Origin: Sphingomonas cannabina | Lineage (GTDB): Bacteria > Pseudomonadota > Alphaproteobacteria > Sphingomonadales > Sphingomonadaceae | Assembly: GCF_021391395.1 (NCBI RefSeq) | Contig: NZ_CP090059.1 | Span: 1,907,001 to 1,971,000, forward strand | Length of the DNA: 64,000 nt | Direction of reading: 5' to 3' | Shown: positions 1 through 64,000 of the stretch, piece after piece | How the letters are laid out: every line of letters starts with the position of its first letter | Numbering within the stretch: position 1 is the stretch's first letter | The notes under the pieces: model-generated | Seen by the model: only the letters and a program-made list of their open reading frames with translations | Told to the model about the DNA's origin: nothing | Databases searched by the model: none | Translations under genes and position numbers: made by a program

Positions 1-132
1 GACGAAATATCTGTCGGTTTTCCACCAGAAATCGCCATCAACGATGCGCTGGTGATTGACGATGATCAGGAGGTCGTAATCGGAGCGGTAGCCCGCCGCC
101 GCGCCGGGAGAGAAGGATTGCGGGCACGGCGC
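1..132 (-). pseudogene. Nucleotidyltransferase fragment (edge, no start codon)
   Basis: Read on the minus strand, this stretch gives GYRSDYDLLIIVNHQR, which matches the nucleotidyltransferase core (D-x-D followed by LLIIVNH) of the NT-HEPN protein at 39296-40219 (YQSDFDLLIIVNHEK). The frame is closed upstream by TGA at 133-135 and there is no start codon or GSYARG motif, so only an internal piece remains. The rest may lie beyond the window edge, but the 5' part is missing here. It is most likely a broken copy of the same family. Confidence 0.5.
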
Positions 133-208
133 TCACCCAGAATTGCTGGCTGGCGCCAGGAGAGGATTTCAAGAATGATGCCGCCGGCTGGTCAATCGGG
201 GAGCCGCT

Positions 209-1045
209 ATGTTCTATGCAATCATCCTCGTCTTGATCGCCAATTTCATAGCCGCTGAACGCCCCATCCATGAGCAAGGCTCGACCGGATTACCGAACGA
301 GATATCGACCGTCGTTCGAGCCTGCTCGGCGTGGTTTGCCAGCCGAACGTCCGGCTCCGATCCCGCGGTGCTGAAAACGTCCAGGGGATCCTTCTGCTTC
401 GACGGTCTCATCGATTCGACTGGATCGGCTGCGCTGACTGCCGCCCTTAAACCTGTCCCGGCGAACAGGCCGGTATTGATCGTTGTCAGGTCGCAGGGCG
501 GAGGAATCTCGGAGAGTCTGGACGTCTCCGACGCGCTCGCGGGCCGGGATGTGACAGTCGTGGTCCACACCCTCTGTGGCTCGGGCTGCGCGAACAGCAT
601 CTTCCTGCCCGCGCGAAGACGGATCATCCTCGATGACGCAGTTGTTGCCTTTCACGGCGGCGCATCCCTTACCCTTGCCGAGAAGTTCGAGAACGACAGG
701 GAGAAATTCCTCGCTGCCAACCCCGGGGCGGATTTCGATCGATTGGCGCGGGAGTGGCGAAAGAAGCTCGAGAGGGACGTCGCCCGTCAGAATGCGATGC
801 TGCGGAACGCGGGTGTCGACAGCGATTTCTTCGCCTGGTTCGACCGCATGGCCGACCAGCCCATTTCGAGTCAGAGCCCGGATTGCGCCGCCAACCCTGA
901 AGCAGAGGCGATCGTCTTTTCGGAGAGTTTCCTTAGCAGGAGGAGGGTCCTGATCTCCTACAATGGCGGGCCTCGAACTGCTGAAGATCTCCGTCGGCTC
1001 AACGCGATGCGCGGCTGGGGACGCCGTTCCTGCTTTTGGCAGTGA
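209..1045 (+). CDS. Periplasmic ClpP/crotonase-fold protein (COG3904-like)
   Basis: The 278-residue protein opens with a short hydrophobic signal (MFYAIILVLIANFIAA). The middle contains VIVVRSQGGGISESLDVSDAL followed by CGSGCANSIFLPA and VVAFHGG, the typical order of a ClpP-like fold with a serine in the GSGCANS turn. Such proteins (COG3904 type) are predicted periplasmic protease-like proteins of unknown substrate. The ATG is preceded by GGGGAG at good spacing, which supports this start. No partner gene is adjacent: the next recognisable gene is a decayed arsH on the other strand. Catalytic activity is inferred from fold motifs only. Confidence 0.6.
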   Translation: MFYAIILVLIANFIAAERPIHEQGSTGLPNEISTVVRACSAWFASRTSGSDPAVLKTSRGSFCFDGLIDSTGSAALTAALKPVPANRPVLIVVRSQGGGISESLDVSDALAGRDVTVVVHTLCGSGCANSIFLPARRRIILDDAVVAFHGGASLTLAEKFENDREKFLAANPGADFDRLAREWRKKLERDVARQNAMLRNAGVDSDFFAWFDRMADQPISSQSPDCAANPEAEAIVFSESFLSRRRVLISYNGGPRTAEDLRRLNAMRGWGRRSCFWQ

Positions 1046-1395
1046 TCAAGGAGGCCAGAGTAAGTTCTGCGCGGGAACAAGTTTTCCTCCATGCCGCCTC
1101 CGCCGCGGAAGAGACATTCGGACTGCCCGCGCCGATGCAAGGAGGGTTTCCTCCCTGGGTGACTACCAAAGGCTGCACCATCATAGCGCCGAGCGGGAGC
1201 CGGATCGCTCAAGCCGGGCCGAACTCGGCCGCAATCAATCGAGCAGCGCCGGCGTTTCGTCAAAGTGGACTGCTGCGCCATCGTCACCGGGGGAGAGTCA
1301 GAGATAGGGTCGACGATGTTAGTCGAGTTTCGCCACACCTAACGCCCGACCGACTTGTTCGGCGCGATCGACTATCGGGCTGAGATCGCGCCGCC
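1046..1395. other. Intergenic, no feature recognised
   Basis: About 350 bases between the ClpP-like gene and the arsH remnant. I see no convincing gene, tRNA or strong hairpin here. Open frames exist on both strands but have no recognisable protein pattern. Confidence 0.4.
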
Positions 1396-1660
1396 TCAGC
1401 TTCGGCACATTGCGATGCTCGACAGGTCCTTGGTCGGATCGACGACGGTCTTCGCCAATTTGCGCTCGGAATAGCGATCGACGAGCTGGTCGGCGTGCGG
1501 GCTGAGCAGCACGGTGAACGCACCAGCTCCTCTATCACGTCGACGATGCGATCATAATAGCTCGACGGCTTCATGCGGCCGTTCTCGTCGAACTCCTGGA
1601 ACGCCTTTGCGACACTCGACCGGTTGGGGAGGTGAACATCCGCATCCACCGCGCGAGCAG
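1396..1660 (-). pseudogene. arsH: arsH remnant (NADPH-dependent FMN reductase C-terminus)
   Basis: Minus-strand translation across two frameshifts reads [42 protein letters not shown], then [20 protein letters not shown] and a stop at 1396-1398. This is the conserved C-terminal half of ArsH, an FMN reductase linked to organoarsenical resistance. One frameshift falls at about 1624-1630 and a second just after EELV (about 1528). The N-terminal half with the flavin-binding motif is absent. It lies immediately downstream of the TonB-receptor stop codon and cannot make a functional enzyme. Confidence 0.7.
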
Positions 1661-1673
1661 CCGCTCTCGACGA

Positions 1674-4460
1674 TCAATAGGTCGCCCGCAGCGAGATGCC
1701 GAAGCGGCGGTCGTTGAGCTGATACTGCAGCGGTGCGGCCGGCGTGCCGATGTAGAGCACGTTCATCCGGTTGTTGAGGTTCACCGCGTCGACCGACACC
1801 GCGACATGCTTGGTGATGTCGAAGCTCAGCGACGCATCCAGCGAAGCATAGGGCCTGGCATATTGCGGAATGCCGTTGGCGCCGCTGCCGGTCGTCTGGT
1901 CGAGGTAGCTCGAGCGCCAGCTCCAGGCGACGCGCGCGGTGACCGGGCCCTTCTCGTACAGGCCGATGACGTTGTAGCTGTGCTTCGACAGCTTCTCGAG
2001 CGGCACCTGCTCGGGGATGTTCGATCCCGGCGTCGCGAACGGATTGGTGACGCTGCTGTCGACATAGGTGTAGTTGGCCTGGAGACCGAGGCCGCTCAGC
2101 ACGCCGGGCAGGAAGTCGAAGAACTGCTGATAGCCGATCTCGGCGCCCTTCACCTCGCCGTCGCCCGAGTTGACAGTCGTGCTCACGTCGTAGGTGATCC
2201 CATTGAAGGTTCTGGGAACGATACCTCCGGCAAGGAAGCCCTTGACCTTCTTGTAGAACAGGCCGGCGGTGAGCGATCCGCTGGATGAGAAATACCATTC
2301 CGCCGTCACGTCGAAATTATCCGATTCAATCGGCTTCAGATAAGGATTGCCCGAATTCGCGGTCGGCCGCGGATTGGTGCCGTTGGGCGGATTGAGCGTG
2401 ACGTTGGTCGAAAGCTGGTCGAAATTGGGCCGCGCCAGTCCTTTCGAATAGGCAAAGCGCATCTGGAAGCTGTCGGTGAGCTTCGCGCGCAGATTGAAGC
2501 TCGGCAGAGCCCGCGTATAGCTGTTGTCCACGGCAATCGGCGCAAGCGTGCCGTCCGTGTTGAACTGGGTGCCGATCGACGTCGCCTTGGTCTTCACCAG
2601 GCGCACGCCGGCGCCGCCGTCGAAGCGGATGCCGCCGAGCTCGAAGGCATAATCGGCGACGCCCCAGGCGGTATACGTCTTCTCGGTCTGGCTGTTGAGA
2701 TCATTGGGCCGGAAATAGTCCTGGGTCTGCGCGCCGAGCAGCGCATAGAGCGCCTTGGTCTGCTCCCACACGCCGTCGCCTTTGGGGAACGCCGGATAGA
2801 GCAGGCCGCCCGGAACGGTCTTGCCGTCGAACCAGTTCTTCGACGGTCCCGGCATCGACAGCTCCGGATTCTGCGTCAGCGGCACGAGCGGGGTTCCGGC
2901 CGGCGCCGAGCAGCTCGGATCGGCGCCGAGCGACGTCACGCAGACGCCGTGCCACGTCCCGCGCAGGTCGACGCTGCTGTCGGCATAACGCAGGCCGCCG
3001 CGCAGCTTGGACAGGAAACCGCCGCCGACGTCATATTCCACGTCATAGGCGAACGCGAGCGTGTCGGCGTCGTTCCGCTGGAGCGCGTCGGCGATATAGG
3101 GCGTGGTGTAGTTGGCCGGATTGGTGAGCACCGCGGGGTCGCGCACGTTCCACCGCGGATATTTTCCTGTCAGGTCGAAATCGACGATGCTCGGATGCGG
3201 TGCGGTAAGGCCGGTCTGCCCGGACTCGCTGTAGAGCGACAGCACGTGCCCGTTGCGGTCGGCGTTGTAATATGACTTCAGATACTGGGCATCGACGTTG
3301 ATCTTGATCCGGTCGGTCGCCTGCCACGCCAGGTTCAGCGTGTAATTCTGGCTCGCGCTCCACAGCTGCTGGTCGTAGCGGCCGGTCTCGAACGTCTGGT
3401 GCTGCAGCGAGCCCTTGGTCGCATAGCCCTCGTCATTGAACTCGAAGGCCGCGCCCGGGAGAGGGGCGGTTCCGTAGCTGGTGATGTTGCCCTGCGCGTC
3501 CTTGACGTTCGTGCGGTTGTTGTAGTCGTAATAATAGGCGCCGGTGCGGTTGAACCAGTATTTGTTGCCCTGGTACTGCGCGGTCACGAGCAGGTTGTCG
3601 CTTGCCTGCCATTGCAGTGCGGCCGCCATGCCGAAGCGCTTGCGGTCGCCCTTGTCGTCGTAGATCTCGAAGCCATAGGGGACCTGCGCGTTGGCCGGCG
3701 CCCCCGCGATCGATCCGGGCTCGATCTCCGCGAACGGACCGGCGAGCAGGCCGTCCTGGCGATACTGGCTCTTGCTGTAGACTGCGTTCACCAGGATGCC
3801 GATCTCGCCGATCCCGGTCTCGAAGCGGTTGCTGTAGAGGCCCGAGATGCTGCCGCCGAACTTGTCGACGCGGTCGTAATAGTTGCCCCGCACGGTGACG
3901 CTCATGACCTGGCCGGGCGAATCGAACGGTTTGCGCGTGCGCAGGTTCACCGCGCCGCCGACGCCGCCCTCGATGATGTTGGCGGGGGCATTCTTGTAGA
4001 CGTCGATGCCGGCCAGCAGTTCCGGCGGGACGCCCTCGAGGTCGAAGGCGCGGCCGCCCGAAGCTGAATAGACCGCCCGCCCGTCAAGGAAATTCTGCAC
4101 CTGGGTCAGGCCGCGAACCGTGATCGCAGGCTGAGTGCGGTGGTCGAAGTCGGTGGCGCCTTCGCCGTAGCGGCGCTGGATCTGCACGCCGGTGATGCGC
4201 TGCAGCGCCTCGGTGGTGTTGGCGTCGGGAAGCTTGCCGATGTCCTGTGCCTGGACCGAATCGACGATCTGGTCGGCGTTGCGCTTGATCGCCTGCGCCG
4301 AGCTGAGGCTCGCCCGGACGCCGGTGACGACGATATCGCCGGTCGGTTCCGCGGCGCCGGGCGCACCGCTCTGGTCCTGCGCGAGCACCGGCTGCGCGAC
4401 GGCGATCCCCAACGCGGCAACGGACGCACCGAGCAGATAACGAACGCAAACCACTTTCAT
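1674..4460 (-). CDS. TonB-dependent outer-membrane receptor
   Basis: The 928-residue protein has a signal peptide (MKVVCVRYLLGASVAALG, cleavage near VLAQ). A plug domain follows: DIVVTGVRASLSSAQAIKR, VDSVQAQDIGKLPDANTTEAL, then AITVRG and GGVGGAVNLRTRKPFD. A long 22-strand-type barrel ends in an aromatic residue (RATY). The DIGKLPD pattern places it in the subfamily of sphingomonad/Caulobacter receptors used for sugar or oligosaccharide uptake. The ATG at 4460 has GGAGG upstream. The GH30 hydrolase gene lies 154 bp upstream on the same strand, so glycan import is the likely role. The palindrome at 4536-4546 may control it. Confidence 0.9.
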   Translation of the reverse strand: MKVVCVRYLLGASVAALGIAVAQPVLAQDQSGAPGAAEPTGDIVVTGVRASLSSAQAIKRNADQIVDSVQAQDIGKLPDANTTEALQRITGVQIQRRYGEGATDFDHRTQPAITVRGLTQVQNFLDGRAVYSASGGRAFDLEGVPPELLAGIDVYKNAPANIIEGGVGGAVNLRTRKPFDSPGQVMSVTVRGNYYDRVDKFGGSISGLYSNRFETGIGEIGILVNAVYSKSQYRQDGLLAGPFAEIEPGSIAGAPANAQVPYGFEIYDDKGDRKRFGMAAALQWQASDNLLVTAQYQGNKYWFNRTGAYYYDYNNRTNVKDAQGNITSYGTAPLPGAAFEFNDEGYATKGSLQHQTFETGRYDQQLWSASQNYTLNLAWQATDRIKINVDAQYLKSYYNADRNGHVLSLYSESGQTGLTAPHPSIVDFDLTGKYPRWNVRDPAVLTNPANYTTPYIADALQRNDADTLAFAYDVEYDVGGGFLSKLRGGLRYADSSVDLRGTWHGVCVTSLGADPSCSAPAGTPLVPLTQNPELSMPGPSKNWFDGKTVPGGLLYPAFPKGDGVWEQTKALYALLGAQTQDYFRPNDLNSQTEKTYTAWGVADYAFELGGIRFDGGAGVRLVKTKATSIGTQFNTDGTLAPIAVDNSYTRALPSFNLRAKLTDSFQMRFAYSKGLARPNFDQLSTNVTLNPPNGTNPRPTANSGNPYLKPIESDNFDVTAEWYFSSSGSLTAGLFYKKVKGFLAGGIVPRTFNGITYDVSTTVNSGDGEVKGAEIGYQQFFDFLPGVLSGLGLQANYTYVDSSVTNPFATPGSNIPEQVPLEKLSKHSYNVIGLYEKGPVTARVAWSWRSSYLDQTTGSGANGIPQYARPYASLDASLSFDITKHVAVSVDAVNLNNRMNVLYIGTPAAPLQYQLNDRRFGISLRATY

Positions 4461-4510
4461 CGGGCAGCCTCCTCCTTGGTACGCGTCAGCCGTGGACACA
4501 TATGTCTTAT

Positions 4511-4546
4511 TTGTCCGACTTTATCGCAGGAATTATTGTCCGACAA
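4511..4546 (-). promoter_or_regulatory. Tandem TTGTCCGAC operator upstream of the TonB receptor
   Basis: TTGTCCGACAA (4536-4546) is a perfect 11-bp odd-centred palindrome. A second partial copy, TTGTCCGACTT, sits at 4511-4521, exactly 25 bp away. Both lie 50-90 bp before the receptor start codon, where a promoter is expected. GntR-family repressors of sugar-acid genes bind palindromes of this form; no such regulator is in the window, so the assignment is inference. Confidence 0.5.
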
Positions 4547-4614
4547 AAGATTTCAAATCAGGTTCGGATAGTCGCCTGATCGCGCGGCAGGAACGGCCGA
4601 ACGCGAACGATGCA

Positions 4615-6114
4615 TCAGCGGCGGCGGAGGAGGAAGGTCGCGATCGAGCGCGGCGGCGCGCGCAATGCTTCACCGGCGGCGATCCGCTCCGCGCGGCGGC
4701 TGGCATCGGTGACGATCGTCTCGGCGCTCCAGTTGCCCGACAGGGCCGCATCGAGCCGGCGCGGTGAAAGTCCGCCGTTGACGTGGATCAGCACCAGCGT
4801 CCGCCCGTCGGGTGAGAGCGCGCCGGCGGTGTCGGGATCGTCGATCGCGACCAGCCGGTATCCCGGCCGGATATAGCGGCTGAACTGCGCCATCGCCCAA
4901 TATTTCCGCGTGACGTAGAGCATATGCGACCCCGTGGCGGGCGCGCCGAGGTCCGCCTTGACGAGGCCCCAATTGCTTCCCGGCTTGCCGTCGCGTGCGC
5001 TCAAGGTCTCGACCGCCTGCCAGAACACCCAGGCCCCGGGCTCCAGCCGCTTTAGATCCTCGACGATGTGCTCGGCGAGGGCGAGCGCCGAGGCGATCCC
5101 GTCGAAGTCCTCCGGGTCCTTGGGCAGCGGCGTGTCGTTCTCGCTCATCCACAGCCGGATGCCGGAGGTGCGGGCGATATCGCGCACAGCGGTCTGGTGG
5201 ACGGAGCCGTAGCTGTGGACGTTGAGCTGCCCGATCCGCGCGCGTGTCGCCGGCGGATAGGCCGCCCAATCCTCGACGAACAGATGTGAATTGGTCTCGT
5301 CCGGGGCGGCGATGCGCGTGGCGAGGCGGCGCGCCTTCAGCGCCGCGTCCGCAGCATCGATCATCTTAGCCTGGCGCTCCGGGCTCCAGTGGGTGCCCTC
5401 CTGCGTGTTAGCGGCGTACCAATAGTCGGTGTTGGGCTCGTTGAACGGCGAGAGCGTACGGAAGGCGATGCCGTGCCGGCGCTGCAATTCGTCGACGACG
5501 CGCGCCAGATAGGCGGCGAACGCCCTCTCCTGACCGGGGCGCAGATTGTCGTCGGTCGCCTTCTCCGCGCCCGAGACGCGGCCGCTCACCGTCATAAACC
5601 ATGGCGGCGAGTTGGAGAAGGCCTCGAAGATTGGCGCCTTCACCCGTTCGCGGACCGCGTCGAGCCACCAGCGCTGGTTGGCGTCCTGCGACCAGTCCCA
5701 CATCGCCGGATGGTCGGGCCGCCACCAATCCTTGCCGCTCCCGCTCGCCGACTGACGCCAGAAGCCGGGCACCGCGGCGCCGACGCGCAGATAGGGCGGC
5801 GTCGCCGCCGCATTGCCGCCGCCGATATTGTAGCGCGCGATCGTCCAGCCGAGCCCGTCCGGGCCATAGAAGAGGTCGGCGAGCCGGGCGCGGTCGGCCT
5901 CCGGCCAGCCGCCGGTCACATGGGCGAACCAGGCAAGCGCGGTACCCCAGCCCTCGAACTCGGTTCCGGGCCGTTCGACCGCGGGCCGGATCGTAATCAC
6001 GACCTCCGCCTCGGCCGTCGGGGGAGGCTGCTGCGCCGCGGCCGGGAGCGGGAGCATCAGCGCGGCAAGCAGTGCCAGCGGGATCATGCCGGCTGCGGCA
6101 CGCGTGCGCCACAC
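4615..6114 (-). CDS. Glycoside hydrolase family 30 protein, secreted
   Basis: The 499-residue protein begins with a signal peptide (RTRAAAGMIPLALLAALML, cleavage after PAAAQ). It carries GH30/endo-beta-1,6-galactanase-like motifs: FEGWGTALAWFAHVTGG, YNIGGGNA, SNSPPWFM, the acid/base region PFNEPNTDYW and the nucleophile region LWMSENDTPL. The barrel and a C-terminal beta-sandwich are both present. I chose GTG at 6114 because GAGG lies 8 bases before it and it adds basic residues to the signal; ATG at 6087 is the alternative and has no clear ribosome site. The frame is open further upstream, but that part overlaps the MFS gene and has no homology. It lies upstream of the TonB receptor, giving a polysaccharide-use pair. 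Confidence 0.85.
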   Translation of the reverse strand: MWRTRAAAGMIPLALLAALMLPLPAAAQQPPPTAEAEVVITIRPAVERPGTEFEGWGTALAWFAHVTGGWPEADRARLADLFYGPDGLGWTIARYNIGGGNAAATPPYLRVGAAVPGFWRQSASGSGKDWWRPDHPAMWDWSQDANQRWWLDAVRERVKAPIFEAFSNSPPWFMTVSGRVSGAEKATDDNLRPGQERAFAAYLARVVDELQRRHGIAFRTLSPFNEPNTDYWYAANTQEGTHWSPERQAKMIDAADAALKARRLATRIAAPDETNSHLFVEDWAAYPPATRARIGQLNVHSYGSVHQTAVRDIARTSGIRLWMSENDTPLPKDPEDFDGIASALALAEHIVEDLKRLEPGAWVFWQAVETLSARDGKPGSNWGLVKADLGAPATGSHMLYVTRKYWAMAQFSRYIRPGYRLVAIDDPDTAGALSPDGRTLVLIHVNGGLSPRRLDAALSGNWSAETIVTDASRRAERIAAGEALRAPPRSIATFLLRRR

Positions 6115-6301
6115 ACCCCAAGCCTCGCTTTCCCGGTGTTCGACAGCGTGCCCGCGCTCATCCGGCAGCTCACCCCTTGCTGGTTTCTGAACCCGGCGAC
6201 GGTAGGCACGTTTATCCCCCAAGGAAACACCAATGCTGGTTCCGAAAGGTGCGATGCAGGGTTGAGCAGTGCGCCGGCGCCTCCGTACAGAAAGGGGCGC
6301 C

Positions 6302-7480
6302 TCAGCAGGCCGCTCTCGGCGCTTCGAAAAGCTGGAGGACGAGCAAGGCGACCACCGCGATTCCACCGCCGGTGATCGCGAAGGCGGCGGCATAGCCCGA
6401 GGTGGTGGCGAGAGCTCCGAGGACGAAGCCGCCCATCCCGAGTCCGGCGTCATAGGCGGCATTCCACAGAGCGCTCGCGCCATCGGCCTGGCCCGCAGGG
6501 GTACGATCAAGCAGTTGTGCGAGGCTCGCCGTCTGTACGATACCGAATGCGACACCGCTGAGCGTCACGCCGGCGAGCACTGCGGTGCTGCCTTCGAAGG
6601 CGAGCACCACAATCGCGCCTACCGCAAGGGCGAGGCCGATCGTCATCGCCCCTTGTGGGCCGTGGCGATCGACCGGCCGTCCCGACGCCCAGCGGGCGAC
6701 CGCCGAGCCCAGCCCCTGCAGCAGCAGGGCAAGCACGATTGTGCCGGTGCCTATCTCCTTGTGCGCCAGCGGCAGGAAAGTGATGGTGGCACCGATGACG
6801 ATCGCGCTCAGCGCGATCGCGACCGCTGGCCAGGCCGCGCCGCGCAACTGCGGCAGGCGGTGTGAGTGAGGCGCTTGTTCGGGCTGATTGCCATGGCGGG
6901 GCAGCGCGACGAGGCAGGCAAGACCAGGCAGGGTCACTGCGGCCGCGACCACGCCGATCGCGCCGGGTCCGAGTTGCGCCAGCACCCAGGGGCCGAGCGG
7001 TACGCACAGGATCGCGGGGATTGCCGAGGCCAGCCCGTAGACGCCCATGGCTTCTGCGCGCCGGGTCGGCGGCGCGAGCGCCGCAGCGAGACCGCATGCC
7101 GCCACTAGCAGGACGCCAAGCCCGAGCCCCCGTGCCGCGCAGCTCAGCAGTACCAGCACCAGGCTCTCCGAGAAGCTTGCCGGGGCGGGAACCGCCAGTA
7201 CTAGCAATGCCACCATCATCGCAGTCTTGCGGTCGAGCCGGGAAATGATGCGGGGGGCGTAGAGCTCTCCCGCGATCGTCGTCGCCATGAGCACGCTCGT
7301 CGCCAGCCCTGCTGCGAAGTCGCCGTCGAGGGTGGCACTATGTGCGGGAACGGCCGAAAGCAGCAGATAGAAGCCGCTCATCGCCGCCAGCATCAGACCG
7401 GACAATGCAAGCATGGATCGTGTGAGAAGGGGTTCTGCACGGCCGGCTGGAACCGGTGCCTCCAGGGGGATCGTCGCCAT
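6302..7480 (-). CDS. MFS transporter (AraJ/drug-efflux type)
   Basis: The 392-residue protein has about 12 hydrophobic segments. The MFS loop motif appears as APRIISRLDRKTAMM between segments 2 and 3, and a related loop (ARWASGRPVDRHGPQ) occurs at the start of the second half. The length is typical of proton-driven exporters of the AraJ/CynX-like group. GGAGAGGAAA precedes ATG 7480. It is divergent from a MocR/PdxR regulator across an 81-bp gap with TGACCAGT repeats, so that regulator probably controls it. The substrate is unknown. Confidence 0.85.
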   Translation of the reverse strand: MATIPLEAPVPAGRAEPLLTRSMLALSGLMLAAMSGFYLLLSAVPAHSATLDGDFAAGLATSVLMATTIAGELYAPRIISRLDRKTAMMVALLVLAVPAPASFSESLVLVLLSCAARGLGLGVLLVAACGLAAALAPPTRRAEAMGVYGLASAIPAILCVPLGPWVLAQLGPGAIGVVAAAVTLPGLACLVALPRHGNQPEQAPHSHRLPQLRGAAWPAVAIALSAIVIGATITFLPLAHKEIGTGTIVLALLLQGLGSAVARWASGRPVDRHGPQGAMTIGLALAVGAIVVLAFEGSTAVLAGVTLSGVAFGIVQTASLAQLLDRTPAGQADGASALWNAAYDAGLGMGGFVLGALATTSGYAAAFAITGGGIAVVALLVLQLFEAPRAAC

Positions 7481-7538
7481 TTTCCTCTCCAGCGTGACTG
7501 TGGAGGTCGTGTTTATCGTGCTACTGGATCTGCAAACA

Positions 7539-7570
7539 TGACCAGTGTAGATTGAAAATCATTGACCAGT
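7539..7570 (+). promoter_or_regulatory. TGACCAGT direct repeats between MFS and MocR genes
   Basis: Two identical 8-mers TGACCAGT occur at 7539-7546 and 7563-7570, 24 bp apart, in the divergent intergenic space. MocR/PdxR regulators typically bind direct repeats here, so these are candidate operators. The second copy overlaps the proposed TTG start of the regulator, which makes a GTG at 7592 an alternative start. Confidence 0.5.
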
Positions 7571-8974
7571 TTAACGCCTGACCTACCACTGGTGCTCGAC
7601 CGCGGTGCAGCCGAGAGCCTCGGATCGCAGCTCCGGCGGCGCCTGCTCGAGGCAATCCGCTCGGGTGCGCTCCGCAGCGGCGTTCGCCTTCCCTCGACGC
7701 GCGCGCTCGCCGCACAGCTGGGTATTTCTCGCCCGCTCGTCGTCGACGCCTATGCCCAGCTCGCCGCTGAGGGCTATCTTGCTCTTCGGCAGGGGGCCCG
7801 GCCGGTGGTGATTGCCGACGGCAGCGGTGCGCCCATAACAGAGCCTCCGCCGCCATCGACGGGTGATCCCATCCGTTTCGATCACCGGCCTGCAATGCCC
7901 GATGTCACTCTGTTCCCGCGCAAGGCATGGGTTAGCGCGATCCGGACGGTGCTCCGCGACCTTTCGGCAAACGACCTTGGTTATGGCGACCTGCGCGGCA
8001 GCCCGCTCCTACGCCGCGCGCTGGCGGACTATCTCGGACGGGTGCGTGGTGTGATCGCCGATCCGTCGCGTATCTTCATCACCAGCGGATTTGCCGAGGC
8101 GCGCGCGCTGGTTTGTGCGGCGTTCCACGCGCGCGGCATTCGCCGTCTCGCGGTCGAGGATCCGAGCTACAGCGACTGGATCGCCGTGGACAAGGCCGGC
8201 CTCTCCCGCATCCCGGTGCCGGTCGACCCGCAGGGGATGCAGGTCGAGGCGCTGGCGAGCTCGGACGCCGAGGCGGCTTTCGTCACGCCGGCGCATCAGT
8301 TTCCGATCGGCGGCGTTCTCAGCGCCGGCCGACGCCAGTATCTCGTTCGATGGCTGCGCGATCGGGATGCGCTGGCACTCGAGGATGATTACGACGCCGA
8401 GTTCCGATACGATCAGGCGCCGGTCGGCGCACTTCAGGGACTGGCACCGGATCGGATCGTCTATGCCGGCACCGCCAGCAAGACCCTGGCGCCGGCCTTG
8501 CGTCTCGGATGGCTCGTCGTCCCGCCCGGCTTCGTCGGCCTGATGAATACGGAGCTGCGCCGCTGGAGCGAAGGCCCTCCGCGTATCGACCAGGATGCGC
8601 TTGCGGATCTGATCGTTTCGGGCGGCTATGACCGCCATTTGCGCAGGATGCGGCGTCTATACCGCGATCGCCGCAATCACCTGCTGTCGCGGCTCGAGGA
8701 TGCCTTGCCCGGGCTCGAAGTGGAAGGCGCGGCCGCCGGTCTGCACGTCACGGTGCGGCTGCCGGAGAAGATCGATGCGAACGGAGAGACGGCGATCCTC
8801 GCGGCATTGCTGCGCCGAGGCCTCGCGGCCGAAGGACTCCGACGCTACAGCGACACCGCAGCCGGTCCACGCAGACTGTTTCTCGGCTATGGTCGAATAT
8901 CGGAGAGCGGCATCGATCACAGCATCCGGATACTGAGCGAGGTTATCCTAGGCGGTCGAGGGCATAGCAGATAA
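7562..8974 (+). CDS. MocR/PdxR-type GntR regulator with aminotransferase domain
   Basis: The 470-residue protein joins an N-terminal winged helix (about 17-85: SLGSQLRRRLLEAIRSGALR, GVRLPSTRALAAQLGISRP) to a fold-type I aminotransferase domain. The latter shows FITSGFAEARALV, EDPSYSD, LEDDYDAEFRYD and the PLP-lysine region YAGTASKTLAPALRLGW. Family members such as PdxR use PLP or an amino compound as effector and activate or repress the divergent gene. The start is uncertain: TTG 7562 keeps the full frame but has no clear ribosome site; GTG 7592 is possible. It is divergent from the MFS exporter. Confidence 0.9.
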   Translation: MTSLTPDLPLVLDRGAAESLGSQLRRRLLEAIRSGALRSGVRLPSTRALAAQLGISRPLVVDAYAQLAAEGYLALRQGARPVVIADGSGAPITEPPPPSTGDPIRFDHRPAMPDVTLFPRKAWVSAIRTVLRDLSANDLGYGDLRGSPLLRRALADYLGRVRGVIADPSRIFITSGFAEARALVCAAFHARGIRRLAVEDPSYSDWIAVDKAGLSRIPVPVDPQGMQVEALASSDAEAAFVTPAHQFPIGGVLSAGRRQYLVRWLRDRDALALEDDYDAEFRYDQAPVGALQGLAPDRIVYAGTASKTLAPALRLGWLVVPPGFVGLMNTELRRWSEGPPRIDQDALADLIVSGGYDRHLRRMRRLYRDRRNHLLSRLEDALPGLEVEGAAAGLHVTVRLPEKIDANGETAILAALLRRGLAAEGLRRYSDTAAGPRRLFLGYGRISESGIDHSIRILSEVILGGRGHSR

Positions 8975-9061
8975 CCGCTGATGGCATTTACTCTCGAGCG
9001 GGAGAGCTGATTTGCGCCGTTATATTGCCGTTCGGACCGAGTACCGTTTGTGGGTCAACGT

Positions 9062-9805
9062 CTAAGCGCTCGAACCGATCTCCGGCAGGCCCTTGAACGC
9101 CTTGCGGAGTGCCTCGCCCCAATGCTGTGAGATGGCCAGGAAGCGCGGATCGTCGGCCTCGATCCGCTCCCGCGTGTCGAACGCCAGGCTGTCCCGGCGC
9201 ATCACGGCCAGGTCGAGCGGCATCCCGACCGACAGGTTCGAGCGCAATGTCGAATCCATCGATACGCAGGCCGCCTTCACCACCTCGTCGAGCGGCATCT
9301 CGATCGAGAGAACGCGATCGAGGATCGGCTTGCCGTACTTGTGCTCGCCGATCTGGAAATAGGGGGTATCCTCGGTCGCCTCGACGAAATTGCCCGCCGA
9401 ATAGACCATGAACAGGCGGTGCTGCCCGCCCTTGCACTGGCCGGCGACGAGGATCGTCGCGTCGGCGCCCGAGCCCTCCGCCTGGATCGAGCTGCGATAG
9501 CGGTCCTGCAGTCCCTGCATCGCCTCGCCGACCAGTTCCGCGACGCGGTACATGCTGTCGGCATTGAGGATCGTCTCGACCGAGGCGTCCTCGCCCGATT
9601 TCTCGATCGCCGTGTTGATCCGGTTGATGACGCCCTGGGTGATCGACAGATTGCCGGAGGTCATCATGCCGATCGCGCGCTCGTCCGCGGCCTCCCAGAT
9701 GAACATCTTGGAGAATCGCGAGATGTTGTCGACGCCGGCATTGGTCCGCGTGTCCGACAGCAGCACGAGCCCCTCGGCGACCCGCACCGCGACGCAATAG
9801 GTCAT
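9062..9805 (-). CDS. Anbu proteasome-like peptidase
   Basis: The 247-residue protein starts MTYCVAVRVAEGLVLLSDTR, the N-terminal-nucleophile pattern of proteasome beta subunits: Thr2 becomes the N-terminus after Met removal, and SDTRTNAG carries the conserved Asp. Anbu is an HslV-related peptidase found almost always with the three genes seen directly upstream here. Its physiological substrate is not established. The frame extends upstream but lacks homology, and ATG 9805 puts threonine at position 2. It is the last gene of a four-gene minus-strand operon, with a 19-bp gap to the transglutaminase gene. Confidence 0.88.
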   Translation of the reverse strand: MTYCVAVRVAEGLVLLSDTRTNAGVDNISRFSKMFIWEAADERAIGMMTSGNLSITQGVINRINTAIEKSGEDASVETILNADSMYRVAELVGEAMQGLQDRYRSSIQAEGSGADATILVAGQCKGGQHRLFMVYSAGNFVEATEDTPYFQIGEHKYGKPILDRVLSIEMPLDEVVKAACVSMDSTLRSNLSVGMPLDLAVMRRDSLAFDTRERIEADDPRFLAISQHWGEALRKAFKGLPEIGSSA

Positions 9806-9824
9806 GTGATGTGGGGCCCCCGGC

Positions 9825-10667
9825 TCATTGCTGCTGTTGCTGCTGGATCGCTGCGATGTCGCCCTCGCCGCGAGCGATGCGGACATCGGCGGAGACGGTG
9901 CCCGGCCCGCCGCCGGTCACGATCCCGCGTACGGGCGCGGCATCGCGGGCGTCAAGCCCCGTGCACAGCCGGACGTACCGCTCGGTCGGGCAGATACCGT
10001 TCGTCACGTCGAAGCCGATCCAGCCGAGATTCTCGACGAACGCTTCGGTCCAGGCGTGCGTCTCGAACTGCTGGTCCGTTTCGTCGCCGGCCAGCAGATA
10101 GCCCGCGACATATCGTGCCGGCACTCCCCGGGCCCGCGCCGCGGCGATGAAGATATGCGCGTGATCCTGGCACACGCCGCCGCCACCGGCGAGCGCGGCG
10201 GCGGCCGATGTCCCGCTGTCGGTGATGCCGCCGCGATAGGGCAGTGCGTCCCTTACGCGGGCGCTCAGCGCGTGGAGGCCGGCGAGCACGTCCGCCCCTT
10301 GGCTCAAGCCGTCGCCGAGCGCGGTGATCGCCCCATCCGCCGCCGTCAACGGCGTGTCGCGGAGGAAGATCGCCGGCGGGCACGCATGGCGCAGCCCCTG
10401 GACGATGCCGGCCTTGTCCTCGGTCTCGATGCAGCCATGGGCGACGATCTCCAGCTGGTCGCGGTGTCCCGGGCTCAGCCACTGCGCGAAACGCTCGCCA
10501 TAGCCGCCGACGATCGAGGGCGCGATCTCCTCGCCGTCGACCTCGACATGCCAGTCCGTAACCCGCTGGCCCTCGAAGCTCTGCGGAAATAGTCTGAGCC
10601 GCAGCGCCAGGCCGGCCGCGCCTTCGAGATAGCGCATATGGGTCAGGTGGCGGACGACGAGCAGCAT
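9825..10667 (-). CDS. Transglutaminase-like protease-fold protein of the Anbu locus
   Basis: The 280-residue protein begins MLLVVRHLTHMRYLEGAAGL, the N-terminal domain typical of COG1305 bacterial transglutaminase-like proteins. The catalytic triad is visible as GVCQDHAHIFIAAARARGVPA (Cys), ETHAWTEAFVENLGWIGFD (His) and DVTNG (Asp). The C-terminus ends in a glutamine run. Start ATG 10667 lies one base past the stop of the upstream alpha-E gene (10669), so the two are translationally linked. Its role in the Anbu system is presumed to be peptide ligation or cleavage. Confidence 0.88.
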   Translation of the reverse strand: MLLVVRHLTHMRYLEGAAGLALRLRLFPQSFEGQRVTDWHVEVDGEEIAPSIVGGYGERFAQWLSPGHRDQLEIVAHGCIETEDKAGIVQGLRHACPPAIFLRDTPLTAADGAITALGDGLSQGADVLAGLHALSARVRDALPYRGGITDSGTSAAAALAGGGGVCQDHAHIFIAAARARGVPARYVAGYLLAGDETDQQFETHAWTEAFVENLGWIGFDVTNGICPTERYVRLCTGLDARDAAPVRGIVTGGGPGTVSADVRIARGEGDIAAIQQQQQQ

Positions 10668-10668
10668 G

Positions 10669-11604
10669 TCAGGCGAAGTGATAGGCCTGCGCGATCTCGC
10701 GCGACAGCCGGTTGGTGACGGCGAGGGCGGTCTGGACGAATTCGTGCAGGCCGCCCTCGAAAATCTCACCGCTCTCGCGGCCGTGCAGTTCGGACAGCAT
10801 GGTCGCCGCGGTGTCATGCGCGGCGCTGCGCCGGCCATGTGCGCGCGCGAGCCGTTCGAGATGCCATCCGATCTGGCCGAAGCAGAACGACACCGACCGC
10901 GGGAATTGCGGATTGAGGAACAACAGGTCCGCGATCCGCCAGGGGGTATAGTCGCCGCCGCCATAGACGTGATGATAGGCGCGCGCCGCCGACAAGGCGT
11001 GCAGGACCGACGTCCACTGATAATGATCGCGCACGCCGCCGACGACTGCGGTCTCGGGCAGCAGCACATAATATTTCACGTCGAGCAGCCGGAGCGTCAT
11101 CTCCGCGCGCTCGAGCGCGCCGCCGATGCGCAGGAAATCATGGCCTTCGTTGCGCAGCTGCCCCGTCTCGACCGCGCCGCGGAACGTGGACGCCCGGGTC
11201 TTCACCCAATCGATCAGCTCGGCGAGATCGCGACGGGCCCGCGCGAGATCGTAGTGCTCCAGCCGCCGCCAGTCCTCGTTGAGTGCCTCCCACATATCCT
11301 GCGTGAGCGCGGTGCGCACGGCGCGGCCGTTGTTGCGGGCGCGCTGCAGGCAGGCGCGGATCGATGACGGGTTGCCTTCATCGAGCAGCAGCAGATGGAC
11401 GATGTCGGCCTCCGCTACTGGGCGGTCGCCCTCGATCAGGCCGTCGCATCCGGTCACGCGCAGCACCGATCGCCATTCCTCGCGGTGGATCGGTCCGGGC
11501 AGGATCGCCATGCGCTGCCCCATCTGGATCAGCCGCGCCGTGCTTTCCGCCCGCTCGATGTAGCGGGCCATCCAGAAGATGTTCTCGGCGGTGCGGCTCA
11601 GCAT
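10669..11604 (-). CDS. Alpha-E domain protein of the Anbu locus
   Basis: The 311-residue, mainly alpha-helical protein opens MLSRTAENIFWMARYIERAE, the diagnostic start of the alpha-E family (COG2307). These proteins always accompany circularly permuted ATP-grasp enzymes and transglutaminases. The precise biochemical role is unknown; a scaffold or partner in peptide-like bond formation has been proposed for the family. It sits one base after the ATP-grasp stop and one base before the transglutaminase start, which suggests strict co-expression. Confidence 0.88.
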   Translation of the reverse strand: MLSRTAENIFWMARYIERAESTARLIQMGQRMAILPGPIHREEWRSVLRVTGCDGLIEGDRPVAEADIVHLLLLDEGNPSSIRACLQRARNNGRAVRTALTQDMWEALNEDWRRLEHYDLARARRDLAELIDWVKTRASTFRGAVETGQLRNEGHDFLRIGGALERAEMTLRLLDVKYYVLLPETAVVGGVRDHYQWTSVLHALSAARAYHHVYGGGDYTPWRIADLLFLNPQFPRSVSFCFGQIGWHLERLARAHGRRSAAHDTAATMLSELHGRESGEIFEGGLHEFVQTALAVTNRLSREIAQAYHFA

Positions 11605-11605
11605 G

Positions 11606-13015
11606 TCAGTCGTCCAGCACCCAGGTGTCCTTGACGCCGCCGCCCTGCGATGAATTGACGACGAGCGACCCCTCGGTCAGCGCCACGCGCGTCAGCCCGC
11701 CCGGGGCGAGGCGCATCCGCTTGCCGACCAGGCAATAGGGCCGGAAGTCGACATGACGTCCGACGATCTCCCTCGTGCCCAGCACCGGGGCGGTCGAAAG
11801 GTCCAGCGTCGGCTGGGCGATGAAGTCGGCGGGGGCGGCCCGGATCCGCTCGGCATAGGCGGCGATCTCCGCCCGGGTCGCCTTCGGGCCGATCAACATG
11901 CCGTAGCCGCCCGAGCCGTGCACCTCCTTGGCGACAAGTTCGTGGAGATGCTCGACCACATAGGCGCATTCGTCGGGCAGCGCGCACCGCCAGGTCGGCA
12001 CGTTCTGCAGGATCGGCGCTTCGGAAAGGTAGAAGCGGATCATGTCCGGCACGAACAGATAGATCGCCTTGTCGTCGGCAATGCCTGCGCCGGGTGCCGA
12101 GCACAGGGTGACGCCGCCCGCGCGATAGGCGCCGAACAGGCCGGCCACGCCGAGCATGGAATCGGGCCGGAAGGTGAGGGGATCGATGAAGTCGTCGTCG
12201 ATCCGCCGATAGATCACGTCGACGCGCTTCGGACCGTGGGTGGTCTTCATCCACACCTTGTCGTCGTCGACATAGAGGTCCATTGGCTCGACCAGCTCGA
12301 CGCCCATCAGGTCGGCGAGGAAGCTGTGCTCGTAATAGGCCGAGTTGAACGAGCCCGGCGTCAGCACGACCACCGTCGGATCGCTGCCGGCGCCTGCCGG
12401 GGCCACTTCCTTGAGCGTCGCGAGCAGGTCGTTGGGGTAGGAGTCGACCGGGGCTACACGGGTCGACGCGAACAGCTCGGGGAACATGCGCTGCATGATC
12501 TCGCGATTCTCGAGCATGTAGCTGACGCCGGAGGGCGTGCGGCAATTGTCCTCCAGCACCTGGAAGCCGTCCTCGTCGGTGCGGATGATGTCGATGCCGA
12601 CGATATGGCTGTAGACGCGTCCCGGCGGGTCGAAGCCGATCATTTCCGGCTCGAACGCGCGATTCCGATACACGAGCTCGCCCGGCACGACTCCCGCGCG
12701 GATGATCTCGCCGCGGTGATAGACGTCGTACAGGAACGCGTTGAGCGCCCGCGCCCGCTGCCGGATACCGCGGTCGAGCACGCGCCATTCCGCAGCCGAG
12801 AAAATCCGCGGCAGCAGGTCGAACGGAATCAGCCGCTCCGGGTCGCCGCCTTCTCCATAAACCGCGAAGGTGATGCCGATGCGCCGGAAGATCGTCTCGG
12901 CCTCTTTAAGGCGCAATTGGAGCCCGTCGATGCCGACCTCGTCGACCCAGCGCTGGACCTGAGCGTAGCAGGACCGCACCGCACCCGACCGATCGGTCAT
13001 CTCGAAAAAGCCCAT
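11606..13015 (-). CDS. Circularly permuted ATP-grasp protein of the Anbu locus
   Basis: The 469-residue protein matches COG2308: IPFDLLPRIFSAAEWRVLDR, GIRQRARALNAFLYDVYH, VLEDNCRTPSGVSYMLENR, then TPGSFNSAYYEHSFLADLMG and the ATP-grasp core with ESP-like residues near the C-terminus (FRPYCLVGKRMRLAPGGLTR). ATG 13015 is preceded by GGAGGG and is preferred over the upstream frame extension. It is the first gene of the operon that continues to alpha-E, transglutaminase and Anbu. Family knowledge suggests ATP-dependent carboxylate-amine ligation of a peptide-like product. Confidence 0.88.
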   Translation of the reverse strand: MGFFEMTDRSGAVRSCYAQVQRWVDEVGIDGLQLRLKEAETIFRRIGITFAVYGEGGDPERLIPFDLLPRIFSAAEWRVLDRGIRQRARALNAFLYDVYHRGEIIRAGVVPGELVYRNRAFEPEMIGFDPPGRVYSHIVGIDIIRTDEDGFQVLEDNCRTPSGVSYMLENREIMQRMFPELFASTRVAPVDSYPNDLLATLKEVAPAGAGSDPTVVVLTPGSFNSAYYEHSFLADLMGVELVEPMDLYVDDDKVWMKTTHGPKRVDVIYRRIDDDFIDPLTFRPDSMLGVAGLFGAYRAGGVTLCSAPGAGIADDKAIYLFVPDMIRFYLSEAPILQNVPTWRCALPDECAYVVEHLHELVAKEVHGSGGYGMLIGPKATRAEIAAYAERIRAAPADFIAQPTLDLSTAPVLGTREIVGRHVDFRPYCLVGKRMRLAPGGLTRVALTEGSLVVNSSQGGGVKDTWVLDD

Positions 13016-13206
13016 CCGCCCTCCGTCGCCGCACCGCAATGATGCGCTGCACAACGGAATACGCAAGAGCTAATTGGTGCCCTTCTCTCAACCTTCGAGA
13101 TCGGACGCTCAGGCCTCCGCTGATGGATCCGAAAGTTTGGTCACAGGCGACTTCGTGCCCTCACAGCGATCCGGCGCCCGGTTCGCCTGCCGGAAGTTCA
13201 GTCGGT

Positions 13207-13400
13207 CGCGGTGATCGGGCAGCGCAATCGGGCGATCTGCGCTATGTGACCTCGGACGCATCGGGCAATCTTGCGCTCTCCGATTTCGGGCCGCGCGCGC
13301 TGGCCCAGCTCGACCGGCAGATGAGCGTCGACCGGCGCGAGATGCGCCAGGGCATCGCCACCGCGATCGGCACCGCGCCGATCCCCTCCCAGCTCGGAGC
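13207..13400 (+). pseudogene. Possible surface-protein remnant
   Basis: Between the Anbu operon and the haemoglobin gene a plus-strand frame reads SGDLRYVTSDASGNLALSDF and LDRQMSVDRREMRQGIATAI, reminiscent of the stalk-to-anchor part of YadA-like or other surface proteins. It then runs into unrelated sequence and has no signal peptide or barrel. I regard it as a relic and cannot exclude chance similarity. Confidence 0.25.
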
Positions 13401-13478
13401 GATACCATACGAAGATATCCAATGGTGCTCCCGATGGCACCACGTTCAATGAAGAAAATCTCTATTTGTTTATCAATG

Positions 13479-14003
13479 TCATACGGTGCCTCCTGTAGGG
13501 AGCACTACCTTGAAATGCCGCGGTTTCTCGGCGGCCGATTGGGACATCGCAATGATCGGCGGCGAGTTTCCATCGATTACTGGCGGACATGAAGCAGCCC
13601 GGTCCCTTCGCCCCGCGCAAAAAGCGATGCCTAGCGATAGGCTCTCGGCGATGCGCGCGGCCTTTTCCTGCATGGCCGCGGCCGCGCACGGCGGCATCAT
13701 CTGCTCGGTCGTTTCACGCCAGAGCGTGAGCCAGCGGTCGAACGAGGCGGCCGAGATCCTCTCGCCGTGCCTGGCGTGAACCGGCAGCGGGCGGCCCTTG
13801 TAGCGGCCGCTCGACAGCATCACTGACGACCAGAATGCCTGGAGCTTTTCGAGGTGCTCCGGCCAATCCTCGATCGCGTCGTTGAACACCGGACCGATCA
13901 GCGGGTCCTGGCGCACGCGATCGTAGAAACGCTCGACCAGCGCCTTCAACCGCTCTTCGGTGATGTCGTCGGTTTCCAGGGAAAATTCTTCGCTCACAGA
14001 CAC
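13479..14003 (-). CDS. Group III truncated haemoglobin-like protein
   Basis: The protein (about 174 residues from GTG 14003) reads EERLKALVERFYDRVRQDPL, IGPVFNDAIEDWPEHLEKLQ, AFWSSVMLSSGRYKGRPLPV, HARHGERISAASFDRWLTLW. This matches group III truncated globins, with the proximal His in the PVHARH segment. These globins bind oxygen or nitric oxide and are often linked to stress. Its start is not fixed: GTG codons at 14003 and 13997 are both possible and neither has a strong ribosome site. The last residues overlap a short repeat also seen near 61300. Confidence 0.8.
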   Translation of the reverse strand: MSVSEEFSLETDDITEERLKALVERFYDRVRQDPLIGPVFNDAIEDWPEHLEKLQAFWSSVMLSSGRYKGRPLPVHARHGERISAASFDRWLTLWRETTEQMMPPCAAAAMQEKAARIAESLSLGIAFCAGRRDRAASCPPVIDGNSPPIIAMSQSAAEKPRHFKVVLPTGGTV

Positions 14004-14067
14004 ATGGTAGGGTGGGGCGCGAAGAATTTCCACCGCTGGAGCGGTTTTGGCTGCGATGGCGCGTTCG

Positions 14068-14096
14068 GGAGCGGCGCGTCCTCGCCGCGCCGCTCC
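14068..14096 (-). terminator. GC-rich hairpin after the autotransporter gene
   Basis: Perfect 11-bp inverted repeat GGAGCGGCGCG / CGCGCCGCTCC with a 7-base loop, 14 bases after the autotransporter stop codon. No T-run follows on the minus strand, so termination would be hairpin-dependent but not classical. Confidence 0.5.
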
Positions 14097-14110
14097 AATC
14101 GGCAAGCTGG

Positions 14111-17100
14111 CTACCAGCGGAAGCTGACGCCGCCCCGCACGCCTGCCTGCCAATAGTCGCTTCCGAGCCGTCCCTGACCTTCGGCGAAGAGCATCGAGCC
14201 GTTGCCGAGGCGCAGGCTGACGCCAGCGGAGCCCTCCGCCACCGTGCGCGGGCTGTTGGCTTCGAGGCTGTCGAACCCGGCGAGCACGCCGCGGTCGCGC
14301 TTGAGGTCGTAGGACACGCCCAGGGTCACGGCGGGCGTCAGCACCATGTTCCCCATCGGCATGTCGCTCGATGCGCGCACCGCGAGCCGACCGCGGTAAC
14401 GGTCGTTCCGGTTGGCCTGCGCCTGCAGGCCGTCCGCGCCCAGGAAGCCATCAACGTCGCTGGAGAGATAGGTGAAGCGCGCCTTGGGCTCGATCCGCCA
14501 GCCGCCCGCCTGCAGGATATAGCCGACCTCCAGCGACCCGGCGAGGCTGTTCCCGTCATATTTGGCGATGCGCGCCGCCGGGATTTTGAGATCGAAATCG
14601 AATATGCCCATCTGGGTCACGAAGTCGACGTACCAGCCGCCCGATTGGTCGGCCTTCTCGAACCAGGTCGCGTAGAGGCCGAAGGCGTAGCCATCGACAT
14701 CAAGATCGGCACGGGCGCTACGCAGGCGCGGATGCCAGTCGCCGCGGGCCAATCCGGCCGTGCCGCCGATCATCAGCATGTCGCCATTGGACGAGGGCTC
14801 AGCGACGCCGAAGCCGATCTGGGCGATGCCGGTGCGCTGGCGATAGCCGACGCGATAATCCTTTCCGTCGAGTTGGCTGCGGCTTCCCTCGATCCGCATC
14901 CAGCCGCTGAGGCCGTGGCTGGAGATCAGCGCCTGGCCTTCGCGCTCGCGGATGTGGGGGAGCAGCATGTCGGTGATCCCGAGCACTGCCTCCGGCGCGA
15001 CGGTGGCGCCGGCCGCGGAAGGCGTGAACGCGGCGAGGGGGGCTCCGTCCTCCTCGTCGAAGCGCGGCGCCAGCCGGACCTCGCCGCCGTTTTGGGCCAG
15101 CTCGTACCGCCACGGGCCGATCGCGGCATAACCGAACGGCTCGTTGAGGGTGAAGGTGGCGTTGGAGCCGCCCGTCGCCGTGATGATCGTCGCGCCGGAG
15201 CCTTCCTGCGGCGGCGAGGTGATCGGTCCGCCAATATTGTTGATCGCGGTATCGACCGTGCCGCCGAGCGTGCCTTCGACTGTCACCGTGTCGGCGGTGC
15301 CGCCGGTGGCGCTGATGTCGGTATCGACGAGGACCGTGCCGTTGCCGGTCACGTTCCCGACGATGGTCAGGCTGTCGCCCGCACCGCCGCCGGTCAAGTC
15401 GATGGTGCCGTTGTTGACCAGGCCCTGGCCGGTATCGATCACCGCGGCGCCGCCACCTCCGGCGATGACGCCCTGATTGGTGAGCGTGCCGTCGACGGTG
15501 ACCACCGCGTCGCTGTCGGTCACGTCGATCGTGTCGTTGTTGGTGAGGTTGCCGCCGACGTCGAGCGTGTTGCCGGGGCCGTTGAGATCGATGGTGCCGT
15601 CGTTGACGACGTTGCCGTCGACGGTGATGGCGGTCCCGCCGTCCGAGACGATTAGGTCGCCGCCGTTGGTGAGGTTGCCGCCGACGTCGACGGTGCCGCC
15701 TCCGCCGATATCGGTGGTGCCGCGATTGTCGAGATTGCCGCCGATGTCGATGGCGACAGGCGCCTCGGTCTTGATCTCGTCGGTGTTCACGACATCGTTG
15801 GTGACGTCGATCGTGCCGCCGCCAGCGAGATCAACGGTGCCGCTGTTGTCGAGCGAGCCCGCCGCGATGTCGACCGGCGTCTCCGAGGTGATCGTACCGC
15901 TGTTCTCGATTGCGCCGTCGACGGCGAGGCTGCCGCCGCTCGGGTCGATCGTGCCGCTGTTGTTGAGGTCGCCGCCGATGTCGATCACGGTCGGGGCATC
16001 GGCGGTGATGTCCGCGGTGTTCACGACGTCGTCCGTGACGGTGATCGTGCCGCCGCTCGGCAGGTCGATGGTGCCGCTGTTGTCCAGGCTGCCGGTGGCG
16101 ATATCGACCGGGGTTTCCGAGGTGATCGTGCCGCTGTTCTGGGTCTCGCCATCGACGGTGAGGCTGCCGCCGCCCGGATCGATCGTGCCGCTGTTGTCGA
16201 GATTGCCGTCCACGACCACGTCGACCGGCGCCTCGCTCACGACCTCGCCGGCGTTGTCGAGGTCGCCGCCGACGTGCACTTCGCCGCCGGCGTCCGTGCC
16301 GCCCGTCACGCTCGACGTCTCGTCGATCGAGACGTTGCCGTCGCCGAAATCGGCACCGCCAGGCGTGATGGCGATGTGGGTGTTCTGGGTGAGGTTGGTC
16401 TGCTCCCAGTTGGTGAGGGTCGGCAGGCTCGCCGAGACGCCCTGGAAGGTCAGCACGTCGACCCAGCCGTCGGCAGCGCTCGCATCGTCGCCGCCGTCGA
16501 GCAGAGTCAGCTGCGAGAGGTCCGCCCCGCCGGTGACCAGTGCGGTGTCACTGCCGATGCCGCCATTGAAGCTGCCGAGCGTCCCGCCGGTCCAGCTGAA
16601 GGCATCGTCGCCGTCACCCGCGTTGATCATGCCCACGCTGCCCGCGCCTGACAGCGCGATGCTGTCGTTGCCGGCGCCGGCGTTGATGCCGGCCGTCGAG
16701 CCGCCCGAGACGGTGTAGGTGTCGACACCGTCGCCGGTGGTGATGGTGCCGACGACCGTACCGCCCGTCATGTTGATCACATTGGCGCCGCGCCCGAAGT
16801 TGACGTTGCCGCCGATCGTGCCGCCGGAAAGATTCAGCGTGTCGTTCTGGAAACTGGCCAGCAGGTCGCCGTCGATCTGCCCGCCCGACATGGTGACGAC
16901 GTTGTTGGCGATGTTCATGTCGACGAAGCCGATCCGCCCGCCGGTGATCGTCACGAAATCGCCATCCTCCAGGCCGTTGACGATCCGCCCGCCCGAGATG
17001 GTGGCGGTGTCGAGCCCGCCGCCCTGGAAGACCTCGTTGATCTCGCCGCCCGACACGGTCAGCACATCCTCGCCGTCGCCCTGGATCACCGATCCCTGGA

Positions 17101-19582
17101 TCTGGCCCGAGGCGACGTTCACCGTATCGACGCCCGCGCCGAAGGTGACGTTGCCCGTGATCGTACCCGTACCGCCTGCGGGCAGCGTCAGCGTGTTGTT
17201 GCCCGCCAGGTCCGTGAAGGTGCCGACGGTGCCTCCGGAGACGGTATATTGATCGTTGCCGTCGCCTCCGTTGATGGCCGTGAGTGTGCCGCCGGAGATG
17301 GTCGCCGTATCGTCGCCTGCACCGAGCGAGACCGTGGCAACGGCGCCACCCGATTGGGTGTAGGTGTCGATCCCGTCGCCGAGGCTGGCGGTGCCGGTGA
17401 TCTGGCCGCTGGCGACGTTAATGCTGTCGGTGCCTGCGCCGAAGGTCACGTCGGTGATCGAGCCGGTACCGCCCGCCGGCATGGTCAGGCTGTTGTTGCC
17501 GGCAAGATCGGTGATATCGGCAACGGTGCCGCCGGAAACGGTATAGGCGTCATCGCCGTCGCCGCCGTCGAGCGTCGTCACCGCGCCGCCGGAGACCGTC
17601 AGCGCATCATTGCCGAGCCCGCCGAGGACATCGGTGACCGTACCGCCGCTGACGGCGAGCTGGTCGTCGCCATCGTCGCCGCCGAGGCTGGCGAGCGTAC
17701 CGCCAGAGACCGTCGCGACGTCCGCACCGGCGCCGAGCGAGACCGTCGCGACGGTGCCGCCCGATTGGGTATAGGTATCGACGCCGTCGCCGAGGCTGGC
17801 GGTGCCGGTGATCTGGCCGCCGGCGACGTCGATACTGTCGGTGCCGGCGCCAAAGGTGACGTCGGCGATCGTGCCGGTGCCGCCTGCCGGCATGGTCAAT
17901 GTGCTGTTGCCGAGCAGGTCGGTGATCGCCGTCACGCTGCCGCCCGACACGGTATAGGCATCGTTGCCGTCGCCGCCGTCGAGCGTCGCCGCCGTACCGC
18001 CCGAGACGGCCAGCGCATCGTTGCCGGCGCCGCCGAGCGCGGTGGTGACCGTGCCACCGCTGATGGTAATGGCGTCGTCGTCCGCGCCGCCGTCCACCGT
18101 GGTCACCGTGCCGCCGGAGACAGTGATGGCGTCCGCCCCGGCCTCGCCGTTGAGGAAGCCGGCGCTTCCGGTGCCGGAGAGGCCGATCACGTCGTTGCCC
18201 GCACCGGCATTGACCCCGGCGGTCGAACCGCCGCTGATCGTATAGGTGTCGATGCCGTCGCCGGTGTTGATCGTGCCGGCGATCGCGCCGCCGGTCATGT
18301 TGATGACATTGGCGCCGCGCCCGAAGTTGACGCTCCCGCCGATCGTGCCGCCCGAGAGGTTGAGCGTATCGTTCTGGAAGCTGGCGCTGAGGTCGCCGTC
18401 GATCTGACCGCCCGACATGGTGACGACATTGTTGGCGATGTTCATGTCGACGAAGCCGATCCGTCCGCCGGTGATCGTCACGAAATCGCCGTCGCTGAGC
18501 CCGTTGATGATGCGCCCGCCGGAGATGTTCGCCTGGTCGAGATCGCCGCCCTGGAAGACCTCGTTGATGGTGCCGCCGGACAGGTTCAGCGTGTCGATGC
18601 CATTGCCCTGGCTGACCGTGCCCTGGATCTCGCCGCCGGCCATGGTGATGGTATCGCGGCCATCGCCGAAGCCGACGTTGCCCGTGATCACGCCCGTGCT
18701 GCCCGCGGGCAGCGTCAGCGTGTTGTTGCCGACCGCATCGGTGACGCTCGCGACCGTGCCGCCGGTGATGGTGAACTGGTCGTTGCCGACGCCGCCGTTG
18801 AGCGCCCCGGCGCTGCCGCCGGAGACGGTGATCTGGTCGGCGCCGTCGCCGCCGGAGACGCCCGCGGTCGAGCCGGACTGCACCGCGATCACATCGTCGC
18901 CGGCGTCGCCGGTCAGCGTCCCGTTCACCGTCGCGCCGTCGAGCGTGATGCTGTCGTTGCCGTCGTTGCCGCTCACCGATCCGGTGACGGTGCCGCCGCT
19001 CAGCGTGATCGTATCGGCATCGCTTGCGCCGGTGCCCGGGAAGAAGGTCTGGCCTTCCCCGGCGATGTTGCCGTTCACCGTGCCGCCGGTCATGGTGATG
19101 ACATCGGCGCCCTGGCTGCCCGAGACGCGGCCGTTGAGCACGACCGTCCCGCCGATGTTGATCGTGTCGTTGCCGCGCTCGCCGACGATCGCCTCTGTGC
19201 CGTCGCCGGCCGATCCGGCGCTCAGGTTGAAGATGTCATCGCTGGTGGAGCCGGAATCCTCGCCGCCGAACAAGGTGCCGTTCACCGCGGCGCCGGTCAG
19301 GTTGAAGGTGTCGTTACCGGTGGAGCCGGTGATGGAGCCGTTGAGCGTTCCGCCCTGGAGGTTGATCGTGTCGTCGCCCGCCTGAAGGTTGGCCGGCGGC
19401 GTCGAAGGATTGGGCGCCGCCGCGGTGCAGGTGATCACGTCGTTGCCCGCCGTCGGCGCCGGCGTGCAGTCCGCCCGGGCCTGGGTGGAAGACAGCGCAA
19501 TGGCCGTCAGGCTGGCGCTCGCGAGCCAGAGCGAAGAGGCAAGCCTCGGACGCAAGAGAACGGGATACAGGCGGGTGCGCAT
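14111..19582 (-). CDS. Giant repeat-rich autotransporter adhesin
   Basis: The 1,823-residue protein has a long signal peptide (MRTRLYPVLLRPRLASSLWL, cleavage after STQARA). The passenger of about 1,450 residues is built from short repeats of the type GGxGND-x(3-4)-SGGT-V/I, then a segment of N/D-x-GTID-type repeats (about 15,340-16,300). A classical autotransporter beta-barrel of about 280 residues ends GVSFRW. The GGxGND turns resemble RTX calcium-binding turns, so calcium-dependent folding is possible. GAGGAGGAG lies just before ATG 19582. Two large passenger segments are near-identical at 1,527-bp spacing. A C9 tract lies 30 bases upstream of the start. The likely role is surface adhesion or biofilm formation; specificity is unknown. 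Confidence 0.88.
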   Translation of the reverse strand: MRTRLYPVLLRPRLASSLWLASASLTAIALSSTQARADCTPAPTAGNDVITCTAAAPNPSTPPANLQAGDDTINLQGGTLNGSITGSTGNDTFNLTGAAVNGTLFGGEDSGSTSDDIFNLSAGSAGDGTEAIVGERGNDTINIGGTVVLNGRVSGSQGADVITMTGGTVNGNIAGEGQTFFPGTGASDADTITLSGGTVTGSVSGNDGNDSITLDGATVNGTLTGDAGDDVIAVQSGSTAGVSGGDGADQITVSGGSAGALNGGVGNDQFTITGGTVASVTDAVGNNTLTLPAGSTGVITGNVGFGDGRDTITMAGGEIQGTVSQGNGIDTLNLSGGTINEVFQGGDLDQANISGGRIINGLSDGDFVTITGGRIGFVDMNIANNVVTMSGGQIDGDLSASFQNDTLNLSGGTIGGSVNFGRGANVINMTGGAIAGTINTGDGIDTYTISGGSTAGVNAGAGNDVIGLSGTGSAGFLNGEAGADAITVSGGTVTTVDGGADDDAITISGGTVTTALGGAGNDALAVSGGTAATLDGGDGNDAYTVSGGSVTAITDLLGNSTLTMPAGGTGTIADVTFGAGTDSIDVAGGQITGTASLGDGVDTYTQSGGTVATVSLGAGADVATVSGGTLASLGGDDGDDQLAVSGGTVTDVLGGLGNDALTVSGGAVTTLDGGDGDDAYTVSGGTVADITDLAGNNSLTMPAGGTGSITDVTFGAGTDSINVASGQITGTASLGDGIDTYTQSGGAVATVSLGAGDDTATISGGTLTAINGGDGNDQYTVSGGTVGTFTDLAGNNTLTLPAGGTGTITGNVTFGAGVDTVNVASGQIQGSVIQGDGEDVLTVSGGEINEVFQGGGLDTATISGGRIVNGLEDGDFVTITGGRIGFVDMNIANNVVTMSGGQIDGDLLASFQNDTLNLSGGTIGGNVNFGRGANVINMTGGTVVGTITTGDGVDTYTVSGGSTAGINAGAGNDSIALSGAGSVGMINAGDGDDAFSWTGGTLGSFNGGIGSDTALVTGGADLSQLTLLDGGDDASAADGWVDVLTFQGVSASLPTLTNWEQTNLTQNTHIAITPGGADFGDGNVSIDETSSVTGGTDAGGEVHVGGDLDNAGEVVSEAPVDVVVDGNLDNSGTIDPGGGSLTVDGETQNSGTITSETPVDIATGSLDNSGTIDLPSGGTITVTDDVVNTADITADAPTVIDIGGDLNNSGTIDPSGGSLAVDGAIENSGTITSETPVDIAAGSLDNSGTVDLAGGGTIDVTNDVVNTDEIKTEAPVAIDIGGNLDNRGTTDIGGGGTVDVGGNLTNGGDLIVSDGGTAITVDGNVVNDGTIDLNGPGNTLDVGGNLTNNDTIDVTDSDAVVTVDGTLTNQGVIAGGGGAAVIDTGQGLVNNGTIDLTGGGAGDSLTIVGNVTGNGTVLVDTDISATGGTADTVTVEGTLGGTVDTAINNIGGPITSPPQEGSGATIITATGGSNATFTLNEPFGYAAIGPWRYELAQNGGEVRLAPRFDEEDGAPLAAFTPSAAGATVAPEAVLGITDMLLPHIREREGQALISSHGLSGWMRIEGSRSQLDGKDYRVGYRQRTGIAQIGFGVAEPSSNGDMLMIGGTAGLARGDWHPRLRSARADLDVDGYAFGLYATWFEKADQSGGWYVDFVTQMGIFDFDLKIPAARIAKYDGNSLAGSLEVGYILQAGGWRIEPKARFTYLSSDVDGFLGADGLQAQANRNDRYRGRLAVRASSDMPMGNMVLTPAVTLGVSYDLKRDRGVLAGFDSLEANSPRTVAEGSAGVSLRLGNGSMLFAEGQGRLGSDYWQAGVRGGVSFRW
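16620..17205 (-). repeat. Passenger duplication, copy B
   Basis: Encodes NTLTLPAGGTGTITGNVTFG through GRIGFVDMNIANNVVTMSGG to the following GINAGAGND segment. It is almost the same as copy A exactly 1,527 bp upstream in the gene. Boundaries are approximate. Confidence 0.75.
18150..18735 (-). repeat. Passenger duplication, copy A
   Basis: Encodes NTLTLPAGSTGVITGNVGFG through GRIGFVDMNIANNVVTMSGG to GVNAGAGND. It pairs with copy B at 16620-17205; the reference string CTGGAAGACCTCGTTGA starts at 18551 here and at 17024 there. Confidence 0.75.
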
Positions 19583-19611
19583 GGATGCTCCTCCTCAAAG
19601 CACCAAGTTCA

Positions 19612-19659
19612 CCCCCCCCCTTTTGGCTAGGTTATGATTTCGGATTGCACAGGACGCAA
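19612..19659 (-). promoter_or_regulatory. Putative autotransporter promoter with poly-G leader tract
   Basis: On the minus strand TTGCGT (19659-19654) and CATAAC (19636-19631) are separated by 17 bp and resemble sigma-70 boxes. They are followed by a run of nine G (19620-19612) about 30 bases before the ATG at 19582. The homopolymer could vary in length and alter expression. Confidence 0.4.
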
Positions 19660-19755
19660 CAAATAATTCTAGGAAGTTTATCGGCTTGCGGGCGGATCAT
19701 CCTAACCACTTGTATTAAGCCGCCGTAACGTGGCCGTGAGAGCTTCCGACTATTC

Positions 19756-21126
19756 TCAGGCGGCCGCCTGTCTTCGCTCCGAGAGCTCCGCGTTCAGCAT
19801 CTCCGCCAGCAGGAATGCCAGCTCCAGGCTCTGGCCCGCGTTGAGGCGCGGATCGCAGTGGGTATGGTAGCGGTCGGCGAGGCCCTGTTCGGTCACCGCC
19901 ACCGCGCCGCCGGTGCACTCGGTGACGTTCTGCCCGGTCATCTCGGCATGGATGCCGCCGGCGAAGCTGCCCTCGGCGCGGTGCACCGCGAAGAAGCCGC
20001 GCACTTCGGCGAGGATGCGCTCGAACGGGCGGGTCTTGTAGCCGGTCGCCGCCTTGATCGTGTTGCCGTGCATCGGGTCGCAGCTCCACACCACCGGATG
20101 GCCTTCACGCTGCACCGCGCGGACGAGCTTCGGCAGCCCGGCCTCGATCTTGTCGTGGCCGTAGCGGGTGATCAGCGTGATCCGCCCCGGCGTGCGCGAC
20201 GGGTTGAGCGTGTCGAGCAGCTTCAGCAGCACGTCCGGCTCCAGGCTGGGGCCGCATTTCACGCCGATCGGATTGCCGATGCCGCGCAGGAACTCGACGT
20301 GCGCCGAGCCCTCGAAGCGGGTGCGGTCGCCGATCCACAGGAAGTGCGCGCTGGTGTCGTACCAGTCCCCGGTCAGCGAATCCTGCCGGGTGAGCGCCTG
20401 CTCATAGGGAAGCAGCAGCGCTTCGTGGCTGGTGTAGAAGTTGGTCGCGGCGAGCTGCGGCACGCGTTCCGAATCGATGCCGCAGGCGGCCATGAACTCG
20501 AGCGCCTCGCCGATGCGGTCGGCCATTTCCGAATAGCGCTGCGCCCAGGGGCTGCGGCCCATGAAGTCGTGCGTCCAGCGATGGACCTGATGGAGGTCGG
20601 CATAGCCGCCGGTCGAGAAGGCGCGCAGCAGGTTGAGCGTCGCCGCCGACTGGAGATAGCCCTGGATCAGCCGCTGCGGATCGGGTGTGCGCGCCTCCGG
20701 CGTGAAGGCGATGTCGTTGACGTTGTCGCCGCGGTAGCTGGGCAGCTCGACGCCGTCCTGCACTTCGGTGTCGGCCGAACGCGGCTTGGCGAACTGGCCC
20801 GCCATGCGGCCGACCTTCACGATCGGCAGCTTGGAGGCGAAGGTCAGCACCACCGCCATCTGCAGGATGACGCGGAAGGTGTCGCGGATGTTGTTCGGAT
20901 GGAACTCGGCGAAGCTCTCCGCGCAGTCGCCACCCTGGAGCAGGAAGGCGCGGCCGGCGGCCACGTCCGCCAGGTCGGCGGTGAGGTTGCGCGCCTCGCC
21001 CGCGAACACCAGCGGCGGATAGCTGGCAAGCTGGCCGGTCACGGCATCAAGCGCCGCCTGGTCGGGATAGATCGGAAGCTGGCGCGCCTCGTGCGCCGTC
21101 CAGCTGTCGGGGGACCATTGGGCCAT
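19756..21126 (-). CDS. Class II 3-deoxy-7-phosphoheptulonate synthase
   Basis: The 456-residue enzyme makes DAHP from phosphoenolpyruvate and erythrose-4-phosphate, the first step of the shikimate pathway. It shows all class II hallmarks: [71 protein letters not shown] and the C-terminal [10 protein letters not shown]. Length is normal for the family. ATG 21126 has CAGGAG seven bases upstream, an excellent ribosome site. The frame stays open upstream into an XRE-like domain (21127-21342), so a longer 528-residue fusion product is also possible. Confidence 0.92.
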
Positions 21127-21342
21127 GTCATTCTCCTGCGTCACGCTCACGAACCAGTCGGCGTGATCGGCGATGCCGTTGGCGGCGATCTGGTTGACGA
21201 TCTTGGGACTGGCGCGCTTGCCGTCTTCCTCCCAGCCCTGGACGGTGCTGCCCGGCGAATCATACCAGGCGCCGAACGCGGCCCGGGTGAGGCCGCGGTC
21301 TTCGCGGAAGCGGCGGATCTTGGCACCGGCGAGAGTCGTCAT
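21127..21342 (-). CDS. XRE-like helix-turn-helix segment in frame with DAHP synthase
   Basis: Seventy-two codons from ATG 21342 encode [20 protein letters not shown] followed by [20 protein letters not shown], a Cro/CI-type HTH. The segment ends ...QEND directly before the DAHP synthase ATG, with no stop codon. In stand-alone form such small HTH proteins would be regulators. Here either the HTH is the N-terminal domain of a 528-residue fusion or, more likely given the internal ribosome site, both forms are made. GGGGTAAG lies upstream of the ATG but is a weak ribosome site. Confidence 0.55.
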
Positions 21343-21883
21343 GCCGGCGCGCTTACCCCGATGGGGTAATGAGGTGCAAGGAAAATTTCCCGGACTGGGT
21401 AAGGCGAACGCTGGCGCCGGAGAAATGTTGACTAAATTGACGCGGGACGCGGTGTTGCGAGCGGCTCCGAGGGAACGCGACGGCAACGCGGCAGGAACGC
21501 CGCAGGGATGCGACACGGACGCGACACCAGCGCGCCGCCGATGCGCCACCAACGCGACACTGGCGCGACGCCGACGCGACAGTTGGGTCACACATGCGCG
21601 CCATCTCAGCTCCATGTAGGCGACGTCGGCGCGACGGCTGAGCGACAGGTGCGCGGCACCTGCGCCCTTGACGTCGAGAGGGCGTTGCCTCCGGCGATTG
21701 TCGGGATGAACGGGATCAAAGAGCGGCCGGCCGTGAGGTGCCGGAGCGCGTCAAACGAGCAGGGGAAATCCTACATTGCAAGCCCCTTCCCGAGGCGCCT
21801 TGCCGGATAGGGAGAGACCCGCTTGGGCGGAGCCGAGGGAGGGTGAGGGCGCCCTCGCTGGCCTAGAGTCGGATCGACGTTCA

Positions 21884-22020
21884 ATCCTCCCCCGCCAGGG
21901 GGAGGTGTCAGTCCCCGCGAAGGCGGGGACTGACGAGGGGGAGGATGGCGACAAACTATCGGCGTGCTTCCTCCCCCTCCGTCACGCTTCGCGTGCCACC
22001 TCCCCCTGGCGGGGGAGGAT
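21884..22020. repeat. Nested intergenic inverted repeat
   Basis: A perfect 24-bp inverted repeat (21884-21907 with 21997-22020, core CTCCCCCGCCAGGGGGAGG) encloses a second palindrome at 21907-21934 (GTCAGTCCCCGC / GCGGGGACTGAC). The RNA would fold strongly on either strand. It looks like a REP-type or MITE-like intergenic element. Confidence 0.75.
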
Positions 22021-22090
22021 AAAAGGGGCTGCGCTTTCCGCCGATCTGAATGTCGATCGCCCTAGAGTGGAATTCAGCCAGTTTGAATCT

Positions 22091-22158
22091 GTTCCCCGGC
22101 GAAGGCCGGGGGCCAGTCTCGAACCGCTTGCAGCTGGGCCCGGCCTTCGCCGGGGAAC
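22091..22158. repeat. Intergenic inverted repeat, CCCCGGCGAAGGCCGGG type
   Basis: GTTCCCCGGCGAAGGCCGGG (22091-22110) is matched by its reverse complement at 22139-22158. Each arm is itself palindromic around GAAG. Common form of intergenic palindrome in this group of bacteria. Confidence 0.7.
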
Positions 22159-22242
22159 AGCTGCTTCACGCCGGATGGATCAGGCCCTGGTCACCCTCAC
22201 CCTCCCGCCTTCCCTCTCTCAGAGGGAGAGGGACAGTGTTTG

Positions 22243-23673
22243 CTAGCTCGCCACCCAATTGCCGTGGAAGCCTGGTGGAACGCGGTGGGGGACGCGGATG
22301 CTGGCCTGCGGTTCTTTCTCGAAATCCTGCGCATCGAGGATGACGAGGTCGGTCGTTTCGTTCGGAAGGTCGACCACCAGGCCGATCAGCCAGCCTTCGT
22401 CCTCCGCCGCCTCGGCAGAAGCTGGGACGAACACGAACTCGCCCGGGTAGCGGCCTTCACCGAAATCATGCGTCTGGCGCGTGCCGGCATCGAGATCGTG
22501 CTTGTAGAGCCGCGTATCGCCGATGAACCCTTCCGAGCTTTGCGGCACGCCCAGCGTATAGGCGTAGCGATAGCGCCGGCCGAAGCGGCGTTCGTCGGGA
22601 CGCGGGAATTCCTGCGGCGTCGGGTCGATCATCCGCCGTGTGGCGCTGCGCGTCACCGGGTCGAGCGTCAGCCGCTCGAGCCCGAGCGGCACCGCGTTCG
22701 GCCCCTTGGGATCGTCGTCGAACATGGTGGCGTAGGTGACCGCGTCGAGCACCACCTTGCCATCGTCCTCATAGGCATTGGCGACATGGAAGATGTAGAG
22801 CGGATCGAGGTCGATCCAGACGATGTCCTCCGCCGTGCCGGCGCGCGGCAGCAGGCCGATCCGCGCCTGATGCTCGGGATTCCAGCGATAGGGGAAGCCG
22901 TGCCCGCCGATCAGCGCCTTCATCGAGAAGGTGACGGGCAGGTCGAGCACCAGCACATAATGTTCGGTGATCGCGCAATCGTGGATCGACGGGCCGTGCT
23001 TCACCGCGATCGGCAGCTCGCGGATCACCTGGCCCTCGGCATCGAGCACGACATGGCGCACCTCGTCGGGCCGGGTCGCTTCATAGGCGATCGCGTGCCA
23101 TTCGCCGGTCGCCGGATCGCGGTGCGGATGGGCGCTGAAGCTGCCCACCAGCGTATCGTCGAAGGGATTGTAGGTCTGCTCCTCGAGATCGTCGGCGAGC
23201 TCGACCGGATAGCTGCCCGCCTCGACCAGCGCGTAGGTGCGGCCGGCGATGCCGACGACGTTGGTGTTGACCGTGTCGAAATTGCCGTGCCGCGGCCCGG
23301 GAGCGGGATCGACGCCGCGCTTCTCGCCGACCCGGTGCGAGCGGATCCAGCGGTTCTTGTACCACAGCGCCTTGCCGCCCTCGACGCGGATACCGTGGAC
23401 CATGCCGTCGCCGACGAACCAGTGATAGCCCTTGGGATCGGGATCGACGGGGTTGGGGCCGATGCGAAGGTAGCGGCCGTCGAGCGCGGCGGGGATGGTG
23501 CCGGTGACCGGCAGCTCGCGGATCGTCTTCTCCTCGCTCATCGGCGCGTGGATGCCGGTGAGGAACGGGTGCGGCTTGTCCGCTTCGGGCAAGCGCTTAC
23601 GGTTGAACTCGGCGACGGCCTCCATCCCCTTGGTGATGGCGCCTCGGATCAATGTTTCGACGGAGCTTGCCAT
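22243..23673 (-). CDS. Carotenoid oxygenase / lignostilbene dioxygenase family protein
   Basis: The 476-residue protein matches the RPE65/CCD family: LDGRYLRIGPNPVDPDPKGY, HWFVGDGMVHGIRV, then the iron-ligand histidines in SFSAHPHRDPATGEWHAIAY, VKHGPSIHDCAITEHYVLVL, and the C-terminal RVPHRVPPGFHGNW. These enzymes cleave a double bond in carotenoids or stilbenes using four His-bound Fe(II). ATG 23673 is the start. The longer frame beyond it overlaps the TetR gene and is rejected. It is divergent from the TetR regulator with a 36-bp gap, so repression by that regulator is likely. Confidence 0.9.
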   Translation of the reverse strand: MASSVETLIRGAITKGMEAVAEFNRKRLPEADKPHPFLTGIHAPMSEEKTIRELPVTGTIPAALDGRYLRIGPNPVDPDPKGYHWFVGDGMVHGIRVEGGKALWYKNRWIRSHRVGEKRGVDPAPGPRHGNFDTVNTNVVGIAGRTYALVEAGSYPVELADDLEEQTYNPFDDTLVGSFSAHPHRDPATGEWHAIAYEATRPDEVRHVVLDAEGQVIRELPIAVKHGPSIHDCAITEHYVLVLDLPVTFSMKALIGGHGFPYRWNPEHQARIGLLPRAGTAEDIVWIDLDPLYIFHVANAYEDDGKVVLDAVTYATMFDDDPKGPNAVPLGLERLTLDPVTRSATRRMIDPTPQEFPRPDERRFGRRYRYAYTLGVPQSSEGFIGDTRLYKHDLDAGTRQTHDFGEGRYPGEFVFVPASAEAAEDEGWLIGLVVDLPNETTDLVILDAQDFEKEPQASIRVPHRVPPGFHGNWVAS

Positions 23674-23701
23674 GGTGCGACTCGCATGGTTGATGTTGAT
23701 G

Positions 23702-23740
23702 GTGTAAACATGAGCGATAATGGTAACAGTGTCAACATGA
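23702..23740. promoter_or_regulatory. Repeated GTGTMAACATGA motif over the divergent starts
   Basis: GTGTAAACATGA (23702-23713) and GTGTCAACATGA (23729-23740) are direct repeats differing at one base, 27 bp apart. Each contains an in-frame ATG of the TetR gene. They cover the region between the divergent genes and could be the TetR operator. Confidence 0.4.
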
Positions 23741-24336
23741 CGACGGCGAGCGATGCGGCGAAGCGCGGCTATCACCACGGCGACCTGCGTGCCGCGCTGG
23801 TGGAAGCGGGGCTGCGGATGCTGGAGGAACGCGAGAGCGACGACCTGTCGCTGCGCGAGATGGCGCGCATGGTGGGGGTGAGCGCGACTGCCGTGTACCG
23901 CCACTTTCCAGACAAGGAGGCGTTGCGGAAGGCGCTGGCCCATGCCGCCTACGACAGGCTCGGCCAGGCGCAGCGTGCGGCGGCGGTGGGGAAGGGGGAC
24001 GTGCTCGACGAGTTCGAGGCGATGGGGCGGGCCTATGTCCGCTTCGCGCTCGATCATCCGGCATTGTTCCGGCTGATGCTGAGCGCCCCGGCGCCGGCCG
24101 ATCCGCTGGCGCTGACGCCGGACAAGGACGACGAGGCGGCGCGGCTGCTGCGCGCCTATGCCGCGCGGCTGGCGGGGGAGGGGGCGAGCGAGTTCAAGGT
24201 GCGCACGATCGCGATGCGCGCCTGGGCGCTGGTCCATGGGCTCGCGGTGCTGATGCTGAGCGGCAACATCCCCCGCGACGAGGCGCTGATCGATGCGGTG
24301 GTCGATGCGCGGGCGTTTGGGGGGTATGGGGAATGA
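23710..24336 (+). CDS. TetR family transcriptional regulator
   Basis: The 208-residue protein (from ATG 23710; ATG 23737 gives 199) has an N-terminal TetR helix-turn-helix: GYHHGDLRAALVEAGLRMLE, LSLREMARMVGVSATAVYRH, FPDKEALRKALA. A C-terminal ligand domain of the WHG type follows (YVRFALDHPALFRLMLSAPA, ALVHGLAVLMLSG). GYHHGDLR is typical of the WHG subgroup. It is divergent from the carotenoid oxygenase gene, which it probably represses until an aromatic or apocarotenoid ligand is present; the ligand is inferred, not known. Confidence 0.88.
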   Translation: MSDNGNSVNMTTASDAAKRGYHHGDLRAALVEAGLRMLEERESDDLSLREMARMVGVSATAVYRHFPDKEALRKALAHAAYDRLGQAQRAAAVGKGDVLDEFEAMGRAYVRFALDHPALFRLMLSAPAPADPLALTPDKDDEAARLLRAYAARLAGEGASEFKVRTIAMRAWALVHGLAVLMLSGNIPRDEALIDAVVDARAFGGYGE

Positions 24337-24343
24337 TCAAATC

Positions 24344-24445
24344 AAGCCCCTCCCCTTCAGGGGAGGGGTTGGGGCAGTGCGGCAGGCGGGAGTCTCGGTG
24401 AGACCTCCCCCCACCCCCAACCCCTCCCCTGAAGGGGAGGGGCTT
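24344..24445. terminator. Convergent terminator-like inverted repeat
   Basis: Two 31-bp arms (24344-24374 and 24415-24445) are reverse complements, each containing CCCCTCCCCTTCAGGGG. The element lies between the stops of the TetR gene (24336) and the S9 peptidase gene (24453), so it can end transcription from both sides. It also resembles the intergenic palindromes at 21.9-22.2 kb. Confidence 0.6.
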
Positions 24446-24452
24446 AAATAGG

Positions 24453-26480
24453 TCACTGCGCCCCCGTCTTCCCCGTCCACTTGCCAAGCCAGCCGAGCAC
24501 TTCGCGGTACCATTGCCGGCTGTTCCTCGGCTTCAGCACCCAATGGTTCTCGTCCGGGAACACCACCAGCCGCGAGGGGATGTCGCGGCGCTGGAGTGCG
24601 GTGAAGCTGGCGATGCCCTGCGTATACGGGATGCGGAAGTCCTTCTCGCCGGTCACCACCAGCATCGGCGTCTTCCACTTGGCGACGTGATTGACGGGGT
24701 TCCATTTCTCGAAGGCCTCGGGGTCCTCGAAGTAAGCCTTGCCGCCGTGCTCCCACTCGTCGAACCACAGCTCCTCGGTCTCATAGGCCATGGCGCGGGC
24801 GTCGAACACGCCGTCGTGCTGCACGATGCATTTGAACCGGTCGGGCCAGTTGCCCTCGATCCAGTTCATCATATAGCCGCCGTAGCTGGCGCCGAGCGCG
24901 CAGGCATTGTCGGCGTCGAGCCAGTCGAACCTGGCGGTCGCGGCGGCGAGGCCCTTCTGCAAATCCTCGAGCGGCCAGCCGCCCCAGTTGTTGCGGATCG
25001 CGTCGGTGAAGGCCTGGCCGTAGCCGGTGCTCCCATGGAAATCGACCGCGACCAGGCCGTAGCCGGCGCCCGCGAACACCGCCGGATTCCAGCGATAGGA
25101 CCAGCTGTTGTTGCTCGATCCCTGCGGCCCGCCATGGACCATATAGGCGATCGGCACCTTGCCGGTGCTGCCGGCGGGTTTCACCGCATAGCCCCAGACG
25201 GTGTCGTTGTTGGCGCCGGTGAAGCTGAAGCGGGTGACGGCCGGCCAATCGACCCCGGCCAGCTTGTCGGCATTGACCGAGGTGAGGCGCTTCGGCGCGC
25301 CTTTCCCGCTCCACCAGTAGAAGTCGCCCGGCTCGACCAGGCTGTCGATCTGGAGCACCGCGCCGCCCGCGCTCGGCACCACGGCGGCGACATGGCCCTG
25401 CTGGGTCAGCCGGGTCACCTTGCCGGTCGCGCGGTCGACGGCGAATACCGGCACCTCCTGCGTGTCGTCGGCGGTCACGTAGAGCCGTTTGGAGTCCGGC
25501 GACCAGGCGATCGAGCTCACCGAACGGTCCCAGCCCTCGGTCAGCGCGCGCACCTCGCCGGTGGCGATGTTGCGCAGCATCAGCACCATGCGATCGGCTT
25601 CATAGGTCGGCCGCTTCATCGCCGCCCAGGCGAGCCATTTGCCGTCGGGCGACACCGCCGGGAGATTGTCGGTCGCGTCGTTGTCGGCGGTGAGATTGGT
25701 CGGCGGCGCCGATCCGTCCGCCGGGGCCGAGAAGACGTCGAGGTTCGTCGACGTCGGCTCGATCCGCCCCGCTTCGCGCAGCGCGAAATAGACGGTCCTG
25801 CCGTCCGGCGACCAGGCCAGCTCCTCGCCGCCGCCGAACGGCTTGGACGGCGTGTCGCCGATGAGCGTGCCGACGATCGGCGTGCCGTTGCCGCCGGTGA
25901 GCGGCACGACGAAGAGCTGCGAGCGCGTGCCGTCGGCCCATGTATCCCAATGGCGGACGAACAGCTGGTCATAGGTGCGGCCGGATCCCGCATTCGGGTC
26001 CTTCTTCTCCATCGGCGGCTCCAGGCTCGGTGCGCCCGGCTTGCGATCGGCCCAGACCAGCAGCTTGTCGCCGGTCGGCGCGAGCTTGAAGCCGCCGATC
26101 CCGCCCTTGAGCTGCGTGACCTGCCGTGCGCCGCCTGCCGACGCGAGCGCCCAGACATTGTCCTCGCCGCCCTTGTCCGACTGGAAGTAGAGCGTGCCGT
26201 CGGGGCCGAACTCGGGCGAGGTCTCGTTGACGTCGGCCTCGCCCAGGATCTTCTCGGGCCTGGCGCCCTTGGCCTTGAGGTCGAGCCGCCAGATGTCGAA
26301 GCGGCCGCGGTTGGCGGCGAGGTCGGTCTCGCGCTGCTGCCACACCAGCCAGCGGCCGTCCTTGGAGACGACGGGCGCGGAGACACGCGACAGCAGGGTC
26401 ACATCGTCGATGGTGAGCTGACGGGCGGTGGCGGGAGCGGCGATCAGGAGCCCGGCAAGGGCGAAGGTGAAGGTCTTCAT
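24453..26480 (-). CDS. S9 family peptidase (acylaminoacyl-peptidase/dipeptidyl peptidase type)
   Basis: The 675-residue protein has a signal peptide (MKTFTFALAGLLIAAPATAR). A WD/PD40-like beta-propeller follows with repeated SPDGK motifs (SPEFGPDGTLYFQS, AVSPDGKWLAWAAM). The C-terminal alpha/beta hydrolase carries the triad: nucleophile Ser in GASYGGYMMNW, Asp in VTGEKDFRIPY and His in PDENHWVL. It cleaves short peptides in the periplasm. ATG 26480 is chosen over an upstream frame extension because the signal peptide begins there. The chromosomal tRNA-Glu lies 109 bp upstream. Confidence 0.92.
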   Translation of the reverse strand: MKTFTFALAGLLIAAPATARQLTIDDVTLLSRVSAPVVSKDGRWLVWQQRETDLAANRGRFDIWRLDLKAKGARPEKILGEADVNETSPEFGPDGTLYFQSDKGGEDNVWALASAGGARQVTQLKGGIGGFKLAPTGDKLLVWADRKPGAPSLEPPMEKKDPNAGSGRTYDQLFVRHWDTWADGTRSQLFVVPLTGGNGTPIVGTLIGDTPSKPFGGGEELAWSPDGRTVYFALREAGRIEPTSTNLDVFSAPADGSAPPTNLTADNDATDNLPAVSPDGKWLAWAAMKRPTYEADRMVLMLRNIATGEVRALTEGWDRSVSSIAWSPDSKRLYVTADDTQEVPVFAVDRATGKVTRLTQQGHVAAVVPSAGGAVLQIDSLVEPGDFYWWSGKGAPKRLTSVNADKLAGVDWPAVTRFSFTGANNDTVWGYAVKPAGSTGKVPIAYMVHGGPQGSSNNSWSYRWNPAVFAGAGYGLVAVDFHGSTGYGQAFTDAIRNNWGGWPLEDLQKGLAAATARFDWLDADNACALGASYGGYMMNWIEGNWPDRFKCIVQHDGVFDARAMAYETEELWFDEWEHGGKAYFEDPEAFEKWNPVNHVAKWKTPMLVVTGEKDFRIPYTQGIASFTALQRRDIPSRLVVFPDENHWVLKPRNSRQWYREVLGWLGKWTGKTGAQ

Positions 26481-26589
26481 GGCGCGCGAGGTTAGCAGCG
26501 CGCGATTTGGGCGCAACGTTCCTGAGGGGCGATCAGCGCGCTTGACGTATCCGCCACCCCCCTCTAAGTGCGCCGCTCCGCTGAATCAC

Positions 26590-26665
26590 GGCCCCTTCGT
26601 CTAGCGGTCTAGGACGTCGCCCTCTCACGGCGAAAACACGGGTTCGAGTCCCGTAGGGGTCACCA
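26590..26665 (+). tRNA. tRNA-Glu (CTC)
   Basis: Seventy-six bases including a genome-encoded CCA. Acceptor GGCCCCT pairs with AGGGGTC. The anticodon loop is CTCTCAC on a TCGCC/GGCGA stem, giving anticodon CTC. The T-loop is GTTCGAGTC. Its 3' half is the left boundary of the genomic island, and the inserted element restores an intact tRNA. Confidence 0.95.
26622..26665 (+). repeat. attL (3' end of tRNA-Glu)
   Basis: A 44-bp segment beginning CTCTCACGGCGAAAACACGG and ending GGGGTCACCA, identical to 49281-49324. It covers the anticodon loop to CCA, a common tyrosine-recombinase target. Confidence 0.88.
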
Positions 26666-26710
26666 GCGATTTCAACGACTTAGCCGGTTATGCAGTTGCA
26701 AGAATTGCAA

Positions 26711-26740
26711 CTTACTGCAAATTTACTGCAAAACCGTAGC
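26711..26740 (+). repeat. Left arm-type repeat
   Basis: Thirty bases (CTTACTGCAAATTTACTGCA...CCGTAGC) match 49150-49179 in 28 positions, in the same orientation. They contain a tandem TTACTGCAA unit, and more TTGCAA copies lie just before. Likely integrase arm or excisionase sites. Confidence 0.5.
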
Positions 26741-27089
26741 TGGAAATCGGCGGATTTTCACGGATTGTTCCGGACCATTGGGAGCGTGCGCGGACGCCAC
26801 CTCGCACATGGGCTAAAGCCTGATTCGCGCCTTCAAGTCGGTCGTGCAGTCACCCAACGAAGGTTTCCGAAAGCGGTCATCAGAACAATCGCGCTGGAGT
26901 TCAACCGCGAGTTTCGACGAATGCTCGAAGGCGGCGCCTACCGGCAACAAATTGCCCGAGACGCACTCTTGAACTATTCCGCAGGCGTCACCATCTGGCC
27001 CACGAAGGCAAGTTTGCACCTTGCCAGCGAGATAGCCAAAGTGTGTTTCCGGTCACTCCTGACGGCTAATATTGGAAAAAACCGGGCTA

Positions 27090-27120
27090 GGGGCCGCTCT
27101 GGATCAGGGCGGCCCCTTTT
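27090..27120. terminator. Rho-independent terminator, possibly bidirectional
   Basis: GGGGCCGC (27090-27097) pairs with GCGGCCCC (27109-27116), followed by TTTT on the plus strand. On the minus strand the hairpin is followed closely by CGGTTTTTTCC, so it can end the DUF6602 transcript whose stop is at 27189. Confidence 0.65.
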
Positions 27121-27188
27121 CGTTGGGCGCTTGCCGCTCGTCCGCGCTTCGGCAACTTCAGGCTGCAGGATCGCTCTGATGGCACCCT

Positions 27189-28064
27189 TCACCGAAGCTC
27201 GCTGAATGGGATATCACCCAGGTGGGTTGCCGGCATTTTGGGAAAGGCCGTATATCCAGGCCGCCTGATATTGCGCCGGGTTTCATCGTAATAGACCGAT
27301 AGAATGCCCGACAGCAGGAACTGGAAGCCGTGGTGCAGGTGCTCCTCAGTCTGCTCCAAATAGCGGTATTTGGCCTTCTTGTTCTGCTCCGTGATCTTTT
27401 CCGGCGGCCTCGCTTTGAAGACGTGCCACCCCGATAGGTCACCGATGAAGCCGACCATGTCGTCGAAGGTGACAGGCGGCGTGTAGATCTCCTCCAGTTT
27501 TTGGAAGATCTGTTTTTCCTTGGCCACGGCGCTGTCGGCCAGCTCGGCGGCCGCGCCGACTAACGCCAGAAAGGGTCCGCGGCGCCGTTGCTCGGGTTTG
27601 CCCTGATCACAGCGGCAGATATGCGAGACATTCAGCAGGGCCTTACACTCCGCGGCGATGTCCGCGCCTCGAAGCTTCTTCTTGACGGACAGAACGGCTA
27701 CTACGCCCTCTGGCGGAACGATCACCGTGTCGCCCATACGCTGAAACACCGGATAGGTGCCCGTGTCATAAACGATGATGTCCAGCTGGCTTGAGTGCGC
27801 GTCCGTGTCCTTTGATCTGGCGCGGTCGTTCTTTCCGGTTTTTACGGCCGGCCGCAGTACGAAGCCGGTGAGAACCTCGAGATCTCTGGGCAGGTATTTC
27901 TGGAGATAGCTGCGTATCAAGACCTCAACGTAGCGGCCATCCTCGCCCCGATGCTCCGCCCCTTCCGTGACAGGGTGCGGCAGCAGCGTTTCAAATTGCC
28001 GGTACACGGCCAAGAGCGCGCTGACTTCCTGATTCCAGAATTCGCGGAGCCTCTGACCGTCCAT
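27189..28064 (-). CDS. DUF6602 domain protein (nuclease-like fold)
   Basis: The 291-residue protein matches DUF6602: GRYVEVLIRSYLQKYLPRDL, VLTGFVLRP, then SQLDIIVYDTGTYPVFQ (about 92-108) and VPPEGVVAVLSVKKK (about 116-130). The order Q-D-I-I-Y-D, E, V-K resembles a PD-(D/E)XK nuclease core, but the usual acidic residue before VK is serine here (SVK), so catalysis is doubtful. DUF6602 genes are common in defence islands, with no established function that I know. ATG 28064 is chosen because the upstream extension is not family-like. It is divergent from the SIR2 operon. Confidence 0.75.
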   Translation of the reverse strand: MDGQRLREFWNQEVSALLAVYRQFETLLPHPVTEGAEHRGEDGRYVEVLIRSYLQKYLPRDLEVLTGFVLRPAVKTGKNDRARSKDTDAHSSQLDIIVYDTGTYPVFQRMGDTVIVPPEGVVAVLSVKKKLRGADIAAECKALLNVSHICRCDQGKPEQRRRGPFLALVGAAAELADSAVAKEKQIFQKLEEIYTPPVTFDDMVGFIGDLSGWHVFKARPPEKITEQNKKAKYRYLEQTEEHLHHGFQFLLSGILSVYYDETRRNIRRPGYTAFPKMPATHLGDIPFSELR

Positions 28065-28556
28065 GGCGCCCTTTCTGCCTGACAAGCGTGGACCTGCAAC
28101 TACCCGCCGCGCAGGCCCCGGGCAATTGGACGATGCCAATGAACGGCAGGCACGGAGCGCGTGAGATCTGATTTTCAGATTTTACGGCAGCGCGGCTTGC
28201 GCGTGGCAGGATGTTCGGTGACGTGGTCTCAGGGCGCGAAGAGATGAATTCCGGTTTCAGAGGGGCGGTCTTTGACAGGAATCAGCGATGTCGCGCGAAA
28301 GCGAGCCCGTACGGATTCTTCTTGCAATATAGTAAACAAAACGGGAACATCTGAACGGACTCCCGTGCGAGCAGGTGCCTCGCGTCGAAACTATTGGGCT
28401 GGACACTAGATGGGCGGGCTTGCGGTTCAGGCAGAAAGATCAACAAGCGCACCTCGTGCAGGAAGAACACGCAGTTTTGCACACTGGACAAGGACAAGAC
28501 CTTGCTTAGTGTTGCCAAATAGATGCGAGCAAACCGCATGGGGGAGAATCTCAGCC
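28065..28556. other. Divergent intergenic region upstream of the SIR2 operon
   Basis: About 490 bases, less GC-rich than the flanks. It must hold promoters for DUF6602 (minus) and the SIR2 operon (plus). I see no certain sigma-70 pair and no RNA gene. GGGGAG at 28541-28546 serves the GTG start at 28557. Confidence 0.4.
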
Positions 28557-30314
28557 GTGGCGCTGGCGCCAACCGCCACTCAGATAACCGTCCGCGAAGT
28601 GATCGCCAGATTCGAGGCCGATTTCGCCGCAGTGGCGCGCGCTATCGAAAATGGCGAGTTCGCTTTATGGGTTGGTTCGGGGATATCGCGGCGCGCGCCG
28701 GATCTCGGAATACTGATCGCCCGCGCTATCGAATATCTGCGCGTGCGCGCGGTCGAGCCCGCGACCGCCGCTACCTATCTCCCCGCGCTCAGGGAAGCGG
28801 TCGAGTTGGGAGGTCAGGACCCCGCCGCGCTCGAGCACCGATTCACGGAACCCTTCGCGACCTGGCCCGAGCGCGGCGCGATCATCGATGGTGCGTGGAA
28901 CAATTATTCTCGGGTGTTGGACATCCGCGTTCCTGGGCAAGCAAACGACTTCATCCTGTGGAACGCGATAGACATTCGCGATGCCTTCGCGAACCCGGCG
29001 CCGCCCGCCGCGCAGCATTTGTGCATCGCGATCCTTATACTTGAGGGGGCGGTCCGCACCGTCGCGTCCGCCAACTGGGACGGGTTTATCGAGGCCGCAG
29101 TCGAACGGCTCAGCAACAGGCTGGCTGGCGTGCTGCAGGTCGTGGTCGATCCCAACCAGATGCGCGAGCCGCCGGGCAGGGCTCAGCTGCTCAAATTCCA
29201 CGGATGCATACGTTACGCAACGCAGGAACCACTCGTGTTCCGGCAATATCTGACCGGTAGCCGCACGCAGATCATGGAGTGGCCGGAAGCTGGACAATTC
29301 GCCGCCATGTGCAACGCGGTGGTCAATATCGCGACCAATCAGAAGGCGCTGGTACTCGGCCTGTCGATCCAGGACAATAATCTCCAAAGCGTCTTCTCGC
29401 GCGCGAAGCAGGTCAATCCATGGCCTTGGCCCTGCGCGCCGCAGGCTGCAGCGCATGTCTTCTGCGAAGACACGATCAAGCAGGGCCAGCGCGACGTCCT
29501 GCGCATCGTCTATGGCGACGCCTACAACGACAATGTCGACGATATCCATGCGAGTTCGCACTTGCGCGCGTGGGCCGAACAAGTGCTGATCGCGCTCGTT
29601 CTGAAGCTGCTGGCGGCGAAGCTTGTGGGCTTCATGACGTTGTTTCTCGACGACGCCGGCAAGAACCCGTTGGCCGTACCTCTAACCAACTCGCTGCACG
29701 CGCTTCGCGACGCGGTGGCAGACTTGGCAACGGTCGATCCTGCCGATGAGAGCCGCACCCGGGCCACGGTCGAAGGGATTGCGCTTTGGTCGCGCCTGTT
29801 GTCGATCTTCAGAACGGGCGCCCTTCCCGCCGCACCTGACGCCTATGAGGCGCTCAGCGCGCTCCCGCCCTATCTAGTCGCCGGGGACGCGAACGCGCAG
29901 GCAATGGGGCTTGGCCGCCTCGCGGTCGGGCTGGCCCTGCTGCAGCACGGCATAACCACGGGTCATTGGACGCTTGATGCACCGGCAGGCCCTGAGCCGG
30001 GCGCAGGCGCGCTGCGCGCGACAGCGACGCATCCGGGCGCAGTCGAACGACCGGTATTTCTCGTGAAATCGGCGACCGACGCGATCGCGCTGCAGAGCCA
30101 AGGTGCTTTCGTCAACGATAATGCTATCGTCGTTCATGGCGATGACGCTTGGCACAGGATGGTGAGCGCGACGGGGAGCGCGCGACGGGTCCGCAGCGCG
30201 CCCGGCCGGACCGGACATGTCGGAACCACGCATATCAGCCTCGGCTATCTGGTCGAACAGTGCGATAATGTGGATGCGCTGCAACAGGCGTTTGTCTCGG
30301 AGTTGATCCTGTGA
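28557..30314 (+). CDS. SIR2-like NADase-type protein, defence operon gene 1
   Basis: The 585-residue protein has the nucleotide-binding signature of SIR2-like proteins: FALWVGSGISRRAP (about 36-49), SANWDGFIEAAVERL (N173 and D175 equivalent to the conserved N-x-D), LLKFHGCI (His215) and LVLGLSIQDNNLQSVF. These residues suggest NAD+ binding and hydrolysis, the effector activity of many abortive-infection systems. The C-terminal 250 residues show no family I recognise. GTG 28557 is chosen for its GGGGAG site; the open frame reaches back to 28410. The stop overlaps the start of the next gene (GTGA), so the operon is translationally coupled. Confidence 0.75.
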   Translation: MALAPTATQITVREVIARFEADFAAVARAIENGEFALWVGSGISRRAPDLGILIARAIEYLRVRAVEPATAATYLPALREAVELGGQDPAALEHRFTEPFATWPERGAIIDGAWNNYSRVLDIRVPGQANDFILWNAIDIRDAFANPAPPAAQHLCIAILILEGAVRTVASANWDGFIEAAVERLSNRLAGVLQVVVDPNQMREPPGRAQLLKFHGCIRYATQEPLVFRQYLTGSRTQIMEWPEAGQFAAMCNAVVNIATNQKALVLGLSIQDNNLQSVFSRAKQVNPWPWPCAPQAAAHVFCEDTIKQGQRDVLRIVYGDAYNDNVDDIHASSHLRAWAEQVLIALVLKLLAAKLVGFMTLFLDDAGKNPLAVPLTNSLHALRDAVADLATVDPADESRTRATVEGIALWSRLLSIFRTGALPAAPDAYEALSALPPYLVAGDANAQAMGLGRLAVGLALLQHGITTGHWTLDAPAGPEPGAGALRATATHPGAVERPVFLVKSATDAIALQSQGAFVNDNAIVVHGDDAWHRMVSATGSARRVRSAPGRTGHVGTTHISLGYLVEQCDNVDALQQAFVSELIL

Positions 30315-30943
30315 GTGCGGCACCACTCGTTCACGCTATCCAGGAGCGGCTTCGCGAGGCCGGGTATCGTGACATCACGACGCCGTTCCGGATCGCAGGC
30401 GTCGAGTTTGCCTTCACTGCGGCCATGCGGGGCCATGAAGCGCGGGCGCTTGATCTCATCCTGCTGTTCGACACGACCACCGGCGATTTCGGCGACCGGG
30501 AAGCGGCGCGGGTGCGCCAGCGTGTCGAAGCGCTCAGCCGGGCGCTTGATGTCACGGGGTCGCGCTATGTCGTGACGGCGATCCTCGCGGGCGCGCTACT
30601 CGCAGAAACGGTGGAGGCGCTCGCCGAGACCTGCCGCGTGCTGCAGGTCGAAGGCGTCGCGATCGGTGCCGATGGCAAGCCAGCCGACGACGTGGCAATG
30701 CGGCAGCTAGAGGACCAGATTCGCGTGCTGCTCCCGCTGCGGCTTCCCGAAGGGACAGCCGAGAGCCAAGATGGAAACGGACCCGCGGTAGAGCAGCTGG
30801 TGCGCGCGCTGCCGGCGACCAACAAGGCGTTACTCAACGCGGTGATCATAGCGTCGGAACAGGGTGAGCAAGCCGTCACGGACGCGGCCGGGCTTGCCGT
30901 CGGCGCGCCGTTCCGCGGCGATGAGGGGGTGCAACCCTTATGA
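30311..30943 (+). CDS. Small middle-component protein, defence operon gene 2
   Basis: The 210-residue protein lies between a SIR2-like gene and an ABC ATPase gene, with 4-base overlaps at both ends (GTGA and ATGA). Segments FRIAGVEFAFTAAMRGHEAR, LDLILLFDTTTGDFGDREAA and VEALSRALDVTGSRYVVTAI suggest an alpha/beta fold with a conserved acidic strand (LLFDTT). The position and size match the middle components of three-component ABC-ATPase conflict systems (ABC-3C). I do not recognise the exact family. Role inferred: adaptor between the ATPase and its effector. Confidence 0.5.
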   Translation: MSAAPLVHAIQERLREAGYRDITTPFRIAGVEFAFTAAMRGHEARALDLILLFDTTTGDFGDREAARVRQRVEALSRALDVTGSRYVVTAILAGALLAETVEALAETCRVLQVEGVAIGADGKPADDVAMRQLEDQIRVLLPLRLPEGTAESQDGNGPAVEQLVRALPATNKALLNAVIIASEQGEQAVTDAAGLAVGAPFRGDEGVQPL

Positions 30944-33366
30944 CTGGGTCTATCCTCAGGGAACTCGACATCACCAACTTCCGGAGCATTCGCGGCCATG
31001 TCTATGCGCCGCTGGACGCCAAGGTCGTGCTCATTCATGGTGAGAATGGCGCGGGCAAGACGAGCCTGCTCTCAGCGATCGAGCTGGCGCTCACCGGCAG
31101 CGTGCAGTCCTTGCACCGGGCTGATGCCGGCTATGCAAAGCAGCTGTTGCATCGCTCGGCTACCAGCGGCAGCGTCCTGGTTAAGACGTCCGGCGAAGCG
31201 GGCGAGCAAAGCTTCGAGACACGGCTCGATGCCGGTGGCGCGACGGCGGTCGGAAAGCTCGAGCAGCGGCTCGCGGCATTCTTCAGCGAACGGGCCTATC
31301 TGCCCCAATCGCTACTCGGGCAGCTGCTGCAGATCTACCAGGAATCGGGCTCGGGCGCGGACTCTCCGCTCGCCAGGTTCGTCGGCAAGCTGCTCGGACT
31401 AGACCGGCTCGACGCCCTGGAAGCGGGGCTCAAGCCGCTGGTCGATATTCGCAACGTTCGCAAGGTTGTGGACGGCTGGAGTGGCGCCGAGACCGAAAAG
31501 ACACGGCTCGAACGGCTGCTCGAAGGCCAACGCAATACAAGAGCCACCGTTGCCGAGAGCCTGGCGGCGGAGTTCGAGCGGCTGAAGGCGATTGCGGTTC
31601 AGATTGCGCCCGACCTGGGTGCCGACGAAGCGGCGCTCGACGCACTGACCGCCGCACTCGAGGACAAGACCGATGAGACGGCGTTGGAAGCGCTTCTCGA
31701 TCAGGTGCGCCAGCTCGGCGCGATCAAACGCGAAATCGCCCAAGCGCAGGGAAGCGCCCAAGGAGCGGCGACGCTTCCCGATGCCGACGGCGCGGCGGCC
31801 GCCTATCAGCGGTGGGAGACCGGCGATGGCACCCGGGTCTCCGCAATGCGCATCCGGGTAGAGCAACTGCTGCCACAGGCATCACTGCCGGGCGACCTTG
31901 GCCGGTTCCCAGATGAGGCGCTCGTCCAGCTGCGCGCGGCGACCAAGGCCGTGTCCGACCGGGCAGCCCAGGCGCGCGTTGACAGCGCCCGCCGCGCGGC
32001 CGCGCAGTCAGAGCGCGATACGGCACTGGAGCAGCGCAACACGATCGATGCGGAAGTCGGCTCGATCTCTAGCGATTCCGGGAGCCTCGCCTCGGCGCTG
32101 GCCGAACTGGCCAGCTTCCTGAACGATGAGATCTGCCCCGTCTGCGACCGGAATTTCAGCGAGGAAGGCAAGGGCACGCTCGGCGAGCATGTCCACGCCA
32201 AGGTGCGGCGACTCTCTGGATCTGCCGAACGGTTGCTGGCGCTCGGCCGCTCGCGCAGCGAGGTGCAATTGAGTGTCGAACGGCTGGAGCGCGAGATCGA
32301 GGCGTTGACCTCGCGTATCCTCGATCCGAAGGCGCTGGCTGATCTCGATCGGCGGGCAGCCGATCTAGATGCCGCTGTCACGGAGCTGGAAGGCCTGGCG
32401 GATGCCTTTCGCGAAGGTGGCAGGCTGCGCGGTGAGGATGTGGTGGCGCGTCGGGCCGTCACCGAGGCACAATCGCGCACCGCGGCGCTGCTCGGCGCGC
32501 GGGAGACACTCGGGACGTTCGCACGTGCGCTCGGCGCGGCCGGGCCGGGCGAAGGCGAAACATTCGAGGCAGCGGCGGGGCGGCTTGAGCTTAGGCTCAT
32601 GGCCGAGAACAAGCGGCTCGGCGACCGCGTGACGATGCGCCGCGAGGGGCTGGAACGCGTCGCGTCGATCCGTACCGCCCTAGCGCGGCGCGCCGAGATC
32701 GACGCTGGCATTGGCAAGGACATGGCGGCGTGGCGCCGCGCCGACAGCGCGCTCACCCGGTCCCAGGCGCTCCGCGACGAAGGCATCGCCATTCGCAACG
32801 CCGTCGATCGGGTACGCTCGGCGATCATCCGGCGCGAATTCAACGACCGGCTGAATTTCTTGTGGCGCGATCTCTTCGTTCGGCTGGCACCGAGCGAACC
32901 ATTCGTCCCGGCTTTCCGCATTCCGCCATCGGGTACACAGCGGCTGCAGCCCAAGCTCATCACCGAGCATCGTTATGGCGGCGAGGCAGGCGGCACGCCG
33001 GGCGCGATGCTCAGCGCCGGCAATCTCAATACCGCTGCGCTGACGCTTTTCATCGCGCTACACCTGTCAGTGCCGAAGGAGCTGCCCTGGCTGATCCTCG
33101 ACGATCCCGTGCAGTCCATGGACGATGTCCATATCGCCCATTTCGCGGCGCTGCTCAGAACCCTATCGAAGGAGCATGGCCGCCAAGTGCTGATCGCGGT
33201 GCATGACCGGCAGCTGTTCGAATATCTCCGGCTGGAGCTCAGCCCCGCCTTCCCCGAGGACAGCCTATTGACGCTCGAGCTGTCGCGCAGTCAGCGACGC
33301 GACACCTTATGCAGCCATGAACGCTTTTCGTTCAAGGAAGAGACGGCACTGCTGGCGGCCGCCTAG
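30940..33366 (+). CDS. Rad50/SMC-like ABC ATPase, defence operon gene 3
   Basis: The 808-residue protein has the split ABC head of SMC-type ATPases. Walker A is GENGAGKT (34-41), after ITNFRSIRG. Two long coiled-coil arms are separated by a zinc-hook CPVC (399-402). The ABC signature LSAGN is at 691-695 and Walker B with D-loop is LILDDPVQSMDD (718-729), followed by an H-loop (VHDRQLFEY). The hook suggests dimerisation through zinc, as in Rad50. The start overlaps the upstream stop. In a SIR2-containing operon such an ATPase would be the sensor of foreign DNA ends or structures; this is inference. Confidence 0.88.
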   Translation: MTGSILRELDITNFRSIRGHVYAPLDAKVVLIHGENGAGKTSLLSAIELALTGSVQSLHRADAGYAKQLLHRSATSGSVLVKTSGEAGEQSFETRLDAGGATAVGKLEQRLAAFFSERAYLPQSLLGQLLQIYQESGSGADSPLARFVGKLLGLDRLDALEAGLKPLVDIRNVRKVVDGWSGAETEKTRLERLLEGQRNTRATVAESLAAEFERLKAIAVQIAPDLGADEAALDALTAALEDKTDETALEALLDQVRQLGAIKREIAQAQGSAQGAATLPDADGAAAAYQRWETGDGTRVSAMRIRVEQLLPQASLPGDLGRFPDEALVQLRAATKAVSDRAAQARVDSARRAAAQSERDTALEQRNTIDAEVGSISSDSGSLASALAELASFLNDEICPVCDRNFSEEGKGTLGEHVHAKVRRLSGSAERLLALGRSRSEVQLSVERLEREIEALTSRILDPKALADLDRRAADLDAAVTELEGLADAFREGGRLRGEDVVARRAVTEAQSRTAALLGARETLGTFARALGAAGPGEGETFEAAAGRLELRLMAENKRLGDRVTMRREGLERVASIRTALARRAEIDAGIGKDMAAWRRADSALTRSQALRDEGIAIRNAVDRVRSAIIRREFNDRLNFLWRDLFVRLAPSEPFVPAFRIPPSGTQRLQPKLITEHRYGGEAGGTPGAMLSAGNLNTAALTLFIALHLSVPKELPWLILDDPVQSMDDVHIAHFAALLRTLSKEHGRQVLIAVHDRQLFEYLRLELSPAFPEDSLLTLELSRSQRRDTLCSHERFSFKEETALLAAA

Positions 33367-33445
33367 CCGGGGATTAGGGAACGGTCGCAAATGATCCACA
33401 GGCAATCCGCGCCAAGCAGTAGGGAGTGCGACGGAGGGAGCCGGA

Positions 33446-35395
33446 TTGGCTGACGATCGCGAACCCAATCCGTTCGGCTATGCCGATCATTCGCCATTCT
33501 CCGCTTTCGGTGCCGAACTGGTATATGGCCAGCGCTCCGACGGCACGCTGGTCCATGTGTCGCAGGTTTCAAGCGGTCTTGCTTGCGACTGTGTCTGTCC
33601 CGCCTGTGGCCGTGCGCTGATCGCGCGGAAAGGCGCGATCAAGGTGGAACATTTCGGGCATTACGGTGCCGGTAGCGGTTGCGGCCGCAATGCAGAGACC
33701 AATGCGCATAGCTGGGCGAAGGCGGTGCTCGAGCGCGAAAAGCGCGTACTGCTGCCTGCGGTCGGCGCCCGAATCGGCAAGGACAAGCTGCAGACTCACA
33801 AGGAGCGAATGTTTCCCTTCGCGCGTGTCCAGCTCGAGAAGACGCTCGACGACATTGTGCCCGACGTCGTGCTCACGACCGAGGACGGCCAGCAATTGCT
33901 CGTCGAGGTGCTGGTCACGCATGCCTGCGGCCCAGAGAAGATCGCCAAGCTCAGGGACCGGGGACTCGCTACGGTCGAGATCAACATGTCCGCCTGGCGC
34001 AAGAGCAGCGATCGTCAAGCTATCGAGGACGCGCTGATCGAATGGGCGCCGCGCGAATGGCTCTTTAACCGTAAGCTCGTGGATGCCGAGGCACGGCTCC
34101 AGGCCTTGCTCGAGCAGCGCGCGGCGGAGCAGGCGAAGGCCGAACGCTTGCGCGAACAACGTGCCGCCGCGGAGAAACGCGCGCGGGAGGACCGCCTGCG
34201 GCAGGATTTGGCGGACAAGGTCGCGAGCGTGCGGGGAACGATCGTCTCCGCGCGAAGGAGCGGCAGCAGCGCCGGAGCCGAGGAGCTGAGGGAGGTGAAG
34301 CGCGACATGCTCTTCAGCGCGATGCTCCTGCCCAATCAGCGGACTGCGGGATTCCTCGTTTCGAACGAGCATTGGCAGGCCGCGCTGATCGGCCGGATCG
34401 TGAAGGTACCGATTGGCGAGGGCTTCTTCCTACCTTCCTTCGGGTTGGATACCGTCGTGCGCGCGCTCGAAGATTGTATTCCAGCGCTGTTCCGCAGGGA
34501 ACTGCCCGACGACGTCCGTCTCGCGCTGCGGACCGAGTTGCACGACCGCCGCCTCCCCCGGCAGGCGGTTGAGGATTATCTCTATTTCCTGTGCGACCAA
34601 GGCATGCTCCAGAGCACCGGGTTGGGCAGCTTCGAGGTGCACAAGGACCGCGCCCGCGCGCTCGAGGCGCAGCATGCGCAGTGGCAGGCACGCAGGCGAC
34701 GCCGGAGCGCGATCGACCGGTCGATGGAGAAGATCCTACAGGCGATCCCGGCGGAAGAGCGGAAGCGCTTTTCCGCCGGGCTGTGGCAGAAGCGGCGCAT
34801 CCCTGGTTTCGACCGCACCCTGGACGCGCTTGTCGACGCGGAAGAGGAGACCTGGTCGCGGTTCGATCGCGCACTTCTTGCCATCGAGCGCATGGTCGAT
34901 GGCGGCGAGGCGGTCAGCGAAACGCTTGGCCTTCCGCTGGAGGGAGAGCTTGCCCGCGCCAGGGAGCGCGCACGCCAAAAGGCCGCCCAGGAAGCCGACG
35001 ATCGGGAACGGACACTCCGCATCGCTGCTGGTGACGCCCTTGGCACGGAAGCGGAAACCTGGCTCTATACGCCCCCGGATGCAGATTCACCCGTCGTGCT
35101 CGCGCGCAACAGCCAGGCCGGTCTATCGGCGGCGCTCGCAGCGCTGGAGGAAGAACGCAAGCAGTTCGCCAAGCGCGTCGCGGCGGCGGCGCTCGCCGCC
35201 GATTGTCGCCGGCTGCTGAAGACGGATGCCGAGAAGGACCTTGGGGCTGCCCTCACCGGCGCCTTTCTCAATAATTATGACGCGCGGCTCAACGCAACGC
35301 CGTGGAATATCTGCATCGACCAGGCAGGGCTTCGACTTGCGCGGATCGAGCTCGCCAACTGGGTTGAACGCAACAAGCGCACCCGCAGGCGCTAG
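33446..35395 (+). CDS. CoiA-like nuclease family protein, defence operon gene 4
   Basis: The 649-residue protein begins at TTG 33446 with GGAGGGAG seven bases before. Residues 45-90 form the CoiA zinc region (CDCVCPACGRALIARKG, VEHFGHYGAGSGC, AETNAHSWAK). A PD-(D/E)XK-like core is IVPDVVLTTEDGQQLLVEVL (137-156: D140, E154). The rest is charged and helical, with a coiled coil at about 210-255. CoiA-like proteins are linked to DNA uptake and to defence islands. It is 79 bp downstream of the ABC ATPase on the same strand, so probably the nuclease arm of the same system, though the gap leaves room for independence. Confidence 0.7.
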   Translation: MADDREPNPFGYADHSPFSAFGAELVYGQRSDGTLVHVSQVSSGLACDCVCPACGRALIARKGAIKVEHFGHYGAGSGCGRNAETNAHSWAKAVLEREKRVLLPAVGARIGKDKLQTHKERMFPFARVQLEKTLDDIVPDVVLTTEDGQQLLVEVLVTHACGPEKIAKLRDRGLATVEINMSAWRKSSDRQAIEDALIEWAPREWLFNRKLVDAEARLQALLEQRAAEQAKAERLREQRAAAEKRAREDRLRQDLADKVASVRGTIVSARRSGSSAGAEELREVKRDMLFSAMLLPNQRTAGFLVSNEHWQAALIGRIVKVPIGEGFFLPSFGLDTVVRALEDCIPALFRRELPDDVRLALRTELHDRRLPRQAVEDYLYFLCDQGMLQSTGLGSFEVHKDRARALEAQHAQWQARRRRRSAIDRSMEKILQAIPAEERKRFSAGLWQKRRIPGFDRTLDALVDAEEETWSRFDRALLAIERMVDGGEAVSETLGLPLEGELARARERARQKAAQEADDRERTLRIAAGDALGTEAETWLYTPPDADSPVVLARNSQAGLSAALAALEEERKQFAKRVAAAALAADCRRLLKTDAEKDLGAALTGAFLNNYDARLNATPWNICIDQAGLRLARIELANWVERNKRTRRR

Positions 35396-35546
35396 GTAAT
35401 TGACACTGTCAGGTGTGCCGGATGAACCGCGTCTGGTGGAGAGCTGCAAGGTCTCGACGGCGCCTGCCGGCGGAATATCCGGTCGCTTGCGCGAACGGCA
35501 GCTTCCAAGGCTACCGACTAGGGCGCGGAACGGCAAGCTTGGGGCG

Positions 35547-35975
35547 CTAAGCAGCCTCTCCATCCTGCATGCCATAGAGCGCCGCGATCATTCGCCCGAC
35601 TATACTGTCCTCGGCTTTCGTCCGCGTTCCCTGGTCCTTCGAGACCAAGCCACGGCGGATTGATTCCGGTGTTCCTGCAATACTCGCAGTCAGTATCGCA
35701 CTGGCCAAAACGGGATGTATGGCCCCAGCGAGATTGCATCGCGCATGTTCGGCTGATCCCGCGCGGCCACGCTCAAGCAGCGCCTGAATACCCGACATCG
35801 GCACCAGCGTGATCGCGCCAACCTTGACCACTTCGATCTCGCCGGCCTTGATCAGCTCGTAGAACTTCGAGCGGCCAATGCCGGTGATGCGGCACGCATC
35901 CGCAATCCTCAGAGTGATCGGCGACAAATTGCCGCCCGAAAGCCTCGGCATGTGACGCATGGTGCAATCCTTCAT
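35547..35975 (-). CDS. Excisionase/AlpA-like helix-turn-helix protein
   Basis: The 142-residue protein contains LRIADACRITGIGRSKFYEL, IKAGEIEVVKVGAITLVPMS, the MerR-like HTH of AlpA/excisionase proteins. The C-terminal half is not recognised. Start ATG 35975 overlaps the stop of the CopG-like gene (ATGA), so they are co-translated. It could direct excision of the island or regulate transfer genes. Confidence 0.75.
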   Translation of the reverse strand: MKDCTMRHMPRLSGGNLSPITLRIADACRITGIGRSKFYELIKAGEIEVVKVGAITLVPMSGIQALLERGRAGSAEHARCNLAGAIHPVLASAILTASIAGTPESIRRGLVSKDQGTRTKAEDSIVGRMIAALYGMQDGEAA

Positions 35976-36397
35976 TTGTCCATCCCCATTTTTGGGGATT
36001 GACGCTGGGTAAGGCGCGACGCGGCGTCGCCGCGCGAGTGCATGCGGCCGACAACCTTCATGAACTCGTCGTAGCGGAGCCGGCCGAGCTGATTGGTCTC
36101 GGCATCGAATGCGGGCTGATGCGCGGTGAGGGTCAGCTGGTGGCGGATGAAGAGGCCGAGCGCTTCGGTGAGATAATCAAGCTTCTGTTCGGTCCGGTCG
36201 GCGATCCGGCTCTGGCGGTCGAGCCGGGGACCAAACCGTTCGTCCAGCTCATTGTGTCCCGCCCGCTCGATCCAGGCATTGAGCGCGTCGGTCAGGATCG
36301 CGGTCTTCGATGCGCCGGGTTTAAGCGCGAGCGCGTCGAGCTTGGCCGACAAGTCATCGGGAAGGTAGAACTGGTGCCGGGTCTTGGCGGTTCGCAT
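35972..36397 (-). CDS. CopG/ribbon-helix-helix-like mobilisation regulator
   Basis: The 141-residue protein opens MRTAKTRHQFYLPDDLSAKL followed by KPGASKTAILTDALNAWIER, a ribbon-helix-helix DNA-binding domain. The middle (EQKLDYLTEALGLFIRHQLT) is helical. In alphaproteobacterial elements this protein type sits beside VirD2-like relaxases and acts as accessory DNA-binding factor. It is 107 bp downstream of the relaxase stop and overlaps the HTH gene. Confidence 0.75.
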   Translation of the reverse strand: MRTAKTRHQFYLPDDLSAKLDALALKPGASKTAILTDALNAWIERAGHNELDERFGPRLDRQSRIADRTEQKLDYLTEALGLFIRHQLTLTAHQPAFDAETNQLGRLRYDEFMKVVGRMHSRGDAASRLTQRQSPKMGMDK

Positions 36398-36504
36398 GGG
36401 GCGGCATCCTGCGATTGATCGGCTGTGATGATCCCACGTCGCCGGTCATCGCCATATGGTCGTTCTGCCGAATACCGCCGCATCTCGCCGCCAGATCGAG
36501 CCAC

Positions 36505-38460
36505 TCACATGCCGATCGTGGGTCCGCGGCTGCGTCCAATGGTCCAGGAGATGCCACCTTCGCGCACGACACCGGCCACCTCCTTGCCGATCGCGCGCTC
36601 GAGCACCGGGCGCCATGGCACGAGCGTGAACTCCCTCGACTTCTCGATCACCGCGTACTTGGCGGAGCCGACCTGCACGGCCCTGCAATAGGTGCCCTCG
36701 ACCGAGCTACCCTGATGCTCGACATAGCCGAGGCCCAGCTCCTTCGAGAGCTGCCCCGCCACCTGCCGCAGCTCGCGCTGGCGTAGCTCGTTCATCATGC
36801 CGGAGCGGAAGTGGATGATGTCGCCATCGCGCCAGGCAAGCCCCTGCTCGACCAGCCATTGCCGGCGAAGCGCCAGCGCCCGGCGCACCTCTGCCCCGAA
36901 CCCGCGCTCCAGCGGCTCAGGGTCCTTCGCCACATTCTGCTCGTCGAGCCAGGTCACGCCATCGTGACGGGTCATCTGGTCGAGGCGCAGCCCGGACAGC
37001 GTCTCGATCTCGACCGGGCGAGCCGCGACGGCCTGGCGCTCGAACTTCAACACGCGGTCGAGATGATCGGGGGCAACCTTCCAGCTTCCGTCGGGAAGCC
37101 GCTCGACCTCTCCCCGGCCGCGGCGCATGGCCTCGAGCCGCCGCACATGCGCCTCGGCAAAGCGCTGTGTAGCGCTCCTGTCGTGCCGGAGATGATTGTC
37201 GATGCTGTAAATGCCGCCGTTTGTCGCGGCGATTTCGGCAATGGTTCGATCGGCCTGCCGCACGGCGGGCACGAGCGGGTTCACCCTCACGATCCGGGGA
37301 TGGTCGATCATCTCGGGGGGCGAGCCGGTGCCGAGCTCTACATAGTGGCTGCGCCCGTCCGTGGCGGCGACGATCATGTAATGGCGGTCGTTGTGCTCGT
37401 CTGCGAGCCCGCGCGCGACCACGCGGCCGACGAGTGGCTTGCCTTCGGACGGGTCATAGATCGCATAGTCCTGCGGCGGGACCTCCGGTGCGCGTTCCTC
37501 CAGCTGTGCATGCATGGTCGCGATGATGTCGCCGCGTCGTCCCATCGCACGCAGCGTCTCCTCAAGGTCATCGGCGAGACGGTAGCGGCCTCGTCCTTCC
37601 TGGGTGGCGAGCCCCATGCGCGCGAGCGTGCCCAGGCGAGCGGCGCGCAGGCTTTGCTCAACGCTGTCGCGATGCACGGGCGAGACCAGGCCGTCCTCAC
37701 CCTGCGCGAGCAGCAGCTTGCGGTCGATCCCCGTGAACCGCTCCTGCGTGATCTCCCGCTGGCGCGCCTCGAAGATCTCGCGGTCGGTGCGGGGACCCAG
37801 ATCGAGATTGACCAGCTCGGCGGCGCGCTCGGCGAGCCCGCGGCTGATATACTCGCGAGCGATGATCAGGTCCTTGCCGCGATCATCGACGCCACGCACC
37901 AGCACGTGGCTGTGCGGATGACCAGTGTTGAAGTGGTCGACCGCCACCCAGTCGAGCTTCGTGCCTAGATCCTGCTCGACCTGTTTCATCCAGCGCCGCA
38001 CCAGCGGCTTGAGGTCGTCATACTGCGCGCCGTCCTCCGGCGCGACGATGAAGCGGAACTGATGACGGTCGCCGGCTCCCCGCTCGACGAACTCCTTGCC
38101 GTCGGCGACATCGCGGTCAGCGGCGTAAAGCGATCCCCGCTCGCCTTCCCGGGTGGTGCCGTCGCGCTGCAGATAGCGCAGGTGCGCCACCGCCGCGCTG
38201 GCGCCCTTGCCGGCGAGCTTCACGAAGCGCGCTTTCACGATCACGCGGCGCGAGCGGAATCCAGCGAAGCGATCCGACGATCCAAGCACCCGGCCCATGC
38301 CCGCGCCGCGGCCGATCCGGCTGCCATCGAAGCGCCGTGCGCGACCACCGGACGATCGCCGGGCGCCACCTGCCAGATTGGCCGCCTTGCGCAGCTGGTG
38401 CGCGAACGGCCGATCCTTGCCGATCCGGCCCAGCCAAAGCTCGAAATCATCCTCGGCCAT
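36505..38460 (-). CDS. VirD2-like relaxase with DUF3363 domain
   Basis: The 651-residue protein nicks DNA at oriT for conjugative transfer. Visible are the N-terminal VIVKARFVKLAGKGASAAVA region, DGTTREGERGSLY, RHQFRFIVAPEDGAQYDDLK, and the metal-binding histidine motif HFNTGHPHSHVLVRG near residue 180. A long DUF3363 part follows (GVTWLDEQ, GRSRGPTIGM at the end). Start ATG 38460 removes an unconserved extension. oriT is expected in the 303-bp space upstream. No coupling protein or T4SS gene is in the island, so mobilisation rather than self-transfer is likely. Confidence 0.88.
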   Translation of the reverse strand: MAEDDFELWLGRIGKDRPFAHQLRKAANLAGGARRSSGGRARRFDGSRIGRGAGMGRVLGSSDRFAGFRSRRVIVKARFVKLAGKGASAAVAHLRYLQRDGTTREGERGSLYAADRDVADGKEFVERGAGDRHQFRFIVAPEDGAQYDDLKPLVRRWMKQVEQDLGTKLDWVAVDHFNTGHPHSHVLVRGVDDRGKDLIIAREYISRGLAERAAELVNLDLGPRTDREIFEARQREITQERFTGIDRKLLLAQGEDGLVSPVHRDSVEQSLRAARLGTLARMGLATQEGRGRYRLADDLEETLRAMGRRGDIIATMHAQLEERAPEVPPQDYAIYDPSEGKPLVGRVVARGLADEHNDRHYMIVAATDGRSHYVELGTGSPPEMIDHPRIVRVNPLVPAVRQADRTIAEIAATNGGIYSIDNHLRHDRSATQRFAEAHVRRLEAMRRGRGEVERLPDGSWKVAPDHLDRVLKFERQAVAARPVEIETLSGLRLDQMTRHDGVTWLDEQNVAKDPEPLERGFGAEVRRALALRRQWLVEQGLAWRDGDIIHFRSGMMNELRQRELRQVAGQLSKELGLGYVEHQGSSVEGTYCRAVQVGSAKYAVIEKSREFTLVPWRPVLERAIGKEVAGVVREGGISWTIGRSRGPTIGM

Positions 38461-38763
38461 GACGCATTCTCTCGGGTGAAAGCGCCAGATGAGGGCGTGC
38501 CCGGGCGGCCCTTCAAGGGCCTCCAATCGATCTCGCCTGCGAGCCGCAGAAAAGCTGGGCTCATGAGCGAGCAATCTCGAAATGGAGGCACTCTCCTGAG
38601 CATGCCTCCATAGAAAACGACGTGCAGACGCCACTTTCGGGGCCTCGTGGAGGCATCGCTTTTAACTTGCCTTACCGAATTGCCGCGTACCTGCTCGACA
38701 TCCGGCAAACATCCAATATGGATGTGCACCGAAATCCTGGTCGCCAATTCAAAGGAGAGCGCG
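38461..38763. other. Relaxase-MucR divergent region, candidate oriT
   Basis: A 303-bp space. It holds an inverted repeat ATGCCTCCA / TGGAGGCAT (about 38601-38655, arms roughly 40 bases apart) and the palindrome at 38709-38725. Position beside a relaxase start is typical of oriT, but no nic consensus could be assigned. Confidence 0.4.
38709..38725. promoter_or_regulatory. Palindrome ACATCCA-ATA-TGGATGT, candidate MucR operator
   Basis: Perfect 7-bp arms with a 3-bp A/T centre, 39 bp before the MucR-like start codon. Ros/MucR regulators bind A/T-rich sites and repress their own genes, so autoregulation is plausible. Confidence 0.5.
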
Positions 38764-39258
38764 ATGTCCGACGAGAATTCTCTGAACGCTGTCGAGCTTG
38801 CAACCGAGCTTACCATTGCGTGGCTCGGCAATCAGAATAACCGCGTCGCAGCCGACGAAGTGCCGGCATTCCTGCGCACGATGCACGCGACGATCAATGA
38901 ATTGTCGAGCGCTTCCGGCCCTGCGGATGGCGAGCAAAGCGGCGCAGAATCGCCCGAAGAATTCACGCCGGCGGTGTCGGTGCGCAAGTCGCTTGCGTCA
39001 AGGGATCACATCATTTCGATGATCGACGGCAAGCCTTACCGGACGCTGCGCCGCCATCTTTCGACCCATGGTTTGACGCCGGAAGAATATCGCGCGCGCT
39101 ACAATTTGAAGCCCGATTACCCGATGGTCGCGCCGAACTATTCGGAGCAGCGCCGCGCGATGGCGCACAAGATCGGGCTTGGTGCAAAGGGACGCGCAGC
39201 CAGGGGCGCGGCGAAGCCGGCGCGTAAACCGCGCGCGAAAGCGACGGCAGAAAGCTGA
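38764..39258 (+). CDS. MucR/Ros family transcriptional regulator
   Basis: The 164-residue protein has the MucR pattern: ELATELTIAWLGNQNNRVAA (N-terminal oligomerisation), SLASRDHIISMIDGKPYRTL, RRHLSTHGLTPEEYRARYNL, KPDYPMVAPNYSEQRR, and a basic C-terminal tail. The zinc-finger cysteines of classical Ros are replaced (SLASRDHIISMIDG), as in cysteine-less Ros homologues. AAAGGAGAG precedes ATG 38764. It is divergent from the relaxase gene and probably controls transfer functions and itself. Confidence 0.85.
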   Translation: MSDENSLNAVELATELTIAWLGNQNNRVAADEVPAFLRTMHATINELSSASGPADGEQSGAESPEEFTPAVSVRKSLASRDHIISMIDGKPYRTLRRHLSTHGLTPEEYRARYNLKPDYPMVAPNYSEQRRAMAHKIGLGAKGRAARGAAKPARKPRAKATAES

Positions 39259-39295
39259 GAACAGAGCGCCGGGCGCATCGCGCCCGGCGCCACGA

Positions 39296-40219
39296 TCAGG
39301 CGGCCACGCTGGCCTCGAGCGCAGCGATACGCTCTTCGCAGATCACCTGCACCACGCGCCCGAGTTCTTCGACGCGCTCGCCGAGCCACGTCAGCTCCTC
39401 GACACTGATGCGGTAATGCTTGGAGTAGCGCGCCTTCACATAGGCTTCCTTGAGCTTCTCGAAGCGTGCGCGATCCATGCGGTTGTCGCGCGGCCAGGCA
39501 TCGATCAGCCTTGGATCGATCCGCTCGGCCTGCGTGCGCAGGAAGCCGAGATTATGCACGTGCGGGGTGTAAAAGGTGCAGACCAGCAGCACGCAGTGGT
39601 AGAGCCGTTCGGCAGCTTGGTGGAGCTGAAACGCCGCGTTGTTCAGCCGACCTTGCGATAGATTAAAGCGGAAGTTGTCGTAGAATTCTCCCCCGCTCGG
39701 ATACCAGTCGTCAAAATATTCCTTCGCCATCGCCAGTGCCTGCTGCGGCGTTTTGGGCTTGGGCTGGTGCAGCTCGGTACTGTCGCTCTCGTAAAGCGCG
39801 ATGCCGTCGCGGGCGATATCCATGAAGAAATAGCGCCCGTGCGCGAGGCCATCGTTCACCTCCTGAAGCGTGTGAACGATGAAGTTGACCGGCGTCCGCA
39901 GCGTCCTGGTGATCGCCAGCTCGCGGTTGAGCCGGTCCTCGGCCGACGACCAGAACTCCACCCGGTCGGTGAGCTTCTCGTGATTGACGATGATGAGCAG
40001 GTCGAAGTCGGACTGGTAGCCCTTGGCGGTATGCGGCTCGTCGACCCAGCCGCCGCGCGCATAGCTGCCGTAGAGGATCACCTTGAGGATGCGTGCCTGC
40101 TTCTTCCAGTCGGACGTGGCGATCGCGGTCGCGTCGCCGAACTCCTCGAAGAGGATTTGCACGACGCGCTCCAGCTCGCGCTGCTTGGCTGGGGGCAGAT
40201 GATCGACGCCGGTCTTCAT
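39296..40219 (-). CDS. Nucleotidyltransferase-HEPN fusion protein
   Basis: The 307-residue protein joins a minimal nucleotidyltransferase (GSYARGG at 51-57, D71-x-D73, LLIIVNHEKL) to a C-terminal HEPN-like helical domain (FNLSQGRLNNAAFQLHQAAE, RLYHCVLLVCTFY). In MNT/HEPN toxin-antitoxin pairs the HEPN part is an RNase and the MNT part AMPylates and silences it; here both are in one chain. A classical R-x4-6-H RNase motif is not obvious. It lies last in a ParB, sigma-4, NT-HEPN minus-strand group. A related fragment is at the left edge of the window. Confidence 0.78.
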   Translation of the reverse strand: MKTGVDHLPPAKQRELERVVQILFEEFGDATAIATSDWKKQARILKVILYGSYARGGWVDEPHTAKGYQSDFDLLIIVNHEKLTDRVEFWSSAEDRLNRELAITRTLRTPVNFIVHTLQEVNDGLAHGRYFFMDIARDGIALYESDSTELHQPKPKTPQQALAMAKEYFDDWYPSGGEFYDNFRFNLSQGRLNNAAFQLHQAAERLYHCVLLVCTFYTPHVHNLGFLRTQAERIDPRLIDAWPRDNRMDRARFEKLKEAYVKARYSKHYRISVEELTWLGERVEELGRVVQVICEERIAALEASVAA

Positions 40220-40278
40220 CGTCTCAAACTCGCGCCTCGGGCCTGAAATGCCAAGTGGATATGTGAGAGACGGCGGGC

Positions 40279-40503
40279 CTAAAGCCCGCCGTCCTCCTCG
40301 GTGCACCGCATGATGTGCAGCATTGCGGCGGCCAAATGACGCTCGACTTCCCTGACCGTGATGCCGAGTTCGGCGGCGATCTGGTGATAGTCGAGGTCGC
40401 GATAGCGGTGCCGTTCGAACACTGCGCGGGGCAGTTCATCCATCGTATCCAGCGCCTGCGCGATCCGGCGCAGCACTTCGTGAAGCGGAAGGTCGTGGCC
40501 CAT
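40279..40503 (-). CDS. Small sigma-70 region 4-like DNA-binding protein
   Basis: The 74-residue protein reads LDTMDELPRAVFERHRYRDL followed by YHQIAAELGITVREVERHLA, the region-4 helix-turn-helix of sigma factors without region 2. Such small proteins are frequent in sphingomonad integrative elements. It lies 64 bp after the ParB stop and 59 bp before the NT-HEPN start, on the same strand. Confidence 0.7.
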   Translation of the reverse strand: MGHDLPLHEVLRRIAQALDTMDELPRAVFERHRYRDLDYHQIAAELGITVREVERHLAAAMLHIMRCTEEDGGL

Positions 40504-40567
40504 GACGTGGCTCCTTCGGGCAAGGACCGGCGGCGAGCAGCGTCGCCGCCGGTGCTCAAGGGACCCG

Positions 40568-42301
40568 TCACGCGGCCTCGCGGACCGGCTCGGCTTCGGG
40601 CTCTGGGACGATCAGGCTCGCCACCGCAGCGGAGCGATCGGCAGCACCGACGCCGCCACGCGGCGTATAGCTGCTGGCCGGAAAGCGCATCCAGCGCGGC
40701 ACCCAACCCTCGACCTTGGTCCTGCCGTTGCGGCCCTCAATGCAGTCACGGATGATCGCCTTGAGGGTCTTGCCGGTCTCCTTGGCGTTGGCTTCGGCGA
40801 CCTGCCTGCCCGCCAGTTCCTCGACCATCGCGAGCAGGACTTCGCGGTCGCGGATCAAGTCGAGCAGCGCGTCGTCGGCTTGCCAGACCGGCGCCATGTC
40901 CACCGCCAGATGCAGCCCGAGCACGTCCACCATGTCACTGCGCGCATGGAGCGTCTCGCCCATGACGATGGCGAGGATGTCGAGCACTTGGCGCTCGTCG
41001 AGGCGGACGAGCCTGACGAACAGCGACGCCAGCCAGTCGAGTTCGCCGCCGGTAATGGTCGACGTCTCGGGATCGAAGCCGAGCAGCGCCAGCATCTCGC
41101 GCCGCCGGGCGTCGAACGCCGCTTCGGAGGCGGAAGTCTCGACACTTTCGGTCACCGCGTCGCTACCGCAGCGCTGCTGCTCGACCTTTACGTTCCAGAG
41201 TGGCGAGCCCGCGATCATGTGCGCAACAGCGACTCGAAGCGCCACACCCGGCTCGTCGGCCAGCTTGGCGCGCACCGCCGCGTGGCGATGCAGGTCGACA
41301 TAATCGTTGCCGGTGCCGGTGATCTCCGGCCGGATCGACTTCTCGACCACCTCGCCTTTCGCGAGCTTCCGCGCTTCCTTGAGGCTGATATAGCCCTCGT
41401 GGAAGGTAACGTCCCCGCGATGGGCCATGGCGATATAGACCTTGCCGCCTTTCCGCTTGGCCCGCCGCTCATGCTCCCATGTCTGGAATGGCTGCCCGGG
41501 CTCGAGGATGACGACCTCGCTCCATCCGGCCTCGCGATACGCCTCGGCCCGATCCTCGACGGCGGCGTTCTGCGCGACCCAGAACTGCTCGACATTGGCG
41601 AAGTAGCTATCCTCGCCGAACAGGTCGGCGACGATATCCCCGCCGAAGTCCGACAGCTCGAACAGCGCAACCTTCGTGGAAATCGACGCCCCGCCGAACA
41701 GCCACGCCTTGAGCTGCTGCCCGACCGGTGCCCGCGTCTCCGGATCGTCGGCAAGGGCCAGCCATTCGCGCTGCTTCGTCTTGGACGCCAAGGTCAGGTG
41801 CCGCACGGTGATGGCGTCGATCTTCTCGGACCGGTACAGATTGCGGATTCGCGGAAGCAGGTTGCCGAGCGCCAGCGTGCGCTTCACCTGCACCTCGGTC
41901 AGGCCGAAGGTGATGGCGATCGCCTCGGGGCTGCGGCCCTCGCGGACCAGCCGCGTGAACGTCTCCCAGCGGGTCATCTCGTCGGGATCGAGCCGGGCGA
42001 TGTTCTCGATGAGCGATGCTTCCAGCGCCGCCGCATCATCGCCGGCTTCCATGATCGCGCAAGGCAGCTCGTCGATGCCGCCGCCTTCCTCCGCGACCGC
42101 GAGCGCCGCATGGTATCGCCGCTTGCCCGCCACGATCTCGTAGGCGTCGGTCGAGCCGTTCGTCCGCACGATCAGCGGCACCAGCACGCCCCGGGCGCGA
42201 ACAGACGGCAGGATGTTGGTCAGGTCCGGCGCCTTCTTCGCTCCCCGCATGTTGACGGGCGAGACGCTGAGCTTCGCGATGTCGATATGCTTGAGTTCCA
42301 T
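40568..42301 (-). CDS. ParB/Spo0J-type partition protein of the island
   Basis: The 577-residue protein has an N-terminal ParB domain: PLIVRTNG, YEIVAGKRRYHAALA (GKRR at 59-62) and LIENIARLDPDEMTRWETF (ENIAR at 99-103), then an HTH (SPEAIAITFGLTEVQVKRTL). The long C-terminal part is typical of plasmid and ICE ParB homologues (about 570-700 residues), which are often unaccompanied by ParA as here. It may serve maintenance or gene regulation in the island. Confidence 0.88.
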   Translation of the reverse strand: MELKHIDIAKLSVSPVNMRGAKKAPDLTNILPSVRARGVLVPLIVRTNGSTDAYEIVAGKRRYHAALAVAEEGGGIDELPCAIMEAGDDAAALEASLIENIARLDPDEMTRWETFTRLVREGRSPEAIAITFGLTEVQVKRTLALGNLLPRIRNLYRSEKIDAITVRHLTLASKTKQREWLALADDPETRAPVGQQLKAWLFGGASISTKVALFELSDFGGDIVADLFGEDSYFANVEQFWVAQNAAVEDRAEAYREAGWSEVVILEPGQPFQTWEHERRAKRKGGKVYIAMAHRGDVTFHEGYISLKEARKLAKGEVVEKSIRPEITGTGNDYVDLHRHAAVRAKLADEPGVALRVAVAHMIAGSPLWNVKVEQQRCGSDAVTESVETSASEAAFDARRREMLALLGFDPETSTITGGELDWLASLFVRLVRLDERQVLDILAIVMGETLHARSDMVDVLGLHLAVDMAPVWQADDALLDLIRDREVLLAMVEELAGRQVAEANAKETGKTLKAIIRDCIEGRNGRTKVEGWVPRWMRFPASSYTPRGGVGAADRSAAVASLIVPEPEAEPVREAA

Positions 42302-42948
42302 TGGTCCTACTCCTCTTCAAACACCGCACCGGCCCCGGAAAAGGGGGGTGGGCGGCAAGGAGCGGACCGGCAGTCCCGCATGAGCGGCGGGCTGCACCCG
42401 CAGGGCCGGAACGTGCGTGGAGGACCCGCGAAGCGGGTTGCGGCACGCCGCGGCGGGACTAGAGGGCAGCGACGCCCACCCCCCTTGGCCGCGGCCGGCA
42501 GGTAACGCCAGCGCGCCAGCGCTGTCCGCATGCCGGCGTTCCGCCGGCTCTCGCGTTAGTGATCGTCACCGCGCCAGCGGCCGAGACCCGCAGGGGCTCG
42601 GTGGAGCGAAGCGGAATAGAGCACGGTCGCGCCGGAGGCGCGAAACGCTCCCTCGGCGCTATAAGCGATCGACAGCTAGGCGCCGCAGTGTCGGTCATTC
42701 AGCGTGGAACTTGTCGTTCCCGGAAGCTGCCTTTTAAACATACCCTCGACGGCGGTGTCCGCATTGGCCCAGGCCATCCACCTATGCAGTTCGTGGCGCT
42801 TCGGATTAAATCTGCCTTGGCAGGGTGTGAGTTGAGAGGCACAGAGAGTTTTACGGTCGGACGCGCGAAAACTGACTGATAAAAGTGGCGTGCTGCCCGC
42901 TATACCGTTAATGCTGGAAGCTTGGTTCGTGAGGGGGGAACAGCGCTC
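42302..42948. other. 647-bp region between parB and the methylase operon
   Basis: No gene recognised. It carries GC-rich hairpins, for example TCGCGCC-GGA-GGCGCGA at 42627-42643 and CCGGCG-TTC-CGCCGG near 42533-42547. From about 42710 composition drops toward the lower GC of the following operon. It probably holds the parB promoter and site, and the promoter of the methylase operon. Confidence 0.45.
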
Positions 42949-43773
42949 GTGATCAGTGGCGCGAAAGTGCGCTCACCGCTGCGGTGGGCTGGAAGCAAGC
43001 GTAAGAGCCTTTCAGTGCTCCGGCGTTACATCCCTGCTGACATCACTACCTATATCGAGCCTTTCGCCGGATCAGCTTGCCTCGCGTTCACTCTCGACCA
43101 TTGCGAGAAAATCTTGGGCGATATTAATCCGAGATTGATAGAATTCTACGAATATTTACGCGACGCGCCTGAGCAGCTGCACACCGCTTATAGCGCACTG
43201 CCCGGCGATCCCAACAATTACTACAAGGTCCGTGCTCAATACAATGCAAGCGCGCCTTCGCTCGATCGTGCAGCGCAATTCTTGTATCTTAATCGACATT
43301 GTTTCAACGGTATCTACCGGGTAAATTCAAAAGGTGCCTTTAATGTGCCTTGGGGCGGCGACAAGGTCGGCAAGCCACTCACCCGCGAGGAACTGGTAAC
43401 GGCATCCAAGGTACTGGGATCCGCGCGACTAATCTGTGGCGACTTTGAGCGTGTCGTACTCGATAATATTAACGAGAATAGCTTTATTTATCTCGATCCA
43501 CCCTATGCCTCGAATGAAATTCGTGTGTTCCGTGAATATCATGAGGAGAGTTTTGCTACCGATGACTGGGATCGCTTTGTAGAAGTACTGCGCAAAATCG
43601 ACGAGGCGGGTGCACGTTTCCTGCTGAGCTATGCCGGGGCGCCGCTCATAGCCCGCTTTGGCGACTGGAATGTTGGGCACCTAGACGTTACGCGTAACGT
43701 CGGGGGCTTCCGCGCTACTCGGCGTAAACACCGCGAGTTCGTGGCGATGAATTTTGATCCCGCCGACGCATGA
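42949..43773 (+). CDS. DNA adenine methylase (Dam/alpha class), cargo operon 2 gene 1
   Basis: The 274-residue enzyme transfers a methyl group from S-adenosylmethionine to adenine N6. Motifs are in alpha-class order: SPLRWAGSKRK (9-19), IEPFAGSACLAF (motif I, 36-47), the recognition region with FLYLNRHCFNGIYRVNSKG, and FIYLDPPYASNEI (DPPY at 183-186). GTG 42949 is chosen for the GAGGGGGG ribosome site; a TTG at 42922 is possible. The stop overlaps the phosphoesterase start (ATGA). No restriction endonuclease is adjacent, so it may protect self DNA against the phosphoesterase/ATPase module that follows. Base composition is visibly lower in GC than flanking genes. Confidence 0.9.
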   Translation: MISGAKVRSPLRWAGSKRKSLSVLRRYIPADITTYIEPFAGSACLAFTLDHCEKILGDINPRLIEFYEYLRDAPEQLHTAYSALPGDPNNYYKVRAQYNASAPSLDRAAQFLYLNRHCFNGIYRVNSKGAFNVPWGGDKVGKPLTREELVTASKVLGSARLICGDFERVVLDNINENSFIYLDPPYASNEIRVFREYHEESFATDDWDRFVEVLRKIDEAGARFLLSYAGAPLIARFGDWNVGHLDVTRNVGGFRATRRKHREFVAMNFDPADA

Positions 43774-44999
43774 AAAAGCCCAAGTTGCTCCGAATGGCGG
43801 TGCTGACCGACATCCATGCCTTTTCCGGTGGTGAGGGCCCGGCCCCCTCTTGGATTAATTTGGCCGAGGACCAATCGAACGCGACCATCAACCCATTTGC
43901 GGGACTGCATGCCGAGATAGCCAAAGATGCGAGCATGCGCGCCGACGTTGTTATTTGTTGCGGTGACATGGGTGACAAGGCTTCGCCCGATGGCCAGCAG
44001 TACGTTTGGCAGGAAGTCAATAAACTTAAGGAGGCACTTGGTGCTAGTCAGGTGCTCGGCACAGCCGGGAATCACGACATGGATAGCCGATTCTCGAATT
44101 CGAAGTTCGACGCGCGGGGCCAACTTCAAGCTTTGCAACCGCTCTTTCCAGTCGCGCATAACGACCATTGGCTCGAATACTGGGCGCGCAATTACACTGT
44201 GGTAACGGTGGGCGCCGCGCGCTTCGTGCTGCTCAACTCCTCGGCCTATCATGGCTATCAGAAGGATAAGTCGCCCCCTGAATATTTACAGGGGCGGGTC
44301 AGCGATCGAACGCTCGACAGCTTGCTCGCGCGGCTCAAGGAAGATGGCAAGGCGGCAGCCAATATTCTTGTCTGTCACCATCATCCGCTGCGCAACGATC
44401 AGATCAAGGTTGAGGATTATTCGGAGATGCAGAATGGCGATCGCCTGATCAACACACTGATTGAGGCGAAGGCGGGGCCTTGGTTGATCATCCACGGCCA
44501 TAAGCATCTTCCGCGGGTTCTCTATGCGCCGGGCGGCAATGTCGCGCCGACGATCTTTTCAGCAGGGAGCTTCTCGGCCAAGCTCTATCCCGAATATGGC
44601 GACAAAGCGCGCAACGAGTTCTACATCGTCGATTTGGAAATACCCGACACGATCGGCGCAGTCAGTAGCTTGCGCGGGTCGATTTCGACTTGGCAATGGA
44701 CGTATGGGAATGGCTGGAACAAACCCAAGTCTGGCCACGGAATCGGCGTCGCCGCCGCGTTCGGGGCGCGGGTAGACGTGGCAGAGGAAGCGACCAAGCT
44801 TGCGACCACGCTCAAGGCCACCCATGCCGGGAGTTCGGTTACCTGGGAAGCGATTTGCGCAACTAATAAGGAGTTCAGACACCTCATTCCCGAGGATCTC
44901 GAGACCTTCCTCGACCACCTTAAATCTGATCACGGTCTTAAGCCGCTCTATGAGCCCGAGGGCGGACTAAGCCTCCTCCAAGTGCCCGCCAATGACTGA
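43770..44999 (+). CDS. Calcineurin-like metallophosphoesterase, cargo operon 2 gene 2
   Basis: The 409-residue protein has all metal-binding motifs: VLTDIH (D14, H16), CCGDMGD (D66), AGNHD (N101, H102), CHHHP and HGHKH. About 130 extra C-terminal residues are not recognised. Enzymes of this superfamily include DNA nucleases (Mre11, SbcD) and cyclic-nucleotide phosphodiesterases. It overlaps the methylase gene by 4 bases and the AAA ATPase gene by 8 bases, so a functional complex is likely. In this setting a nuclease role is plausible, by analogy to SbcD with an ATPase partner, but not shown. Confidence 0.85.
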   Translation: MKKPKLLRMAVLTDIHAFSGGEGPAPSWINLAEDQSNATINPFAGLHAEIAKDASMRADVVICCGDMGDKASPDGQQYVWQEVNKLKEALGASQVLGTAGNHDMDSRFSNSKFDARGQLQALQPLFPVAHNDHWLEYWARNYTVVTVGAARFVLLNSSAYHGYQKDKSPPEYLQGRVSDRTLDSLLARLKEDGKAAANILVCHHHPLRNDQIKVEDYSEMQNGDRLINTLIEAKAGPWLIIHGHKHLPRVLYAPGGNVAPTIFSAGSFSAKLYPEYGDKARNEFYIVDLEIPDTIGAVSSLRGSISTWQWTYGNGWNKPKSGHGIGVAAAFGARVDVAEEATKLATTLKATHAGSSVTWEAICATNKEFRHLIPEDLETFLDHLKSDHGLKPLYEPEGGLSLLQVPAND

Positions 45000-46842
45000 G
45001 GAGGTTACACACGCGCGCGCGTTCGAGGCATTCAATGCCCGCTTTCTAACATCGGAGGAAGTCGCGCGAACATTCATCCCGCCTCCGCAGTATGACCGAC
45101 TGGTCGAAGTCGGACATAGTGTACTGCTCGGGCCACGCGGTAGCGGCAAGACGACCTTGCTCAAGATGCTGCAATTGCGCGCTCTCGCTGCCTGGCAGCA
45201 TGACAAGGCAAGCGAAATCCGCCGCAATATCAGCTATCATGCGATCTTTCTCGGTACCGACGTTCTCTGGGGATCGCAGCTAGAAAGCCGCACCAAGGAT
45301 ATCGCAGACGAAGAAAAGCGCGCGCAAATCCGCAGAACCTCATTCCGCCTCCATCTCGCGCTCGCGTTCTTAAATGCGCTGGACGAATGCCGGGATCCCG
45401 CGCTAGCTAGTCATGCCGAGCTGTCTCGTTTCACGCATGCACTTAACGGCGATACTGAACGTGCCCTCGCGCGCAGTCTAGCTCAGCTCTGGCTAATGGA
45501 TCCAGCTACCGACAGTCTGCTCGGTCTGCGCATTCACCTACGTACTCAGCTTTCCTTGCTGCTCTCGCTTACCAGCGAGCTGCGCAGAGATGCCACCACA
45601 GCGCTGCCGCAATTCGCAGACCTTGATCCGGTAGCTTCTCTCATTTCGGCGATCGACGTGACCAACCACGTTCTCGGTCAGCCGTCACGGCGCTGGGCTA
45701 TCTTATGCGATGAGCTTGAGATTGCACCCGATATGGTTAGGCGTGAACTCTTCCAGCTGTTGCGTAGCACATCGCATAACGTCCTGTTTAAATTCTCGCT
45801 CTTCCCGTACTCTAGCGAACTCTCCACGCTGACTGGCCCAAATTCTCCATCGAGCGGCAATGATTATGCGGCGCTCGAGCTCTATTACGGGAGGCGCGAG
45901 GCGGCCTATCAGTTTTGCGAGGCGATGCTGCGCGGAATGGTAGCCGAAGCGGGTGGTCCGACCTTCCAAATTCCAGAGGAAGTGCTTGGCGATGGCTGGT
46001 TTGATGGGGGCCGAGTGCATCGCCGAACGAAGACATCGCCGTACGCGCCGCCGTCCGGTCAATTCTTCCTGCGCGCCAAACGGCTTGCGGGAATCGACCC
46101 CTCTTTCCAGCAATGGCTGAGGTCGATGCGTATCAATCTTCACAAGGTCCACGAGCTGAGCGACAGCGATCAAGCGCCCTATCGAAAGGCCTTGCCATAC
46201 ATCCTTACGCGCTCGGAGTTCCTGCGCTCTGGGGGTAAATTGCGTAGTCGAAAGGCCATGAGTCTTTATACCGGCGCCTACTCTTTGTTCTCTCTAACCG
46301 AGGGTAATCCGCGGATATTCATCAACCTCATGCGCCCACTGGTGCAAGAATATGCCGAAAAGCAGGGGACAGTGGGAAGTGATGTCGAAGCGGCGTCAGC
46401 CGACCTGACTATCCACCGGTTCCTCTCAAGCCTTTCAGCAATCCCGACCACCGGGCATGGCGACATTCGCTCGATCCTTCAGCTGATAAAGGTGATCGGC
46501 GACTTCTTTAGTGAGACGCAACTCGCGCCTAAATTCAGTTCCGAACCAGCTAGCACCTTCATTGTCGATGACGATGTTCCCGAGTCGATCATCGAGCTGG
46601 TTGGGCGCACGTTAAATGCAGGTGCTCTTGTGCACATGCCCGGGAATGCCGGAGATACTGTCCGCGAGTTACGCGGTGCCAGGCTGCGGCTCGCTTATAC
46701 GCTGGCGCCCGAATATAAGCTTCCTCTAATGTCTGGCCGTTCGATCAATTTGAGCACGATCCTGCATCTCCACGGCGCGGCCCGCCGGCGCCAGCCGGAG
46801 ACGATCCAGCAGGCCCGGCTACCGTTCGGGCTTGAAGAATGA
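44992..46842 (+). CDS. ORC/CDC6-like AAA ATPase, cargo operon 2 gene 3
   Basis: The 616-residue protein has a P-loop HSVLLGPRGSGKTTLLKML (GPRGSGKTT 47-55), Walker B WAILCDELEI (235-244), and a sensor region NVLFKFSLFPYSS. The first 30 residues (FEAFNARFLTSEEVARTFIP) match the start of ORC-CDC6-family ATPases seen in bacterial defence loci. The C-terminal 200 residues include helical and winged-helix-like parts (SLFSLTEGNPRIFINLMRPL, typical of STAND-like ATPases). It overlaps its neighbours by 8 and 4 bases. It is probably the sensor/switch of the operon. Confidence 0.75.
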   Translation: MTEEVTHARAFEAFNARFLTSEEVARTFIPPPQYDRLVEVGHSVLLGPRGSGKTTLLKMLQLRALAAWQHDKASEIRRNISYHAIFLGTDVLWGSQLESRTKDIADEEKRAQIRRTSFRLHLALAFLNALDECRDPALASHAELSRFTHALNGDTERALARSLAQLWLMDPATDSLLGLRIHLRTQLSLLLSLTSELRRDATTALPQFADLDPVASLISAIDVTNHVLGQPSRRWAILCDELEIAPDMVRRELFQLLRSTSHNVLFKFSLFPYSSELSTLTGPNSPSSGNDYAALELYYGRREAAYQFCEAMLRGMVAEAGGPTFQIPEEVLGDGWFDGGRVHRRTKTSPYAPPSGQFFLRAKRLAGIDPSFQQWLRSMRINLHKVHELSDSDQAPYRKALPYILTRSEFLRSGGKLRSRKAMSLYTGAYSLFSLTEGNPRIFINLMRPLVQEYAEKQGTVGSDVEAASADLTIHRFLSSLSAIPTTGHGDIRSILQLIKVIGDFFSETQLAPKFSSEPASTFIVDDDVPESIIELVGRTLNAGALVHMPGNAGDTVRELRGARLRLAYTLAPEYKLPLMSGRSINLSTILHLHGAARRRQPETIQQARLPFGLEE

Positions 46843-47762
46843 GAACCGTCAGCATTGAGGCGATTGCCGCGCAGCGGTTCGACCTGGCGATCCTGACGTG
46901 CGGTTACGAGACGCGTGCCGCTTACTTGCGGAAGAGCATCGCGCTCGACGCCGCCGAACTTGTTGTCCTCGACTATCGCTGCGATACGATATTGAGCTAC
47001 GATGAGAATAAGGCATTTTACGAGAGCCTGTCGAACCGCCGCTTCATCGATATCGACGATTCTCTGAGCGAGAAGTTGAGCACGGCACTTTCAAAGGCCG
47101 CGGCCGGAATCGATGCCGGCAACCGGCTGCGCATTCTCATTGATATTTCTTCTTGCTCGCGGAGCGTGATGGCCAAGCTGCTGCTTGCTATCGCCGAGAC
47201 CTTGCCCGGAAGCGTCGAGTTGACCTGCGCCTACGCTCTATCAGCATTCGATAACCCGCCTGACGGCGAGTTGCCGAGCCATATCTCTGAGCCAGTCGTC
47301 GGTGACCTGTCTGGCTGGTCAGACGACCTTTCCAAACCACCTTGTGCTGTAATCGGGATGGGATTTGAACCTGGGCGTGCGCTCGGATGTATGGACTATC
47401 TCGAAATCCCCGAGGTTCGCCTTTTTATGCCTTACGGCGTCGATCAGCGGTTTGAGCAGGCGGTGCAAGAGGCTAACGCAGTGTTGATTGCCGAGGCCGG
47501 TACGCAGTCGGTGCTACCTTATCAAATTCTCGACCCTGCCGCGACGTATGAGAAGATGGAATCGCTGATCTACGGCCTACTGGCGCGGTTTCGGCCCGTT
47601 ATCATTCCGCTTGGACCAAAGATCTTCGCTGCATTAGCAATGGTGCTTGCGGTGAGGATGCTCCCACGGATTTGCGTGTGGCGAACTTCATCGGGAACAA
47701 TTGGCGGAATCTCAGACCGTACAGCCAATGGAGAAGTCGCGATTTTTACAACGGAGTTCTAG
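46839..47762 (+). CDS. Unknown protein with two GYExR-like motifs, cargo operon 2 gene 4
   Basis: The 307-residue protein is not from a family I can name. Two similar halves are visible: LAILTCGYETRAAYLRKSI (G22-Y-E-T-R26) and AVIGMGFEPGRALGCMDYL (G175-F-E-P-G-R180). Each is followed by a hydrophobic strand and an acidic turn (VVLDYRCD, RLFMPYGVD). A middle strand-helix unit reads ILIDISSCSRSVMAKLLLAI. This looks like a duplicated Rossmann-type fold that could bind a nucleotide. The start overlaps the ATPase stop (ATGA), so it is part of the same system, perhaps an effector or ligand-binding subunit. Confidence 0.6.
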   Translation: MRTVSIEAIAAQRFDLAILTCGYETRAAYLRKSIALDAAELVVLDYRCDTILSYDENKAFYESLSNRRFIDIDDSLSEKLSTALSKAAAGIDAGNRLRILIDISSCSRSVMAKLLLAIAETLPGSVELTCAYALSAFDNPPDGELPSHISEPVVGDLSGWSDDLSKPPCAVIGMGFEPGRALGCMDYLEIPEVRLFMPYGVDQRFEQAVQEANAVLIAEAGTQSVLPYQILDPAATYEKMESLIYGLLARFRPVIIPLGPKIFAALAMVLAVRMLPRICVWRTSSGTIGGISDRTANGEVAIFTTEF

Positions 47763-47877
47763 CGAGGACGCCCAGCGACACGACTTATAGGCGAAAGACT
47801 GCTTTTCGCATCAATCAGCCCAAAGTAACCAATCCGCAACAGGCCACTTTGCATCACAGTTTATCGAGATGTCTAAT

Positions 47878-49134
47878 TCATCTCACAAGACGCAGCCCTG
47901 CAGGCTTGTGAACAATTCCATAGTCTCCCAGCCCTGATCGCACTGCATCCCGAACGTAGGACGGGCACAGATGCGCATAGTGTTTGCGCGTAATCCGCTC
48001 GTCGGCGTGTCCCAGCGCCTCCGCAATGACCGCCATCGGCACGCCAGCCATCGCCAGCCGAGACCCATAGGTGTGCCGAAGAATGTGGAAGCCGGCGGGC
48101 TCGACGCCAGCTGCGATGCAAGTCTCTCGCATCGGCCTGATCTGGTGCGATGTGCCCAGCTCTCGGCCATGCTGGTTGAGGAAGACAAGTTCATCGGTCC
48201 GCTTGCCCACGCAAAGGCTTCGGAAGAGCTGGATACCCTCGTCGCTCAAATGCACGAACCGCGGCCGCCCGCTCTTGGTATCGGGGAACGTCAGCGTCCC
48301 GGTCATCAGGTCCACGTCGCGCACACGCACCCTGTGGATCTCGGACCAACGCGCGCCGGTAAGCAGCGCGGCCTGCACAAGGGGCCGGAACCACTCCGGC
48401 GCATATTCGACCAGACGATGGATTTCGGGACCGGTGAAGTATCGGATGCGGGGCGCGCTGACCTTCGGATAGGGCTTGACCCGGCGCCAGGCGCTGTCGT
48501 CGGCTACCTTGCCCAGCGCGAACGCGCGATTGAGCGCAGCGCGAAGCGGCGTGAACGCCCGGTTGGCGTTCGCCCGCTGCACGCGCGCTGCGTCGTCGCG
48601 AAGCGGCCGCTCCTTCGCGACCCCCTTCTTGTTCGCGCGGTAGACCGAACGGCGCGCGGCGATCTTCTCCATGAACGCGCGCAAGCGCTCGGTGGTGAGA
48701 TCGCTCACCTGCACATTCCTGAACTCGGGCCGCACGAGCCGATCAATGACATAGCGGGTCTTGTCGAGCGACTTGCCGGTGAAGTTCTCGATATAGTCGT
48801 CGAGCGCGTCCTCGACCGTGTAGCGCGGACGTCGCCGGCCGGCGTCGCGATCCAGCGCCTCGAACCAGTCCCGGGCCTTGGCCTGCGCGGCTGCAAAGCT
48901 CAGCACGTCCGATGTCTCGCCGTCGAACGCATCGTCCGCGGCGCCGAGAAGAAGCTGCTCGCGCGTTCCGTCGGCTGTCCGGTACTTGGCAATCCAGGTT
49001 CCGCCCTTGGATCCCTTGCGATAGCCGAGCGCCCTGCCGCGCGTCAGCGCGTGCCAATAGGGCGCGTGGCGCATCGGGAGCAGCGCTCGCGCGCTCCTGC
49101 TGTCGAGCCGTTGGTTGCGAACGATACGCGCCAT
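47878..49134 (-). CDS. Tyrosine recombinase / integrase of the island
   Basis: The 418-residue protein has an N-terminal arm-binding part (GTWIAKYRTADGTREQLLLG), a core-binding domain (about 105-215) and the catalytic domain with R262 (LLTGARWSEI), K287 (DTKSGRP), H350-x-x-R353 (HILRHTYGS), H376 (GHADERI) and nucleophile Y386 (KHYAHL). It belongs to the tRNA-targeting phage/ICE integrase group. It lies 146 bp inside attR and reads inward, and ATG 49134 is next to the right arm-type repeat. All catalytic residues are intact, so excision is possible. Confidence 0.93.
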   Translation of the reverse strand: MARIVRNQRLDSRSARALLPMRHAPYWHALTRGRALGYRKGSKGGTWIAKYRTADGTREQLLLGAADDAFDGETSDVLSFAAAQAKARDWFEALDRDAGRRRPRYTVEDALDDYIENFTGKSLDKTRYVIDRLVRPEFRNVQVSDLTTERLRAFMEKIAARRSVYRANKKGVAKERPLRDDAARVQRANANRAFTPLRAALNRAFALGKVADDSAWRRVKPYPKVSAPRIRYFTGPEIHRLVEYAPEWFRPLVQAALLTGARWSEIHRVRVRDVDLMTGTLTFPDTKSGRPRFVHLSDEGIQLFRSLCVGKRTDELVFLNQHGRELGTSHQIRPMRETCIAAGVEPAGFHILRHTYGSRLAMAGVPMAVIAEALGHADERITRKHYAHLCPSYVRDAVRSGLGDYGIVHKPAGLRLVR

Positions 49135-49149
49135 GGCGGGCCTCGCGAA

Positions 49150-49179
49150 CTTACTGCAAAATTACTGCAGAACCGTAGC
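49150..49179 (+). repeat. Right arm-type repeat
   Basis: Thirty bases matching 26711-26740 with two mismatches, direct orientation, 16 bases upstream of the integrase ATG. It contains tandem TTACTGCA units. Confidence 0.5.
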
Positions 49180-49280
49180 AGAAAGCCGGTGGACGCGGAA
49201 GGACTACTTTACGATAAGTAGCTGATTTTGCACGGATACATACCCGTCCATTTGGACCCCAAAACCCCTGGGGGGCCGTG

Positions 49281-49324
49281 CTCTCACGGCGAAAACACGG
49301 GTTCGAGTCCCGTAGGGGTCACCA
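49281..49324 (+). repeat. attR (tRNA-Glu 3' fragment)
   Basis: Identical 44 bp to attL. There is no 5' tRNA half before it, so it is a recombination scar rather than a tRNA gene. It sets the right boundary of the island. Confidence 0.88.
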
Positions 49325-49485
49325 ATACCGCCATAAGCCTTTGGCATGGCATGATAAATCTTTCATCGCAGCGCGCCCGTTCGATTGGGTCTTACAATCG
49401 TATCGCATAGCGGAGGCTGGTCGCGGCCATCCGTCGGCCGGCACAAGCAGCGGCAGCTGCATCGCTGCATGCACCTGCAAACGCG

Positions 49486-49690
49486 GAGGGCGACCCCAAG
49501 CTTTTCGAGTTCAATTGCGATACGCCGACATCGATGCTCGAGGCCGCGGTGATCCAATGGGATTGGAGGAGGCGGTGTTCCCCGAGTTCACCTAGTTCAA
49601 CAGCCTGCATGAAAAGCTGATCGGACGCTGGGCGGAAATCCGTGCGCGGCTTCTCGATCAGCGGGCCTGGTTCACCCATACGGCCGATCC
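49486..49690 (+). pseudogene. Glutathionylspermidine synthase-family fragment
   Basis: The plus strand reads GDPKLFEFNCDTPTSMLEAA, VIQWDW in one frame, shifts, then EEAVFPEFT, a TAG in place of the expected Gln, and FNSLHEKLIGRWAEIRARL. This is the conserved N-terminal middle of glutathionylspermidine-synthase-like ATP-grasp proteins. One frameshift (about 49570), one nonsense codon (49593-49595) and loss of both ends mark it as dead. It lies immediately outside attR. Confidence 0.75.
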
Positions 49691-50179
49691 GTCGCACGCC
49701 GTTGCGCGATCGGCGGGTGAGTATCGCCAGGGACTGACCAAGTATCAGCAACTCTATCCGTTGCGTGACTTCGGCAAGCGGCGACCGATACGCTCAAGGA
49801 ACTGGCACTTGCCTATGCAGCATTGCTGCTGATCTTCACGTTCCTGTTCATGGCGATTGAAGGGCACAACTTCGCCGACAGTCTCTATTGGGCGGGGACC
49901 GCCGCGACGTCCACAGGCTATGGCGACATCAGCCCCAAGTCGACAGCGGGAGAAATGCTTGCGCTTGCCTTGATGCACCTCTCCATCTTTGGAGTCGTGC
50001 CACTGATCGTCGTGCGTTTGATCGAGCGACTGAATCAGGATCGCGATGCATTCACGCATGAAGAACAAGTGCGGATACCAATACTTCGTCCAATGCTTGC
50101 AGGAAGCGTGATCGATCCGTCTTTGAGAAGGGAGGTGGGCCGCCCACTTGCTCGATCCCCGCACGCAGGTCGGCCATGA
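49691..50179 (+). pseudogene. Ion channel (potassium-channel pore) fragment, frameshifted
   Basis: After the synthase fragment, the sequence reads GEYRQGLTKYQQLYPLRDFGK, then in a shifted frame AATDTLKELALAYAALLLIF and the pore SLYWAGTAATSTGYGDISPK with a following hydrophobic helix. STGYGD is the potassium selectivity filter. The frameshift is at about 49780. Only one complete transmembrane-pore-transmembrane unit remains. From TTG 49823 a 118-residue piece could still be made, but it lacks the N-terminal part. Its end overlaps the yaiI remnant on the other strand. Confidence 0.65.
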
Positions 50180-50514
50180 TCGCACGCGTCGCGATGGCGG
50201 CGCCGATGGAATTGGCGGTGAATGGTTTCCCGGTCGGAGCCAGCACCGTCGCTCCGGCCTTCAGGCAGCGGTCGGCGAGCAGGATGTCGGCCGTGATCAC
50301 CACCGTCCCGGCGTCGGCGGTTTCGGCGATCCAGTTGTCCGCTGCGTCGAATCCGCTGTCGACGACCTTGCGGCCGACCAGCGGATGATCGGGCAGGCGC
50401 AGATAGCTGTTGCTGACGATGATCACCGGCACGTCGCGGCGAAACGCGACCTTAGATTTCCTCCTTCACCGGACAGGCGTCGGCGTCGACCAGGATGCGG
50501 AGCGGATCGCTCAC
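50052..50514 (-). pseudogene. yaiI: YaiI/YqxD (DUF188) family gene with frameshift
   Basis: The gene begins at GTG 50514 overlapping the helicase stop and reads LRILVDADACPVKEEI, then meets TAA (50452). In another frame it continues VAFRRDVPVIIVSNSYLRLP to the normal end (DRSRFLQALDEVLVSALV). The intact family motif is PVKEEI-Y-x-VAFRR, so about two bases are missing near 50455. The catalytic-type DADACPV and the later Asp-rich region are both present. Either a recent mutation or a base-call error. Confidence 0.75.
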
Positions 50515-52202
50515 CGCCGTGGCGCGCCCTTGCGATATGGCTTGGCATGATGGCGCGGTGCCGGCCGGTTGGGCCCGTTGCGCTGTGGCCGCGCGCCTTG
50601 CACCGGACCCGTCGACGGCTCGATGCGCACGTCGTCGTCCCCCTGGGCGGTGCGAGCGACCGCCGCCTGGAATTTCGCCGCGATCGCGCGCGGGATCTGG
50701 AATGCGGTTTCGTTGGGGCCGATGCGGATCGCGCCGACCTCGTTCTTGGTGATGTGGCCTCGGCGGCACAGCAGCGGCAGGATCCAGCGCGGATCGGCGT
50801 TCTGCCGGCGGCCGATATCCATGCGGAACCATACTACATCGTCGAAGCCGGGCCGATGTCGTTCCTGTTGCGCGGCGCGCCTCGCTTCCGGCGTCGCTTC
50901 GATCAACTCCTCGGGCTGAGGCATCGCCGCGCGGTGCGCGCGGACGAGGGCGGCCGCGATGTCCTCGGGGCTTTTCGCCTGCAGCAACCGCTCGGCGAGC
51001 GCGCGGTCCTCGTCGTCCACCTCCACCGGCTCGAGCAGTGCGGCGATCAGCCGTTCGCGGTCGCTCGCGCGGATATCCTCGGGCGTCGGCGCGTTGATCC
51101 ACTCGACGTTGATCCGTGCGCCGCGCAGCATCGCCTCGACGCGGCGGCGGCGGGGATAGGGGACGATCAGCACGGCCGTGCCCTTCTTGCCTGCGCGTCC
51201 GGTGCGTCCCGAACGATGCTGGAGCGTCTCGGCGTCGCGGGGCAGCTCGACATGGATGACGAGGCTCAGCGTCGGCAGGTCGATCCCGCGTGCCGCGACA
51301 TCGGTGGCGACGCATACGCGGGCGCGGCGATCGCGGAGCGCCTGCAGCGCCGCGTTGCGCTCGTTCTGGCTGTGCTCCCCCGACAGGGCAACGGCGGCGA
51401 AGCCGCGCTCCACCAGGCTCGCGTGCAGGTGCCGCACGTTGTCGCGCGTGGCGCAGAACAGCATCGCCGTCTCCGCCTCATGAAGGCGCAGCAGGTTGAT
51501 CACCGCATGCTCGATGTCCGACGGCGAGACCGTCACCGCCTGATAGGCGATATCGCCATGCCCGCGATCCTCGCCGACGGTCGAGATGCGCAGCGCGTCG
51601 CGTTGGTAGCGCCGCGCGAGCGCCACGATCGGCTTGGGCATCGTCGCCGAGAACAGCAGGGTGCGGCGATCGGCAGGCGTCGCGTCCAGGATCTCCTCCA
51701 GGTCCTCGCGAAACCCCATGTCGAGCATCTCGTCGGCTTCGTCGAGCACCGCGGCGCGCAGGGCGGAAAGGTCGAGCGCGCCGCGCTCCAGATGGTCGCG
51801 CAGCCGGCCGGGGGTCCCCACCACGATATGCGCGCCATGGCCGAGCTGGCGGCGCTCCTTCGCGGCGTCCATCCCGCCGACGCAGGTCGCAATGCGCGCA
51901 CCGGTGGCGCCGTAGAGCCAGGACAGCTCGCGGCTGACCTGCAGCGCCAGCTCGCGCGTGGGCGCGATGATCAGCGCGAGCGGCTCGCGCGTGGGGATGA
52001 TGCCGCCGTCCGCACCCAGCAGCTCTCCGGTCATGGCAAGGCCGAAGGCGACGGTCTTGCCCGACCCGGTCTGTGCGGAGACGATCAGGTCGCGCCCCAG
52101 CGCCTGCTCCTCCAGCACGGCGGCCTGGACAGGGGTAGGGGAAGCATAGCCGCGCTCGGCAAGCGCCTGGACGAGAGGCTGGGGAAGGTTGGAAAACTGC
52201 AT
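50511..52202 (-). CDS. DEAD-box RNA helicase
   Basis: The 563-residue protein has the full motif set: Q-motif (SPTPVQAAVLEEQ), motif I AQTGSGKT, Ia PTRELALQ, II LDEADEMLDMGF, III SAT, and C-terminal HRSGRTGRAGKKG. The C-terminal extension (NEVGAIRIGPNETAFQIPRA) is a DbpA-like RNA-binding domain, so it likely acts in rRNA or mRNA remodelling. ATG 52202 is chosen; the upstream extension is not conserved. Its stop overlaps the GTG of the yaiI remnant. Confidence 0.93.
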   Translation of the reverse strand: MQFSNLPQPLVQALAERGYASPTPVQAAVLEEQALGRDLIVSAQTGSGKTVAFGLAMTGELLGADGGIIPTREPLALIIAPTRELALQVSRELSWLYGATGARIATCVGGMDAAKERRQLGHGAHIVVGTPGRLRDHLERGALDLSALRAAVLDEADEMLDMGFREDLEEILDATPADRRTLLFSATMPKPIVALARRYQRDALRISTVGEDRGHGDIAYQAVTVSPSDIEHAVINLLRLHEAETAMLFCATRDNVRHLHASLVERGFAAVALSGEHSQNERNAALQALRDRRARVCVATDVAARGIDLPTLSLVIHVELPRDAETLQHRSGRTGRAGKKGTAVLIVPYPRRRRVEAMLRGARINVEWINAPTPEDIRASDRERLIAALLEPVEVDDEDRALAERLLQAKSPEDIAAALVRAHRAAMPQPEELIEATPEARRAAQQERHRPGFDDVVWFRMDIGRRQNADPRWILPLLCRRGHITKNEVGAIRIGPNETAFQIPRAIAAKFQAAVARTAQGDDDVRIEPSTGPVQGARPQRNGPNRPAPRHHAKPYRKGAPRR

Positions 52203-52284
52203 GATCGCTCGGGAGATGGGTGGTCGCCGCCGCGCTACAAGGACAAAGCCCGGCACGCGAGCACATTGCTAGGCCATCGGCGCC

Positions 52285-52488
52285 TCATTGCGCGTCGACG
52301 GGGTCCTGTTCGGCAGGCGGAGACGAGCGATCGATCAGGATCTCCTCGGCTCGTGCACGCGCGGCCGCCTCTTCACGCGTGCGCGCGTCGAGCTTGCCGA
52401 AGATCGAAGAAACGTGGTGGTCGACGGTCTTGGCGAAGACGAACAGCCGTTCGCCGGTCTCCTTGTTGGTCCAGCCCTTCGTTGCCTG
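52285..52488 (-). pseudogene. LuxR-type HTH C-terminal stub
   Basis: Minus-strand frame reads KGWTNKETGERLFVFAKTVD and HHVSSIFGKLDARTREEAAA up to a TGA at 52285. This is the last helix-turn-helix of a LuxR-family regulator. The frame is blocked upstream by TAG at 52489-52491 and no start codon or other domain is present. It is a truncated remnant between the helicase and the MBL hydrolase. Confidence 0.65.
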
Positions 52489-52578
52489 CTATCGCCGCTG
52501 CCTTGTCTCGTCCATTTCGTTAAATGAACATGCTTCGAGGGTCGCCGCCGAAGCGGTTCGCGGTCCGATCCCGTGTCG

Positions 52579-53946
52579 TCAATCGACCCCGCGATCCGGC
52601 GCGATCATGCGCCCGACGCCCCCGCGATCGTTGCGGGCGACGCGGGCAAGCTCGAGGGCGCGGTCGAGATCGGCCGGCGTGCCGCTCCGCCCATGCACGC
52701 CGACGATCGTTCGCACCGGCAGCTTTTCCCGCGCGATGAACGCCGAGAGCTCCTGGCCGGTCGCGAACGCGGCGGGGACGGTGCCACGCTCGGGCAGGTA
52801 GAACAGGTCGCCCTGGAACAGCGTGCCCGATCCCGGATCGAAGCCCACCAGCATCGTGCCGGAATGGCTGCTCGCGATCGGATCGATGCGAACCGGGCGC
52901 CCGCCGAGGTCGAGCGTCGTCCTGGTCGTGACCTCATGCATCCGCGCCGGCGTCCGGTCCCCGAACTGCCGCCGCAGCGCCGCGCTGCCGCCGGCGCCGA
53001 CGAAGATCTCGGCGTCGGCATAGACGGGCAGGCCGGCGACATGGTCGCGATGGACGTGTGAGAGGACGACATGGGTCACCTTGCGCCCCGGCGCGGTCTG
53101 CTCGATCAGCGCGCGGACCGTCTGCGCTTCCTCGGGGCTGACCGAGGGATCGAACAGCACGATGCCGCGGCTGCCGACCACGAAGCCGGCATGATAGCCC
53201 GAGCCGGCCCCATCGATGCGGTAGGCACCGCTGCCGAGCGCGGTGGCGCGCAGCGGTCCCGCCGGCGTTGCGGGACGATAGGCGGAATCGATGGTCAGTA
53301 GCGACCGGTCTTCCGGCCGGGCCGGACGAGTGATGATCGTATCCCAGCGCGCGACAAGATGGCCATCGCGCGTATAGGCGACCTGGCTCGGCCCATAGCG
53401 ATAACGCTCGGCGCCGATCTGCGCCTCAGTCAGCGCGCCCGCCGTAGTATCGAGGCTCAGCGTGACCGGACGGCCGGCGCGATCGGTGAAGCGCACTTCA
53501 CCCGCATTGGTCTCATGCTTGGCCGCAAGCGCATCGCACGCCGCCAGGCCCGGCACGAGCATCCGGAGATCGGCGCCGTCCTTGATCGAGCTTGCCGCAT
53601 CGTCGCGCTGCAGGACGTCGCCGTCCCGCCAACCGAGCTCGTCGACGGTCGACTCGCCTTCCGCCGTGCCGACGGTGCGGTAGCGGAACTCGATCTGGCC
53701 GGGATAAACGGTCGAGGTGCGCAGCAGGAAGTTATCGCCCGGCAGCAGCAGCATCGATTGGCGTGCGTCGATCGTCGTGACCGGCTCGCCGGGATCGTAG
53801 CCCTGCTCGGGCGTGAACCGGCTGCCGGCGAGATCGACGAGCACCCCCTGCTCGACCGGGCGGCATAACGCCGCGAGCGATTCGTCCGCAGCGCCGCTTC
53901 CGCCGAAGCTCAGGATGCCCAGGGTCGCGAGCAGTGGCAGCATCAT
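52579..53946 (-). CDS. Secreted MBL-fold metallo-hydrolase
   Basis: The 455-residue protein has a signal peptide (MMLPLLATLGILSFGGSGAA). An N-terminal beta-rich region follows, then a metallo-beta-lactamase domain with SHVHRDHVAGLPVYADAEIF (HxHxDH), DPIASSHSGTMLVGFDPGSG (His), QGDLFYLP (Asp) and VGVHGRSG (His). Zinc-dependent hydrolase of unknown substrate. AGGAG lies before the two consecutive ATG codons at 53946/53943. No operon partner. Confidence 0.85.
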   Translation of the reverse strand: MMLPLLATLGILSFGGSGAADESLAALCRPVEQGVLVDLAGSRFTPEQGYDPGEPVTTIDARQSMLLLPGDNFLLRTSTVYPGQIEFRYRTVGTAEGESTVDELGWRDGDVLQRDDAASSIKDGADLRMLVPGLAACDALAAKHETNAGEVRFTDRAGRPVTLSLDTTAGALTEAQIGAERYRYGPSQVAYTRDGHLVARWDTIITRPARPEDRSLLTIDSAYRPATPAGPLRATALGSGAYRIDGAGSGYHAGFVVGSRGIVLFDPSVSPEEAQTVRALIEQTAPGRKVTHVVLSHVHRDHVAGLPVYADAEIFVGAGGSAALRRQFGDRTPARMHEVTTRTTLDLGGRPVRIDPIASSHSGTMLVGFDPGSGTLFQGDLFYLPERGTVPAAFATGQELSAFIAREKLPVRTIVGVHGRSGTPADLDRALELARVARNDRGGVGRMIAPDRGVD

Positions 53947-54198
53947 TCTCTCCTAGCCGGTAGGGCAGTGTCGTCGGGGTTTTGAACGCGAACTTCCCTG
54001 GTCGATTCAGCGTAGAGCGCCGGCAGCCGCTATGCACCCGTTTCATTCCTTCACGGAAGGGTCCAAGAACTTCGAAGGCAGACCCATTCAGCGAAAGGTT
54101 GGAGCGCCAAATAGCCGCGCGGGTGGCAGGTTCCTGATACCTGCCGTTCATTGATCTGCTTCGGAAATGCAGCAGGCGTTGCGTTCAGAAGCGCTGGC

Positions 54199-55143
54199 TC
54201 AGCCCGCGGCCGTCGCCCGGGCGTATCGCATCGGCGGCATTCCGACATGGCGGGTGAAGGCCGTGCTGAACGTGCTCGCCGAACCATAGCCGACCTGCGC
54301 AGCAACATGTTCGATCGCCAGCTCACGGCTACGCAGCAGACGCTTGGCGAGAGCCATGCGCCAAGCCAGCAGATATTCCATCGGCGGCAGCCCGACGATG
54401 CGGCTGAACCGAGCGAAGAACGCCGAGCGCGACATTGCTGCCTCGGCGGCGAGATCGGCGACGGTCCAGCCGTGCGCCGGCCGCGCATGCATGGCGCGCA
54501 AGGCAGCCACCAGGCGATCGTCGGAAAGCCCGCGCGCGACGCTCGGCACCGATGCGATGTCGGTACCGCAGCGCAGCGCCTCGATCAGCAGCACTTCGAG
54601 CAGGCGTTCCAGCACCAGTTCGCGCCCCGGTCGCGATTGCCGCGTCTCGTCGCCGACCAGGTGCAGCAATTGCGTGAGCCTTGGCTCGCCGCGGGCGACG
54701 ACCATCGACGGCAGCAGGGAAACGAGCAGGGCCGCATCGGGCGATGCGAAGCTGCATAATCCCACCTGCATCCTGAGATTGACCGGCTCATGCGCGGGCC
54801 CGACCCGGAACCGGCCCTCGCCGAGCTCCGTCGGCACCATGTCGATGCCATGTGGCGGCGCATCGATGCTCTCGATCATCTGATCGTTGGTCGAAGGCGA
54901 CAACACGAAATCGCCGGCGCGCACGATGATCGGTGGGCGGCCCGCAGCGACCACCCGGCACTGGCCTTCGAGGACCGCGAAATAGACGGGCTTGCCCTCG
55001 ACGTCGCGGTTGATGCGCCAGCGCCCGGCATATTCGACCAGTTTTGAGAAGCTGGCCGACGGCTGGAGCAGAGTGACGATCTCAGCGAGCGGATCGGTAG
55101 GCATATCAGGACTATCGCTAACTGATTCGAGATTTTCGCGCAT
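54199..55143 (-). CDS. AraC family regulator with cupin sensor domain
   Basis: The 314-residue protein has an N-terminal cupin (GRWRINRDVEGKPVYFAVLE, AGDFVLSPSTNDQMIES) and a C-terminal AraC double HTH (WTVADLAAEAAMSRSAFFAR, FSRIVGLPPMEYLLAWRMAL, VAAQVGYGSASTFSTAFTRH). It is the cupin_6 type that controls divergent oxidoreductases. It is divergent from the SDR gene with a 60-bp gap. ATG 55143 has AGGA at good spacing. Confidence 0.9.
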   Translation of the reverse strand: MRENLESVSDSPDMPTDPLAEIVTLLQPSASFSKLVEYAGRWRINRDVEGKPVYFAVLEGQCRVVAAGRPPIIVRAGDFVLSPSTNDQMIESIDAPPHGIDMVPTELGEGRFRVGPAHEPVNLRMQVGLCSFASPDAALLVSLLPSMVVARGEPRLTQLLHLVGDETRQSRPGRELVLERLLEVLLIEALRCGTDIASVPSVARGLSDDRLVAALRAMHARPAHGWTVADLAAEAAMSRSAFFARFSRIVGLPPMEYLLAWRMALAKRLLRSRELAIEHVAAQVGYGSASTFSTAFTRHVGMPPMRYARATAAG

Positions 55144-55203
55144 AGAAGGTCCTACAGGCGATGGCTATCTCCGGAGCCCCACGACAACCATCCCGGAGTT
55201 CTC

Positions 55204-55953
55204 ATGCCCACTGTTCTGATCACCGGCTGTTCCTCGGGCTTCGGCCTCGAAACCGCGAAGCTGTTCCTCGAGAAGGGCTGGAAGGTCGTCGCCACGATGC
55301 GCAATCCCAGGGACGGCATCCTCCCGACGTCCGACAACCTCGTCGTCCTCCCGCTCGACGTCACCGATCCGGCCAGCATCGCCAGCGCTTTCGAGAAAGC
55401 CGGCGACATCGACGTGCTGGTCAACAATGCAGGGTTCGGCGCCGCGGTGCCGATCGAGCTGATCGACCCGGAGACCGCGCGCCAGCTGTTCGAAACCAAT
55501 ATGCTCGGCACGCTGGCGACGGTTCAGGCGGTGCTGCCCAAGTTCCGCGCGCGCCGCGGCGGAACGATCATCAACGTCACCTCCACCGCGACGCTGAAGC
55601 CGCTGCCCTTGGTCAGCGTCTACCGGGCGAGCAAGGCGGCGGTGAATGCGCTTACCGAGAGCCTCGCGGTCGAAATGGAGCCGTTCGGTGTCCGCGTGCA
55701 TATCGTCCTTCCCGGCCGCTCGCCGGAGACCAGCTTCGGCGACAACGCGATGCCGCACCTGCGCGGGCTCGATAACCCCGACTACAAGCCGCTGATCGAG
55801 GGCATGATCGCCAATTTCCGCGAGGATACGGGTCCGGTTACCCATGCGGTCGATGTGGCGGAGGCGGTCTGGCAGGCGGCTACCGATCCCAGCGCGCCCC
55901 TCCGGATTCCGGCCGGCGAGGACGCGGTGCAGTGGATGGCCGAGGCTCGTTGA
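55204..55953 (+). CDS. SDR family oxidoreductase
   Basis: The 249-residue protein is a classical short-chain dehydrogenase: cofactor motif TGCSSGFG, NNAGFGAA, catalytic Ser in INVTSTAT and Y-x-x-x-K in VYRASKAAV. MRNP after strand 2 suggests NADP preference. CGGAG precedes ATG 55204. The divergent AraC regulator is its likely controller. Substrate unknown. Confidence 0.9.
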   Translation: MPTVLITGCSSGFGLETAKLFLEKGWKVVATMRNPRDGILPTSDNLVVLPLDVTDPASIASAFEKAGDIDVLVNNAGFGAAVPIELIDPETARQLFETNMLGTLATVQAVLPKFRARRGGTIINVTSTATLKPLPLVSVYRASKAAVNALTESLAVEMEPFGVRVHIVLPGRSPETSFGDNAMPHLRGLDNPDYKPLIEGMIANFREDTGPVTHAVDVAEAVWQAATDPSAPLRIPAGEDAVQWMAEAR

Positions 55954-56034
55954 CCCGCTCTCAGCCTTCTTGCGAGGATGTCGGCGGGGCCGCCGTTGAG
56001 CGGCCCCGCCCGGCAATCTCGCGATCACCGGCGC

Positions 56035-56919
56035 TTACGCCTCGGCCACTCCTTGGCCGGCTACGAGTTCCGATGCGAAGGTATGATAGGAGTGCAGCGG
56101 ACGGCCCAGCATGACGATGAGGCGCTCGACGTCGCCGGCCTCGGGGATCATGCCGTCACTGACATAGCGTTCGGCCATCAGGCGCATCTCATAGGCCGTC
56201 CATTTCGGCATGAAAGTCGCCATGTTCTGCTCGAACCCGCTCGGATCGTCGCCGCCATAGACGACCGGCCGGCCCAGCACGTCCGACCAGATTGCCGCCA
56301 CGTCCGTGCCGGTCAACGTATCCGGGCCGACCAGGTTGATGATCTCGACCGGCAGCTTGGCGGATGCCCGGTCGCGGCGGATGAGCTCGATTGCGGCCAC
56401 CTCCGCGATGTCGCGGGCATCGACCATGGCGATGCCCTTGCTGCCGATGGGCATCGGATAGACGCCGTGGTTGAGGATCACGTCCTTGATCATGTGCTCG
56501 TTGTCGATGAAGTAGGACGGCCGCAGGATCGTGGCACTGAAGCCCATCGCCTCGATCATCCGTTCGGCGCCCGATTTCACCGCGAAGTGCGGCACGTTGA
56601 CGAACCGATCCGCGTGGATCACGGACAGGTAGACGACGCGGTCGACGCCTGCTTCACGGGCGAGATTGAGGGTGATGAGCGCCTGGGTGAACTCGTCCCC
56701 GGTGACCGCATTGAGCAGGAACAGCGTGCGGACATCGGCGAAGGCGGCGCGCATCGCATCGATGTCGAGCAGGTCGCCCTTCACCACCGCCACGCCGGAC
56801 GGGACATTCGCCTTTGCGGGATCGCGGGTCAGGACGCGCACCTCGGCGCCGCGCTTCACGAGCTGGTCGACGACATGGCGACCGACACGGCCGGTAGCGC
56901 CGGTAACAAGAATGGTCAT
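56035..56919 (-). CDS. NmrA-like NAD(P)-binding protein
   Basis: The 294-residue protein begins MTILVTGATGRVGRHVVDQL, followed by VRVLTRDPAKANVPSGVAVV, KGDLLD, VYLSVIHADRF and ILRPSYFIDNEHM. This is the atypical SDR (NmrA/azoreductase-like) pattern without the classical YxxxK. ATG 56919 removes an unconserved extension. It is divergent from a LysR regulator over about 100 bp, so is probably under its control. Confidence 0.88.
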   Translation of the reverse strand: MTILVTGATGRVGRHVVDQLVKRGAEVRVLTRDPAKANVPSGVAVVKGDLLDIDAMRAAFADVRTLFLLNAVTGDEFTQALITLNLAREAGVDRVVYLSVIHADRFVNVPHFAVKSGAERMIEAMGFSATILRPSYFIDNEHMIKDVILNHGVYPMPIGSKGIAMVDARDIAEVAAIELIRRDRASAKLPVEIINLVGPDTLTGTDVAAIWSDVLGRPVVYGGDDPSGFEQNMATFMPKWTAYEMRLMAERYVSDGMIPEAGDVERLIVMLGRPLHSYHTFASELVAGQGVAEA

Positions 56920-57023
56920 TGGGCTTCTCCTGGGTTTGTCATGATCGACGACCCGGAAATTAGTGATCCAGATTCGTCCCAATAGCCGCTATATATGGAC
57001 AGACCGTCTCACTGGTGGAACGC

Positions 57024-57911
57024 ATGGATCTGCTTGCTCTTGCCGACTTCAACCTCGTCGCCAGGCATGGCGGCTTTGGACGCGCCGCCCGCGCCGCGGG
57101 GCGCCCCAAGGCCACCCTGTCGCGGCGGGTCGCGGAACTGGAGGCGGACCTCAACCTGCGGCTGTTCGAGCGCGGCGCCCGCGATTTGAAGCTCACCGAG
57201 GAAGGGCGCGCACTCCACGAGCGCACCGCGGCACTGCTCACCGAACTCGGCGAGACGGCAGCGGCGATCGCCTCGGGCGGCGACAGGCCGCGCGGTCATT
57301 TGCGGATCAGTGTCCCGCTGTTGTTCTCGCAGACGGCAATGGGAAAGCTGGCTGCCGGGTTCGCGCTGGCATATCCCGAGGTGCGCCTGGAGGTCACCAC
57401 CGACGATCGCGCGGTCGACATGATCGAGGAGGGCTATGATCTGGTGATCCGGGTCAATCCGCGCACCGACGAGACCCTGGTGGGCCGGCCCTTTCTGCAC
57501 GATCGGCTGGTCGTGGTGGGGAGGCCTGATCTCGCTCGGCCGGACGGCACTGCCGTCTCCGCGGTCGTGCGCGGATCGGCTGATCCGGGTAACATCTGGA
57601 TGATGACGACGGCTCGCGGTCCGTCACCTCTTGCGATCGATCCTGTCCTGTCTCTCTCTTCGCTGGTCATGGTCCGTGACGCGGTCCGGCTGGGCATCGG
57701 CGTCGGACGCCTGCCCCTCTCGCTGGTGAGCCGCGATCTTGCTGGCGGCCGGCTGGTTCAATGGGGCGAGGTTGAGGGTCCGGATATTACGCTGTGGACC
57801 TTGTACCCGTCGCGGCGGCTGCTGAGCGCTCGCGTGTCCGCCTTCCTGACCTACCTCAAGAAGCAATTTCCCAAAGGGACGCCCGACGAGCTGGCAGCCT
57901 TCATCGACTAG
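57024..57911 (+). CDS. LysR family transcriptional regulator
   Basis: The 295-residue protein has an N-terminal winged HTH (MDLLALADFNLVARHGGFGR, AARAAGRPKATLSRRVAELE, LRLFERGARDLKLTEEGRAL) and a periplasmic-binding-like effector domain. ATG 57024 and GTG 57015 are both possible; GGTGGA favours ATG. It is divergent from the NmrA-like gene, the usual arrangement for LysR activators. Confidence 0.9.
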   Translation: MDLLALADFNLVARHGGFGRAARAAGRPKATLSRRVAELEADLNLRLFERGARDLKLTEEGRALHERTAALLTELGETAAAIASGGDRPRGHLRISVPLLFSQTAMGKLAAGFALAYPEVRLEVTTDDRAVDMIEEGYDLVIRVNPRTDETLVGRPFLHDRLVVVGRPDLARPDGTAVSAVVRGSADPGNIWMMTTARGPSPLAIDPVLSLSSLVMVRDAVRLGIGVGRLPLSLVSRDLAGGRLVQWGEVEGPDITLWTLYPSRRLLSARVSAFLTYLKKQFPKGTPDELAAFID

Positions 57912-58027
57912 CGAAAGGCGCGCGGATTTCGCTTCACTGATTTCCGAATCTGGTGGAACGTGGCGGTACAGCCGTAATGCGTGACATCGCCCGTGCGGAA
58001 TCGGGTCGGGCTTTCGGGAGAGACAAG

Positions 58028-58789
58028 ATGCGTAGATTATCCGGTGCCGGCCTCTTCCTTCTGGCGCTGACGGCGACTCCGGCGCTGGCCGACCACCATG
58101 ATACCGCATCCAACACGCTCACCGCCCGGGAGCGCGCCGAAGGCTGGCAGCTGCTGTTCAACGGCCGCGACCTCGCCGGCTGGCGATCCTACACCGGCGG
58201 CGCGCCCGCCTCGTCGTGGACGGTACGCAACGGCGTGCTGATGCTGACGGCGAGCAGCGGCAAGATGAGCGGGGCGGACCTGGTCACCGCCGACAGCTAT
58301 GGCGCGTTCGAGCTGACGCTCGACTGGAAGGTCGAGCGCGGCGGCAACAGCGGCGTTCTCTATCTCGCGCGGAACGTGCCGCAGACCAGGTACATCTACG
58401 AGACCGGCCTGGAGATGCAGATCCTGGACGATGCCGGGCACCCCGACGGCAAGATCCCGTCGCATCGCGCCGGCGCGCTCTACGACCTGACGGTGCCGCC
58501 GCCGGGCGCGGCACATCCGGCCGGGAGCTGGAACCACGCGCGGCTGCGCGTCGAGCCGGGGCGTATCCGGCAATGGCTGAACGGCAAGCTCACCGCCGAC
58601 GTCACCTTCGGCGATGCCGCGTGGCGGAAGCGGGTGGCGGCGTCGAAGTTCGCGACCATGCCGTTGTTCGGCACCTTTCCCAGCGGCGTGATCGGCCTGC
58701 AGGACCATGGCGAGCCGGTCGCGTTCCGCAACATCAAGCTCCGCCGGCTCGACGCGCGGGGCATGGACGCCAAGGCAGGCGCCCGGTGA
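58028..58789 (+). CDS. DUF1080 / 3-keto-disaccharide hydrolase-type protein
   Basis: The 253-residue protein has a signal peptide (MRRLSGAGLFLLALTATPAL) and the DUF1080 fold: GWQLLFNGRDLAGWRSY, DLVTADSYGAFELTLDWKVE, GGNSGVLYLA, ETGLEMQILDD, GLQDHGEPVAFRNIKLRRL. Members cleave 3-keto-glycosides after oxidation at C3. GGGAGAGAC precedes ATG 58028. The stop overlaps the GMC oxidoreductase start (GTGA), and the third gene follows directly, giving a complete 3-oxidation and cleavage unit. Confidence 0.85.
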   Translation: MRRLSGAGLFLLALTATPALADHHDTASNTLTARERAEGWQLLFNGRDLAGWRSYTGGAPASSWTVRNGVLMLTASSGKMSGADLVTADSYGAFELTLDWKVERGGNSGVLYLARNVPQTRYIYETGLEMQILDDAGHPDGKIPSHRAGALYDLTVPPPGAAHPAGSWNHARLRVEPGRIRQWLNGKLTADVTFGDAAWRKRVAASKFATMPLFGTFPSGVIGLQDHGEPVAFRNIKLRRLDARGMDAKAGAR

Positions 58790-60498
58790 CGTCCGGCGCG
58801 CTCGATCCGGCAGCCGCCGCGGCCGACGTCATCATCGTCGGCTCGGGCGCCGCGGGCGGCATGGCGGCCTATAGCCTGACCAAAGCGGGCCTGCGTTGCC
58901 TGATGCTGGAGGCGGGCCGCGACTATGACCCGCAGGCCGAGGTCAACATGTTCGCGCCCGAGAGCGACGCGCCGCTGCGCGGGGCCGCCACGCCCGACAA
59001 GCCGTTCGGCTATTTCGATGCGACGGTGGGCGGCGGGTGGCAGGTCGACGGCGAACCCTACACCATGCAGGAGGGCACCGACTTCCGCTGGTACCGCTCG
59101 CGGATGTTGGGCGGGCGGACCAACCACTGGGGCCGGCACGTGCCGCGTTGGGGACCCTATGACTTCAAGCCCTTCTCGCGCGACGGGCTCGGGGTGGATT
59201 GGCCGATCGGCTATGACGACGTCGCCCCCTTCTACGACCGCGTCGAGCGGATGATCGGCGTCAACGGCGGACGGATCGAGCTGGAGAACCATCCGGATTC
59301 GCCCGCGGGCTGCCTGATGCCGCCGCCCAAGCCGCGCGTTACGGAAATGCTCATCAAGGCGGCTGCCGAAAGCCTGGGCATCCCGGTGCGGCCGGCGCAT
59401 ACCGCCGTGCTGACGCGCGACATGCCCGACGACGTCGCGCCGCGCAGCGCCTGCTTCAACGCGACGCCCTGCACGCGTGGCTGCACGATCGGGGCGATGT
59501 TCCAGACGACCACTTCCTTCCTGCCGATGGCGAAGGCCACTGGGCGGCTGACGATCGTGACCGACGCGATGGTTTCGCGCGTGGTGATGGGTGCGGCCGG
59601 CCGAGCCGCCGGGGTCGAGTATGTCGACCGCAAGACGGGCGTCCGCCACCAGGCAAAGGCGAGGGCCGTGGTGCTTGCGGCGGGGACGTGCGAAACCACG
59701 CGGCTGCTGCTCAATTCGGGCGACGGCGAACGGCCCGGCGGCCTCGCCAATTCCTCCGGCCAGGTCGGGCGCAACCTCACCGATTCGACGGGCGCGTCCT
59801 TCCGCGCCTATGTCCCCGCGCTCGCCGACCGCCCGCGCTACAACGAGGACGGCATCGGCGGGCAGCACATGTACATCCCCTTCTGGCTGTACCAGCAGCA
59901 GAAGCGCGGCGAGCTGGACTTCGCCCGCGGCTATCATTTCGAGCTCGGCGGGCGGTTCGGCATTCCGCCGGCGGCCGCGCTGCCGCGCGTGTGGGGGCCG
60001 GCGCTCAAGAAGGCGGTGCGCAGTGCCTCGGGTGCCACCATCGGGATGACGCTGCGCGGCGAGATGATCCCCAACAAGGACAGCTATTGCGAGATCGATC
60101 CCGCGGTGAAGGACCGGTTCGGCATCCCGGTGCTGCGGTTCGCCTTCCGCTGGTCGCAGAACGAGCTGAACCAGGTCGCGCACGGGCAGCGGACCGCGCA
60201 TGCCGTCTTCAAGCGGATGAACGCCGTGATCCTCGATCCCGCCCTGCCGCCCGAGAAGATCATCACCGCCGGCGGCGAGATCATCCACGAGCTGGGCACC
60301 GCGCGGATGGGCGCGGACCCGCGGTCGTCGGTGGTCGACAGCTATGGCCAGACCTGGGACGTCGGCAATCTGGTGCTCATGGACGGCGCGATCTTCGCCT
60401 CCGGCGCGCACAAGAACCCGACGCTCACCATCCTCGCGCTGGCGCTGCGCGCTTCCGAGCGGCTTGCCGAGCGTTTCAAGTCAGGAGCCTTCGCTTGA
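58786..60498 (+). CDS. GMC-type FAD oxidoreductase (glycoside 3-dehydrogenase-like)
   Basis: The 570-residue protein has the FAD motif VIIVGSGAAGGMAAYSL, GGRTNHWGRHVPRWG, CFNATPCTRGCTIGAMF, VLAAGTCETTRLLLNS and the C-terminal HELGTARMGADP plus GAHKNPTLTILALA with active-site His and Asn. This subgroup oxidises C3 of sugars or glycosides and needs a small Tat-exported partner, which is the next gene. GTG 58786 and TTG 60495 overlaps couple the three genes. Confidence 0.9.
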   Translation: MTSGALDPAAAAADVIIVGSGAAGGMAAYSLTKAGLRCLMLEAGRDYDPQAEVNMFAPESDAPLRGAATPDKPFGYFDATVGGGWQVDGEPYTMQEGTDFRWYRSRMLGGRTNHWGRHVPRWGPYDFKPFSRDGLGVDWPIGYDDVAPFYDRVERMIGVNGGRIELENHPDSPAGCLMPPPKPRVTEMLIKAAAESLGIPVRPAHTAVLTRDMPDDVAPRSACFNATPCTRGCTIGAMFQTTTSFLPMAKATGRLTIVTDAMVSRVVMGAAGRAAGVEYVDRKTGVRHQAKARAVVLAAGTCETTRLLLNSGDGERPGGLANSSGQVGRNLTDSTGASFRAYVPALADRPRYNEDGIGGQHMYIPFWLYQQQKRGELDFARGYHFELGGRFGIPPAAALPRVWGPALKKAVRSASGATIGMTLRGEMIPNKDSYCEIDPAVKDRFGIPVLRFAFRWSQNELNQVAHGQRTAHAVFKRMNAVILDPALPPEKIITAGGEIIHELGTARMGADPRSSVVDSYGQTWDVGNLVLMDGAIFASGAHKNPTLTILALALRASERLAERFKSGAFA

Positions 60499-61193
60499 CC
60501 CCGTCGCGCCGCGCCACCTTGCAATGGATGATGTCCGCGGCGATGCTTCCGCTCGCGCGCTGGTCGCCGCCGGCGATGGCCGCCGAAAGCGGTGCTGCCC
60601 CGCCGTTCGACATCGTCGCGGACTGGCCCGATACGTTGCCTGAGCCGCCACCGGCCAAGGGCTATGGCCGCGATCCCGATCTGACCAAGCCCGTGGCGCC
60701 CTGGCCGCTGACCCTCAGCAAGGCGCAGCGCACGACCGTCGATCTGCTGGGCGACCTGATCCTCCCCGCCGACGAGCGGTCGCCGGGTGCCGGCACGCTC
60801 GGTGTCGGGGCGTTCGTGGACGAATGGATCAGCGCACCCTATCCGATCCAGCGGGCGGACAGGGCGCAGGTGCTCGGCGGGCTGATCTGGCTCGACGCGC
60901 AGAGCCGGGCGATGCACGGCGCCGCATTCGATGCGATCACGCCGGCACAGCGTGTCGAGCTGCTGGACGCGCTGACCGCTGCGGCGCCTGCCGCCAAGAT
61001 GACGGCGCCCGTCGCCTTCATGGATACGCTGCGGTATCTCTTCGTCCTGGGCTTCTACAGCTTGCCGGAAGGCAAGGCCGACATGGGCTTCATCGGCGAC
61101 CAGCCGACGCCCGGCGATTATCCCGGGCCGACACCGGAGGCGCTGGCGCATTTCGCTGAGGTGGTCGATCGGTTGGGATTGAGAGAGTCCTAG
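60495..61193 (+). CDS. Small Tat-type subunit of sugar dehydrogenase (gluconate 2-DH subunit 3 family)
   Basis: The 232-residue protein begins at TTG 60495, inside the stop of the GMC gene, with CAGGAG nine bases upstream. The N-terminus LTPSRRATLQWMMSAAMLPL carries the twin-arginine pattern. The body (LLGDLILPADERSPGAGTLG, VGAFVDEWISAPYPI, VAFMDTLRYLFVLGFYSLPE) matches the family. Its role is to export and stabilise the FAD subunit in the periplasm. Confidence 0.85.
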   Translation: MTPSRRATLQWMMSAAMLPLARWSPPAMAAESGAAPPFDIVADWPDTLPEPPPAKGYGRDPDLTKPVAPWPLTLSKAQRTTVDLLGDLILPADERSPGAGTLGVGAFVDEWISAPYPIQRADRAQVLGGLIWLDAQSRAMHGAAFDAITPAQRVELLDALTAAAPAAKMTAPVAFMDTLRYLFVLGFYSLPEGKADMGFIGDQPTPGDYPGPTPEALAHFAEVVDRLGLRES

Positions 61194-61401
61194 ATCCGAA
61201 CTCGGATAACCTCTTCCGTCCCGCACTCATACAAATTGACCATGGACGATGAAGATGATTCTGATGGTGGCTCCATCCGGAGAGTAACAAATCTGTTTTG
61301 TTTATCAGTATCGTAGATGGATAAAACGCCTCCCGTAGGGGCACCGGCGGAGCGTTTCGGCTTCCGCTTTGCGCGCCCGGCGTTCCCCGCATATATTGGG
61401 A

Positions 61402-62625
61402 TCAGGCTTCGGACGAAGATTGCTTACGCCCGACATCAGGAAGGAACGCGGTGAGCAGGCCGATCGCCGGCAGGAACGCGCAGAGCTGATAGACCGTCTC
61501 GATGCTGGTCCGGTCGGCGATCCAGCCGAGCGCGGCGGCGCCGAGACCGCCCATGCCGAACGAGAAGCCGAAGAACAGGCCGGAGATCATGCCGACCTTG
61601 CCGGGCACGAGTTCCTGCGCGAACACGACGATCGCCGGGAAGGCCGAGGCCAGGATCAGGCCGATCGCGATGGTGAGCGGCGCGGTCCAGAACAGGCCGA
61701 CGTGGGGCAGCAGCACCGTGAACGGCAGCGCGCCCAGGATCGAGAACCAGATCACGTACTTGCGGCCGAAACGGTCGCCGAGCGGGCCTCCGGCGACGGT
61801 GCCGACCGCGACCGCGGCGAGGAAGGCGAACAGGTGGAACTGCGCGTCCTGCACCGACACGCCGAACCGGTGGATCAGGTAGAAGGTGAAATAGCTGGTG
61901 AGGCTGGCGAGATAGACATATTTCGAGAAGATCAGCGCCAGCAGGATCGCAATGCCCCTGACGGCATGTCCCTTCGGCAGCTCGTACACCGCCGATGCCC
62001 CGTCGCCGGCCTTCAGGCGGACGAGGCCGTGATGGCGATACCAGGCGGCGACGTTCCACAGCACCGCGCCTGACAGCAGCGCCATCAGGGCGAAGAAGGC
62101 GAGGCTCGACTGGCCCCAGCGCACCACCACCAGCGCCGCCGCGAGCGGGCCCAGCGCCTGGCCGGCGTTGCCGCCGACCTGAAACAGCGACTGGGCGAGC
62201 CCGTGCCGTCCGCCCGCCGCCATCCGCGCGACGCGCGAGGATTCGGGGTGAAAGACCGACGATCCCACACCGAGCAGCGCCGCGCCGAGCAGCACAAGGC
62301 CATAGCTGTGCGCGATCGACAGCACCGTCAGGCCTGCAAGCGAGAACAGCGTGCCGCCGGGCAGCGCGAACGGGCTCGGCCGCTTGTCGGCATAAAGGCC
62401 GATCAGCGGCTGCAGGATCGAGGCGGTGATCTGATAGGCGAGCGTCACCAGACCGATCTGACCGAAGCTCAGCCCCAGATCGGTCTTGAGCCCCGGATAG
62501 ATGGCCGGGAGCAGCGACTGCATCATGTCGTTGAGCATGTGGCAGAAGCTGATCGCGACGATGACACCGAACGCCGTGCCTGTCGCCGCCACCCGAGGCT
62601 TCGCTACCGCCCTCATCTCGTTCAT
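61402..62625 (-). CDS. Fosmidomycin-resistance-like MFS transporter
   Basis: The 407-residue protein matches the Fsr group: ISFCHMLNDMMQSLLPAIYP, GQIGLVTLAYQITASILQPL, GLYADKRPSPFALPGGTL, ALLGVGSSVFHPESSRVARM. These are 12-segment efflux proteins. AAAGGAG precedes ATG 62625; the longer frame upstream overlaps the AraC gene and is not real. It is divergent from an AraC regulator with a 90-bp gap, which probably controls it. Confidence 0.9.
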   Translation of the reverse strand: MNEMRAVAKPRVAATGTAFGVIVAISFCHMLNDMMQSLLPAIYPGLKTDLGLSFGQIGLVTLAYQITASILQPLIGLYADKRPSPFALPGGTLFSLAGLTVLSIAHSYGLVLLGAALLGVGSSVFHPESSRVARMAAGGRHGLAQSLFQVGGNAGQALGPLAAALVVVRWGQSSLAFFALMALLSGAVLWNVAAWYRHHGLVRLKAGDGASAVYELPKGHAVRGIAILLALIFSKYVYLASLTSYFTFYLIHRFGVSVQDAQFHLFAFLAAVAVGTVAGGPLGDRFGRKYVIWFSILGALPFTVLLPHVGLFWTAPLTIAIGLILASAFPAIVVFAQELVPGKVGMISGLFFGFSFGMGGLGAAALGWIADRTSIETVYQLCAFLPAIGLLTAFLPDVGRKQSSSEA

Positions 62626-62715
62626 CGCTGCTCCTTTCGCGGACGGAGCGATTAGCCCTTCCCATCGCGTCCCGCTTCTCCATATGGGCCATTCGATTTT
62701 GAGATCGGGACAGAC

Positions 62716-63480
62716 ATGCAGCAGCGCTATTCGCACGATTATGAGGATGTGCCGCGGCCGGTCGTCGGGATCGGCAACGACTATCCGCCGTCGTTCGAGC
62801 TGGCCGAACACCGGCATCGGCGCGGCCAATTCCTCTATGCGGCGAGCGGCGTGGTCGCGGTCAGCACGCCGGACGGGGCCTGGGTGGCGCCGCCCGAGCG
62901 CGGCGTCTGGATACCGGCGGGAATGCCGCATGCGGTGCGCATGGTCGGCGCGGTGCAGACCCGCAGCGTCCTGATCGAGCCCGAAGCCTGCCCGGCGCGT
63001 GGGCGTACCTGCGGCGTGGTCGCCGTCTCTCCCTTGCTGCGCCAACTCCTCGTCGTGGCGGCGGAGGTGCCGGCCGAGTATGACGAGGATGGGCGCGACG
63101 GGCTGGTAATGAAGCTGCTGGTCGCAGAGCTCGACCGGGCGCCGGTCATCCCGCTGGCGGTGCCGTTCCCGCGTCATCCCGCGCTGGCGGCGCGATGCCA
63201 GGCGTTCCTCGAGCGGCCGCAGGCGACCGCCACCATCGATCAATGGGCCGATGCGCTGGCGATGAACCGCCGCCGCTTCACGCGGCTGTTCCGGCGCGAG
63301 ACGGGCATGAGCTTCGCCGAGTGGCGGCAGCAGGCCTGCCTGTCGGTCGCGCTGCCGAGGCTCGCGGCGGGCGAGCCGATCACGGCGATCGCGCTCGACC
63401 TCGGCTATGACGGGCCGGCCAATTTCTCGACGATGTTCAAGCGCGTGCTGGGGGTGCCGCCGAGTCGCTACTGTCGATAA
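62716..63480 (+). CDS. AraC family regulator (NimR-like)
   Basis: The 254-residue protein has an N-terminal cupin (HRHRRGQFLYAASGVVAVST, PERGVWIPAGMPHAVRMVGA) and a C-terminal AraC HTH pair (TIDQWADALAMNRRRFTRLF, RRETGMSFAEWRQQACLSVA, IALDLGYDGPANFSTMFKRV). The arrangement divergent from an MFS exporter is as in NimR/NimT. Likely activator of that exporter. Confidence 0.88.
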   Translation: MQQRYSHDYEDVPRPVVGIGNDYPPSFELAEHRHRRGQFLYAASGVVAVSTPDGAWVAPPERGVWIPAGMPHAVRMVGAVQTRSVLIEPEACPARGRTCGVVAVSPLLRQLLVVAAEVPAEYDEDGRDGLVMKLLVAELDRAPVIPLAVPFPRHPALAARCQAFLERPQATATIDQWADALAMNRRRFTRLFRRETGMSFAEWRQQACLSVALPRLAAGEPITAIALDLGYDGPANFSTMFKRVLGVPPSRYCR

Positions 63481-63484
63481 CCCG

Positions 63485-64000
63485 TCAATCCGCCCAGGCG
63501 GCGTCGTCGATGTGGAGCTCCGCGGCCGGGCGGCTGCCCCAGTCGTCGATCCTGGCGCGCCCGGCGAGCCAGAGGCGGCGGTGCGACGGCGCGCCGAGCA
63601 GCGCGGCGCCGAGCGCGGTGTCGGCGGCGCGGAAGGCGACCGCCTTGAGGCTGCGGCCGTCGTCGCCCGCCGCGATCGTGCGGACGTGGCCGTTGCCGAC
63701 CACGTCGACCTTGACCAGCCGCACCGGCCCCGCCGCGACGCGCGGGGCGGGCCAGCCCATGCCATAGGGGCCGCCGGCCTCCAGTGCGGTGACGAGGTCG
63801 GGGCAGACTCCGCCCGGCGCCAGCACCGAATCGATCAGCAGCGCGCGGTCGTCGGCAGCGCGGGCGACCGGCTCGGCGAGGCGCTCCTCGAGGAAGTCGG
63901 CGAAGGCGTCGAGCCGGTCGGCGGCGACGGTGAGCCCGGCCGCCATGGCATGGCCGCCGCCGGCGACGAGCAGGCCGTGCTCCCTGGCCGACAGCACCGC
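63485..64000 (-). CDS. recJ: RecJ single-strand exonuclease, C-terminal part (runs off the window)
   Basis: The visible 170 or so residues include LLVAGGGHAMAAGLTVAADR (DHHA1 motif GGGHAMAAG) and LEAGGPYGMGWPAPRV, then the OB-like C-terminal domain (RTIAAGDDGRSLKAVAFRAA). These are diagnostic for RecJ, the 5'-3' single-strand exonuclease of recombination and repair. The start lies beyond the right edge of the window. Its stop is 4 bases from the AraC stop, convergent. Confidence 0.9.
   Translation of the reverse strand, partial: AVLSAREHGLLVAGGGHAMAAGLTVAADRLDAFADFLEERLAEPVARAADDRALLIDSVLAPGGVCPDLVTALEAGGPYGMGWPAPRVAAGPVRLVKVDVVGNGHVRTIAAGDDGRSLKAVAFRAADTALGAALLGAPSHRRLWLAGRARIDDWGSRPAAELHIDDAAWAD

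Follow-up and report, generated by a model that had tools for sequence, protein, structure and literature searches.

A four-gene operon on a tRNA-Glu island

What would a Dam-type DNA methyltransferase protect against in an operon in which no restriction enzyme can be recognised? The question is raised by a locus of Sphingomonas cannabina contained in a 64,000-nucleotide stretch of DNA (contig NZ_CP090059.1, positions 1,907,001 to 1,971,000 of the forward strand), here termed the window, whose numbering is used throughout. Between positions 42949 and 47762, four intact open reading frames on the plus strand, with consecutive overlaps of 4, 8 and 4 bases, encode a Dam-type (D12 class) adenine-N6 DNA methyltransferase (MTase) of 274 aa with predicted GATC specificity (42949..43773), a calcineurin-like metallophosphoesterase (MPE) of 409 aa with a C-terminal winged helix, the predicted effector (43770..44999), an ORC/CDC6-like AAA+ ATPase of 616 aa (44992..46842) and a tandem CARF protein of 307 aa, the predicted sensor of a nucleotide ligand (46839..47762). 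The MTase start is a GTG at 42949, with a TTG at 42922 as a possible alternative. Profile searches recognised no restriction-enzyme domain in the four proteins, nuclease activity of the MPE apart. The GC content is 54-58% across 43-48 kb, as against 60-72% in kilobases 36-43 and 48-53. GATC sites are not enriched upstream of the operon (33 observed versus 47 expected, 38 loci), a result that does not support GATC-based autoregulation.

The operon is carried by a 22.7-kb island bounded by two 57-nt att-like direct repeats on the plus strand, one at the 3' end of tRNA-Glu (26609..26665) and one at a second tRNA-Glu 3' end (49268..49324), which are 89% identical overall and identical over their final 44 nt. 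A tyrosine integrase is encoded on the minus strand at 47878..49134 (PF00589, 89.7 bits). The exact empty site was sought in relatives with both flanks and was not found; relatives keep the left-flank genes, but in the right flank little of the initial ~750 bp could be found in them. A preliminary description of the locus had proposed a single transcription unit, poorer in GC than its flanks, without a standard restriction endonuclease and located on a mobile element, and each of these proposals is borne out. The island also harbors, at 28410-33366, a second module encoding a SIR2-domain protein, a 210-aa protein and an LmuB-like ATPase; it looks like a Lamassu-type operon, which is consistent with a defence island.

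Conservation and distribution of the MPE-ATPase-CARF trio

A genome scan with an alignment of the ATPase identified at least 54 loci, which constitute a sample. A search of plasmids returned five records, and all four that were examined encode the MPE, the ATPase and the CARF protein, three of them with a Dam-type MTase in front; these plasmids belong to Methylobacterium, Cupriavidus, Sinorhizobium and Pseudoalteromonas. Among the matches listed, comprising 58 loci and the window (59 sources), the ATPase was found in 56 sources, the MPE in 54 and the fourth gene in 54, with contigs stopping at the expected position of the MPE in L006 and L043 and of the fourth gene in L032 and L056. The preliminary description had suggested checking co-occurrence in genomes with the ATPase, and the genes are found together there rather than mostly apart: among the matches listed, the order of the trio is kept across seven phyla, with hosts in the alpha-, beta- and gammaproteobacteria, Actinomycetota, Bacteroidota, Planctomycetota, Gemmatimonadota, Acidobacteriota and Verrucomicrobiota. 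The association of the four genes exceeds chance. They have no common fifth gene, in that no non-core family (open reading frames of at least 90 aa) reaches a count above 5 among the 61 loci within 6 kb, the commonest being resolvase-like by eye. The same 61 neighborhoods hold no conserved cyclase, although an occasional one would escape this test.

The ATPase family (PF24389) is uncommon. It scored over the cut-off in 8 of 289 alphaproteobacteria, where the only full-length single match was in the window genome, and in 7 of 369 gammaproteobacteria, where the version with an MPE occurred only in the genome on which the sample was centred. Among 247 Vibrio-family genomes it was found in seven, all with the MPE, and among 247 genomes of the order of G299 in eight, four of them with the MPE. 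Viral carriage was assessed with peptide patterns of the window ATPase, which detect close relatives only and had no match in IMG/VR, and with the L031 ATPase, which had no match among 50,697 phage records. At the DNA level, the Vibrio-type trio (L112) had no match in E. coli genomes.

An ATPase paired with a tandem CARF protein

The window ATPase matches PF24389 with 379 bits (cut-off 27), in agreement with the P-loop switch first proposed for it. The Walker A motif is present in 62 of 63 ATPases, the exception being the truncated L006. Of the 63 rows, 13 escaped a typed pattern for Walker B and 22 escaped one for the NPR motif, and the Walker B assignment is hence based on a 17-row alignment in which D240 and E241 are invariant.

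The product of the fourth gene, initially described as belonging to no recognised family, does have one. It matches the PADLOC profile PDLC01918 (CARF6) with 192 bits, and all 47 homologues examined against that profile match it too. Its predicted fold lies nearest to Can1, Csm6 and the SAVED domain of Cap5 in a VIA-align structure comparison, the model shows the Rossmann-type fold by which CARF domains are defined, and conserved residues lie where strands 1 and 4 of both CARF units end and pass into loops. On the strength of profile and model, the protein is a predicted tandem CARF sensor (CARF6) with a putative nucleotide ligand. A SAM methyltransferase was considered for the same gene, given that Foldseek alone ranked such proteins at the top, with rmsd values mostly of 7-20 A; VIA-align and the profile favour CARF. 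A CARF-profile sequence search of the PDB returned nothing meaningful.

Among the more distant loci with a PF24389 ATPase, a PADLOC CARF6 match follows the ATPase in L119, L124, L125, L126 and L153. In the others, a CARF-like gene in this position was found by weak matches to an in-house CARF profile, which prove little because the same profile took a short-chain dehydrogenase for a CARF protein (a false positive at 55204-55953 of the window, 35 bits). Since PADLOC holds a CARF-kinase-AAA fusion (CARF_STK_AAA), analogy supports a putative physical pairing of the ATPase with the CARF protein.

An exchangeable slot for a predicted effector

The metal-site motifs of the MPE are invariant and its catalytic motifs are present in 61 of 61 proteins. 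The winged helix falls below the cut-off in the window protein and is detected in 39 of 47 homologues at E<=0.001. The early assignment as a metal phosphoesterase stands; the suggestion that it might be a nuclease fares less well, as the protein matches cyclic-nucleotide phosphodiesterases better than Mre11. The slot ahead of the ATPase is occupied by PRTase-CE in L119, L120, L121, L122, L123 and the Klebsiella plasmid L153, by HD-CE in L125 and by a protein of no family in L124, and in L126 and L127 an MTase directly precedes an ATPase that is itself fused with a kinase domain. The replacement of the MPE by PRTase-CE or HD-CE beside a fixed core marks this slot as that of a putative exchangeable effector. 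For the MPE, PRTase-CE and HD-CE effectors, the names themselves carry the prediction of an action on nucleotides. Judging from these comparisons, the predicted MPE effector more likely acts on nucleotides than by cutting DNA.

The operon MTase and host Dam replace each other

The window MTase matches PF02086 with 158 bits and TIGR00571 (dam) with 209 bits, the latter above its cut-off, and its nearest solved structures are DpnM (2dpm, 141 bits) and E. coli Dam (99 bits). The DPPY motif is kept in all 42 MTases of the system and NGxxRxN in 40, with the remaining two (L001, L049) retaining NGxxR by eye. MTase distances track those of the MPE, ATPase and CARF protein over 37 loci (Mantel r 0.68-0.72, none of 2000 shuffles as high), values to which shared host ancestry adds. 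No second Dam is encoded in the window genome, where the sole further D12 protein scores 64 bits against PF02086.

Among the matches listed, the 54 sources with an MPE divide into 42 with a Dam-like MTase, four with another D12-type family (L008, L009, L022, L035), six with none (L004, L025, L026, L031, L033, L036) and two whose MTase state is unreadable in truncated contigs (L028, L029). The Dam-like MTase is in line with the trio in 39 of the 42; it lies downstream on the other strand in L041 and L044 and 3 kb away, also on the other strand, in L054, all three being scored as MTase-bearing. A small class I SAM methyltransferase of no DNA-MTase family lies 3-4 kb upstream in L004 and L036.

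These states were compared with the presence of an E. coli-type Dam in the host, scored with profile NF008152. Such a Dam is present in 13 trio hosts (397-447 bits), of which the genome scan contributed six and searches targeted at the surroundings of G303 and G299 the other seven (L112-L118). Among the matches listed, none of the 12 readable neighborhoods in Dam-positive hosts has an MTase: neither the Dam-like profile nor comparison with the alternative MTases revealed a DNA MTase at these 12 loci, and DPPY-type motifs in open reading frames of at least 150 aa were restricted to chance matches inside two MPEs. The other 45 hosts, which do not include the window genome, lack an E. coli-type Dam (best other score 181 bits), an absence that is less sure in the several that are draft genomes or MAGs; among the matches listed, all 42 of their readable loci have an MTase beside the trio (38 Dam-like, four other D12). 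For the association between MTase and host Dam, Fisher p is 2.9e-12, uncorrected for kinship. The count comprises readable loci. It leaves out L006 and L043, whose contigs start inside the ATPase, L028 and L029, whose contigs start just before the MPE, and L004, a plasmid record that does not cover the host chromosome; the plasmid loci L001-L003 have an MTase and their hosts lie outside the Dam test. Locus L029, on a 4.6-kb contig from a 1.3-Mb MAG with no Dam match, is near-identical by eye to L028, whose host is Dam-positive. L033 was counted with only one short non-MTase gene preceding its trio, its near-twin L112 being fully readable. The counts exceed the number of independent cases, since L022 nearly duplicates L035 and L033 nearly duplicates L112.

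In a tree of the ATPase with 68 labelled rows, where the unreadable L006, L043 and L125 were placed with the MTase-bearing rows, the MTase-less state requires three changes, forced by the starred branches. Only three changes underlie the count because the Dam-positive hosts are related Gammaproteobacteria. One MTase-less clade is nested in an MTase-bearing, Dam-negative clade beside the Cellvibrio loci L047 and L053, and a second is likewise nested in an MTase-bearing, Dam-negative Halomonas/Thalassolituus clade beside L042, L055 and L023. The third, comprising L115, L116 and L118, falls with the distant PRTase-CE branch, so that an earlier Dam-like MTase is less certain for it than for the other two. 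The PRTase-CE hosts L119-L122 are all Dam-positive (340-409 bits) and all four retain a non-Dam-like MTase (N6_Mtase or N6_N4_Mtase), which indicates that a Dam host dispenses only with a Dam-like MTase.

All 42 readable loci in Dam-negative hosts have an MTase and none of the 12 in Dam-positive hosts does, which suggests that the self mark is very probably GATC methylation and that a resident host Dam can supply it. The self-marking role first proposed for the MTase is thereby strengthened. Read most simply, this genomic evidence means that the operon would need GATC methylation irrespective of the enzyme that makes it.

Relation to known systems

The Pfam names ORC-CDC6-like, PRTase-CE, HD-CE and wHTH-Calcineurin_assc presumably derive from a 2023 survey of immune effectors, and the effector families were reportedly predicted, probably already as immune, by Nicastro et al. 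in 2023. A class of immune operons that has been predicted before thus includes the parts, and probably the whole set, and the set is probably not undescribed. The literature searched, outside which the two likeliest earlier papers lie, holds no description of the four-gene set, and CARF6 is not named in the available portion of PMC12669027. The Pfam names given to the ATPase, to the winged helix and to the effectors swapped in relatives are those of the nucleotide-targeting Calcineurin-CE, PRTase-CE and HD-CE systems, whereas the exchange between operon MTase and host Dam and the MTase-less clades are derived here. This Dam rule would be the new part, the exchange not having been found in the titles and passages of the literature searched.

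PADLOC 2.0.0 protein models, used without the system rules, match the MTase and the CARF6 gene and give weak matches only to the MPE and the ATPase. The fourth protein resembles CARF/SAVED sensors (Can1, Csm6, Cap5, Csa3) in its fold and in the conserved loop residues after strands 1 and 4, but has no fused effector and no conserved cyclase partner. In CARF-kinase-AAA fusion proteins (Makarova 2014, PMC4012209), ATPase and CARF are joined or adjacent; the ATPases of L126 and L127 carry a kinase domain, whereas in the window the two are separate genes, with no kinase and with an MPE and a Dam-type MTase in addition. The DpnM/Dam-type MTase and the logic of self-marking recall type II restriction-modification, with ATPase, CARF protein and MPE in place of a recognised restriction endonuclease. 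BREX and Ssp likewise combine DNA modification with ORC/CDC6-type ATPases (PMC12839542, PMC10853773), but none of the four operon proteins matches PglZ, BrxX, SspB or phosphorothioation genes.

A model for the operon and its alternatives

On balance, we lean towards a self-contained, immune-type operon that is licensed by DNA methylation and in which a nucleotide effector is switched by an ATPase-CARF core. The Dam-type MTase would mark host GATC sites as self, a step for which the genome comparison argues strongly; in a host with its own Dam, the operon MTase would be dispensable and is absent. The ATPase and the tandem CARF protein, paired across loci, would form the constant core for sensing and switching, with DNA whose GATC sites are unmethylated or undermethylated, for example phage DNA that is entering the cell or replicating fast, as the putative trigger, and with a nucleotide in the CARF pocket as a possible additional or alternative one. 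The core would then switch on the MPE, an exchangeable effector probably hydrolysing nucleotides or nucleotide signals, and this activity may arrest the cell so that phage growth stops. The GATC motif, the trigger by unmethylated DNA, the hydrolysis of nucleotides as output and the anti-phage purpose are all parts of the model that we infer.

A narrower version, which we put forward only tentatively, is that the core guards Dam methylation itself: ATPase and CARF protein would read the GATC methylation set by the operon MTase or host Dam, and a nucleotide-destroying effector would fire when phage replication outruns methylation or when a phage blocks Dam. If true, this would be a modification-licensed system with nucleotide-level abortive immunity in place of DNA cutting.

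An unusual restriction-modification system, in which the MPE would be an Mre11/SbcD-like nuclease guided by winged helix and ATPase to cut DNA with unmethylated GATC, and the CARF protein an allosteric regulator, appears rather unlikely to us. The winged helix of the MPE could point to DNA, which would count against the nucleotide-effector model, and the closer match to cyclic-nucleotide phosphodiesterases favours that model. The same match, together with the CARF/SAVED fold of the fourth protein, is what recommends a further alternative, namely that the CARF protein reads cyclic oligonucleotides made by type III CRISPR or CBASS in the same cell and that the MPE is a ring-nuclease-like off switch; yet no cyclase or other fifth gene family is common to the loci and the MTase/Dam rule would be left unexplained, making it improbable. 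It is also very doubtful that the operon is primarily an addiction module, with a trio that is toxic unless GATC is methylated, element loss that kills and phage defence as a secondary effect, since the methylation rule and the carriage of the trio by an integrative island and by plasmids from four genera would fit, but an MTase-less module in a Dam-positive host is unable to addict and the trio is retained there all the same.

The methylation-licensed operon favoured here would unite, around one ATPase, two branches of bacterial immunity that are usually separate, one in which DNA methylation marks self and one in which nucleotides are sensed by CARF-type proteins. The natural exchange between its MTase and host Dam makes the self signal directly testable by comparing dam-plus with dam-minus laboratory strains. 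It also suggests that a housekeeping epigenetic mark can become a requirement of an immune operon.

Variants of the operon at other loci

The Dam-like DNA methyltransferase (MTase), usually the first gene of the operon, is replaced by a different D12-type MTase at comparison loci carrying the ORC-CDC6-like ATPase from two alphaproteobacteria and Microbacterium (L008, 6333-7772; L009, 6432-7802; L022, 6415-7746), and these alternative enzymes form a single family. On a Pseudoalteromonas plasmid (L004, 2889-4733), a 614-aa protein without a clear family assignment takes the MTase position. In the version at L153 (2289-7340), carried by a conjugative Klebsiella plasmid of 51 kb, an N6 MTase is followed by PRTase-CE (a predicted effector in the place of the phosphoesterase), the ORC-CDC6-like ATPase and CARF6. 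Plasmid records with a match to the ATPase of L119, another PRTase-CE locus, number 147, and Klebsiella accounts for 130 of these.

Other genes of the island

Three overlapping forward-strand genes of the tRNA-Glu island (28410-33366) encode a SIR2-domain protein (PF13289 match, 28.5 bits), a 210-aa unknown protein and an SMC/Rad50-like ATPase that matches Lamassu LmuB with 101 bits; the set resembles a Lamassu-type operon in which the SIR2 protein would be the effector. The island's left end holds a DUF6602 protein (27189-28139) that has PD-(D/E)XK and NucC-like matches of 61 and 38 bits, respectively. A single protein at 39296-40306 joins a polymerase-beta-type nucleotidyltransferase to HEPN, resembling the MNT-HEPN pair, here fused. 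The region 36505-42301 also encodes a DUF3363/relaxase-like protein, a ROS/MUCR regulator and a ParB-type protein; these island genes are plasmid-like, for transfer and partition.
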